This document shows, piece by piece, positions 1 through 39,233 of a stretch of DNA of 39,233 nucleotides (positions within the stretch are counted from its first letter, which is position 1; each line of letters opens with the position of its first letter). A program made the translations under genes and the position numbers. The stretch lies in contig CANHDN010000009.1 in assembly GCA_947459415.1 (NCBI GenBank), positions 1-39,233 on the forward strand. Reading direction: 5' to 3'. The notes under the pieces were generated by a model. The model ran no database searches, was not told where the DNA came from, and worked only from the letters and a program-made list of their open reading frames with translations. Source of the DNA: Bacteroidota bacterium (lineage in GTDB: Bacteria; Bacteroidota; Bacteroidia; UKL13-3).

Positions 1-1219
1 AAAGGTTTTCTCCGGTACCACAGCAGCACTAAAAAAGGAAAGTAATTTGGTTACAGAAGTCCTGGCTAAGTTTACCAATAAAAACAAGGTTTATATTGAT
101 ATTAGAAACGAGTTTAATTTTTCCATTAACTATTTTAAAAATTATGGAATAAGTGCAACAAATAATACAACCGATGTTAAACTCACCAAAGGTAGCAGCG
201 CGCAAACAACCGTAGATTATTATGGCAATAATTGGCCAATATTAATATTGGATGGCATAGGCTTTGGAACCACAAGCACCAACCACCAAGTATTAGGTAT
301 TAGTTTGCCATGTGGTAATGGTGATAATCCGGAGCCTATTGTTTATTTTAGTTTTGCTCGAAACATTGTTGCAGATTCTCTAATTGAGTTCAGTCATAAA
401 GAGGCATTCAAACTATTAACAGTTAATCAAAATTATACTAATATTTTTCATTTAGGATTGTATTGGTCCACGGGCGTGGCTTCTAGTTTTGTCCAGATAA
501 AGTATGCTAAGCTATTAACTGATAATTTACCATCTCCAATATCTACACAAGTTAGAAGTGATGGATTATTAGATTGTATTTTTGACTTGACACGATTGAA
601 GAACATTGTCAATGTAAATACAAAACAAGTCTATATTGAACAATCAATTTTTATCGATCTCAGAAAAACACACGTAGCATCTGGTATGTTTAATTTGGTG
701 GTATCATTAGATTCGGATATTATAACATTATCTATTTTGCCAAATTCCTTGAGGGAGTCACATAATAAACGAATCACTCCTAGTTATGTAGACAGTGAAA
801 CACCATTAGGTTTTCCACATTTGGCAGCCTCAAACTCTAGTGATGTAAACAATTTGCTATATAAAACTGAAGTTAGTAGTGCTAATGAAACTATACCTCT
901 TATATACTATAGATCAAGACATTCAGATGCTGTTGATTTATATGTAGAGCCAGATTTAAATTTAATCTCAAGCCTCACTTTAACTTTAGAACAATTTCAG
1001 GATATTATTGATACTGCTTCGAACTCGTCATTATATTATCAAAAACTTCCCGTTTATCTGGCCGTATCATCATATCTACATTTATTAGGTGATAATGATA
1101 TACAATATACGGAAATTGAACTTTCCTTAACGGGATACCAAATTAATAGTAATGTACTTAATACTATCAACCATTCTTTTACTCCGTCTTTAATATTGAA
1201 CGCTTATGGCCACATTTAG
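1..1219 (+). CDS. Hypothetical beta-rich protein, 5' end outside window
   Basis: The reading frame is open from base 2 to the stop at 1219 with no stop or ATG upstream, so the gene enters from the left edge. A TTG at 47 is only an internal start candidate. The visible part, about 405 residues, is rich in short beta-strand-like segments and in N, S, T and I, with no cysteine clusters or membrane segment. I do not recognise the family. Its last 14 bases overlap the next gene, and it is the first visible member of the eight-gene same-strand run ending at 19369. A structural or adhesive role in that cluster is only a guess from the composition. Confidence 0.75.
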   Translation, partial: KVFSGTTAALKKESNLVTEVLAKFTNKNKVYIDIRNEFNFSINYFKNYGISATNNTTDVKLTKGSSAQTTVDYYGNNWPILILDGIGFGTTSTNHQVLGISLPCGNGDNPEPIVYFSFARNIVADSLIEFSHKEAFKLLTVNQNYTNIFHLGLYWSTGVASSFVQIKYAKLLTDNLPSPISTQVRSDGLLDCIFDLTRLKNIVNVNTKQVYIEQSIFIDLRKTHVASGMFNLVVSLDSDIITLSILPNSLRESHNKRITPSYVDSETPLGFPHLAASNSSDVNNLLYKTEVSSANETIPLIYYRSRHSDAVDLYVEPDLNLISSLTLTLEQFQDIIDTASNSSLYYQKLPVYLAVSSYLHLLGDNDIQYTEIELSLTGYQINSNVLNTINHSFTPSLILNAYGHI

Positions 1220-2237
1220 CAGCAAACAAGTATTTCAAAAAACATCAACAATCAAACCAAAGAAGGTTGTGCCTCCTTTATGGGATTATGAGGTAAAAGA
1301 TTATGCAATGTATGCCTCGAAAGTTGGCATTAGTAATGCAATGAGCGAGTCAACATGGAACCGAAGTGATGGTTACTGGCTAACCAGAGATAGAGAAACA
1401 AATAATATATATTGGAAAAGCGCTTGTACGGCAATTGTATTAAATCAATGGAAAGGCCGCTTACTGCCTTTTGAACAAGTTAAAGACTTTTACAGATGGG
1501 CTGATTTGTCTATTAATAAAGTTAGACAACATGATATTATGTGGATGAAAGGGGCATATTATTTGGTTAGTGATTTGTCTGACCTCTATGATGAAGGGCT
1601 TACCGCTAATTTCGATATTTTAAATATAGAAGTCTTAATAAAGTTAAGGTCTATATTATTCCAACTTAATCATAAAATTGCAGATTATGCAATTGACCAA
1701 TTTCATAATCTAATATTTGGTGAAAATAGGAATGCAAGATTAAGGGGGATTGAGGCTTATAAATTTGATAGAGACTTCATAATATGGGAGCAATCTGTAA
1801 TTGCATTTCCAGTCTATAATTATTTTAAATCAAACTATCCGAATGCTTTAGGTCTACTTAATATTATTTTTAACAGTAGATTGGATTTATTCGAAATTGC
1901 ACTATCCCTTCAAGCATCCCCAATAACATTGTTCTTATGGAATTTGTTTAAACCAGCAGAAATACCAATTTATAGTAATTTGTATAACTCTGATTTAACA
2001 AAGGATACTAAAGAAAATACAAGATATGGTCAAGATGCTAGAATTTTAGCTCCTATAGCAATGCTTTACCCAGGAAACGAATTACATGATGTTAAAGACA
2101 TTCATTTGAATACAAATTCAATGGTTGAAATGAAAAACAAAGGTAAACTAGCATATCAACTAAAGTATAAATCCAATAGTTATTATGCTTATACATACAG
2201 ACGTGTTAATAAAAAAATACATGAAAAATTTAAATAG
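1206..2237 (+). CDS. Hypothetical helical protein (343 aa)
   Basis: The protein has a short lysine-rich N-terminus, then a mostly helical body rich in W, Y and F, with no signal peptide or membrane segment. A polar-aromatic stretch at about residues 178-198 (ARLRGIEAYKFDRDFIIWEQ) looks like a conserved family signature, but I cannot name the family. The start at 1206 overlaps the previous gene by 14 nt, and the end overlaps the lipoprotein gene by 17 nt, so all three are probably translationally coupled. The function is unknown; context ties it to the giant-protein cluster downstream. Confidence 0.75.
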   Translation: MATFSSKQVFQKTSTIKPKKVVPPLWDYEVKDYAMYASKVGISNAMSESTWNRSDGYWLTRDRETNNIYWKSACTAIVLNQWKGRLLPFEQVKDFYRWADLSINKVRQHDIMWMKGAYYLVSDLSDLYDEGLTANFDILNIEVLIKLRSILFQLNHKIADYAIDQFHNLIFGENRNARLRGIEAYKFDRDFIIWEQSVIAFPVYNYFKSNYPNALGLLNIIFNSRLDLFEIALSLQASPITLFLWNLFKPAEIPIYSNLYNSDLTKDTKENTRYGQDARILAPIAMLYPGNELHDVKDIHLNTNSMVEMKNKGKLAYQLKYKSNSYYAYTYRRVNKKIHEKFK

Positions 2238-3411
2238 AATATATACTTTAAATAAACTCAGAAAAATATTTAGTATGTTAATAGTTTTAATGATTCTAGG
2301 CTGTAATTTATTAGTAAGTGATCATTCGGAAAAAGACCATTTAACTGATTTAGATTTTATTAATTATTTTAATCTAAAGCTGATAGATTCTAATATTCAC
2401 TATTCAAAGGATTATACTTTTTTTATAAATGACACAATAGTACTCTCTAGTTTTTTAGATGGACCACCAACAGATGAAAATGGAAACCATGTTCTCTTAA
2501 AACAAATGTTGTTATTGTCATCATTAAAAGATACATCTAATAAATTAGTATGGAATTTCGCGCCATATACCAGCTCAGTAGTACGTTTTTTTGCTTATGA
2601 TGAAGAGTTTGCTTACGGCTATGATTTTGTAAGTTATGGACTAGTGAAGGTTGCCCACAAAAAGGATTATCAAACTATTGCACCATTAAGCCTCCCTGAA
2701 TTTTTACTGACATCAGGTGATTATGTCATTTTTGTGGATGATGAGGGGAAAAAATTGTTTAATTATAAATCAGGTGAGCTATTATGGAAATGGCCTTTGA
2801 GAAAAAGTAGTTTTGAATTGGCAATAATAGAAAATTACCTTATTAAGTCAGAAATAGAACGTTCTAAAGAAAATGACGGATATGTAATTACAATTGCTTG
2901 TGTTGACTTAAAAACAAAAAATAAAATATGGGAAAGGAAATACTCAAGAAATAAATCAGAGGGTATCATTGTTTCCCCTGACTTCACTTTTGTTGATGCA
3001 AACATTCAAACAGATGGAATAAAGCATGTGATTTTTCAAACACTTAAAACCATTGATTTTATAGATGTAAGTTCAAATAGGATGAACTTTCAAATACAAA
3101 AAAACGTAGAAGGATTTGCAAAAACTAACGTTAATATAAGCTATCCTTACGTTTATTATTCTATCAATGACAGCTTAAAATGTTTTAATATTAAAACAAA
3201 AGAGCATGAATGGTCAAAAAAAATTAATTTAAATGTCGAACGGATAGAGTTATGGAGAGAGCATCTCCTGTTTGTTTCGAAAGACTCATTATATGTTGCA
3301 CCCTTGAAATCACGAGAAATTGATAAGGTTTTTCCAATAAGTTTTTTATACGACATAAGACGTAATAACTACAGCAAATGCATAGTCATTAACAAAAAGA
3401 TCTACAACTAA
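2221..3411 (+). CDS. PQQ-like beta-propeller lipoprotein
   Basis: I prefer the ATG at 2221 over upstream starts inside the preceding gene. It gives a lysine/arginine-rich n-region, a hydrophobic core and a lipobox (LMILGC) with the lipidated Cys near residue 28. The mature part (about 370 aa) repeats the PQQ-like propeller blade pattern, strand-D-x-K-T-x-x-x-x-W: for example around GELLWKWPL, DLKTKNKIWERKYS and NIKTKEHEWSKKI. Known members are beta-propellers used as scaffolds or binding platforms; no PQQ enzyme residues are evident. It should sit on a membrane facing the periplasm or the outside. It ends 2 nt before the DUF6603-like gene. Apart from the FG-GAP protein, it is the only clearly exported member of the cluster. 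Confidence 0.8.
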   Translation: MKNLNRIYTLNKLRKIFSMLIVLMILGCNLLVSDHSEKDHLTDLDFINYFNLKLIDSNIHYSKDYTFFINDTIVLSSFLDGPPTDENGNHVLLKQMLLLSSLKDTSNKLVWNFAPYTSSVVRFFAYDEEFAYGYDFVSYGLVKVAHKKDYQTIAPLSLPEFLLTSGDYVIFVDDEGKKLFNYKSGELLWKWPLRKSSFELAIIENYLIKSEIERSKENDGYVITIACVDLKTKNKIWERKYSRNKSEGIIVSPDFTFVDANIQTDGIKHVIFQTLKTIDFIDVSSNRMNFQIQKNVEGFAKTNVNISYPYVYYSINDSLKCFNIKTKEHEWSKKINLNVERIELWREHLLFVSKDSLYVAPLKSREIDKVFPISFLYDIRRNNYSKCIVINKKIYN

Positions 3412-3413
3412 CC

Positions 3414-6400
3414 ATGCCTACCAACTATAAACCATCCATATCCTCGCTTATACCCTTTAGTGAGTTACCTCAAATACCCGGGTTAACGGGTAATTTGAGT
3501 ACTATATTTTCAAAACTATATTATGCTAACCTCAAGGTACACAAAAGTGCCAATGGTGACGCAGGTTACTACAGCATGAATTTGCAGTTGGACCAAAATG
3601 GTGAGTTTGGAATTCCATTTGGCGATTTTAATGTGGCCATAAATAAAAACTCAGGTGGGTTTGCTTTTACATTAGAGTACAAATGGATTATTTTAAAATA
3701 CCTAAGAGGCTTTAGTATTGATGATATCCCAACTGATGCAGCAGATTATGTAGACATTTTACTAAAAGTAACCGGTATTAACGATAAACAATTGTTGTAT
3801 GCCGCAATTGATGCGTTTTATTGGGATGCAGAAGACCCTTTAGCAGCTTTTTTGCAGGATGTTAAAGATAATTTTTCAGGTTATGGAAGTGTTACTTTAA
3901 CCGGTACAACCACCGAACAAATTATAGATAATTTAATAACGGATTTACAGGCTGCAAACACCAGCAATAGTATTCCGCTATTAATAACAACCACATGTGT
4001 TGTAGGTGTAGATTTCGATGAAATTTTCGAAAAGGTACAACTACTTTTTAGTGGAGTAATGGGTACTTTCTCGTTAGACAATCTACTCGAAATTTTAACA
4101 CCACAGTTTAAAGCCTCATTTGGTATAAATGAGTTGAGTTTAGAGTTCCCTAGGAGTATTTTAATACCTTACGATGAAGAAGATGAGAATGCAAAGTCAG
4201 CTCTAGTTGCTACCGGAGATATCAGCATGAGCTATGGAAACAAACAGGGTTTTGAGTTTGATTTTGAAGACAATGTAACGTTTGAATTTCCTAAATCATA
4301 CATTGGCAAAACGGGATTTACTGTTGAATTTTCAGGTGCTAAAGTTGATTTAAGTAAAACTAAAAATATTCCGGAGGCTGATGCTGATGGAAGAAGTGTT
4401 GAGTTTAATGGTGTTTTTGTTCAAGATGCTACTATTTATTTACCTGATGAGTGGACAAGAAGCGCATCATCAGAAGCAATTGAAATTAAAGGAACCGATT
4501 TATTAATTGGTACCGAGGGTGGTTTGTCGGGTATTATAGGTATACAAGGTAATGATGTATTAGAAATTGATTTGTTTGGGTTAACCATAACTTTCGATAC
4601 TTTTAGTGCAACGTTTTCTAAAAACAGTTTAGTTGATTCTGACATAACCGGCACCTTAGTAATAGCCGGATTAATTGATAAAAATACAGATGAAGATGCA
4701 GAGTTAAGCTTCAGCATGTCGTGGGATGGAGATGGATACGAAATCATCATTTCTTCTGAAGATGAAAATGGTATTTTACTCGGTGTGGGCTCACAAATGG
4801 ATATTACTTTAAAAGAACTTAAACTTGCGAAAAAAGATGGCAAGTGGGAGTTTGGCAGTAAAGGCAAAATTGAGCGCCTAAGCACATTAGGTAAATTGGA
4901 TGCTATAATACCGGAGACCATCAATATAGAAGAGTTTTTGTTGATGCAAGAAGGTGATAACAATTACGATATTACATTTACTTGGCCAAATGATGTTAAC
5001 GCAACGCTTACAGATGAAGAAGGATTTTTTGTAGAAATCCCGCTTGATAAAAAAATACTCGATGCGTTTACGCTACACTTATTAAAAGTAAAAATTAAAG
5101 AAGCTCAAGATAATGGCATAAGTATAACAACCACAGTTAATGCTTCGTTAGAACTTGGCCCTATAACCGGAAGTGTAACCGGTGCAGGGATAGAAACCAA
5201 TGTTTCTTTCCCCAATGGTGGTGGTAATTTAGGACCAATGCAGGTTGATCTTTCTTTTGTATCGCCTACCGGTGTTGGTATTGGCATTAAAAATGATTTT
5301 ATAAAAGGTGCAGGTTACTTCAGTTATGATAAAGAAAAGTCTACCTACTCAGGAGCATTAGAAGTAGAATTATTTGATTACAAGTTTAAAGCCATTGGTA
5401 TATTAAGTACCAAAATGCCGGATGGAAGTGATGGCTATTCTATATTAATAATACTTACAGGGGAGTTTAATCCACCATTTGAGTTAGGGTATGGCTTTAC
5501 CTTAAATGCCATTGGAGGTATGGTAGGTTTAAACCGTACAAGCAATGTTGATGTATTGCGCGCAGGAGTAATTGATAACTCGTTGGCCAATATTTTATTC
5601 CCAACAGACATAGCCAAAAATGGCGAAAAAATAATACAGGATATTAGTGCTGCTTTCCCAGTTAAAAAGGGTAGATTTTTAATTGGCCCTATGGCCAAAA
5701 TTGGTTGGGGTAAGCCCAATGTAATTGTGGGCGATGTAGCCTTGGTAGTAGAATTACCGGCTCCGGTATCATTACACTTACTAGGTGTTATTCGTGCTGT
5801 TTTACCGGATGGTGATGAACCAATGTTGAAATTGCAAGTAAACTTCTTAGGAACATTAGATCTTGGTAAAAAGCAATTATCGTTTGATGCATTTATATAT
5901 GAATCTTATTTCCTTGCTTTTGCAATAACCGGTAGTGTTGCACTTAGGTTGTATTGGGGCCAAAACGCTAACTTCTTATATTCTGTTGGTGGTTTCCATC
6001 CTGCATACACGCCACCACCAATGAATTTGTTACCAATGTCACGCATTGGTATGGGCTTCTCGTCATCTAACGCTTCTATGGCTTTGCAAAGTTATTTTGC
6101 AATAACTACCAATTCAGTTCAGTTTGGTTCTTCATTACAAGCCAAAGCACGCATATCAAAGTTTAGTGCCGAAGGAGGTGCTGGTTTTGATGCATTATTT
6201 ATGTTTGCACCATTTTCTTTTGTGGCAAATATTTGGGCTAATGTGTGTATTAAAGCTTGGGATACTACCTTATTTAACCTTGGCGCCAACATTACATTAA
6301 GTGGTCCAAACCCTTGGCAAGCGTATGGCTCTGTTAAGTTTGAAGTGTTGTGGATTGATTACGAAATTGATTTTGATATCACATTATCAAGCGGTGCAAA

Positions 6401-7190
6401 ACCTGAATTAAAATATTATGCTTTAAAGGAGTTGCTTGAAGGAGCATTAAAAGATAAAGCCAATTGGAGCGTAACGCCACCAAGTAAAAATTTAGCCCAG
6501 GTATCAGTGGTCGATAATAAAAACGATAGTTTTATTGTTCATCCATTTGGAAGCATCAGGTTTAGTCAAAAACTTATTCCATTAAATACCACGGTTCAAA
6601 AATATGGTAACGGTAAAGTTTGGAAAAATAACCCGGGCGATGAACATGTTCATGTTTCGTTTGGTAACATTACCGATGGAACAAATACCCTGAGTAAAAA
6701 AACGGCTACTGAATTATTTCCTCGTGGCGAATTTTTCTACTTAAACTCAAGCGATCGTTTATCCTCAAAAGGTGCCTACATAAATTTACCTTCTGGTGTT
6801 GAAATTAGTGGCGCATCTGATTTGGAGTTTTATTACGGTAACAGCAAACGCATTGTGTTTAATGAGCTAGCTTTTGATAGAGGAAAAAGGTCAGAAAATG
6901 GTGTGGTAGAAATATCACCTGATATTTTGGATAGACATAACATTGGTGCAACAGTAAGAAATATGTCTTTTTCAGCTCAAACCAACCAAAAACCTACACA
7001 CGGACCCGAGATAATTGAAGAGAAACCTCATGGATACGCAGTGTTAAGCAAAACTAATTTAACCAACATAAACGGTACTGTTGTATTCAACAATATTTGG
7101 GATGCAGAGCAATACCAAAAAGAATACTACCAAACCAACCCAATACAAAGAGATGCTACTTTAATACTTCACACGTCAGAAATAGAATAG
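3414..7190 (+). CDS. Giant DUF6603-like protein (1258 aa)
   Basis: The protein has no signal peptide. Its N-terminal 150 residues are mixed alpha/beta, then comes a very long beta-rich region of alternating short strands with many D/N/G turns. At about residues 690-990 there is a region I recognise as DUF6603-like: GYGFTLNAIGG, then a block ending near 860 with WGQNANFLYSVGGFHPAYTP, then FSAEGGAGFDALFMFAPF. DUF6603 is uncharacterised and occurs in bacteria and fungi, generally in very large proteins. The C-terminal 250 residues form a separate mixed domain. The gene starts 2 nt after the lipoprotein stop and ends 4 nt before the next gene. The architecture suggests a large beta-solenoid or barrel-like structural protein, but this is inference. 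Confidence 0.8.
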   Translation: MPTNYKPSISSLIPFSELPQIPGLTGNLSTIFSKLYYANLKVHKSANGDAGYYSMNLQLDQNGEFGIPFGDFNVAINKNSGGFAFTLEYKWIILKYLRGFSIDDIPTDAADYVDILLKVTGINDKQLLYAAIDAFYWDAEDPLAAFLQDVKDNFSGYGSVTLTGTTTEQIIDNLITDLQAANTSNSIPLLITTTCVVGVDFDEIFEKVQLLFSGVMGTFSLDNLLEILTPQFKASFGINELSLEFPRSILIPYDEEDENAKSALVATGDISMSYGNKQGFEFDFEDNVTFEFPKSYIGKTGFTVEFSGAKVDLSKTKNIPEADADGRSVEFNGVFVQDATIYLPDEWTRSASSEAIEIKGTDLLIGTEGGLSGIIGIQGNDVLEIDLFGLTITFDTFSATFSKNSLVDSDITGTLVIAGLIDKNTDEDAELSFSMSWDGDGYEIIISSEDENGILLGVGSQMDITLKELKLAKKDGKWEFGSKGKIERLSTLGKLDAIIPETINIEEFLLMQEGDNNYDITFTWPNDVNATLTDEEGFFVEIPLDKKILDAFTLHLLKVKIKEAQDNGISITTTVNASLELGPITGSVTGAGIETNVSFPNGGGNLGPMQVDLSFVSPTGVGIGIKNDFIKGAGYFSYDKEKSTYSGALEVELFDYKFKAIGILSTKMPDGSDGYSILIILTGEFNPPFELGYGFTLNAIGGMVGLNRTSNVDVLRAGVIDNSLANILFPTDIAKNGEKIIQDISAAFPVKKGRFLIGPMAKIGWGKPNVIVGDVALVVELPAPVSLHLLGVIRAVLPDGDEPMLKLQVNFLGTLDLGKKQLSFDAFIYESYFLAFAITGSVALRLYWGQNANFLYSVGGFHPAYTPPPMNLLPMSRIGMGFSSSNASMALQSYFAITTNSVQFGSSLQAKARISKFSAEGGAGFDALFMFAPFSFVANIWANVCIKAWDTTLFNLGANITLSGPNPWQAYGSVKFEVLWIDYEIDFDITLSSGAKPELKYYALKELLEGALKDKANWSVTPPSKNLAQVSVVDNKNDSFIVHPFGSIRFSQKLIPLNTTVQKYGNGKVWKNNPGDEHVHVSFGNITDGTNTLSKKTATELFPRGEFFYLNSSDRLSSKGAYINLPSGVEISGASDLEFYYGNSKRIVFNELAFDRGKRSENGVVEISPDILDRHNIGATVRNMSFSAQTNQKPTHGPEIIEEKPHGYAVLSKTNLTNINGTVVFNNIWDAEQYQKEYYQTNPIQRDATLILHTSEIE

Positions 7191-7194
7191 TCTT

Positions 7195-10100
7195 ATGTCA
7201 ACACCAACATATATAACCTATATACCGCATATCAGATATGGTATTGCAACCGGGATAACTACCGAAGATAATTTTGGAACAAACCCAACAGCAGGCGGCA
7301 ACCAAAGAAATGCTATTTCTTTAAATTTTCAGTTTGCAGGTAAAATGAAAGATTCAGATGGCTTAACACCATTTACTGTTCCTGATTTTGCTTCAAAAGA
7401 AATTGAATTGTATGGCCCTGGCGATATATTAGGTATCGACCCAGCTGCTGTTATTAGGACAAGTCCACCCGCAGGTGTAAATGTATTTGAACCTAATTAC
7501 CTGTCTTATGTAGAGTTTTATGAGGAAGACTTTCCTTGGCGCTACACACCTTTAAAAGCGGCCACAGATGGCGATCAAAAGAAGTTGCGTCCTTGGTTAA
7601 GTTTAGTGGTTTTAGATGATTCGGAATTTGAGCAAGTAGATTTGCCCAATGCCCCATTATCGGTTATTAAGTTAAAACAAAAACCTTCGCTGGTATTTCC
7701 TAACCCTCAGCAAATGTGGGCTTGGGCCCATGTGCAAGTAAATGGAAATTACGGAGCAGCTCCTACATTAGAAAGTTTAAAAGCAGCCGTTAAGGCTGAT
7801 AAGGCAGCCAATCCTGATATTGCTTTATCAAGGGTACTTTGCCCACGTAGGTTAAAACCCAACAAACAATACCATGCATTTTTAATACCTACTTTTGAGT
7901 TAGGTCGCAGAGCCGGGTTAGGTTTCGAAACTACTGACATCAGCATACAAAAATCGGCATGGGATTTAACCGATACTGATATGCAAGTATCAACCATTGA
8001 TAACCCAAGTATAAGAGGATACAACCAGTTTTATCCTGTTTATTACAAGTGGAGTTTTTCAACAGGTAACAATGATGATTTTGAATCGTTGGTTAATAAA
8101 ATTAAACCTAAATATTTAGGTCCCGAAACCGGGCACCGCCCTTTAGAGATTCAAGACCCCGGTCATCCGTCATTATACAATAATCTACCACCTACCATAA
8201 CAGATGGTACGCTAACATTAGAAGGCATATTAAAACCCATTATTAACGATAATGCTTTAGATTTCGATTCGCAATGGGAACTTAATGAAAGCAACGATTA
8301 TTTGGTGGCATTAAAGGATTACCTTAACCAACAAGAGTCTTATTTAACATCAAATCCTACTGATGACCCTGTGGTATCTGCACCTTTGTATGGAGCAAAA
8401 CATATACCTGCCACAACGGTAAATACCACTACTGTAAATTGGTTTACACGCATCAATCTCGACCCACGTTACAGGGCCATGGCCGGACTTGGTGCCGAGG
8501 TAGTAAGGCGCTACCAAGAAGATTATATGGCAAAAGCTTGGGACCAAGTAGGAGATGTGATAGAAAAAAACAAAACACTAAACACCTTGGCTTTGGCGCA
8601 ATTTGCCATGCGTGCCAATTACGAAAAAAATATTGCCTCTTTAACAGATGAAGAAGTGGTTAACCTGTCTTCTTCATTGTTAAGTAAAATGGTTTCTCCT
8701 GCTTTGGGCTCAGTAACTTACACGGCTGCCATGGCTCAAAGTAATTTACCCGCAAATGTAACCTCGGCTGCATTTAGGCGTTTAATAAGGCCGGGTAGTG
8801 TAACCGTAAAACAATTATTTGCCGGCACAAGTGGCCAATTTGCAGCTAATTTAATAGCACAAATTAACAGCGGCACAGTTCAGGTTTCGCCACCCATGCA
8901 TACCCCAACCGGGCATGCATCTATCACGGCTATTCCGCAAAGTCAATTTAGTGCAAGTTTTGTAAATAGTATTGCTTCGCACAATAAGTTTTCATTAAGC
9001 CAACCTGGTAGTTTTATAACGGCATCTACGGGTGGTGCCAATACTTCTGCCGCTAATAATTTTATAAGCATAGCTTCGGGGTTACACCAACATATTGGTA
9101 CGCTACCAACATTGCCTGCACCTGCACCTGCTTTTGACATTACTGTAGCTGCACAAGAAATTAAAGAAAAAATAAACCCTGCAGAAAGTGTAAAAGCCTA
9201 CACCAATAAATTATTTGTGCGCAACGGGGCCGATGGTACAACAGCTTCGTTTAACGATGTAAAGCCCGTAATGGCTGCACCTGCTATTGTAGCACCTATG
9301 TACAAACCATTGGCCGAAATTTCTACAGAGTACCTTATGCCCGGCTTAAAATACATTACCGATAATAGCGTTAGTTTATTATTGGCCAACCAAAAAATGA
9401 TGGAAGCATACATGCTTGGTGTAAATTGCGAAATTAACCGGGAGTTAACATGGCGTGGTTACCCTACCGACCAGCGCGGTACACCTTTCCGTCATTTCTG
9501 GGATTTTGCAAATGGCTTACAAGGTGGTAATTTTAAAGCTTTGGCTTCTAACCAAGGATTAATGGATATACATCCCGTGCATAAATGGCGAACCGGCCCA
9601 ACGCAAACAGGTGCATTAAGTGCGATAGGTGCCAATAGCAGCCGTACCACACCACCAAGTAACCAAATAGTATTAACCATGCGTGGCGAGTTATTGCGCA
9701 GGTACCCCAATACTGCAATTTATGCAGCAAAGGCTAAATGGCACCCTAATGGCCGTAACATAGTAAGACCATTACTAAGTACAGACATTTCTGCAGATAT
9801 GGAAGATACCAACAAAATACGCAAACCAATATTTACAGCACGTGTAGAACCCGATGTGTTTTTGGTAGGTTTTGATTTAACCTATACAGATGCCAAAGGC
9901 GATTCTGCTTTTGGCACTGGTACAAATGCTGGTTGGTATTTTGTAATGGAAGAACGACTAACCGAACCGCACTTTGGTGCTGATTTGACAACTGATCGCT
10001 CCAATCCCTTTAATACAACCATTGAGCAATGGAATCAGCTTTCATGGCCCCATATTGGAGTTGAAGAAGGAGGTCATATTCAATTTACGAGTTTAAACAA

Positions 10101-10269
10101 CCAGGGTGTAATAATAGCAAATACAGCAACTGGTGTAACTCCAATTAAAGTAGAGTTTGAGGATAAACAGATAAATTGGAAAAGGAACTCGGCCGATATG
10201 GCCTATGCAATGCATCGTGATGCAACAAGAGTAATGATTCATTCAGCAGATATGTTACCTAATTTATAG
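7195..10269 (+). CDS. Large uncharacterised conserved protein (1024 aa)
   Basis: I recognise the pattern but no name. Conserved blocks are LRPWLSLVVLDDSEF near residues 131-146, WAWAHVQVNG near 178, INLDPRYRAMAGLGAEVV near 418-437, and ELTWRGYPTDQRGTPFRHFWD near 749-769, with GWYFVMEERLTEPHFG near 910. From memory these blocks recur in giant hypothetical proteins of Actinobacteria, Cyanobacteria and others, next to homologues of the 1885-aa and 618-aa proteins encoded downstream here. There is no signal peptide, and a long A/S/T-rich central linker lies at about 500-680. The gene is 4 nt after the DUF6603-like gene. Function is unknown; the genetic linkage suggests a multi-subunit assembly. 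Confidence 0.8.
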   Translation: MSTPTYITYIPHIRYGIATGITTEDNFGTNPTAGGNQRNAISLNFQFAGKMKDSDGLTPFTVPDFASKEIELYGPGDILGIDPAAVIRTSPPAGVNVFEPNYLSYVEFYEEDFPWRYTPLKAATDGDQKKLRPWLSLVVLDDSEFEQVDLPNAPLSVIKLKQKPSLVFPNPQQMWAWAHVQVNGNYGAAPTLESLKAAVKADKAANPDIALSRVLCPRRLKPNKQYHAFLIPTFELGRRAGLGFETTDISIQKSAWDLTDTDMQVSTIDNPSIRGYNQFYPVYYKWSFSTGNNDDFESLVNKIKPKYLGPETGHRPLEIQDPGHPSLYNNLPPTITDGTLTLEGILKPIINDNALDFDSQWELNESNDYLVALKDYLNQQESYLTSNPTDDPVVSAPLYGAKHIPATTVNTTTVNWFTRINLDPRYRAMAGLGAEVVRRYQEDYMAKAWDQVGDVIEKNKTLNTLALAQFAMRANYEKNIASLTDEEVVNLSSSLLSKMVSPALGSVTYTAAMAQSNLPANVTSAAFRRLIRPGSVTVKQLFAGTSGQFAANLIAQINSGTVQVSPPMHTPTGHASITAIPQSQFSASFVNSIASHNKFSLSQPGSFITASTGGANTSAANNFISIASGLHQHIGTLPTLPAPAPAFDITVAAQEIKEKINPAESVKAYTNKLFVRNGADGTTASFNDVKPVMAAPAIVAPMYKPLAEISTEYLMPGLKYITDNSVSLLLANQKMMEAYMLGVNCEINRELTWRGYPTDQRGTPFRHFWDFANGLQGGNFKALASNQGLMDIHPVHKWRTGPTQTGALSAIGANSSRTTPPSNQIVLTMRGELLRRYPNTAIYAAKAKWHPNGRNIVRPLLSTDISADMEDTNKIRKPIFTARVEPDVFLVGFDLTYTDAKGDSAFGTGTNAGWYFVMEERLTEPHFGADLTTDRSNPFNTTIEQWNQLSWPHIGVEEGGHIQFTSLNNQGVIIANTATGVTPIKVEFEDKQINWKRNSADMAYAMHRDATRVMIHSADMLPNL

Positions 10270-10288
10270 TTTTTAATAAAATAAGATT

Positions 10289-11830
10289 ATGAAAAATCTA
10301 ATAGTTCTTTTTGTCTTTTTCCTCGCTACGCATCAGTTTATTCATGCTCAATTTGGCACTGTTAAGTCATTTTATAAAATCAGCGCTACAACAGGTGGTT
10401 TTACTGGTTTATCAGGGCAGAATATTGGCTTTGGTTCAGTATCAACCAATTTGGGTGATATTAATAAAGATGGTATAGATGATATTGCAACAAACATATG
10501 GGATCCAGTGAGTTTTAAACCCTTTTTGGCTGTTTTATTTATGAATTCCAATGGTACTGTTAAATCGCACAAATTGATAGGTGAGGAACAAGGGCTAAGT
10601 GGAATTTATTTCTCAACGGCATTCACATCATCAATTACCAACATGGGAGATTTAAATGGTGATGGTATAAATGATATTGCCGTAGGTGATACGGAGGCTG
10701 GTGGAAGTAACTCACGAACTGGGGTGGTAAATATTATTTATTTAAATACAGATGGTACAGTCAAGTCTTTTAAGCAAATTAGCCGTGATGTAATAGCTTC
10801 ACTGCCAAATAACGGTTCATTCGGAACAGGCCTCGCTAATATTGGCGACTTAAATAATGATGGCCATATTGACTTAGCAGTGGCATCAAACAGTGAGGTG
10901 TTGAATGGTGCAGTTGGGTGTATTTATATTTTATTTTTAGATAGTGTTCAGAATATAAAATCGTTTCGAAAAATTGGTGCTAATACCAGCGGTTTAAATG
11001 GAGACTTTTCAATGATTCTTAAAATTGCTGATGGTTTAGGCTCAATTGGTGATTTTAATAAAGATGGAGTAAATGATATCGCCTTTTATGCAAGATTCAA
11101 TAAAGACAGCGTTAGCTCACTAGGCGCACTAGGCGGATTGATTATTGCTTATTTAAACACTAATGGCACTGTAAAAAGTCATAGTCGAATTAATTACCAA
11201 AGCAATGGCTTACAGGATTTAATACCTAATGATGCATTTGGACAAAGTATAGTTAAACTAAATGATTTAGATGGTGATGGAGTGTATGAATTAGCAGTAG
11301 GCGCACCATTTGATACTACCTACAATGTAGGCCGTGGTGGCTCAGTGCGCATTTTGTTTATGAATGCTGATGGCACTGTAAAATCAGCACAAAAAATAGA
11401 CAACCTATCTGGTAATTTTAACCAACCCATTACTGATGCAGATTATTTCGGTACTATTGGACCATTAGGTGATTTTAACAACGATAGTATACCCGATTTA
11501 TTGGTAGGTTCCAGTGGTAAAGACGAAGGCGGAACCAACAAAGGAGCACTTTACTTATTGATGTTAAATGGGGTGCCTAGTGTAGGTTTAAATGATGTAC
11601 GTGCAAACCGCATACAAGTTAACCTTTACCCCAACCCGGCAAAATACCAAGTGCAAGTTAGTTGCCCATACCCTGTAACACAAATTACCATTACAGATGT
11701 AACCGGTAAAACAATACACCAACAAAAAAACAACGAGCCTATACAAGTACAAACTTGGCAAGCAGGCATGTATTACCTGCAAGTAAATACCACCCAAGGC
11801 ACAGCCACACAAAAAATTATTAAACAGTAA
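10289..11830 (+). CDS. FG-GAP repeat surface protein with T9SS sorting domain
   Basis: A signal peptide ends near residue 20 (HAQFG). Six integrin-alpha-type FG-GAP repeats follow. Each carries a Ca-binding loop of the form G-D-x-N-x-D-G-x-x-D-[IL]-A, and most blades also carry a GTVKS-like strand; the sixth loop has Ser for Gly (DFNNDSIPDL). The last 80 residues, starting near VNLYPNPAKYQVQV, form a type A T9SS C-terminal sorting domain ending in QKIIKQ. The protein is therefore expected on the cell surface or secreted through the type IX system, as a seven-bladed Ca-dependent propeller. It lies inside the run of non-exported giant proteins, 19 nt after one and 15 nt before the next, so it is probably co-transcribed with them. 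Confidence 0.88.
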   Translation: MKNLIVLFVFFLATHQFIHAQFGTVKSFYKISATTGGFTGLSGQNIGFGSVSTNLGDINKDGIDDIATNIWDPVSFKPFLAVLFMNSNGTVKSHKLIGEEQGLSGIYFSTAFTSSITNMGDLNGDGINDIAVGDTEAGGSNSRTGVVNIIYLNTDGTVKSFKQISRDVIASLPNNGSFGTGLANIGDLNNDGHIDLAVASNSEVLNGAVGCIYILFLDSVQNIKSFRKIGANTSGLNGDFSMILKIADGLGSIGDFNKDGVNDIAFYARFNKDSVSSLGALGGLIIAYLNTNGTVKSHSRINYQSNGLQDLIPNDAFGQSIVKLNDLDGDGVYELAVGAPFDTTYNVGRGGSVRILFMNADGTVKSAQKIDNLSGNFNQPITDADYFGTIGPLGDFNNDSIPDLLVGSSGKDEGGTNKGALYLLMLNGVPSVGLNDVRANRIQVNLYPNPAKYQVQVSCPYPVTQITITDVTGKTIHQQKNNEPIQVQTWQAGMYYLQVNTTQGTATQKIIKQ

Positions 11831-11845
11831 AACAACCCACAACTT

Positions 11846-14800
11846 ATGAGCTATACCGACCTACGCGATGACTTAAATGGCATACGCAATGATAGAGATG
11901 CATTACAATTACAACTAACTATACAAAACGAAAGACTAAAAGCTGTTGAACGCGAAATTAACAACGCAATAGCCAGAGGCGAAACTCCATCCACTAACCT
12001 CGTTAACGAAAAAAACGATTTAATGTACACCTTAATACCAAGTACATTAACAGCACTGAATAGTAAGGAGGGCGATGTTACAGCATTTGATGGTACTAAT
12101 CCCGGATTGTTTGATGAGTTGGCACCATTGCTTGATACTACTTACCCAATATTGTTGTTTCCGGTACGCATGGAAGTTAGGTTTACTTCAGCCTTGCCGG
12201 CAAATCCTTCGCTGCATACATCAGAGGGTCCGGGTGGCGAGGGTTATCCAATTATGCCAAAGCGTTTGCGTGTTAGGTTGTACCCCGATGCTATTGCCAT
12301 ACATGATCATGAACAACTATTAACGGAAGATGAAGAAACGGCCGGACATAAATTTTGGTACCAATACCTCAAACGAGATCAAGCATCAGATCCATTAATT
12401 GAAGGCAACAAAATTAAGGCTTGGGAAGACTTATGCATAGCAGCAAAAAAATCGCAACGTGCTGCATGGGTTGCATTACAAACCAAACCTATTGGGTTTA
12501 ACATGGATGATATGAGTGGAACTATTCCATTAATTCCTGATAATTATGATTCCCTAGATCCTTTAAATCCTACTTTTCCATTTCCGGTAATAACAAGTTA
12601 CAGAACAGACTCGGGCACAACGCAAGCATATACCAGAGTAATGCCGGATAGGTTTAAGTTGTATGGGTATGACGAGAACGATACATTAATACTAACCGAA
12701 ACCGGACAAAAAATACCCGATACACTAAGAGTAGGATTCGACTTTAATGCCCAAGATAATGCAAAGTCAATATCAGTTGATGGTAACAACAACTTAGTGT
12801 TTGAACAACGGATAAAATGGATGTATGATTTTGCAGAAGCCGAGCGCATGGGTATGGCTTTTGATATTGACATAACGGTAGATTACAACGATCCGGATTC
12901 TATTTGGAACAAGGGTATAAAAAAACTTTTTGCAGTAGGTGTTCGTCCAAGCTTTGATCAAAACCTAGGTTCAAATCTTGTGTCCGATTTATTTAACGAC
13001 CACCATTATACAGCTGGAATAAGTTTACTAAAACAGGGCACAGCAACCAATAACACCGACAGCAAGTATGCTGGCTATACACATGTTGATTTAGATAGAG
13101 AGTTAACCCAAAAAATTGAGGTTGATGAGAAATTGTTTGATGTTGTAGTGGATAAAAAAGAGCGCACTGATGGTCAGATTTTAGCTGAAGCAATTGGTTT
13201 AGAGTATAGTGATTTGTACCATGTGTTTAATGCCAATGGCAAAGACATAACCAATGCCATGCGTATGAATAATATTATGTGGGAAGCAACCGGTGGTTAT
13301 TACCTGCGCAATATGGTTTATACAAACTATATGGATATGGAGATTGAACAAACCAAAGACTTTTTTACAGATTATGTGCGTGCTAGAGGAGCTTTACCAA
13401 GTATACGGGTAGGTAAGCAACCTTATGGTGTATTGCCGGCTACAAAATTTAAAACCATTAATTGGCCGGTAGGTTACAACAATAAAAACATACTAGATAA
13501 TATTCATAACATAACCGGAAAGTTTGATGATATTCAATTAGCAACTGCACGTTTGGCAAAAACAGTTGGTAATACCGATAATCCGGAACAAACCTTTGCT
13601 GATATACTAGGTAAACATGCTGTTTCGCAAGATTACTTTATTAGAAAAGGCTTGGGCCCGGGCTACATGTGGAATTATTTAATGCTTATTGGTGATAACA
13701 ATAATGCACAAATATGGCTTGATGAACAGCAGTTATCAGGTAACGATTTCTTTTCAGATTTAAACCTAGCCCAATCAAACGGTATCCCCGATTTTTTACA
13801 ATACAGCTTTCATTCAACCACAAGCAAGCTAGGTATTCCTTTGGTTGATGATTATCCTGAATCAGATACAGAACCACTGAGGGTTATTCCAAATACATCA
13901 AAAAACTACATAGGCTGGTTGGCCCAAGCAAACCTTACACAACTTCGTGATTTAGATTTTACCGAAATTGGTGGAGGTATTGAAGAAGATGTGCCCAATA
14001 CCTTTTTATTTAAAATGTGCCGACAATCTTTGTTGCTTGGTTATTATAACTTGGCTTGCGATTTATTAAATGTGCCAAGTGATGATAGAAAAGAAAAAGA
14101 GTTCGTAAATTTTGAAAATGAAGTTTACGAGGCAGGTGGAGATGAAAATCCTTATCCAGATTTTAGAACCCGCGTGGGCAATAGCCGATGGGCAATATTT
14201 GATACATATTACGAGGCTGGCGGAATGCCAATAGGCGACTACATTGATTCGAATTTTGAATCTATAACAGATGATTTACCATCATATAAATACATTGTTG
14301 ATGTAAAGATCGATTTATTAGCAATAGAATTTTTACCAACCTTCGATTTAGGTTTATTGTTTAGAGAATCGCTAGATTTATTTATTTTCAGATTTGACTC
14401 ATGGCGACTTTCATTAGTTAACGAGCGCATTAATTACATGCGAGGTACGCTAGGCGACCCAAGCAATAGAAATAAAGGTTTGTATGTTGGAGCCTATGGT
14501 TGGCTAAAAAATGTTAAGAGAAAAGATATTGGGCTGACTCTTGCTCATTACGATTCACTGACTGGAAATCCTGTATACACAAGAAGTGATAATAATGGAT
14601 TTGTTTTAGCACCATCAATCACACATGCGGCGGCCGCAGCCTTTTTAAAGAGTGTTTACGTAACTAAAGCAAATAATGCTAAACCTGATTTTTTATCAGT
14701 AAACATTTCTTCAGAACGTATGCAAAAAGCCCTTGAGGTGCTTGATGCAGTGAGAAATGGTCAGCGCATTGATCTTGTATTGGGTTATTATTTCGAGAAA

Positions 14801-17503
14801 AAATTATATGATTTGAATATAGCTGACCACACATATTATTTTAGAGATGCGTTTAAAACGGATTCCTTGGTTGGTTCAACCAATACAAATAGTGTAGGAA
14901 TAGTTGTAGATGGATTAAAATTAATTGCAGCATACAAACAACATACAACAAATATTTTTACAGCCATCCCGGCTTTATCAAGTATTCCAAATCTAAATAC
15001 AACAGAAGCATACAATGCAATAAGTTATGTAGCTAATATTTTAGATGCTATTGCCGATTTAGCAACTGCCGAAGGTGCCTATCAAATAATGTTAGGCAAT
15101 TCAGAAAAAGCAGGTAAATTATCTGATGCTTTAACAGCAGGAACTTATCCTCCGGAACCTGATATTTTAAAAACCCCTAAAAATGGAATTTTATTAACCA
15201 ATAGTGTAATGCATACATTTACTCCATTTGTAACATCCAATAATGGTGAGAATTTGTATACTACAACTTGGGGAGGTATTGAACCAACCTGGAGAGCCAA
15301 AACAGAACCTACCATCAACAATTGGCTGATTTCTATACTGCCAAATGCTGGTGATGTATCACTTAAAATAGCCTATGTTATAAATAATCAACCCCAAGAG
15401 GCTCATGTTTTTCTGAATAACCTGCAGTTACATCCAATTGACTTGGTTTTGGATGTAGACGGTATGTTTAATCCCGAATCTTTTGTAAGTAAGATGATTC
15501 GTAAATATGTTCAAGAAAACTTCACTTTAAATCCGGATATAAATGTTGAAATACACTTTGATTTAAAAAATTCTTCAAGTTCATTTTCAGTTAATGATTT
15601 AGTGCCGCTACTCAAACAGCTAAAGGTGTTTTATTTAAATTCCACTCCAACTAAAACAAGTGATTTTTGGACCGGTGTTTCAAATGTAGAAAATGTCGAA
15701 GATAGGTATGACCTAGATGATATATACAATAGAGTTAGTGCATTAGTTGAAACTTTGAATAAACAATTGACGGAATTAACCTCTTGGATAGAATTAAAAA
15801 ATACCGCATTAAACCTAGAAATGCAAAACTATGCAGGTGGTACTAACATGGTGTACAATTCAGCTGATTCTAGTATCTCAACATGGAGTGTATTAAGCCC
15901 TGATTCCAATTATACAACTGGAAGATTTGTACGGAACTATGGTAGCGGAATAGGTTATGGTATTGCTGATGGGCAACAATTGGATTTTATTTTTCAAGTA
16001 CCATGTACAATAGAAGTTATGTTTAAATGCGAACAAGTATCAGATGATTATCAAACCATACTAAGTTCTGCTTTTAATTATAACGATCCAAGTTCAAATT
16101 TTAAATTATGCCTTACTCAAGATGGGCGAATTGCTTTTGTATATGGAAACACAACTTACTTTGATGATATTGATGTTGATTTAATAGATGGTAATTATCA
16201 TGATTTAGCCATTGTGATAGACCAAAATAACATAAAAGCCGTAATAGATGGGATAGAAAATGATAGAACGTTTTTTCAATTGCCTAGTTATACTGGTCAA
16301 TCTGGTGATATGTTAGTTATTGGTGCTAATCCAGAAACTGGATATGGTAATAACTTTAATGGTTCAATTTGGGGAATTAGATTCTGGAACATACCTAGAA
16401 GTTTGGGTGAAATAGATAGTGACAAGTTTCAAGATTTAGGCTCAGCCCCTAATTTAATTGCAAGCTGGCATTGTAACGAAGCAAAAGATTTTTGGCAATA
16501 TTTATTTAATAAGTCTGTTAATGAAGCAAACGAAACTGATTTATTAAATTACTCAGTATTTATAAAAGCATTAGATAACGAAGCGAATTCTTATCTTAAT
16601 CTGAGAGAAATTGCAATAGCCAAGAAATTATCACATGAGGCAAGAATAATCGCATTAGAAGACTTTGACTATAGTTTACCAAGTCCTAGTGCTAGCAAGA
16701 AAGAAGTGAATAAATTCATAAAAGTAGCTAGTCAATTAGCCGAATATATATTAGGTGGAGGGTATAAAATGATACCGCACTTTAAGTTGGATCAAGATAT
16801 ACATGTCTCACTAAACAGATGTTTGAATAATGTAGAATCTTATGAACGAAACTTGTTATTAGACCATATACCATCAACAGATACAACTGATGTTTTTTTA
16901 AAGAAAAGATCGTTAATTATGGATAAATGGTTTTATGGTGTATCAATGGTTAGGAAAAACATATTGAGTTATAGTTTACTTCAAGATGTTTCAGCACTTT
17001 ATAGCACTGATTTTGGATTTGATAATTGGAGCTTAACACCTGTTCAACACCCTGCTGTATCAACAAGTGATGACAGGTGGTTGGGCATTAGTGTAAACAC
17101 TACAAATGAGAATTTAAATAATAGATTGTCCATTGTTATAAATGCGAATGATTATTTTAAAAATAATTTAAATGCTACAAGTAACCATGTTGCATTAACT
17201 ATTGATAGTTGGACTGAAACTATACCACTTGAAAATACAACGGCAGGTTTGGCATTTCACTACGATCAACCACAAAGTAAAGCACCACAATGTTTACTAT
17301 TGGCAATGCATCCTGTAATTGGCAGTGAATGGGCTATCGAAACTTTACGTGATATTGTAGTAGAAACATACAATTTAGCAGAAAAACGTGGAGAGGATTA
17401 TTCATCATTAAGTGCAACGGTATTGGCAAAAACAATGGGTCCATTTTTACCGGCAACAGAAAATAACACAACCATTGGCTTTTTTAATTCAGAACTTTTT
17501 TAA
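11846..17503 (+). CDS. Giant uncharacterised protein with LamG-like domain (1885 aa)
   Basis: Residues 1-60 are coiled-coil-like. Family landmarks follow: FPVRMEVRF near 104, VRLYPDAIAIHDHEQLLTED near 142-161, VGKQPYGVLP near 521, and RMQKALEVLDAVRNGQRIDL near 958 followed by VLGYYFEKKL. I recall the same blocks in giant hypothetical proteins of other phyla, paired with the families encoded on either side. A concanavalin-like LamG (Laminin_G_3-type) domain sits at about 1333-1548, ending GIRFWNIPRSLGEI and IASWHCNEAKD; this fold usually binds sugars or proteins. No signal peptide is seen. Function is unknown. The next gene follows after 9 nt. Confidence 0.82.
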   Translation: MSYTDLRDDLNGIRNDRDALQLQLTIQNERLKAVEREINNAIARGETPSTNLVNEKNDLMYTLIPSTLTALNSKEGDVTAFDGTNPGLFDELAPLLDTTYPILLFPVRMEVRFTSALPANPSLHTSEGPGGEGYPIMPKRLRVRLYPDAIAIHDHEQLLTEDEETAGHKFWYQYLKRDQASDPLIEGNKIKAWEDLCIAAKKSQRAAWVALQTKPIGFNMDDMSGTIPLIPDNYDSLDPLNPTFPFPVITSYRTDSGTTQAYTRVMPDRFKLYGYDENDTLILTETGQKIPDTLRVGFDFNAQDNAKSISVDGNNNLVFEQRIKWMYDFAEAERMGMAFDIDITVDYNDPDSIWNKGIKKLFAVGVRPSFDQNLGSNLVSDLFNDHHYTAGISLLKQGTATNNTDSKYAGYTHVDLDRELTQKIEVDEKLFDVVVDKKERTDGQILAEAIGLEYSDLYHVFNANGKDITNAMRMNNIMWEATGGYYLRNMVYTNYMDMEIEQTKDFFTDYVRARGALPSIRVGKQPYGVLPATKFKTINWPVGYNNKNILDNIHNITGKFDDIQLATARLAKTVGNTDNPEQTFADILGKHAVSQDYFIRKGLGPGYMWNYLMLIGDNNNAQIWLDEQQLSGNDFFSDLNLAQSNGIPDFLQYSFHSTTSKLGIPLVDDYPESDTEPLRVIPNTSKNYIGWLAQANLTQLRDLDFTEIGGGIEEDVPNTFLFKMCRQSLLLGYYNLACDLLNVPSDDRKEKEFVNFENEVYEAGGDENPYPDFRTRVGNSRWAIFDTYYEAGGMPIGDYIDSNFESITDDLPSYKYIVDVKIDLLAIEFLPTFDLGLLFRESLDLFIFRFDSWRLSLVNERINYMRGTLGDPSNRNKGLYVGAYGWLKNVKRKDIGLTLAHYDSLTGNPVYTRSDNNGFVLAPSITHAAAAAFLKSVYVTKANNAKPDFLSVNISSERMQKALEVLDAVRNGQRIDLVLGYYFEKKLYDLNIADHTYYFRDAFKTDSLVGSTNTNSVGIVVDGLKLIAAYKQHTTNIFTAIPALSSIPNLNTTEAYNAISYVANILDAIADLATAEGAYQIMLGNSEKAGKLSDALTAGTYPPEPDILKTPKNGILLTNSVMHTFTPFVTSNNGENLYTTTWGGIEPTWRAKTEPTINNWLISILPNAGDVSLKIAYVINNQPQEAHVFLNNLQLHPIDLVLDVDGMFNPESFVSKMIRKYVQENFTLNPDINVEIHFDLKNSSSSFSVNDLVPLLKQLKVFYLNSTPTKTSDFWTGVSNVENVEDRYDLDDIYNRVSALVETLNKQLTELTSWIELKNTALNLEMQNYAGGTNMVYNSADSSISTWSVLSPDSNYTTGRFVRNYGSGIGYGIADGQQLDFIFQVPCTIEVMFKCEQVSDDYQTILSSAFNYNDPSSNFKLCLTQDGRIAFVYGNTTYFDDIDVDLIDGNYHDLAIVIDQNNIKAVIDGIENDRTFFQLPSYTGQSGDMLVIGANPETGYGNNFNGSIWGIRFWNIPRSLGEIDSDKFQDLGSAPNLIASWHCNEAKDFWQYLFNKSVNEANETDLLNYSVFIKALDNEANSYLNLREIAIAKKLSHEARIIALEDFDYSLPSPSASKKEVNKFIKVASQLAEYILGGGYKMIPHFKLDQDIHVSLNRCLNNVESYERNLLLDHIPSTDTTDVFLKKRSLIMDKWFYGVSMVRKNILSYSLLQDVSALYSTDFGFDNWSLTPVQHPAVSTSDDRWLGISVNTTNENLNNRLSIVINANDYFKNNLNATSNHVALTIDSWTETIPLENTTAGLAFHYDQPQSKAPQCLLLAMHPVIGSEWAIETLRDIVVETYNLAEKRGEDYSSLSATVLAKTMGPFLPATENNTTIGFFNSELF

Positions 17504-17512
17504 GTATTAAAG

Positions 17513-19369
17513 ATGAGCACGTATAGTACAACTAGTATAGACTTAGTAAGTCAAACACGTTTGGAAAGCAGTATAACTGCACCAAGCATGACAGAAACAA
17601 TTAAAGCTCAGGTTCACGATGCTTTGTGGATGCTTACACAACAAAATAGAGTTGGTGAGTATAATGCAGAAGATGCCGGAACACCAATAAGTGTTAAAGT
17701 GGCTTTAAATAAAACCAAACTTAATCGTCTTCAGGCAACTGTAAATTCTTCTGTTGAGTATAACAGTAATGTGCCATTGGAAGCGAGAGTAGAGCGGATG
17801 CCATTAGTTGTTGATTTTAGAACTCGACTTACATTAGGTAACTATTGGATTAAGCTAATGAGGAGAAGTTTTGCTTCAAATCTTACCCAATTTACTGCTT
17901 ACTTAAATGTATTTAAAGCAGCGTATTCAATTTCGCTACCTCCAAGTTCAGCATCTTTAACTACTGATGACTTGAGCTATAATAGTGACAAAGTTTTGGT
18001 TACATTAAATACCCTAAGCGCAAACAACACTTTTGACGGATATAAGCTTTACTTGGATTTAACAGGAGCATCCGCAATTCACGCTAAAGATATTCAAGGA
18101 ATTAGTTCGACACATGCAAGTGTATTTGACGAAATAGAGACAAATTTTTTAGAATGGGTTAACACCATTTATTTTAAAGGTGATAATGAACCAACTTATT
18201 GGAGTAATGGTTCTTTAGACTATTCATTTAATGTATCTGCCCCTTTAAATTCTGATGGATCCGAGCAGGTTGTTTTGCAGGTAAAAGAGTTATCAAGTGG
18301 CAATTTGGATTGGTATAATTTTAACATATTAGAGGCACCAAGTACACTGCCTGATTCCAATATTTCAGATGCGAACATATTTGAATCTGAGACAAAAACA
18401 TTACTTCCTACTAAACTAGTTTTTAAAGGAATGACTAATGAGCGCTGGTGGCAATTTGAAGACAGGGATATAGATTTAAAGTATTTAGAAACCAATCTTA
18501 GAAACTCAAGTAAACTCTCTTTACAAGAGTTTGCCTTAAGCCATGGAAATGATTGGTTTGTAATTCCAATTGACACTTTGGTTGGAAGTATTTTAGAGGC
18601 TGAAAATCTTCAGGTACAAGATGTTTTTGGTGAATTAACGCATATAGAACGAGCTGGTGAAGGTCCTTCCTCTTCATGGTGGAAGTGGAGCATGTTTAAC
18701 ATGGATTCTGTAGTTGATTTAGATAGTAAACTAAACACAGATGGGAAGTTATTTATAGCCCCTTCTTTGCATTCAAGTTTAGAAAGTGAACCTTTTGAAA
18801 AAGTAAGTTTTATGGCTGATGAACTTGCAAATATTGTATGGGGTATTGAGGAAATAGTGCCCAATCAACTGCACACCGGAAAAAGCATTATAGATGCGGA
18901 GAATGCTTTTTTGAGACAATTTGATATAGTTAAACAGGCACTAAGTCCAATGTCACCTAATACCCTATTAGCTAATAGCAGCGTTATATCATATAAAATT
19001 GGTAACAACGTACCAGGCAATTGGATTCCTTTTGTAAACGTAAATTCAATAGCAATAAATGGGAGAACATACTCACTAATGCGTGGGCGTATTGAACAAA
19101 TTATTGATGGATATGATACTGAGGAATACACAACCCCAAGAACAATGATTTTACGAAATACTTCGAGTGTTGCTGGTGCTTTGAATTCATTATACATTAA
19201 CAACGAAGAAATGGCTTTAAAATCTGTTCAAGTTACCGGCTCATATCAACGAGCTAGGTGGTTTAATGGAAGAACATATACTTGGTATGCAAGAAAAAGA
19301 CAAGTTGGAAAAGGCCCTGTTACCAGTGGCGTTAAATTTGATGAAATTGAGCCACGTGTTACAAATTAA
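17513..19369 (+). CDS. Uncharacterised conserved protein (618 aa), EDAG family
   Basis: The N-terminal block VHDALWMLTQQNRVGEYNAE followed by DAGTPISV (residues about 32-60), then PLEARVERMPLVVDFRTR, matches from memory a widespread hypothetical family whose signature reads roughly DPLWLLxRQWQxGEFxGEDAGSP. It co-occurs with the two giant families encoded upstream. The C-terminal motif WFNGRTYTWYARKRQVGKGP is basic and aromatic. There is no signal peptide and no catalytic motif I can recognise. This is the last gene of the run; a strong palindromic terminator begins 32 nt past its stop. Confidence 0.8.
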   Translation: MSTYSTTSIDLVSQTRLESSITAPSMTETIKAQVHDALWMLTQQNRVGEYNAEDAGTPISVKVALNKTKLNRLQATVNSSVEYNSNVPLEARVERMPLVVDFRTRLTLGNYWIKLMRRSFASNLTQFTAYLNVFKAAYSISLPPSSASLTTDDLSYNSDKVLVTLNTLSANNTFDGYKLYLDLTGASAIHAKDIQGISSTHASVFDEIETNFLEWVNTIYFKGDNEPTYWSNGSLDYSFNVSAPLNSDGSEQVVLQVKELSSGNLDWYNFNILEAPSTLPDSNISDANIFESETKTLLPTKLVFKGMTNERWWQFEDRDIDLKYLETNLRNSSKLSLQEFALSHGNDWFVIPIDTLVGSILEAENLQVQDVFGELTHIERAGEGPSSSWWKWSMFNMDSVVDLDSKLNTDGKLFIAPSLHSSLESEPFEKVSFMADELANIVWGIEEIVPNQLHTGKSIIDAENAFLRQFDIVKQALSPMSPNTLLANSSVISYKIGNNVPGNWIPFVNVNSIAINGRTYSLMRGRIEQIIDGYDTEEYTTPRTMILRNTSSVAGALNSLYINNEEMALKSVQVTGSYQRARWFNGRTYTWYARKRQVGKGPVTSGVKFDEIEPRVTN

Positions 19370-19401
19370 ATACTTAGTCAAGTAACTAATTTTCAAGAGG
19401 C

Positions 19402-19439
19402 AAAAGAAAGGTTATCATTTAAATGATAACCTTTCTTTT
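19402..19439. terminator. Perfect 38-bp palindromic terminator, likely bidirectional
   Basis: Arms of 19 nt (AAAAGAAAGGTTATCATTT and its exact reverse complement) meet without spacer, so about 4 nt form the loop. The A-rich left end and T-rich right end give a U-tract in either direction. It closes the 19.4-kb + strand cluster and directly abuts the stop codon of a minus-strand open frame ending at 19439. Confidence 0.9.
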
Positions 19440-19624
19440 TAATGTGTGTTACTTTTTATATTTTGAACTTTTAATAATCCCAATAGGTATTCAGGACAAA
19501 ATAATCCACTCGGTTTGTTTTTAAAATTATCGACCTTATAAATGCCCCCAACAAGTTGCTTTTTTAAACAAAATAGAGTTGTGCAAAAGTTGCCACTGTT
19601 ATACGTTGCCCACTTATTTCTGGG
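19439..19624 (-). pseudogene. Possible decayed 3' end of a minus-strand gene
   Basis: Reading the minus strand, 61 sense codons run from just after a TGA at 19625-19627 to a TAA at 19439-19441. The frame has no ATG, GTG or TTG. The translation reads like real protein (QLVGGIYKVDNFKNKPSG, then LFCPEYLLGLLKVQ), and its stop touches the bidirectional terminator, as a genuine gene end would. I read it as a C-terminal remnant whose 5' part is lost; chance is also possible. I do not recognise the family. Confidence 0.3.
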
Positions 19625-19747
19625 TCATTTCTTATCTATCCAATATCGCTGTGTCAGTGCGATTGGAAAGGCATACTCATGTGAAATCTTTGAACTGTGC
19701 TTTGGTTTTTTTTGGCCTGCAAGTTTGAATGACCGCCTAGGGCGTCA
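19625..19747. other. Non-coding gap with two bulged hairpins
   Basis: This stretch has no convincing gene. It has an 8-bp stem with a 2-nt bulge at 19640-19666 (CCAAT-AT-CGC against GCGATTGG) and a second 8-bp stem with a single-C bulge and 3-nt loop at 19729-19748 (ATGAC-C-GCC, TAG, GGC-GTCAT). The second starts inside the Nmad2 stop codon but has no U-tract after it. Just left, at 19589-19613, is a pair of near-direct repeats, GTTGCCAC and GTTGCCCAC. It could be a 3' UTR structure or a recombination-associated site; neither is proved. Confidence 0.4.
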
Positions 19748-20386
19748 TCAGAATAAACTTAATTGATTATTTCTTTCCCAATTCAAAGGATCACCATGAA
19801 TTCCTGTATTGAATTTGACAGTTACCCAATTAATAAAATCGTCTGCAAGTTGAATATTCTCAAATTTCTTTTCACCGATGCCTTCCTTGCAAATCTCAAG
19901 AAACTCTTTCGGAATAGTTGGTGCATTGGTGCCGAAATAATAAAAATGTTCGGATATAAGAACATTCTGCCCACTAGTGTCCTTTTTCAAATGACCTTGG
20001 TGGCAAGTTCCATCTTGCATGCTATGTGCTGAATCCTCTTGTATCCAATTGCCATTTTCGTCCTTATGATAAAAATTGTCGCCAAACATTGCAACACGAC
20101 TACCGTTCATTTTTGGTTTTTTATATTGAAATCTCGGGGCGGACCAATATTCATCAAATGTTATTCTTTCTGTTACTTGCATTGCATAAATCAATTTACT
20201 CAGTAGCCCTTTTTTACCAGTTGATATTTCAAGTGCTTTTGATCCTGTTCCCAAAACCCAATCTCCTATTTTTAACTTACTACTCTTCCTTATTTTCGGT
20301 TTGCATACTGCTAATGTGCAATATTGTCCGAATGGATTTGGAGCTAAACCAAAATCGTGTTCTATAACATAAGAGTATACTACCAT
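19748..20386 (-). CDS. Nmad2-type nucleotide-modification-associated protein
   Basis: The 212-aa protein opens with YSYVIEHDFGLAPNPFGQYC and TLAVCKPKIRKS, then GDWVLGTGSKAL, YAMQVTERITFDEYWSAPRF, a central GDNFYH, and VLISEHFYYFGTNAP near residues 142-156. This matches my memory of nucleotide modification associated domain 2 (Nmad2), a small alpha/beta family predicted from gene neighbourhoods of DNA-base modification and conflict systems. Its biochemistry is unknown. It is the last gene of the eight-gene minus-strand operon, 3 nt after the ThsB-like TIR gene, and is followed at once by a bulged hairpin. It could read or act on modified nucleotides or bases as the sensor or effector arm; that is inference. 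Confidence 0.75.
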   Translation of the reverse strand: MVVYSYVIEHDFGLAPNPFGQYCTLAVCKPKIRKSSKLKIGDWVLGTGSKALEISTGKKGLLSKLIYAMQVTERITFDEYWSAPRFQYKKPKMNGSRVAMFGDNFYHKDENGNWIQEDSAHSMQDGTCHQGHLKKDTSGQNVLISEHFYYFGTNAPTIPKEFLEICKEGIGEKKFENIQLADDFINWVTVKFNTGIHGDPLNWERNNQLSLF

Positions 20387-20389
20387 CGA

Positions 20390-20872
20390 TTAACATTTTA
20401 TATTTGGACGAACGAACAAGGGAGTTGCAGTAGTTCCATCGGGATTTTCAAAAGGAATATTTTCACCGGTAATAATATCTCCAAGTTTTTCAATGGAATT
20501 CCACCCAATAATGTCAGAAGCATATTCTTTTAGGTTTTCGGGAAGTTCAGCAGTTCCTGAATAACCGTGAGCATAAACACCTACTATTTTTTTACCTTGC
20601 TCATGAGCCCATTTAATTTCGTCATTGACCCATTCTCTAGTGTGTGTTTTAGGGCCAATTAAGCATATGAATGTACTAGACCAACTAATTCGCATTCTCA
20701 ATAAACGTTCAACAACAGCATCGGAAGGTATTCTACCATCTTTATGATTAGTGCTGTCAACTGAAAAATTTCTAACGTTAAAGCCTTTGTCTTTAAGCCT
20801 TGACTTTAATGATTGTAAATGTTCGTCATCTTTACCATAATGACTAATAAAAATATTGTGTTGATCTGCCAT
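20390..20872 (-). CDS. ThsB-like TIR domain protein (160 aa)
   Basis: This is a single-domain TIR-like protein of the DUF1863/MTH538 or Thoeris ThsB type. Strand A carries FISHYGKDD (residues 8-16), followed by a D/H/K-rich loop, then FICLIGPKTHTREWVNDEIK, where Glu85 in the WVNDE motif is the probable NAD-processing residue. GKKIVGVYAHGY follows. Thoeris ThsB proteins make cyclic ADP-ribose-type signals from NAD on phage infection. The length fits a bare TIR with no receptor or membrane part, so sensing must come from another component. It lies 10 nt after the HhH gene and 3 nt before Nmad2. Confidence 0.85.
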   Translation of the reverse strand: MADQHNIFISHYGKDDEHLQSLKSRLKDKGFNVRNFSVDSTNHKDGRIPSDAVVERLLRMRISWSSTFICLIGPKTHTREWVNDEIKWAHEQGKKIVGVYAHGYSGTAELPENLKEYASDIIGWNSIEKLGDIITGENIPFENPDGTTATPLFVRPNIKC

Positions 20873-20882
20873 ATTGTTGTTT

Positions 20883-21890
20883 TTAAATGTTTATACCCCA
20901 TTTTGGAGGAAAAAAATACTCGATAGATTCATTTTGTTGAATTTTGTACTTCTGCTTTATTCTTATACGGTTTGACGCACCTTCAATTTCAGGATGAGCA
21001 ACTCTTGAATATTTGTCTACTTCACAAAAAATGTTTTGGCAGTCAATCAACTGCAACTTTCTTCCCCATAAATTTTTAAAATCCAAATTTAACCTTTCAA
21101 ATTCCTGCTCTTGATTTTCTACCATGAGGTGAATAATATCTTCAAATGAATATCCGCCAAAGTCTTTAAAGCATTTTACAATTCCATCCTTTGCTCCTGG
21201 ACCCGCTTTCACAAATTCCATTTCTGTAAAGTTTGTGAGTGTGCTGTAATTGATGTCGGTTACATATTGATAGGCTAAAAAATCTCCAATGGTTGGATAA
21301 GAATGTAAAAGGTTGTATGCCTCACTCATGCTTTTACAATGTTGAAGTTTGTAGGGCACTTTTTCTTTTATCATCTTCTCTATTAACCGCAAATGATTTT
21401 GATGTTTCCTTTCGTAACCAAAAGTTGAGCTGCCCGATGACATGATGTAAGCAGCAGAATAAATAGGGATTCTATTCTGCATCATTTCCGAAAGTACCTT
21501 GTCATATCGTTTGAAAGAATAATCTTTGAAACTGATTTTGCCCAACTCGAATTCTAAAACTTCCCAAGTTGAAATGCGATTGAAAATTTTAAAAAGTATT
21601 AGTCTAAAAAAAACTTCTTCGGGTTTTTGACTGCCTTTATAAATCACATTCTTAATTAAGTATTGACTTACTCTATCGGTTACTCTGTACACATTTGTGA
21701 ACTTGTATTCATTAAGTATCTTGTCTTTCGTCCAAGGAGAACTTTCGCCATTAAACCTTTTGAAAAATACATTCTGTCTCTCTGCTGCAAATTTCCAATA
21801 AGTATTGTAAGCGATACTAGGCTTTGTTTTTTTCGTAAGTATCAAAACCGATTTGTTTTTGCTATTTGTTTTTAATAACTCACTTGTCAT
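20883..21890 (-). CDS. HhH protein of hypermodified-thymine enzyme class
   Basis: The 335-aa protein is largely helical. A helix-hairpin-helix-like element GPGAKDGIVKCF lies at about 230-241, preceded by YPTIGDFLAYQYVTDINYS. A conserved C-terminal block runs LWGRKLQLIDCQNIFCEVDK (274-293), then YSRVAHP and FFPPKWG at the end. I recognise this as the DNA-glycosylase-like helical family named either alpha-glutamyl/putrescinyl-thymine pyrophosphorylase (aGPT-PPlase) or the 5-hydroxymethyl-dU DNA kinase helical domain; I cannot separate the two names from sequence alone. Phage relatives take part in making hypermodified thymines. No kinase P-loop is visible. The start overlaps the SLOG stop by 4 nt (ATGA). 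It may recognise or act on modified phage DNA, as inference. Confidence 0.72.
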   Translation of the reverse strand: MTSELLKTNSKNKSVLILTKKTKPSIAYNTYWKFAAERQNVFFKRFNGESSPWTKDKILNEYKFTNVYRVTDRVSQYLIKNVIYKGSQKPEEVFFRLILFKIFNRISTWEVLEFELGKISFKDYSFKRYDKVLSEMMQNRIPIYSAAYIMSSGSSTFGYERKHQNHLRLIEKMIKEKVPYKLQHCKSMSEAYNLLHSYPTIGDFLAYQYVTDINYSTLTNFTEMEFVKAGPGAKDGIVKCFKDFGGYSFEDIIHLMVENQEQEFERLNLDFKNLWGRKLQLIDCQNIFCEVDKYSRVAHPEIEGASNRIRIKQKYKIQQNESIEYFFPPKWGINI

Positions 21891-22858
21891 TGTTTATTTG
21901 TAAAACATTTAGTTAAACCTTTTAATATCAGATAAACCACTTCGCTTAAGTGAGATGTTGATGTTAAGCGTAAATTGTCTTCTACTGAAAGTCCGTTCTT
22001 TTCAGCAATTTTATTCAATCCTATTTGTTGAAGTTGTGAAAGATATTTCGGATAATCAATCGTATCGTTAGGATGCTTGCCGTTGAAAAGCAAAAACATG
22101 TTTTTGTAATCAACATTGTTAAAATAATATTCATTTGAAAAGCTTTCGGGTTTGTTTCCCTTTAATGCTTCAATTGCATCTTTTGTAATTCCACCAAAAG
22201 CGCCAACCAAATAAACTGGGTGTTTGTGTTCAAGCGCAATCAAAAGTTCCTCTAGAATTCCGGGACTTTTTCCTTTAAAACCTTTCGTTCTACCACCGAT
22301 AAAAATCCGTGCATCGCAAATTACTTCCATTTCTTCTCTCATTTTTGTCAAACATCTTGACCACACATAGAGGTTATCGGGTGAATCGGGTTTTAAAAAG
22401 TCGTTTGTATTAGCAATTTGCAAATTTATCGGAGGTTCAATTTTTTTGAACGAAACATTCTGTCTTAACTCTGCTTGCTTTTCAATAGTAATTGTAGTTG
22501 AAAGTGGGTAAGCTAAATAACTGTAAAATCTTTCATGTGGTTGTAAAGTTTTGTCTGCCTTATAGTAGGCCAATAAATCAAAAATTAATTCTGTAAATCC
22601 ACCTTGTCGCATATCTCCACCATAAGCCAACTTTCCACCTGATGCTAAAATGTATCTTGCTATTTCAATAACAGCATCTTTCAAGTGAGGAACACCAAAG
22701 CCAAGTTCGCTTAGGTTGTCGCTTTCTGAAATAGAAATACCAATTGTCTTTCCTTTTAAAACATGTGTTCTTAAAAGCATCTCTCCCTTTTCGGAAATTA
22801 CCGAAACGCCTTCTCCCGAATCATAAGAAATGTTTGATGTGTTTTTTTCTTCTGCCAT
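21887..22858 (-). CDS. Stand-alone SLOG-family protein (323 aa)
   Basis: A Rossmann-like SLOG (SMF/DprA-LOG) domain fills most of the protein. The first half has GKTIGISISES (36-46), then SGGKLAYGGDMRQGGFTELI (73-92). The second half has DARIFIGGRTKGFKGKSPGI (182-201) followed by LEELLIAL and PVYLVGAFGG (214-223), the equivalent of the PGGxGTxxE loop of LOG proteins. It resembles the SLOG cluster 2 type. SLOG domains bind nucleotide-derived ligands; in Thoeris ThsA a SLOG domain senses the TIR product. No SIR2, nuclease or membrane effector is fused here, so any effector must be in trans. It starts 2 nt after the dual TIR gene and ends in an ATGA overlap with the HhH gene. Confidence 0.82.
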   Translation of the reverse strand: MAEEKNTSNISYDSGEGVSVISEKGEMLLRTHVLKGKTIGISISESDNLSELGFGVPHLKDAVIEIARYILASGGKLAYGGDMRQGGFTELIFDLLAYYKADKTLQPHERFYSYLAYPLSTTITIEKQAELRQNVSFKKIEPPINLQIANTNDFLKPDSPDNLYVWSRCLTKMREEMEVICDARIFIGGRTKGFKGKSPGILEELLIALEHKHPVYLVGAFGGITKDAIEALKGNKPESFSNEYYFNNVDYKNMFLLFNGKHPNDTIDYPKYLSQLQQIGLNKIAEKNGLSVEDNLRLTSTSHLSEVVYLILKGLTKCFTNKQ

Positions 22859-22860
22859 TT

Positions 22861-24042
22861 TTATTTGATGATTAAAGGAAGAGTTAAGGGAGTAATGAAA
22901 ATGAAATTGCCGTCTAACTTATTTAAGATTTCCATTTCCTCTGAACCAAGCGGTGGGTCGGGATAAACTACCAATCCAAAATTTTCTCCCTCGTTTAGTC
23001 CTTGTGCTTTCAGTTGAATGAAATTGAACAACTCAGGTGAAGTGCTTAAAATTCTGTCCGCTTTAATTCCATACATGCCAGTTAAGGAATCAAGAAACAT
23101 TTTTGTGTATAGATTGAAAAGAACTTGCTCTAATGTCAAATCAATTATATCAAGGAAATTATTTCTGAATCTTATTGAAGGATAATTTCCTAAATATGGA
23201 AATACTCTTTTCTCTCCATTTTGAACAGCGTTCACAATGACAATTGGGCAGCCTGCTGACTTTGCTTCCAACACTTCTATTCTGCACCACTCTCTGTCTG
23301 CATAGCTGTCAGATTGAAAAACCACAAGTGCAGATTCGTGTGCTGCTTTTTTTATTTCATCACCAAAGTTTGAACCGTATGCAATATCGTTTGTGTCAAA
23401 AAATGTTTTGAGTTGCGTTTGTGAATTGATGTAATCTCTAAACCTAACTGCATCAAGTTTTGATTCATCATGTTTTGAATGACTGATAAATAATTTTATC
23501 GGTGGCGAAATTGTCAATGAATCTGTTTCATCAGTTGCCTTTTTCATGTTCATCAACAATCTGCACAACTCATGTAAAACTGGGCTTTTGATTTGGTTGA
23601 AAATATTTCCTTTCGTGTCAATTTTGCAATCGTTACTGTTTGACTGAGTACGAATAAAATTTATATGTGAAAGTTTTGTAGAAAAATTGAATGCATTTTT
23701 TGAAATAGCAATTGGATAAACTCGTCTTTTGTCGCTAATTGAATTACACTCGTCAAATATTGTTTCAAGATAATTTCCGTATTCTTTGTCAATAACAAAC
23801 TCGTCTGAAACCAAAGCAATGACTGTTGTAAATTCTGATTCGGTAAAGTCAATAGCAATTGGATGGTTTTTACTTTCTGCTTTAGTGTTTCGGAAATAAA
23901 CTGGAATTCCCATTGAACGAATCAATGGTTTCGAAGAATCTCTGCAAAGAACTGAATAAAGAAAGTCAGCTATTTGCTGACCTTCCGAATAATCGGGATG
24001 CCAAACAATATAAACAGTGAGAGGTGTTAAAAATTCTTTCAT
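22861..24042 (-). CDS. TIR protein with degenerate N-terminal TIR-like half (393 aa)
   Basis: Residues about 182-300 are a full TIR domain: IKLFISHSKHD (182-192), FFDTNDIAYGSNFGDEIKKA (214-233), ALVVFQSDSYADREWCRIEV (238-257) with probable catalytic Glu256 in WCRIE, and then GCPIVIVNAV. Residues 1-130 resemble a second TIR-like alpha/beta unit (LTVYIVWHPDYSE, then GIPVYFRN, then VIALVSDEF) that lacks a WCxxE glutamate, so it is probably a binding or scaffold half. The C-terminal 90 residues include VVYPDPPLGSEEMEILNKL and match nothing I can name. The gene overlaps the upstream TIR gene by 4 nt and sits 2 nt before SLOG, so TIR and SLOG are likely made in fixed ratio. Confidence 0.83.
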   Translation of the reverse strand: MKEFLTPLTVYIVWHPDYSEGQQIADFLYSVLCRDSSKPLIRSMGIPVYFRNTKAESKNHPIAIDFTESEFTTVIALVSDEFVIDKEYGNYLETIFDECNSISDKRRVYPIAISKNAFNFSTKLSHINFIRTQSNSNDCKIDTKGNIFNQIKSPVLHELCRLLMNMKKATDETDSLTISPPIKLFISHSKHDESKLDAVRFRDYINSQTQLKTFFDTNDIAYGSNFGDEIKKAAHESALVVFQSDSYADREWCRIEVLEAKSAGCPIVIVNAVQNGEKRVFPYLGNYPSIRFRNNFLDIIDLTLEQVLFNLYTKMFLDSLTGMYGIKADRILSTSPELFNFIQLKAQGLNEGENFGLVVYPDPPLGSEEMEILNKLDGNFIFITPLTLPLIIK

Positions 24043-24635
24043 TCGTCTAAGTATTCAGATAAAGGATTAGAGATATATTCTGAAAAGTTTTTTACTGCTT
24101 GCCGAGTTTCTAATGATTCATAAACATATCTACATTGCCCTCTAATTTCTTTGATGAAATTTTCCAAGTCATTAAAGCCAGTGAGTAGCTCTTTTGTTTT
24201 TAAATATGAGGGGAGATTACTCCTCGTGATTCCTTTGTGTTTAAGGCAAACTAATTTATTTTCTGTAATTGAATCATACGCGTAACCAATTTCAAATGGA
24301 ACCCAACCAGAATTCATTGTTGTTGGAGAAACAATTACAAGCATGTAATTAGAATCTGTAATTCCTTTTCTAATTGAATCAGTGACCTTCTTGGGGTTGC
24401 TATTTTGATAATAAAATTTCAGTGTTGTATCATACAAGTCAAAGAAGACACTTATTCCCTTACTCATAATGTACTCTGATACCTTTTTAGCATAATCCTC
24501 ATCCTCTCTTTGGTAGCTGATAAACACACACGGTATTTTCCACTCATCAACAGATTCAAGAAGCCAAACTATTTTCTTTGAACGGTTTTCAGTGTCCGAA
24601 AAAGCTTTGTTAATTCCTTCAATAATTTTTGCCAT
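24039..24635 (-). CDS. TIR domain protein (198 aa)
   Basis: Residues 35-165 form a TIR domain: CVFISYQREDEDYAKKVSEY (36-55), ISVFFDLYD (61-69), DSNYMLVIVSPTTMNSGWVP and FEIGYAYD (94-121), with probable catalytic Glu115 in WVPFE. About 30 N-terminal residues and a helical C-terminus flank it. No membrane or signal segment is present. It is one of four TIR-type genes of the operon, 3 nt after the MazG gene and overlapping the next TIR gene by an ATGA. It probably uses NAD as substrate, by family knowledge; whether it signals or depletes NAD cannot be told. Confidence 0.83.
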   Translation of the reverse strand: MAKIIEGINKAFSDTENRSKKIVWLLESVDEWKIPCVFISYQREDEDYAKKVSEYIMSKGISVFFDLYDTTLKFYYQNSNPKKVTDSIRKGITDSNYMLVIVSPTTMNSGWVPFEIGYAYDSITENKLVCLKHKGITRSNLPSYLKTKELLTGFNDLENFIKEIRGQCRYVYESLETRQAVKNFSEYISNPLSEYLDE

Positions 24636-24638
24636 AAT

Positions 24639-25523
24639 TTAATTTTTTCCGAGGTAAATTAGTTTACGATTTTTGATACTTACCAAAACCCTTCCACCTT
24701 TATTTATTCTTAGTTCATCATATACTTTGTAAGAATTTATTATTGCTGTTTCCCACTGTTTTTGGGTGCAATTATTTACTTCGATTCCACTAACTAATTT
24801 TTGTACGGTTTTTAGCACTTCTGTATCAACACTACTACTATATTTGAACAGCTGATGGTCTAAACCATAGCTGTAAATGTAAAGGCTTATTAATTCCTCG
24901 GTTATTGTGGCTCTTGCTCCATCTTCTATTTCATCTATTTCACCATCACTTCTTCTTTTAAGTCCCATTAGTTTTCTTACAACTGGAGACCAACCAAGAA
25001 AAGCAACATATCCAAAATGGAATATGTCATGAAAGCGATAACCATCGTCTTGATGTGAATTATCCGTTATATCATTACCAAGTTGATTGCCAGTAAGGTT
25101 GTTTATTATCCTTACTCTTTCTTTGCCATCATCATTAATAACTGAAAAAAGTACCTCAAATTCTCTTGGGAATTGTTCCTCTGAAGGATATTCTGCATCA
25201 TAAATGATAAATTTATCAGAATGTTCTAAATCAAATCTATCTTTAATTTTAGACAAATTATATTCAGCTATTTTATCTAAATCCAAATCATTCTGAGTCG
25301 CTATTGTAGAAATATACCAAAGAACATCGCCCAATTCTTCTTTCAGTTTTGTTTTGTAGTTAGTATAGGCTGCTCCATCTCGTAAATTTTTTTTCAGTTC
25401 AGTTATAACTGAACCAGCTTCTCCTATCAATCCGAGGAAAGGGACAATTTTGTTTGACTCTTTTCCCTTTATATAATTTTGGATTGTTTTTTGGGCTTCT
25501 AGTTGGTATAATTTAAATTCCAT
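24639..25523 (-). CDS. MazG-type NTP pyrophosphohydrolase with MazG_C-like domain
   Basis: Residues 5-98 are a MazG-like helical NTP pyrophosphohydrolase: GLIGEAGSVITELKKNLRDG (31-50) and KLKEELGDVLWYIST (59-73). Candidate Mg ligands are Glu35, Glu42, Glu63 and Asp66. The second acidic residue of the usual GEAGEV is Ser here, which I recall as normal for this subgroup. The second half (about 130-294) has DGYRFHDIFHFGYVAFLGWS (160-179) and IDEIEDGARATITEEL (197-211), matching what I recall as the MazG C-terminal domain. MazG enzymes hydrolyse (d)NTPs or ppGpp-like nucleotides to monophosphates. In this operon it could deplete or sanitise nucleotides during infection, or prepare them for base-modifying partners. 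It lies 12 nt after the first TIR gene. Confidence 0.82.
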   Translation of the reverse strand: MEFKLYQLEAQKTIQNYIKGKESNKIVPFLGLIGEAGSVITELKKNLRDGAAYTNYKTKLKEELGDVLWYISTIATQNDLDLDKIAEYNLSKIKDRFDLEHSDKFIIYDAEYPSEEQFPREFEVLFSVINDDGKERVRIINNLTGNQLGNDITDNSHQDDGYRFHDIFHFGYVAFLGWSPVVRKLMGLKRRSDGEIDEIEDGARATITEELISLYIYSYGLDHQLFKYSSSVDTEVLKTVQKLVSGIEVNNCTQKQWETAIINSYKVYDELRINKGGRVLVSIKNRKLIYLGKN

Positions 25524-25535
25524 GATGTGCTTTAT

Positions 25536-26084
25536 TTATTGCCACTGATTTCCAGTTCGATTATATTTAAATAATTCTCTTTGCAAGTTTGGTGATAATT
25601 GGGGATTATTACGATTTAGAAACGCTTCATGAATCCATCTTTCTAACTCTTCTGGGTCTATAGTCCAGTCATAAAGTTTGGCGTAACCATTTTGTAAATT
25701 ATCATAAAGTCTCGGTGGAATTAGATGTCGATTGTAGTTTGGGTTTCCAAAATTCGGATGTGTTGGAAGTAAAATCCCAACAATTCCCGCGCGTGGATTT
25801 GCGTTTGTGTCTCTCAACGAAGAATAAATTTCCCAATCCACATGTTTACGTTGCCATGTTTGGCTACCGATTAATACAACTGTCACAGTAGAGTCTATTA
25901 AATATTCGTCTCTTATTTTTCTCCTAATCGTATCAGTCTTAAGATTGGGGTCAATGTCACCAATCTCAACATCCCAAGGAACAATAATATCGTGAATGTC
26001 AGCGAAGATTCTTTTGAAGGCTATTTTGTATTGCTCATCATTAGCATGATGATAGCTTATAAATGTTTTATGTTTTGTTGTCAT
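25536..26084 (-). CDS. ThsB-like TIR protein (182 aa), first gene of the operon
   Basis: This is a DUF1863/ThsB-type TIR-like domain across nearly the whole length: KTFISYHHAND (6-16), VEIGDID (39-45), a helix with IRRKIRDEYLIDSTVTVVLI (53-72), and TWQRKHVDWEIYSSLR (76-91) with Glu85 in the H-V-D-W-E motif. It continues GIVGILLPTHP and LIPPRLYDNLQNGYA. It differs clearly from the 160-aa ThsB-like protein in the same operon, so the pair is not a recent duplication. It opens the operon, with a 5' leader of roughly 100 nt downstream of the promoter-like box at 26195-26202. Confidence 0.86.
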   Translation of the reverse strand: MTTKHKTFISYHHANDEQYKIAFKRIFADIHDIIVPWDVEIGDIDPNLKTDTIRRKIRDEYLIDSTVTVVLIGSQTWQRKHVDWEIYSSLRDTNANPRAGIVGILLPTHPNFGNPNYNRHLIPPRLYDNLQNGYAKLYDWTIDPEELERWIHEAFLNRNNPQLSPNLQRELFKYNRTGNQWQ

Positions 26085-26124
26085 CTTGCATTAATAATTA
26101 AATTTTGTGCGAAAAATTAAAATG

Positions 26125-26151
26125 GCCAGATTTGCAGTTGGTTTTTCTGGC
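26125..26151 (-). other. Small hairpin in the leader of the TIR operon
   Basis: GCCAGA at 26125-26130 pairs with TCTGGC at 26146-26151 across a 15-nt loop. If transcription starts just after the box at 26195-26202, this stem lies about 40 nt 5' of the first TIR start codon. It has no U-tract next to it in the operon direction, so it is not an obvious terminator. Confidence 0.3.
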
Positions 26152-26194
26152 TCATATAATTTTCTATTAACTTATTCTGACTGTTTGATTATTG

Positions 26195-26202
26195 CAAAGT
26201 AA
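26195..26202 (-). promoter_or_regulatory. Bacteroidota-like -7 box for the TIR operon
   Basis: CAAAGTAA on the + strand reads TTACTTTG on the coding strand, close to the Bacteroidota -7 element TAnnTTTG. The same octamer stands before the TonB receptor gene and before the sigma factor gene in this window. I see no good -33 TTTG at the matching distance here. Confidence 0.4.
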
Positions 26203-26234
26203 TTTAATAAGGCGACTATAATTTCATTATAAAA

Positions 26235-27155
26235 TTATCCAACTAAAGTTACATCTCCATCACTTTGAGCAATCCTACCTGGTATTACGGTGCGATCTAG
26301 ATTGCCCAAAATTGTTGCGTATGCATCCTTAAACCATACGTCACTATAAAAGTACCATGAGTGTGAATGCGATCCAACTTTAACATAAATCTTCTCTTTA
26401 TTTTTATTATAGTAGTCACCACAATTAACATCTACTGCCTTTGATGGTGAATTTTGTGGTAAACCAACGCGGCCTGCACGATTCTGTGCACCAACACGTT
26501 TTACATTTGATATGGCTAAAATGCTATCATATGGATTGTAGTAATTTGTTAATCTATTGCAATGCCTGTATACAGACTGTCCGCGTTCACTATTCATGGA
26601 ATCGCTCGATACATCTCCTGATATAAGTAGAATTTGAGAAACCGACCAGTTGGTTTCAGCAGTAGCTTTTGTTGTTTCCGAATCATTAAAAGCTTCGTAT
26701 ATCACATAAGCACCGGTTGAGTGTGCTATCAAATTAACACTTATTGTACAGTTTTTCCCTTGTTGTTTGGCCAAAAATTTAATACAGGAATCAACCAATT
26801 CAAATGCAGTTTTCTTAGCATCATGCCTATCCTCTAAATAAAGTAACGGATTATTATTACTCGGCCATGCAAAGGTTATTAGGTCTCCATCAAATCCTTG
26901 CTTTTCAAATCCGGCTTTTAGTGTTCTATGGCGATCTAACACTTCATTGTCTTCTGTGTTATATCCATGTATAAAAATAATAATATTCTCTTGTTCTTTA
27001 TTGATGATATCTCCAAAAAAATCGCTAAGACTTACTTTGTGCTCAGGTAAAAAGGTTTCTGCGTTGTTCGGTACTTTTAGATAGGTGGTTTTCCCCGGCT
27101 CATTCCCAAATTTTTGGTTTCTAATGCTTTGTGTGCAAATAATGTAATCGTTCAT
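26235..27155 (-). CDS. Alpha/beta hydrolase (DUF900-like)
   Basis: The 306-aa protein has an oxyanion-type HGYN at 63-66 after strand NIIIFI, and a nucleophile elbow AHSTG with Ser146 (the first G of GxSxG is Ala, as in several DUF900 proteins). A late SHSHSW supplies a candidate catalytic His. There is no signal peptide, so it acts in the cytoplasm unless released otherwise. Serine hydrolases of this type cleave esters or lipids; the substrate is unknown. It is the last gene of a small minus-strand group, 38 nt after the M15 peptidase. It is separated from the TIR operon by 150 nt carrying that operon's probable promoter. Confidence 0.8.
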   Translation of the reverse strand: MNDYIICTQSIRNQKFGNEPGKTTYLKVPNNAETFLPEHKVSLSDFFGDIINKEQENIIIFIHGYNTEDNEVLDRHRTLKAGFEKQGFDGDLITFAWPSNNNPLLYLEDRHDAKKTAFELVDSCIKFLAKQQGKNCTISVNLIAHSTGAYVIYEAFNDSETTKATAETNWSVSQILLISGDVSSDSMNSERGQSVYRHCNRLTNYYNPYDSILAISNVKRVGAQNRAGRVGLPQNSPSKAVDVNCGDYYNKNKEKIYVKVGSHSHSWYFYSDVWFKDAYATILGNLDRTVIPGRIAQSDGDVTLVG

Positions 27156-27193
27156 AATTTTAATATTTAGAGTTTGTTTAATGGATTAAGATT

Positions 27194-27793
27194 TTAAACT
27201 AACATTGGTTTACCTTCAATTATTGGATAGGTTGTGCCCGGATATACTTTTCCATTTTGCACTAAGCCGCTAAGTTCAACTACAGACAAGCCAAATGTTC
27301 TTTGAAAGTGGGGCATATCTGTAAACTTCCAGTCACCTCCCCATTCCCAACCATGTTGCTTTGCTATGGTTACTATTTCTTGCCAATCAGGTTTTCCATC
27401 GCCATCAAAGTCCACATTGGTTTCCCAACTGGCTTTGTTAAACTTTCCAGTTCCTTCAGTATCTTTTAGCAATACAATGTCAAATGCCAACCCAAAATTA
27501 TGATATGATTGCCCACCTCGTGCATTCGTAACTATGCTACCAAACGGTCTTTTCGTTGTTTTACCATTGGGGTTAGCAACGGTTCTGCCCAATGCAAAAA
27601 GATCATTTTGTTCTTTAAAAGATCTTAATGTGTATGCAAACCTGCATATAGCTTTACCAGTTAATGCTTGAGTAAAAAGTTGGTACATCCCTTCAACTTC
27701 TTTTCGCAGGTTAGGATGCATAAGTTTGATGCGACTCAATGTAATTTTGTCTTTGGTCATATTGTGTAGGATTTTATTAAGGTTTTTTTCCAT
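27194..27793 (-). CDS. M15-family peptidoglycan peptidase, endolysin-like
   Basis: Zinc-ligand motifs of VanY/endolysin-type M15 peptidases are present: SYHNFGLAFDI (His98, Asp105) and EWGGDWKFTDMPHF (His162). Known members cut D-Ala-D-Ala or L-Ala-D-Glu bonds in peptidoglycan. There is no signal peptide, as in phage endolysins, so export or lysis would need a partner. Between the two motifs, DFDGDGKPDWQE (residues 128-139) fits the 12-residue EF-hand calcium loop. The gene overlaps the upstream membrane-protein gene by 17 nt, which suggests translational coupling of a membrane protein with a cell-wall enzyme. Confidence 0.85.
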   Translation of the reverse strand: MEKNLNKILHNMTKDKITLSRIKLMHPNLRKEVEGMYQLFTQALTGKAICRFAYTLRSFKEQNDLFALGRTVANPNGKTTKRPFGSIVTNARGGQSYHNFGLAFDIVLLKDTEGTGKFNKASWETNVDFDGDGKPDWQEIVTIAKQHGWEWGGDWKFTDMPHFQRTFGLSVVELSGLVQNGKVYPGTTYPIIEGKPMLV

Positions 27794-28763
27794 TTCCTCT
27801 GAGGATTACAAGTTTGTTTAGTATATCAAACCATGTTGGTGCACCCATAAAAACAGCCAATGTTGTTATTAACCATCCTGCAATTCTAACAGCCAGTCTA
27901 GGTTCCCATTTAAATGCACCTATAAACGCTTGTCGATTTTCCCAGCCCATGGGTAAACCGCTGGCTTTAACCTTTTGCATGGCTATGGCAATGTCTTTTT
28001 GCTGTATTTTTAATAATGATAATGCAGAATCAATACTGATGGTTGAAGTATCGGTATTTTTATCAATGTCAATTCTAATTATAGGATTATTATTGGACCC
28101 ATTAAATATGATTTCCTTGTCGGTTTTTTCTATATTTCTAAACTCATTCTTAACTGCATTAGCCATTTGTTCTAACTTAACTTTATCTGCCCAAAGTGTT
28201 TGTGCTAAATGTATACTGTCAACATTTAGAAACACTGAAACAAATGCGGAGATGATAAGCATATAAATTTGATAGCGCGATTTAAACCAGCCACTTACTC
28301 TTTCCATACTGCTGTTGTAAAAAGACTCTACACCAACGATGAATTTTTCGTAATCGTTGTTTGCAGCATCAAGTATATTAAGTAGTGCAATTCTTGCTTC
28401 TCCTTTTATTAAAGTCTTGTCGTCATTTAACTTAGCTCGAATTGTTTCAACTGTTATTGGTTCAGTGCTTCCGTTTCTGATAATACCCAATACAGCATTA
28501 GCAAAACTTGATGCGGGTATATAGGCGGGAAATTTTTGGGCATCTTGTTGCAATGCTCTAATTGAGGGGCTATTTAATAACAGTTTACTTGTTTCGCTTT
28601 TCCATGTTTCATCAAAAAACATATTATTTAGTGCTTTTAAAAGCATTCTACTTCGTGCTTTTATAAGTGTTAAAAATAATTCATGAATTGTTGACGCAAT
28701 GATGGATAATAGCAAGTAGCTGAACATAAGCACTACCGCAAGGTCTACTATTGATGTATTCAT
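27777..28763 (-). CDS. Uncharacterised membrane protein with three TM segments
   Basis: Predicted TM segments lie at about 5-28 (VDLAVVLMFSYLLLSIIAST), 164-184 (after MERVSGWFKSRYQ) and 290-312 (GWLITTLAVFMGAPTWFDIL). Soluble helical parts lie between them. The landmarks PAYIPASSFANAVLG, SMERVSGWFKSR, SGLPMGW and GAPTWFDILNKLV match, from memory, a widespread uncharacterised membrane family. Its role is unknown. The overlap with the M15 peptidase gene suggests joint action at the envelope. It is too large and too differently built for a classical holin. Confidence 0.78.
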   Translation of the reverse strand: MNTSIVDLAVVLMFSYLLLSIIASTIHELFLTLIKARSRMLLKALNNMFFDETWKSETSKLLLNSPSIRALQQDAQKFPAYIPASSFANAVLGIIRNGSTEPITVETIRAKLNDDKTLIKGEARIALLNILDAANNDYEKFIVGVESFYNSSMERVSGWFKSRYQIYMLIISAFVSVFLNVDSIHLAQTLWADKVKLEQMANAVKNEFRNIEKTDKEIIFNGSNNNPIIRIDIDKNTDTSTISIDSALSLLKIQQKDIAIAMQKVKASGLPMGWENRQAFIGAFKWEPRLAVRIAGWLITTLAVFMGAPTWFDILNKLVILRGNGKKP

Positions 28764-28816
28764 GTAAATTATTTATTTAATAAATTAAATCCGGAAAATT
28801 CAAAGTGTGCACCTAC

Positions 28817-29419
28817 CTAGAATTTCATTTGGCGCCCCCAATAAAAACCAAGGTGGTTTGCAATTGGTACCAGTACTCGAACACTTCTTATCATGTCTAC
28901 ATAAAAAGGTAAATAACCAATCGGATTCCATTTTTTATTGATATCCATTGCAATGCCAATGGCAAGTGAGCTTAATATTCCAAGATATACTTTAATATAC
29001 CATAGTTCAAATGTTATATCATGATATTTGATAGGGTGCAATAAGTTTTTTTCTCTCCATGCATCAAACAACACCATAATTTTCGTGTCTAATGGTTTAT
29101 TGACTTTCTCCACAAATGAAAAATTACCTAAAAGGCATTTCATGATATATGGGATAAAAAGTCTGAATTTATAGATAGGCGAAAACAAATAAATGTATTT
29201 ATAATGATTATTTGTTTTCAACAAAAAATGACCTAACTTTTTTGCTTTTTGGAAGGATTCATTACCAAAAACTACATTAATCTTATTATATTGTTGATAT
29301 AAATTGGTATTATAAAGTATTTGCTCGATAAATACACCAAAGGCGTTTCCTTTACCAAACAAAAAATTTTGCCACTTTTCAACAAAGATTTCCTTGCAGG
29401 GAGATGAGATTGATTTCAT
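28817..29419 (-). CDS. Hypothetical protein (200 aa)
   Basis: The protein is rich in aromatic and basic residues. It has a moderately hydrophobic segment at about 145-160 (VYLGILSSLAIGIAMDI) that could be one membrane segment, and no signal peptide or motif I recognise. It sits 53 nt before the membrane-protein gene on the same strand, and its start faces the divergent two-component operon across 230 bp. Confidence 0.6.
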   Translation of the reverse strand: MKSISSPCKEIFVEKWQNFLFGKGNAFGVFIEQILYNTNLYQQYNKINVVFGNESFQKAKKLGHFLLKTNNHYKYIYLFSPIYKFRLFIPYIMKCLLGNFSFVEKVNKPLDTKIMVLFDAWREKNLLHPIKYHDITFELWYIKVYLGILSSLAIGIAMDINKKWNPIGYLPFYVDMIRSVRVLVPIANHLGFYWGRQMKF

Positions 29420-29477
29420 ACAACTGCTAAATAACTAGTATAGTAATACATTTTTTTGATTCTAAAGGACTAAAAAT

Positions 29478-29523
29478 ATATTGGTTCTTTAGTACCAAAA
29501 ATTAGCATATAAAGAACCAATAT
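29478..29523. repeat. Perfect 14-bp inverted repeat in divergent intergenic region
   Basis: ATATTGGTTCTTTA (29478-29491) and its exact reverse complement (29510-29523) are separated by 18 nt. The element lies between the starts of the 200-aa gene and the two-component operon, about 100 bp upstream of the + strand promoter box. Arms of 14 bp with an 18-nt spacer suggest a dimeric-regulator operator or a leader stem; it has no role as a gene-end terminator here. Confidence 0.75.
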
Positions 29524-29624
29524 TTATTATGTTTAAGTAGTCTTTTGTATTGAAAATAAGCGCAATAAGATTATCTTGCAAAATGAATAGCCCACATGTT
29601 GAATAAAATAATAGCAACTCAAAT

Positions 29625-29632
29625 TAGCTTTG
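29625..29632 (+). promoter_or_regulatory. Bacteroidota -7 box TAGCTTTG
   Basis: An exact TAnnTTTG match lies 17 bp before the ATG at 29650, implying a very short leader. A TTG at 29599-29601 is a weak -33 candidate with slightly long spacing. Confidence 0.55.
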
Positions 29633-29649
29633 CAATAAATTAAATTATT

Positions 29650-29964
29650 ATGAATTACACAGGAAACGAAGATCATTCTATTAGCTTGGCCGAGGCGGCT
29701 GAGCTAACAGCAAATTACAGAAATGCACAACCAAATGATTGCATTAAGGCAGAATTTTTCGGGAAAAATGCTATTTTAGCACTTTTAAATCAAGACAATT
29801 GCATGGGTATGAGAATTTATTACGGACAGGATAACAACGGGGTGAAGAAGTTAGTTCTAGTAGGAACAGATGGCAATGGAAATGATTTGGATACCGGCTT
29901 GATCTTAGATAAAGGATTTCCCTGTCCAACATATTGTTCTAGTTTAAACAGTCTTAACTCCTGA
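29650..29964 (+). CDS. Small conserved Bacteroidota protein (104 aa)
   Basis: The protein contains AAELTANYRNAQPND and MRIYYGQDNNGVKKLVLVGT with DGNGNDL. I recall this pattern from small hypothetical proteins scattered through Bacteroidota genomes; no function is known to me. It has no signal peptide and ends in PCPTYCSSL with two cysteines. Its TGA overlaps the next ATG by one base (TGATG), so it is coupled to the membrane protein and kinase genes behind it. Confidence 0.75.
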   Translation: MNYTGNEDHSISLAEAAELTANYRNAQPNDCIKAEFFGKNAILALLNQDNCMGMRIYYGQDNNGVKKLVLVGTDGNGNDLDTGLILDKGFPCPTYCSSLNSLNS

Positions 29965-30596
29965 TGCTGTTAATTGCAATAGCAAGATTTAATCAATTCG
30001 TTTGGATTATTCCAATTTTGATTGGAGTATTTAAATACAAGCGTCTTAGCTTCAACACTAAGACGCTTCTTTGGGGCCTAATTGGAACACTGTGTTTTGA
30101 GATTTATGCCTCTATTCTAGCCTTTAAACAAATATCCAATTTGTTAGTTTATTCCTCATTTGATTATTTTTTATCTATTTTATTAGCAATAGGTTTATAC
30201 AAGAATCAGTATTCCTTCACTTCTTTTTTTTATTCTATAACGGTGTTTATTTCTTTTGTTTATTTTCAGTGTTTAAACAACAAAACCGCAACTATTGGAG
30301 GATACGACATGTTACTTTTATACATCATCAATACATTAATCTGTGCAATAGGAATTCGAAAGTTGTCTTTTATGGTAATTATTGATTTATTTTCTGAGTC
30401 TGATTTTTGGACTTTATCAGGTTTACTCATTTATTTTTTTTCTACTTGCACCCTGTTTTATCTTCATAAATACGCTCTAGGAATAAATTCCCTTCACCTA
30501 GCTTATCATACCATTTATTTGTTTTTTTGCTTGGTTACAGTTGCTGCATTATTTACCAAAGCCATGTTATGCAAACCGAGAGTCAAGACATATTAA
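29964..30596 (+). CDS. Multi-spanning membrane protein of a two-component operon
   Basis: The 210-aa protein has about six or seven hydrophobic helices through its whole length, starting directly with LLIAIARFNQFVWIIPILIG. I find no enzymatic motif. It is coupled to the upstream small gene through TGATG and overlaps the kinase start at 30569 by 28 nt. The kinase has only one TM helix and little extracellular part, so this protein may supply the sensing membrane module; that is inference from context. Confidence 0.75.
   Translation: MLLIAIARFNQFVWIIPILIGVFKYKRLSFNTKTLLWGLIGTLCFEIYASILAFKQISNLLVYSSFDYFLSILLAIGLYKNQYSFTSFFYSITVFISFVYFQCLNNKTATIGGYDMLLLYIINTLICAIGIRKLSFMVIIDLFSESDFWTLSGLLIYFFSTCTLFYLHKYALGINSLHLAYHTIYLFFCLVTVAALFTKAMLCKPRVKTY
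30039..30068. other. Strong hairpin inside a coding region
   Basis: AAGCGTCTTAG (30039-30049) and its perfect reverse complement (30058-30068) enclose an 8-nt loop. The stem lies 75 nt into the membrane-protein gene and is GC-richer than its surroundings. It could cause pausing, partial termination or processing after the small first gene of the operon. Confidence 0.6.
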
Positions 30597-31336
30597 TTAT
30601 ACTGGTTTTCTCAACATTGTCGATGTTTTCATTGGCGGCCTTTTTTGTGTATACAATATACCGATATCAAAAAAGAATACAGCAAAAGCAAAAAGAACTT
30701 TTTGCCGCAGTAATTCAAGCGCAGGAGCATGAAAAGGAACGGATTGCAAACGATTTACATGATCAAGTGGGGCCATTGTTGTCTAATATCAAATTTAATA
30801 TCGGTCTATTTGAAGATATAAGTCAACTTGAACAATTTAAAAAAGATAATAGCAAGTTAATTGATATTGCAATAGATAATATAAGAACCGCTTCCTATGA
30901 TTTATTACCCAAAGTACTATATGAGTTTGGACTTGTTGATGCCCTGGAAGATTCCTGCGATTTAGTCTCCAGAGGAACAAACATGCAAGTTCAATTTTAT
31001 TATCAGGATGTATCCAATAAACCAAAGGTGCTATCCAAACAATTTGAGTTAACAATTTACCGGGTTGTGATGGAAATTTTGAATAATTCAGTCAAATACA
31101 GCAAGGCAACTTTATTGGATGTAAAAATTTTAAAAGGAGATGAGTGGTACGAAGTGTATGTATCAGACAATGGAATCGGATTTAATATGCAGGATGGAAT
31201 ACCCCAAAAGAAATCGGGTATGGGTATCAAAAATATTTATAGCAGGGTTGAAGCCTTTGAAGGAAGTTGTGAATTAACTTCTAATCATGCTGGAACCAAA
31301 TACCACCTATTGTTTAAAGTAAAAAATTTAGTTTAA
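30569..31336 (+). CDS. NarL-type sensor histidine kinase
   Basis: I chose the ATG at 30569, which starts a hydrophilic run followed at once by one TM helix (about 8-30). A coiled linker leads to the HisKA_3 dimerisation box ERIANDLHDQVGPLL, with phospho-acceptor His64. The HATPase part has EILNNSVKYSKA (N box) and SDNGIGF (G1) followed by GMGIKNIYSRVEAF (G2). It lacks a large sensor domain. Its TAA overlaps the response regulator ATG (TAATG), so the two form a cognate pair. Confidence 0.9.
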   Translation: MQTESQDILIILVFSTLSMFSLAAFFVYTIYRYQKRIQQKQKELFAAVIQAQEHEKERIANDLHDQVGPLLSNIKFNIGLFEDISQLEQFKKDNSKLIDIAIDNIRTASYDLLPKVLYEFGLVDALEDSCDLVSRGTNMQVQFYYQDVSNKPKVLSKQFELTIYRVVMEILNNSVKYSKATLLDVKILKGDEWYEVYVSDNGIGFNMQDGIPQKKSGMGIKNIYSRVEAFEGSCELTSNHAGTKYHLLFKVKNLV

Positions 31337-32001
31337 TGCAACAACAGGAAAAGATTAACGTGGCTATTGCCGACGATCATGTGATTTTTAGAGACGGACT
31401 TAAAGCATCTTTAAAAAAAATTTCAATAGTTGGGCAGGTATATCAGTGCAAAAACGGACAGGAAGTTGTTAATTTACTAGAAAATAATGATGTAGAAGTA
31501 CTGTTGTTAGATATAGAGATGCCCGTTATGAACGGAATTGAAACGGCAAGATGGATCATAAAAAACAAACCAAAAGTTAACATTATAGTATTAACAATGT
31601 TTAATAACAGACGATACATAATGGAGCTTTATGATATTGGGGTTATCGGATATTTAATGAAGAATACAGATGTAAGTGAACTGACTAAAGCTATTACCAT
31701 GGCCTTACAAGGCGATTCATATTACTGTACTGAAGCACAAAATGTGATTTTCAAAGATCTATTAAGAAAAGACAAAGTAACCACAAGTGGCGAAACCCTT
31801 AAGAAAATATCGGCGCGTGAAATGGAGGTATTAAAACTCATTTGTGAACAAAACGCTACCGAAGAAATTGCAGAAAAATTATTCATCTCTCCCCTAACAG
31901 TAAAAAGACACCGACAAATTTTAATGGAGAAAACTAATTCAAAAAACCTAGCGGGATTAGTTGTATTTGCCATAAAAAACGACATTTACAAGGTTTATTA
32001 A
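31336..32001 (+). CDS. NarL/FixJ-type response regulator
   Basis: The receiver domain has the acidic pair Asp13/Asp14, phospho-acceptor Asp59 in VLLLDIEMPVMNG, Thr in VLTMF and Lys in YLMKN. The C-terminal LuxR-type helix-turn-helix is at about 155-215 (ISAREMEVLKLICEQNATEE and SPLTVKRHRQILMEKT). It is a DNA-binding transcription factor activated by the kinase encoded just upstream. Its target is unknown; the 14-bp inverted repeat at 29478-29523 is a candidate site for autoregulation. Confidence 0.92.
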   Translation: MQQQEKINVAIADDHVIFRDGLKASLKKISIVGQVYQCKNGQEVVNLLENNDVEVLLLDIEMPVMNGIETARWIIKNKPKVNIIVLTMFNNRRYIMELYDIGVIGYLMKNTDVSELTKAITMALQGDSYYCTEAQNVIFKDLLRKDKVTTSGETLKKISAREMEVLKLICEQNATEEIAEKLFISPLTVKRHRQILMEKTNSKNLAGLVVFAIKNDIYKVY

Positions 32002-32054
32002 GCTGAACCAAAAATTTCTCGCCTCTAAAAAATCTAGATTCTAGACTCTAAACC

Positions 32055-34439
32055 CTAAAAATAAATCCGATAAAACGGCACCGGGAAAAATCCTATTTGA
32101 TAATTCGTTTGCATGCTACCGGTTACGGGGTTCCAAATTTGGTTCAGCACGTTTTGTGTGTTGAAAATATTTTGGATTTCGATGGCAAACTCTTGTGTAA
32201 AACGTTTGGTATTTTGCCTAAAGCTGAGTTTAAAATCGCTTCTAAAAAAATTAGGCAACCTGTTTTGATAGGCTTTTTCTAATTCGTACACCACATCTCC
32301 CTCTGCCCGCGAGGCCGCTTCGTTAATGGGAATAAACCTTCTGCCACCACTGCTCACTACTTTTATGTTAACACCCAATACATTGTTTTTAGTTTTGCCA
32401 ACATTCCATTCTTTACCCAATAAGGCATTCACCACAAAGTTGCCATTAAAAGCGGTATTGCGCCATATATTATCGCTGGCTAAATACTTGCTTTCAAACA
32501 AACTTGCCGTAAACAAATAATACCAACCTTTATGCATAAAGCGCTCAAGTGTAAACTCAAAACCGTAATTATGTGCTTTACCGGTATTCACCAAACTATC
32601 TGCATAAACCGGAATAAAATCGGCACCAAAGTTTAAGGTAGAGAAATAACTTGGGTTCTGCGTTACCGGAATTTTAAGCAAATGCTGGTAATAGGTCTCT
32701 ATCTTCAGGCGTGTTTTAGCGCCTATCATCCAATCGTAGCCCAATACAAAATGATGCGCTTCACTCATCTTCAAATCTTTGTTGGTAGTGGCATAAATCT
32801 GGTTAAAAGTATCTGCCAAGGTTTTGGTAAAGTAGGTTAATAAGGGTTGTATCTGACTATGTTTTCCGTACCCAAAAGAAAGGGCATGCGATTCATTGAT
32901 TTGATGTTTAATACTAGCCCTAGGGTCAATGCCATAAGTTCCATTTAAGCTCAAATAACTGGCATGTAATCCGGCATTTAGCTGCCAACGTGCGCCCAAT
33001 TTATAATTGTAATTAAGATACGCTTGCAATAGCTGGGTGGTTTCATGAAAGTTTAACCTACTCACATAGCTTTGCAGTGGATTAAGCCATAAACTATCCT
33101 TCATAATGCCTCCCAAATTATTGGCAATAATGCCCAGCTTATAACTCTGCGAAGCACTGTATTTATAATTAACAAAACTGTGTAAACTCTGACGATAATT
33201 TACCGTATTTCGTCCGAGTAACAAATACGGCGAATTAACCGCATTCAAAGTATCAACCCGCACCGTATTGGCCTCCCCCGAAGTAGATAATATGGTTTTT
33301 ACATAGGATTTTGCTCCCAACCTAAGCACATGCGTGGCGCCCACCACGCCCATGGCTGAACCAAAATCTATATCCTGGGCTACGGGCAAATTGGCGCGCT
33401 CGGCACCTTTCTTTTCGCTATCTAGTAATTTGGTATTGCTTTGTCCGCCTATACCAAACATGCTAAAATCGCCCCACTTTGTTTGCGGAAAATGAAACTT
33501 AAACGATACATCTTGGTAGTTAGGAATGCCCGAGTTTCCAAACTGTATGCCTAAGGTGCTAAACAAACTTAGGGTAGAATATCTGTAGCTCATCATGTAA
33601 GAAGATCCCTTCGATTTTCGTATCGGACCTTCAGCTAAAAGCTCTAATCCTGCAAAGCCTACCTGACCAATAAACTCGCGTTTTTCATTGTTACCATTGC
33701 GCAATTTTAAATCGAACACACCCGCTTGGGCATTGCCATATTCTGCCGGAAAAGCACCCGTTAAAAAATCGGAGTTAGACAGCATGTTTACGTTTAAAAT
33801 ACTCACCGGACCACCATTGGCACCCTGACTACCAAAGTGATTAGGATTCGGGATATCTGCACCCTCTAAACGCCACAACAATCCCATAGGCGAGTTACCG
33901 CGTATCACAATATCATTTCGTTGATCGTTGCCCCCACCGGCCACACCGGCAAAGTTTGCAGCCATTCTGCTTGGGTCGTTAAAACCACCCGCATATCTGT
34001 TTACTTGGTCAACCGAAAAACTTCTACCACTTACCAAAACCAACTCATTATTTGTGCGCGCTTTGTTGCTATTTGCCTCAATCACCAATTCCTTATTTAA
34101 CAACATAGTTTCTTCCAAAGAAATTTGCAATACTACCTCTTTAGCAGAATGCACCAATACATCCGAAATTTTCCGGGTATCGTAACCAATATATCTCACC
34201 AACACTTGCACCCTACCCAAAGGAACATTCAATATTTTAAACTTTCCATTTTCATCAGATACATCACCCAAAATTTTGCCGGCCTCGGTATTCACCTGCA
34301 CACTTGCACCTACCAAAGGCTCATTCGTTTCCTTGTCGCTTACAGTACCCCTGAGCGTTTGTGTTAATGGTTGAGCCGAACCCATCACACCTATTAACAT
34401 CAAACATATCCCAAAAACTACGCTATAATTAAATTTCAT
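32055..34439 (-). CDS. TonB-dependent outer-membrane receptor
   Basis: The ATG at 34439 gives a good signal peptide (MKFNYSVVFG to about GSAQ); an upstream ATG at 34463 would add eight residues. A carboxypeptidase-regulatory-like domain follows (RGTVSDKETNEPLVGASVQV), then a plug domain with IVIRGNSPMGLLWRLEGADI and FPAEYGNAQAGVFDL, then a 22-strand-type barrel ending in FFPVPFYRIYF. It should import a TonB-energised ligand. The ligand is unknown; no SusD partner lies next to it, so glycan uptake is not specially supported. The convergent response regulator gene ends 53 bp away. Confidence 0.9.
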   Translation of the reverse strand: MKFNYSVVFGICLMLIGVMGSAQPLTQTLRGTVSDKETNEPLVGASVQVNTEAGKILGDVSDENGKFKILNVPLGRVQVLVRYIGYDTRKISDVLVHSAKEVVLQISLEETMLLNKELVIEANSNKARTNNELVLVSGRSFSVDQVNRYAGGFNDPSRMAANFAGVAGGGNDQRNDIVIRGNSPMGLLWRLEGADIPNPNHFGSQGANGGPVSILNVNMLSNSDFLTGAFPAEYGNAQAGVFDLKLRNGNNEKREFIGQVGFAGLELLAEGPIRKSKGSSYMMSYRYSTLSLFSTLGIQFGNSGIPNYQDVSFKFHFPQTKWGDFSMFGIGGQSNTKLLDSEKKGAERANLPVAQDIDFGSAMGVVGATHVLRLGAKSYVKTILSTSGEANTVRVDTLNAVNSPYLLLGRNTVNYRQSLHSFVNYKYSASQSYKLGIIANNLGGIMKDSLWLNPLQSYVSRLNFHETTQLLQAYLNYNYKLGARWQLNAGLHASYLSLNGTYGIDPRASIKHQINESHALSFGYGKHSQIQPLLTYFTKTLADTFNQIYATTNKDLKMSEAHHFVLGYDWMIGAKTRLKIETYYQHLLKIPVTQNPSYFSTLNFGADFIPVYADSLVNTGKAHNYGFEFTLERFMHKGWYYLFTASLFESKYLASDNIWRNTAFNGNFVVNALLGKEWNVGKTKNNVLGVNIKVVSSGGRRFIPINEAASRAEGDVVYELEKAYQNRLPNFFRSDFKLSFRQNTKRFTQEFAIEIQNIFNTQNVLNQIWNPVTGSMQTNYQIGFFPVPFYRIYF

Positions 34440-34460
34440 TTTTACCAATTGCATAAGCGA

Positions 34461-34468
34461 CAAAGTAA
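34461..34468 (-). promoter_or_regulatory. -7 box-like TTACTTTG before the TonB receptor gene
   Basis: CAAAGTAA on the + strand lies about 22 bp upstream of the preferred ATG at 34439. It overlaps the alternative start at 34463, which argues for the downstream start. Confidence 0.45.
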
Positions 34469-34489
34469 ATATTATTTATCTAAAACTTG

Positions 34490-34537
34490 TTAATCTAGTT
34501 AATTATCGTAATATTGCAATATAAAAATATAGATTAA
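34490..34537. promoter_or_regulatory. ArsR-like operator region before the DUF6428 gene
   Basis: A perfect 12-bp palindrome ATATTGCAATAT is at 34511-34522, inside a wider inverted pair TTAATCTA (34490-34497) and TAGATTAA (34530-34537). AT-rich palindromes with a central TGCA are typical of ArsR/SmtB-family sites, and DUF6428 genes usually sit in ArsR-controlled operons. The distance to the start codon fits an operator. Confidence 0.45.
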
Positions 34538-34549
34538 TTACCCATGCCT

Positions 34550-35017
34550 ATGAAACTCTCAGAAATCAAGAACATTTTACCAACATTAGAAAATGTTGAA
34601 TTTATCTTAGAAAATGGCACTAAAGTGCCAGCACATTTTCATGTTACAGAAGTAGGCATGGTGAATAAGCATTTTATAGATTGTGGTGGCAGCATACGAA
34701 CTGAGCAAAAAGTAAATTTTCAATTGTGGAATGCCAATGATTTAAACCACAGACTAAAGCCTACAAAATTGCTAGATATTATTAGGCTTTCAGAGGAAAA
34801 ATTAGGTATGATTGATGGCGAAATAGAGGTAGAATACCAAGGCGAAACCATAGGCAAATACGGTCTAGCATTTAATGGCCAAACCTTTATGTTACAAGCT
34901 ACCACAACTGCTTGTTTGGCAGAAGATAGTTGCGGTATTCCTTCAGAAAAACTGAAAGTTAATTTGGCAGAAATAAATAGCCAGCCAAAGTGTACTCCAG
35001 GCGGTAATTGTTGTTAA
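34550..35017 (+). CDS. DUF6428 family protein, arsenic-operon associated
   Basis: The 155-aa protein begins MKLSEIK (ATG at 34550; an in-frame ATG lies at 34544). It contains AHFHVTEVGMVNKHFIDCGG, NFQLWNANDLNHRLKP, TACLAEDSCGIP and a C-terminal PGGNCC. These match my memory of DUF6428, which in Bacteroidota is found beside arsR and arsenate reductase genes. The four C-terminal-region cysteines and the His pair could bind a thiophilic metal or metalloid. No ars gene is next to it here. Its stop shares TTAA with the convergent neighbour. Confidence 0.85.
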   Translation: MKLSEIKNILPTLENVEFILENGTKVPAHFHVTEVGMVNKHFIDCGGSIRTEQKVNFQLWNANDLNHRLKPTKLLDIIRLSEEKLGMIDGEIEVEYQGETIGKYGLAFNGQTFMLQATTTACLAEDSCGIPSEKLKVNLAEINSQPKCTPGGNCC

Positions 35018-36054
35018 AATGGTAAGTTAAGGGTTACCCCGTATACTAATTTGTTGCTTCTTGTAGTGATTATATCGAAAGTCCAACCCAACGGACCATA
35101 TCCATTTGAGATAACACTAAATTTAGTGGCATTATGTAATTCATTTTCTTTGGAACTCTGAATAATTCCACCTTGCAAGCCAAACCACTTGGCATTTTTA
35201 GAACGCCAGCCTGTATTAAACATAACCATAGCCTCAATTGCACTGGTATGCTGGTAATTACTAATTTTGCCTTCATTAAAATCTGCAAAAATATATTCGG
35301 TTAAACCTAATCCAAATTTATAAGGCGATGTGCCATATTTTCCTTGGTGTTGAAACATAGCCCAAATACCTAAATTAGGCGCAATTTTACTACCAATTAC
35401 GGATAAACCAACACTTGGTCCAACCGAAAACGATAACGACCTCTTGTGTTGAAAATGCGAAATACTATACGCACTGCTATCCGTTTTTACGCATAGCTGT
35501 GTACTTTGGCGCCTATATTTTTTATTAGCAGTACCCACTTCAATGGCTTGTTTTATATTAACGGCCTCAAGCTTAGCAGCCAACTCACTCGGATTTTCAA
35601 CATATACTTGCCACTCCATTTTATGCGCTATATCTAAAATCACAAATTTGTATTTGGGTAGATTTAAATCGAGACGCAGCATCTCTTGCGCCACATCTAC
35701 CCGCTTCTCGCTATATTCTGCCGCTTCGGCTTTTATCCGGCGCTGCGAGGCATTCTTATAAAAATAATATACCTCTTGTTCCTCGCCAGATAATTTACCA
35801 CCGGCATAAGCTGCTTTTAAATCGGCAATAAACGTTGTTTTGAGCGCCTCAGCTTCTTCGGCAAACAATCCAAGCTCTTTAAATTCCTTACCAATCAATA
35901 AAACCTTATCTTTTCCGCTTAGTTCAATATGCAGGGTGTCCGAGTATATTTCGTCTGGAAACTCCCTATCTACATACCAATTAGCTTGCGCAAATAAAGG
36001 TTGGTTCAGGCAAAACCATGCCAGAGCCATGGCAAAAATGACTTTACTTTTCAT
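35014..36054 (-). CDS. Exported protein with likely outer-membrane barrel, sigma-operon member
   Basis: A signal peptide ends near residue 22 (LFAQ). Residues about 25-190 are helical and charged. The C-terminal 140 residues alternate in short amphipathic strands (SFSVGPSVGLSVIGS, PYKFGLGLTEY, LGWTFDIITTRS) and end in VYGVTLNLPF with a terminal Phe, as in outer-membrane beta-barrels. It is third in the operon after an ECF sigma factor and its probable anti-sigma, so it may be a sensor or a regulated output of that system. Confidence 0.65.
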   Translation of the reverse strand: MKSKVIFAMALAWFCLNQPLFAQANWYVDREFPDEIYSDTLHIELSGKDKVLLIGKEFKELGLFAEEAEALKTTFIADLKAAYAGGKLSGEEQEVYYFYKNASQRRIKAEAAEYSEKRVDVAQEMLRLDLNLPKYKFVILDIAHKMEWQVYVENPSELAAKLEAVNIKQAIEVGTANKKYRRQSTQLCVKTDSSAYSISHFQHKRSLSFSVGPSVGLSVIGSKIAPNLGIWAMFQHQGKYGTSPYKFGLGLTEYIFADFNEGKISNYQHTSAIEAMVMFNTGWRSKNAKWFGLQGGIIQSSKENELHNATKFSVISNGYGPLGWTFDIITTRSNKLVYGVTLNLPF

Positions 36055-36066
36055 ATATGTTTTATT

Positions 36067-36651
36067 TTAAAAATTTGTTTTAAACTGTAATAAAGAAACC
36101 CCACCTTGGGCATTGGTATGGTTGCCAATTTCTGGTTTAAAAAATCGAAATTGCACTAATTTTTCGCTTGTATTGGCTAATGGAAATTTGGCCGCATACA
36201 CCTCATTGGTAAAGTCTATTTCTACGTAGCGAGATTTTACTATTTCAGGTGCTTTTTCGGCTACTGTAATAGCTGGCATTGTAGGCAAAATACTGTCCTT
36301 GGTCTGAACCAAAACAGGCGCCTCTCCCCTCTTTTTAAGGCTTGTTTTTCTTTTGTTAGCTGGCTTTACAATGGCTATTTCTTTCTTAGGTGCAGCAACA
36401 AACGCTGCAGGGTTTTCAGCAACTTTTGGGGTCAGTGCTGCTATGGGTAAATCTTGTTTGGGTTCAGCCCAAAAGAAACTTATTACAGCTAAAAATAGGG
36501 CTGCAACTCCACCAAGATACCAAATGAATAAGGGTTTTTTGCTCGATTTTTTGGCAGGCAAAGCAGCCGCAACAAGCTCCCATTTGCTTTCTAAATTAGG
36601 CGTAAAATCTAAAGGCAAATCATCTATAAATTCAAACTTTTCTTTCAACAT
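36067..36651 (-). CDS. Probable anti-sigma factor, single TM
   Basis: The start at 36651 (MLKEKFEF) lies just past the sigma factor stop; an in-frame ATG at 36669 would overlap that gene. The short acidic cytoplasmic part has KWELVAAALPAKKSSKK. One TM helix follows (about 42-60, FIWYLGGVAALFLAVISFFW), then a periplasmic P/A/K-rich domain. This layout and position directly behind an ECF sigma gene fit a membrane anti-sigma factor, but no HXXXCXXC zinc motif is present. Confidence 0.7.
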   Translation of the reverse strand: MLKEKFEFIDDLPLDFTPNLESKWELVAAALPAKKSSKKPLFIWYLGGVAALFLAVISFFWAEPKQDLPIAALTPKVAENPAAFVAAPKKEIAIVKPANKRKTSLKKRGEAPVLVQTKDSILPTMPAITVAEKAPEIVKSRYVEIDFTNEVYAAKFPLANTSEKLVQFRFFKPEIGNHTNAQGGVSLLQFKTNF

Positions 36652-36652
36652 A

Positions 36653-37204
36653 TTATTTTGCCTTTCCATAACCGTATTGAGATTGAGATAATAAAACTTG
36701 TAAGCGCTGTTTGGCTTTGAACAATTGAGATTTACTGGTACTCTCGCTTATGTTTAACTCGGCTGCAATTTCTTGATGGGTAAAACCTTCTACCACAAAT
36801 AAGTTAAACACCGTTCTGTAGCCAACGGGCAATTTTAATAAAGCCTCCAACAAATCTTTGGCAGCAATATGGGCAAAAAAATCATCCTCACTTTCCTTGT
36901 CAACTTCCCCTGAAAGAGAAGCCAAACTTAAATTTTGCTGTTTGCGCAAGGCCATTAAACTTTCGTTTACCATCATGCGCCTTAACCAATGCACAAAGCT
37001 ATGATCATGCTCATACGTAAAAGTATCTATCTGCTGAAAAGCCTTCATAAACGCCTTTATCAAACAATCTTCAGCTTCATCGGCTCGAACCAAATAACGC
37101 TGACAAACCCTGAACATCTTAGCATACAAAGATTCAAAAACCCATTTCTGCGTTTTGGCATCTCCTTGTTTTAATAGCTTAATATGTTCTTTGTTTAATT
37201 GCAC
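36653..37204 (-). CDS. ECF-type RNA polymerase sigma factor
   Basis: The 183-aa protein has sigma-70 region 2 (RYLVRADEAEDCLIKAFMKA) and region 4 (LPVGYRTVFNLFVVEGFTHQ, then EIAAELNISESTSKSQLFKAK). The length and lack of region 3 fit the ECF group. It leads an operon with an anti-sigma-like membrane protein and an exported protein, so it should relay an envelope signal. Its promoter is probably at 37234-37262. Confidence 0.92.
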   Translation of the reverse strand: MQLNKEHIKLLKQGDAKTQKWVFESLYAKMFRVCQRYLVRADEAEDCLIKAFMKAFQQIDTFTYEHDHSFVHWLRRMMVNESLMALRKQQNLSLASLSGEVDKESEDDFFAHIAAKDLLEALLKLPVGYRTVFNLFVVEGFTHQEIAAELNISESTSKSQLFKAKQRLQVLLSQSQYGYGKAK

Positions 37205-37233
37205 TTTTTGCTTTTGATACTGCTATAATGCCG

Positions 37234-37262
37234 CAAAGTAACAAAAGGTTGCCTGAGCCAAA
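37234..37262 (-). promoter_or_regulatory. Bacteroidota-type promoter of the sigma operon
   Basis: On the minus strand TTTG (37259-37262) is followed after 17 nt by TTACTTTG (37234-37241), close to the -33 TTTG and -7 TAnnTTTG elements. The ATG is 30 bp downstream. Confidence 0.55.
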
Positions 37263-37275
37263 AAGAAAATTAAAA

Positions 37276-37309
37276 AAAAGCCTGTCTCCATTGTTGAAGA
37301 CAGGCTTTT
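37276..37309 (-). terminator. Rho-independent terminator
   Basis: AAAAGCCTGTCT (37276-37287) pairs perfectly with AGACAGGCTTTT (37298-37309) across a 10-nt loop. An A-run on the left gives a U-tract for minus-strand transcripts. It follows the stop of the 37314-37997 gene and insulates the sigma operon promoter. Confidence 0.9.
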
Positions 37310-37313
37310 GAAT

Positions 37314-37997
37314 TTATTTAGCAGTTTCTCCTGCCGAATTTTTTATTTCTCCTTGTTTGTATAACTCAGGATTTAAAAAGCTCTCGTATTTGTTGCGCAT
37401 TTCTTCGCTTTCGTTTTGCATTTCTAGCTTCATCTCGTCTAAAATAGCTTTACGTGCTAAGGCATAATTATATGCTATTTTTACTTGCATTTGGGTGTTT
37501 TTACCTTTCACTTGTTTTTGCATTTTTACAATAGGCATTACCCTCGAAAGTTTTTTAGAAACTTTGTTGGTAGCTACTTCCATAGTTTTAGAGATAGAAG
37601 TAGCAGTTTGAGGATCAATTCTATTATTTCCTTGTTCTGTTTCTACCACCGAACGCATTTGAGATTCTAACAACCTAACTAAATTTAATTTAGCTAATTC
37701 TAATGCTTGCATTTCTGCAACCGATTGAAATTCGGCTACTGCTTCACCAGTTGCTACTACCCATTTTGGCAAACCTTCTTCATCAATCTCTCCTTCTTTT
37801 GCCCAAGCATTATTTAATTGCTGACCAATTGGCATATCACCAGGTAAATTTTTCCAGCCATCATTTTCTAGGCGTTTCACCTCTTTTTTGGTATCCCTAG
37901 CAATTTTAACAAATTTGAATTTTTTGTTTTGTGCAGATGCTACATTCACAACTGCTACAATGGCTACAGCCATCATCATTGTTACGATTTTTTTCAT
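37314..37997 (-). CDS. Periplasmic hypothetical protein (227 aa)
   Basis: A clear signal peptide (MKKIVTMMMAVAIVAVVNVA, cleaved near SAQ) precedes a helical, charged protein. It has an LPP20-like feel (TGEAVAEFQSVAEMQALELA, KLNLVRLLESQM), with long heptad-like stretches at the C-terminus. I do not know its function. It stands alone between its own terminator and the adhesin gene, whose stop is 22 nt away. Confidence 0.75.
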   Translation of the reverse strand: MKKIVTMMMAVAIVAVVNVASAQNKKFKFVKIARDTKKEVKRLENDGWKNLPGDMPIGQQLNNAWAKEGEIDEEGLPKWVVATGEAVAEFQSVAEMQALELAKLNLVRLLESQMRSVVETEQGNNRIDPQTATSISKTMEVATNKVSKKLSRVMPIVKMQKQVKGKNTQMQVKIAYNYALARKAILDEMKLEMQNESEEMRNKYESFLNPELYKQGEIKNSAGETAK

Positions 37998-38018
37998 GTT
38001 TTTTGTGTTTTTAAAGGT

Positions 38019-39233
38019 TTATTTTATTATTTGTATTTTCTGTGTTTTATATACTATTTCTTCATTTTTAAATTGAATAAAATATATTCCTGCGGCTAAA
38101 TCAAATAATCCAATGGCTTCAGTTCCCTTCTGATTACGAAGCATTCCATTCAATATGATTTGTCCATTAATATTAAATAATTCATAATTTATTGGGTGGT
38201 TACCTTGCATCTCGTAAGCCACATATAGATTATCTGTTGCAGGTACCGGAAAAATGTCCAAATTTTTAAATGCAATCTTTTCGTCTATCGCTGCACTTAC
38301 GCCTGTTATAATGGCTACACTGCTTTGTTTGCTGCCACAATTATTAATGGCATTTACCATTAAGGTGGCATTCTGACTCCCTGTTAATACCGTGATTGAA
38401 TTGGTATTCTCACCTCCCAATAATAACCAGTCACTTGGGATATTCCAAGAATAACTATTTGCATTGCTGGCAGCTATGCTATAATTTCTGATGGTATTTG
38501 CTTTAACATATTTTTCTCCTGCAATTCCTCCCAAAAATTGCGGCAATTTACTAACTGTCATTCCCAAGCTTAAACTCGAATCACTGGTGCAGCCATCATT
38601 TTTACCACGTACCGTTACATTCCCATTGCTCGACCCCACTTGAACTTGTATGCTTTGTAATGTTGAATTACCTATAAAACTCCAATCACTTGGCAATTCC
38701 CATACATAAGAACTTGCTCCAATCAGTGTATTTGAACTCAGGGTAATGGAACTTAATTCACAAGCAGGCTGACTGCTTGGCGTTATACTTTGTGGCTTCC
38801 AAGCCTTTGTATAACTATTAAAAATAGACAAACTTCTAAACGAACTTCTGCAGCCGCCTTGTATGCTTTGAACCTGTATGGTTCCTGTATTGGTGTTTGG
38901 CATAACATTAATGGAAGTGGTGTTTTGTCCAGAACTGATATTCCATCCTATTGGCACTGTCCAAGTATAGCCTGTTGCGCCGCTTACTGCAGCTATGCTA
39001 TAGGTTTTTGAAACTCCTACACAAAATGCATTATCTCCTGTGATGGCCAAAGGTGTGCTAGGTATGGAGGTAGATATGGAAGATATATTCAAAATCCGCT
39101 CTGATCCCACACAACCATTGCTGCTGGTGGCTTTTACGCTTATGTTTCCGCCAACTCCACTTGTTGGCCTAATTAATATACTCGTATCTGTGCTTATTCC
39201 ATTACTTGGGCTCATATCCCAGCCATTTGGAGC
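38019..39233 (-). CDS. PKD/Ig-repeat protein with T9SS sorting domain, 5' end outside window
   Basis: The minus-strand frame is open to the right edge, so only the C-terminal 404 residues are visible. About four tandem domains of 75-90 residues repeat the pattern W-x-[VIL]-P-x-x-W (WTVPIGW, WELPSDW, WNIPSDW and a partial APNGWDM), with NxTIxV and CGSxxS-like strands typical of the PKD-like/Ig-like repeats of Bacteroidota adhesins. The last 80 residues (LDIFPVPATDNLYVAYEM to KIQIIK) are a T9SS type A sorting domain. It is a secreted or surface-anchored protein. Confidence 0.85.
   Translation of the reverse strand, partial: APNGWDMSPSNGISTDTSILIRPTSGVGGNISVKATSSNGCVGSERILNISSISTSIPSTPLAITGDNAFCVGVSKTYSIAAVSGATGYTWTVPIGWNISSGQNTTSINVMPNTNTGTIQVQSIQGGCRSSFRSLSIFNSYTKAWKPQSITPSSQPACELSSITLSSNTLIGASSYVWELPSDWSFIGNSTLQSIQVQVGSSNGNVTVRGKNDGCTSDSSLSLGMTVSKLPQFLGGIAGEKYVKANTIRNYSIAASNANSYSWNIPSDWLLLGGENTNSITVLTGSQNATLMVNAINNCGSKQSSVAIITGVSAAIDEKIAFKNLDIFPVPATDNLYVAYEMQGNHPINYELFNINGQIILNGMLRNQKGTEAIGLFDLAAGIYFIQFKNEEIVYKTQKIQIIK

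What the first reader, a model, noticed from the sequence alone, without database searches (positions are those of the whole stretch)
7195..19369. Three co-occurring giant protein families of unknown function in a Bacteroidota operon
The 1024-, 1885- and 618-aa proteins carry strong signatures (ELTWRGYPTDQRGTPFRHFWD; VRLYPDAIAIHDHE with VGKQPYGVLP; QVHDALWMLTQQN with EDAG) that I recall together in Actinobacteria and Cyanobacteria. Conserved linkage across phyla without a named function suggests an undescribed multi-protein machine. No contractile-injection sheath, tube or baseplate genes are visible in this window.
Basis: partly seen in the sequence, partly recalled or inferred. Interest (0 to 1): 0.7.

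Follow-up and report, generated by a model that had tools for sequence, protein, structure and literature searches.

The report
Unnamed four-protein chassis with swappable enzyme
Hundreds of bacteria and some salt-loving archaea share a never-described set of four large genes that always sit together in the same order, usually just behind a gene for one of many unrelated enzymes (proteases, phosphatases, phospholipases, oxidases), which suggests a common protein scaffold built to carry interchangeable enzymes.

Summary
The three proteins are real, at the stated coordinates. None matches Pfam, NCBIfam, PHROGs, PADLOC or PDB over its length; B carries only a laminin-G insert. Across 79 loci found by one scan of 84,980 species genomes (478 relatives in all), order and strand DUF6603-A-B-C hold in 64/66, 76/76 and 70/70 testable cases, in at least ten bacterial phyla and in haloarchaea. 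The gene just upstream is co-directional in 57/74 loci (downstream of C: 30/76) and is a swappable enzyme: PhoD-like phosphatase, M64, subtilase or trypsin-like peptidase, phospholipase D, tyrosinase, galactose oxidase, with catalytic motifs mostly intact. Sister chassis carry different enzymes. Subtilase and trypsin cargos share a ~130-aa C-terminal domain; in 20 whole genomes all 21 copies lie in this operon. A folds confidently in silico (pLDDT 85) and matches no PDB or viral fold; DUF6603 is a long amphipathic beta meander. No sheath or NTPase family recurs. Best reading: a dedicated carrier for swappable enzymes, probably for inter-organism conflict. Linkage, enzyme swapping and the tag are shown; assembly, export and target are inferred. 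No paper in the library mentions DUF6603.

The parts
2..1219 (+). 3' part of the upstream cargo-position gene, cut by the contig end. Homologous to the tail region of a 2706-aa subtilase in locus L047/L142
   Evidence: ORF open to the left (family f9); L142 protein has Peptidase_S8 E 2.2e-20 and the f9 tail
1206..2237 (+). 343-aa protein of unknown family, variable region between cargo gene and DUF6603
   Evidence: no family match, no relative in the first set of other loci
2185..3411 (+). 408-aa predicted lipoprotein (lipobox-like MLIVLMILGC), weak PQQ-propeller similarity, variable region; exact start uncertain
   Evidence: PQQ_2 E 0.018, below cut-off; signal judged by eye
3414..7190 (+). 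core gene D: DUF6603 protein, 1258 aa; helical N-terminal part, amphipathic all-beta DUF6603 part
   Evidence: Pfam PF20248 E 2.5e-113; model pLDDT mostly 80-95 over DUF6603; strand amphipathicity 2.93 vs 1.35 +/- 0.21 shuffled, 0/2000
7195..10269 (+). core gene A, 1024 aa, unnamed family
   Evidence: AlphaFold2 pLDDT 85.1, pTM 0.73; no PDB or viral fold match at E<=0.001
10289..11830 (+). lineage-specific insertion: secreted FG-GAP beta-propeller with T9SS sorting tail
   Evidence: Pfam FG-GAP 1.6e-26, Por_Secre_tail 1.3e-11, TIGR04183 7.3e-13
11846..17503 (+). core gene B, 1885 aa, unnamed family with laminin-G-like insert
17513..19369 (+). core gene C, 618 aa, unnamed family; last gene of the operon
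   Evidence: next gene downstream is on the opposite strand
1..346 (+). sequence 98% identical to the start of contig C140 of the same genome (alternative cassette); similarity drops abruptly after base 346
3405..3496 (+). start of DUF6603 gene, duplicated as a broken 92-bp copy (91%) at C140:4689-4780

Best explanation
The operon encodes an undescribed four-protein chassis (DUF6603, A, B, C) dedicated to carrying one exchangeable enzyme encoded directly upstream. The chassis includes no NTPase and lacks obvious Sec signals. I propose that D, A, B and C assemble into one large complex; that the amphipathic beta sheet of DUF6603 contacts lipid or forms a barrel or groove; that laminin-G, lamin-tail, Kelch, FG-GAP and other propeller modules attached to or inserted among the core genes provide binding specificity; and that the enzyme is docked on it, in the protease branch through a C-terminal domain found only in this operon. 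The complex most likely delivers or displays hydrolytic or oxidative enzymes against other organisms, after lysis or by non-classical export. Shown: linkage, order, enzyme swapping, intact motifs, operon-restricted tag. Inferred: assembly, docking, membrane contact, export, target.
For: Synteny D-A-B-C 64/66, 76/76, 70/70, median gaps 20, 6 and 37 bp, also on Streptomyces, Nocardia, Rhizobium and haloarchaeal plasmids. Upstream gene co-directional 57/74 against 30/76 downstream of C, Fisher p 3e-6. Cargo classes among 60 upstream proteins: PhoD 13, M64 9, subtilase 6, PLD 3, tyrosinase, galactose oxidase and others, the five cargo families tested unrelated to each other by hhalign, catalytic motifs mostly intact. 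On the A tree 44 labelled loci need 19 changes among 10 cargo states; sister pairs carry trypsin/PLD, trypsin/S8, trypsin/S8. A shared C-terminal tag joins subtilases and trypsins and occurs 21 times in 14 genomes, only inside the operon; also as standalone 138-140 aa genes beside the protease. A: confident model without fold match. D: amphipathic strands. Flanks beyond the operon are ordinary genes with no recurrent family.
Against: No direct evidence of assembly, export or killing. The tag is shown only for subtilase and trypsin cargos; PhoD, M64 and PLD cargos lack it. 17 of 74 loci have no co-directional gene directly upstream. DUF6603 also occurs without A/B/C (G114), although in a related rearranged operon. 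In Bacteroidota the inserted propeller/LTD proteins carry T9SS tails while the core proteins show no signal, so the compartment is unclear. Foldseek hits of D to outer-membrane barrels and ApoB have low TM-scores and do not establish a fold. B and C were not folded.
Confidence: 0.45

Rival explanations
1. An intracellular defence (abortive-infection type) system: the four proteins sense infection and unleash a variable effector enzyme that damages the host cell.
For: Variable effectors including trypsin-like, subtilase and PLD enzymes are typical of such systems (own knowledge); no Sec signals seen on chassis or most cargos; sporadic, often plasmid-borne distribution.
Against: No PADLOC match for any core protein; no NTPase, nucleotide-binding or sensor domain in the operon; 93 flanking proteins gave ten PADLOC models, each in a single protein, and mostly ordinary genes (no control set). 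Tyrosinase, galactose oxidase and PhoD cargos and LamG/LTD/propeller modules fit poorly.
Confidence: 0.2
2. A cell-surface or secreted enzyme-display complex with a nutritional or envelope role, not conflict: the chassis anchors enzymes at the surface through lectin-like and propeller modules.
For: Laminin-G in B, FG-GAP, DUF5122 and LTD proteins with T9SS tails within Bacteroidota operons; hydrophobic hairpin inserts in the middle of A in 5 of 64 aligned proteins; PhoD-type phosphatases would fit phosphate scavenging.
Against: Core proteins show no export signal in the lineages read; cargo types exchange among unrelated activities at the same locus, unlike a dedicated nutrient pathway.
Confidence: 0.22
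3. An accessory or cargo module of contractile injection systems encoded elsewhere in the genome.
For: 34 of 50 genomes with the operon have a sheath hit (26 over the cut-off).
Against: The remaining 16, including the window's own genome, have none; no CIS component was recognised within the operon or its flanks; the nearest sheath checked, in L060's genome, is about 108 kb away. Sheath prevalence in comparable genomes without the operon was not measured.
Confidence: 0.05
4. A polymorphic toxin locus in which the upstream gene is the toxin, the small signal-peptide genes are immunity, and D-A-B-C is its dedicated carrier.
For: Contig C140 of the same genome repeats the first 346 bp of the window (98%), then a divergent C-terminus, other signal-peptide genes, a broken 92-bp DUF6603 start and a degraded second copy, like displaced cassettes of toxin loci; small signal-peptide genes lie between cargo and D in L043, L047 and the window.
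Against: The divergent C-terminus still looks homologous rather than unrelated; C140 could come from a co-assembled strain; immunity genes are not evident in most other loci.
Confidence: 0.08

Closest known systems
Pfam PF20248 (DUF6603)
   Same: The D protein is a member (E 2.5e-113).
   Different: The family has no function, no solved structure found by profile search and no mention in the paper library; its fixed partners A, B, C have no models.
Extracellular contractile injection systems
   Same: Multi-gene, sporadic across bacteria and archaea, with variable toxin cargo (abstract of PMC11297309).
   Different: No CIS component recognised in the loci; 16 of 50 genomes have no sheath hit anywhere; no AAA ATPase in the operon; A has no fold match to phage proteins.
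Tc (ABC) toxin complexes
   Same: Few giant proteins without ATPase, propeller-type repeats, variable cargo (own knowledge).
   Different: No Pfam, NCBIfam or PDB match of A, B, C, D to any Tc component; the cargo is a separate upstream gene.
Polymorphic/contact-dependent toxin systems
   Same: Exchangeable enzymes on a constant carrier; a displaced-looking cassette in the own genome.
   Different: Here whole cargo genes are exchanged and the carrier is four unnamed proteins; immunity not demonstrated.

Membership tests
DUF6603 (PF20248) | match above the family's gathering score | tested here: met
   379.8 bits vs cut-off 27
Contractile injection system | sheath, tube and baseplate genes at the locus | tested here: not met
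   none among annotated neighbours of plasmid loci; no phage or CIS family among the listed Pfam matches of 93 flanking proteins (first 25 families shown); no sheath in own genome
Tc toxin complex | recognisable TcA/TcB/TcC (RHS) domains | tested here: not met
   no such family match for A, B, C; no PDB sequence match; no fold match for A
Known anti-phage defence systems | core proteins match PADLOC models | tested here: not met
   0 matches for A, B, C, D and two upstream proteins
Known anti-phage defence systems | location in defence islands | tested here: inconclusive
   ten PADLOC models each in one of 93 flanking proteins, no control set
Polymorphic toxin system | variable toxin with displaced cassettes | tested here: inconclusive
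   C140 cassette in the own genome, possible strain mixture
Polymorphic toxin system | cognate immunity protein neutralises toxin | not testable with these tools
   needs co-expression
T9SS substrate (10289-11830 only) | C-terminal sorting domain | tested here: met
   TIGR04183 48.3 bits vs cut-off 23

The most novel reading that the evidence does not exclude
A new class of self-contained, ATPase-free protein machine shared by bacteria and archaea: a four-protein chassis with a novel fold (A) and a lipid-contacting DUF6603 sheet that loads one exchangeable enzyme, in one branch through an operon-exclusive docking domain, and delivers it to other cells.
Probability: 0.4. Interest if true: 0.93.

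Novelty: categorically new. Interest (0 to 1): 0.76.

Why it matters
A conserved operon of about 14 kb in hundreds of species from at least ten bacterial phyla and archaea has no name and no function, and three of its four core families have no model in the libraries searched. The fixed-chassis, swappable-enzyme logic and the operon-restricted tag make function testable at once: fuse the tag to a reporter and ask whether the chassis captures it. If it carries enzymes to other cells it would be a new delivery principle.

Tried and rejected
Pfam, NCBIfam, PHROGs, PADLOC for A, B, C: nothing beyond the laminin-G domain of B; only chance-level hits such as Tup_N on A. PDB sequence and profile searches: only designed coiled coils and prefoldin at chance level. 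Foldseek of A: antibody-type chance hits. Foldseek of D: barrels and ApoB with low TM, not taken as homology. Viral contigs: none; one 'phage' record (MT835531, unverified faecal scaffold) has A-B-C after the end of D, so probably a bacterial contig. Idea that all cargos are one family: rejected by hhalign. Idea that the small cargo-adjacent genes are a conserved fifth core gene: rejected, they differ. CIS dependence: unlikely. Independent B occurrences: six extra hits were laminin-G only. Literature searches found no description.

Full report
Observation. I call them A (7195-10269), B (11846-17503) and C (17513-19369). The gene directly before A, 3414-7190, is a DUF6603 protein (D; Pfam E 2.5e-113). 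The 513-aa gene between A and B is a secreted FG-GAP propeller with a T9SS tail, and B carries a laminin-G domain. No Pfam, NCBIfam, PHROG or PADLOC model describes A or C, or B outside that domain, and no PDB sequence matches, even with profiles of 43-66 sequences.

Linkage. tblastn on plasmids found A in 13 records and B in 12 of the same: Streptomyces, haloarchaea, Rhizobium, Paraburkholderia and Gemmatirosa; only A was detected that way in Nocardia, where profiles then found B and C too. A profile scan of 84,980 species genomes found 478 relatives of A (one peptide pattern, so a lower bound); the best 80 loci cover Bacteroidota, Cyanobacteriota, Actinomycetota, Chloroflexota, Nitrospirota, Bacillota, Pseudomonadota, Acidobacteriota and Ignavibacteriota. 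With profiles built from the first loci, the order D-A-B-C on one strand holds in 64/66 (D), 76/76 (B) and 70/70 (C) testable cases, with median gaps of 20, 6 and 37 bp. In 149 genomes of the window's class A, C and full-length B occur in the same six; DUF6603 in those six plus one. That one, and a second D in G111, lie in a rearranged relative of the operon: D', a 500-aa protein that matches the first 300 residues of A (hhalign probability 71%, E 3.6e-5), a 300-aa protein that may correspond to the end of A (weak), a 1200-1400-aa protein and a 610-690-aa protein.

The upstream gene is an exchangeable enzyme. The gene directly before D is co-directional in 57 of 74 loci, while the gene after C is co-directional in only 30 of 76 (Fisher p 3e-6), so the operon usually starts with this gene and ends with C. 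Of 60 such proteins 13 match PhoD-like phosphatase, 9 IgA peptidase M64, 6 subtilase, 3 phospholipase D, 2 DUF2515, and single ones tyrosinase and galactose oxidase; trypsin-like peptidases are a further group. The five cargo families tested are not homologous to each other. Catalytic motifs are mostly intact: HExxH in all 17 M64-type cargos, GDQIY in 13 of 14 and DDHE in 12 of 14 members of the PhoD family, HxKxxxxD in PLD, GDSG in most trypsins. On a tree of A, 44 labelled loci need 19 changes among 10 cargo states, and close sisters differ: L063 trypsin / L067 PLD, L079 trypsin / L082 subtilase, L077 trypsin / L100 subtilase, each pair on a branch with 100% local support (FastTree). Their N-termini show no signal peptide by eye.

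A dedicated tag. Subtilase and trypsin cargos, two unrelated enzyme folds, share a C-terminal domain of about 130 residues (consensus EVxxLxNxxRRVxVAWHRxxGPA). It also occurs as free-standing 138-140-aa genes next to the protease in L040, L052 and L060. In whole-genome searches of 20 genomes of 4-11 Mb, 21 matches in 14 genomes were found and each lies within the coordinates of the operon locus; the six genomes whose operon has another cargo had none. The simplest reading is a docking or loading domain for this chassis. How PhoD, M64 and PLD cargos would dock is unknown.

Structures. A gives a confident AlphaFold2 model (pLDDT 85, pTM 0.73), and Foldseek finds nothing at E 0.001 among 350,542 PDB chains or in the viral library. 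The DUF6603 part of D is a confident all-beta meander of strands of around 13 residues whose faces alternate in hydrophobicity far above shuffles (2.93 vs 1.35 +/- 0.21, 0/2000); its best Foldseek neighbours are outer-membrane barrels and ApoB, but TM-scores are too low to claim a fold. A minority of A proteins carry a two-helix hydrophobic hairpin in the middle, which points to a membrane.

Accessory modules. Beta-propellers and binding domains recur inside or beside the operon: Kelch genes between D and A in Actinomycetota, FG-GAP, DUF5122 and LTD proteins with T9SS tails in Bacteroidota, PQQ propeller and lamin-tail proteins in haloarchaea, laminin-G in the window's B. These fit recognition of surfaces.

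The window's own cargo. The window is a whole contig whose left end cuts the upstream gene. Its closest long relative, in L047's genome, is a 2706-aa subtilase. A second contig, C140, begins with the same 346 bp (98%), then diverges abruptly, carries other signal-peptide genes, a broken 92-bp copy of the DUF6603 start and a degraded duplicate. This resembles a displaced cassette, although a mixture of strains in the assembly is not excluded.

Mechanism. I infer that D, A, B and C form one complex that carries the enzyme, with DUF6603 touching lipid and the propeller/lectin modules giving specificity, and that it acts against other organisms. No NTPase family was found in the operon, and no gene beyond the cargo recurs in the flanks, so it must be self-assembling or depend on general export or lysis. 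Defence is less likely, and dependence on contractile injection systems is unlikely: 16 of 50 genomes, the window's included, have no sheath hit.

Confidence. Linkage and order about 0.99; enzyme exchange about 0.95; tag restricted to the operon about 0.85 (20 genomes); dedicated enzyme carrier about 0.75; delivery to other organisms about 0.45.

Noticed in passing
G000:C140:1-5801 (L143) vs window 1-346 and 3405-3496: An alternative cassette in the same genome: near-identical 5' flank, divergent downstream genes, a broken 92-bp DUF6603 start and a degraded gene copy, like a displaced toxin cassette.
   Followed up: partly
L113/L114 (G114) and L115 (G111): A rearranged distant relative of the operon: DUF6603 protein (up to 3223 aa), A apparently split into about 500 and 300 aa, a 1200-1400-aa protein and a last gene with FISUMP or Kelch domains.
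   Followed up: partly
L098 550-9980, L111 774-9818: Nitrospira operons carry two DUF6603 genes flanking the cargo gene (D-cargo-D-A-B-C).
   Followed up: no
A proteins of L059, L077, L081, L099, L100, also L021, L024, L026, L028: Hydrophobic two-helix hairpin (only one helix recognised in L081) inserted at the middle of A; absent from the window's A.
   Followed up: partly
MT835531.1 (L149): A record filed as 'Bacteriophage sp.' from faeces (unverified, no annotation) contains the end of DUF6603 plus A-B-C and is probably a bacterial contig.
   Followed up: partly
C-termini of M64 cargos, e.g. L034:3737-6538, L046:4021-6549: Most M64-type cargos end in a conserved CxxC motif (often FCxVC) near the C-terminus; a possible second docking signal.
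   Followed up: no
window 19748-29419: A run of minus-strand genes follows the operon's last gene; not analysed.
   Followed up: no
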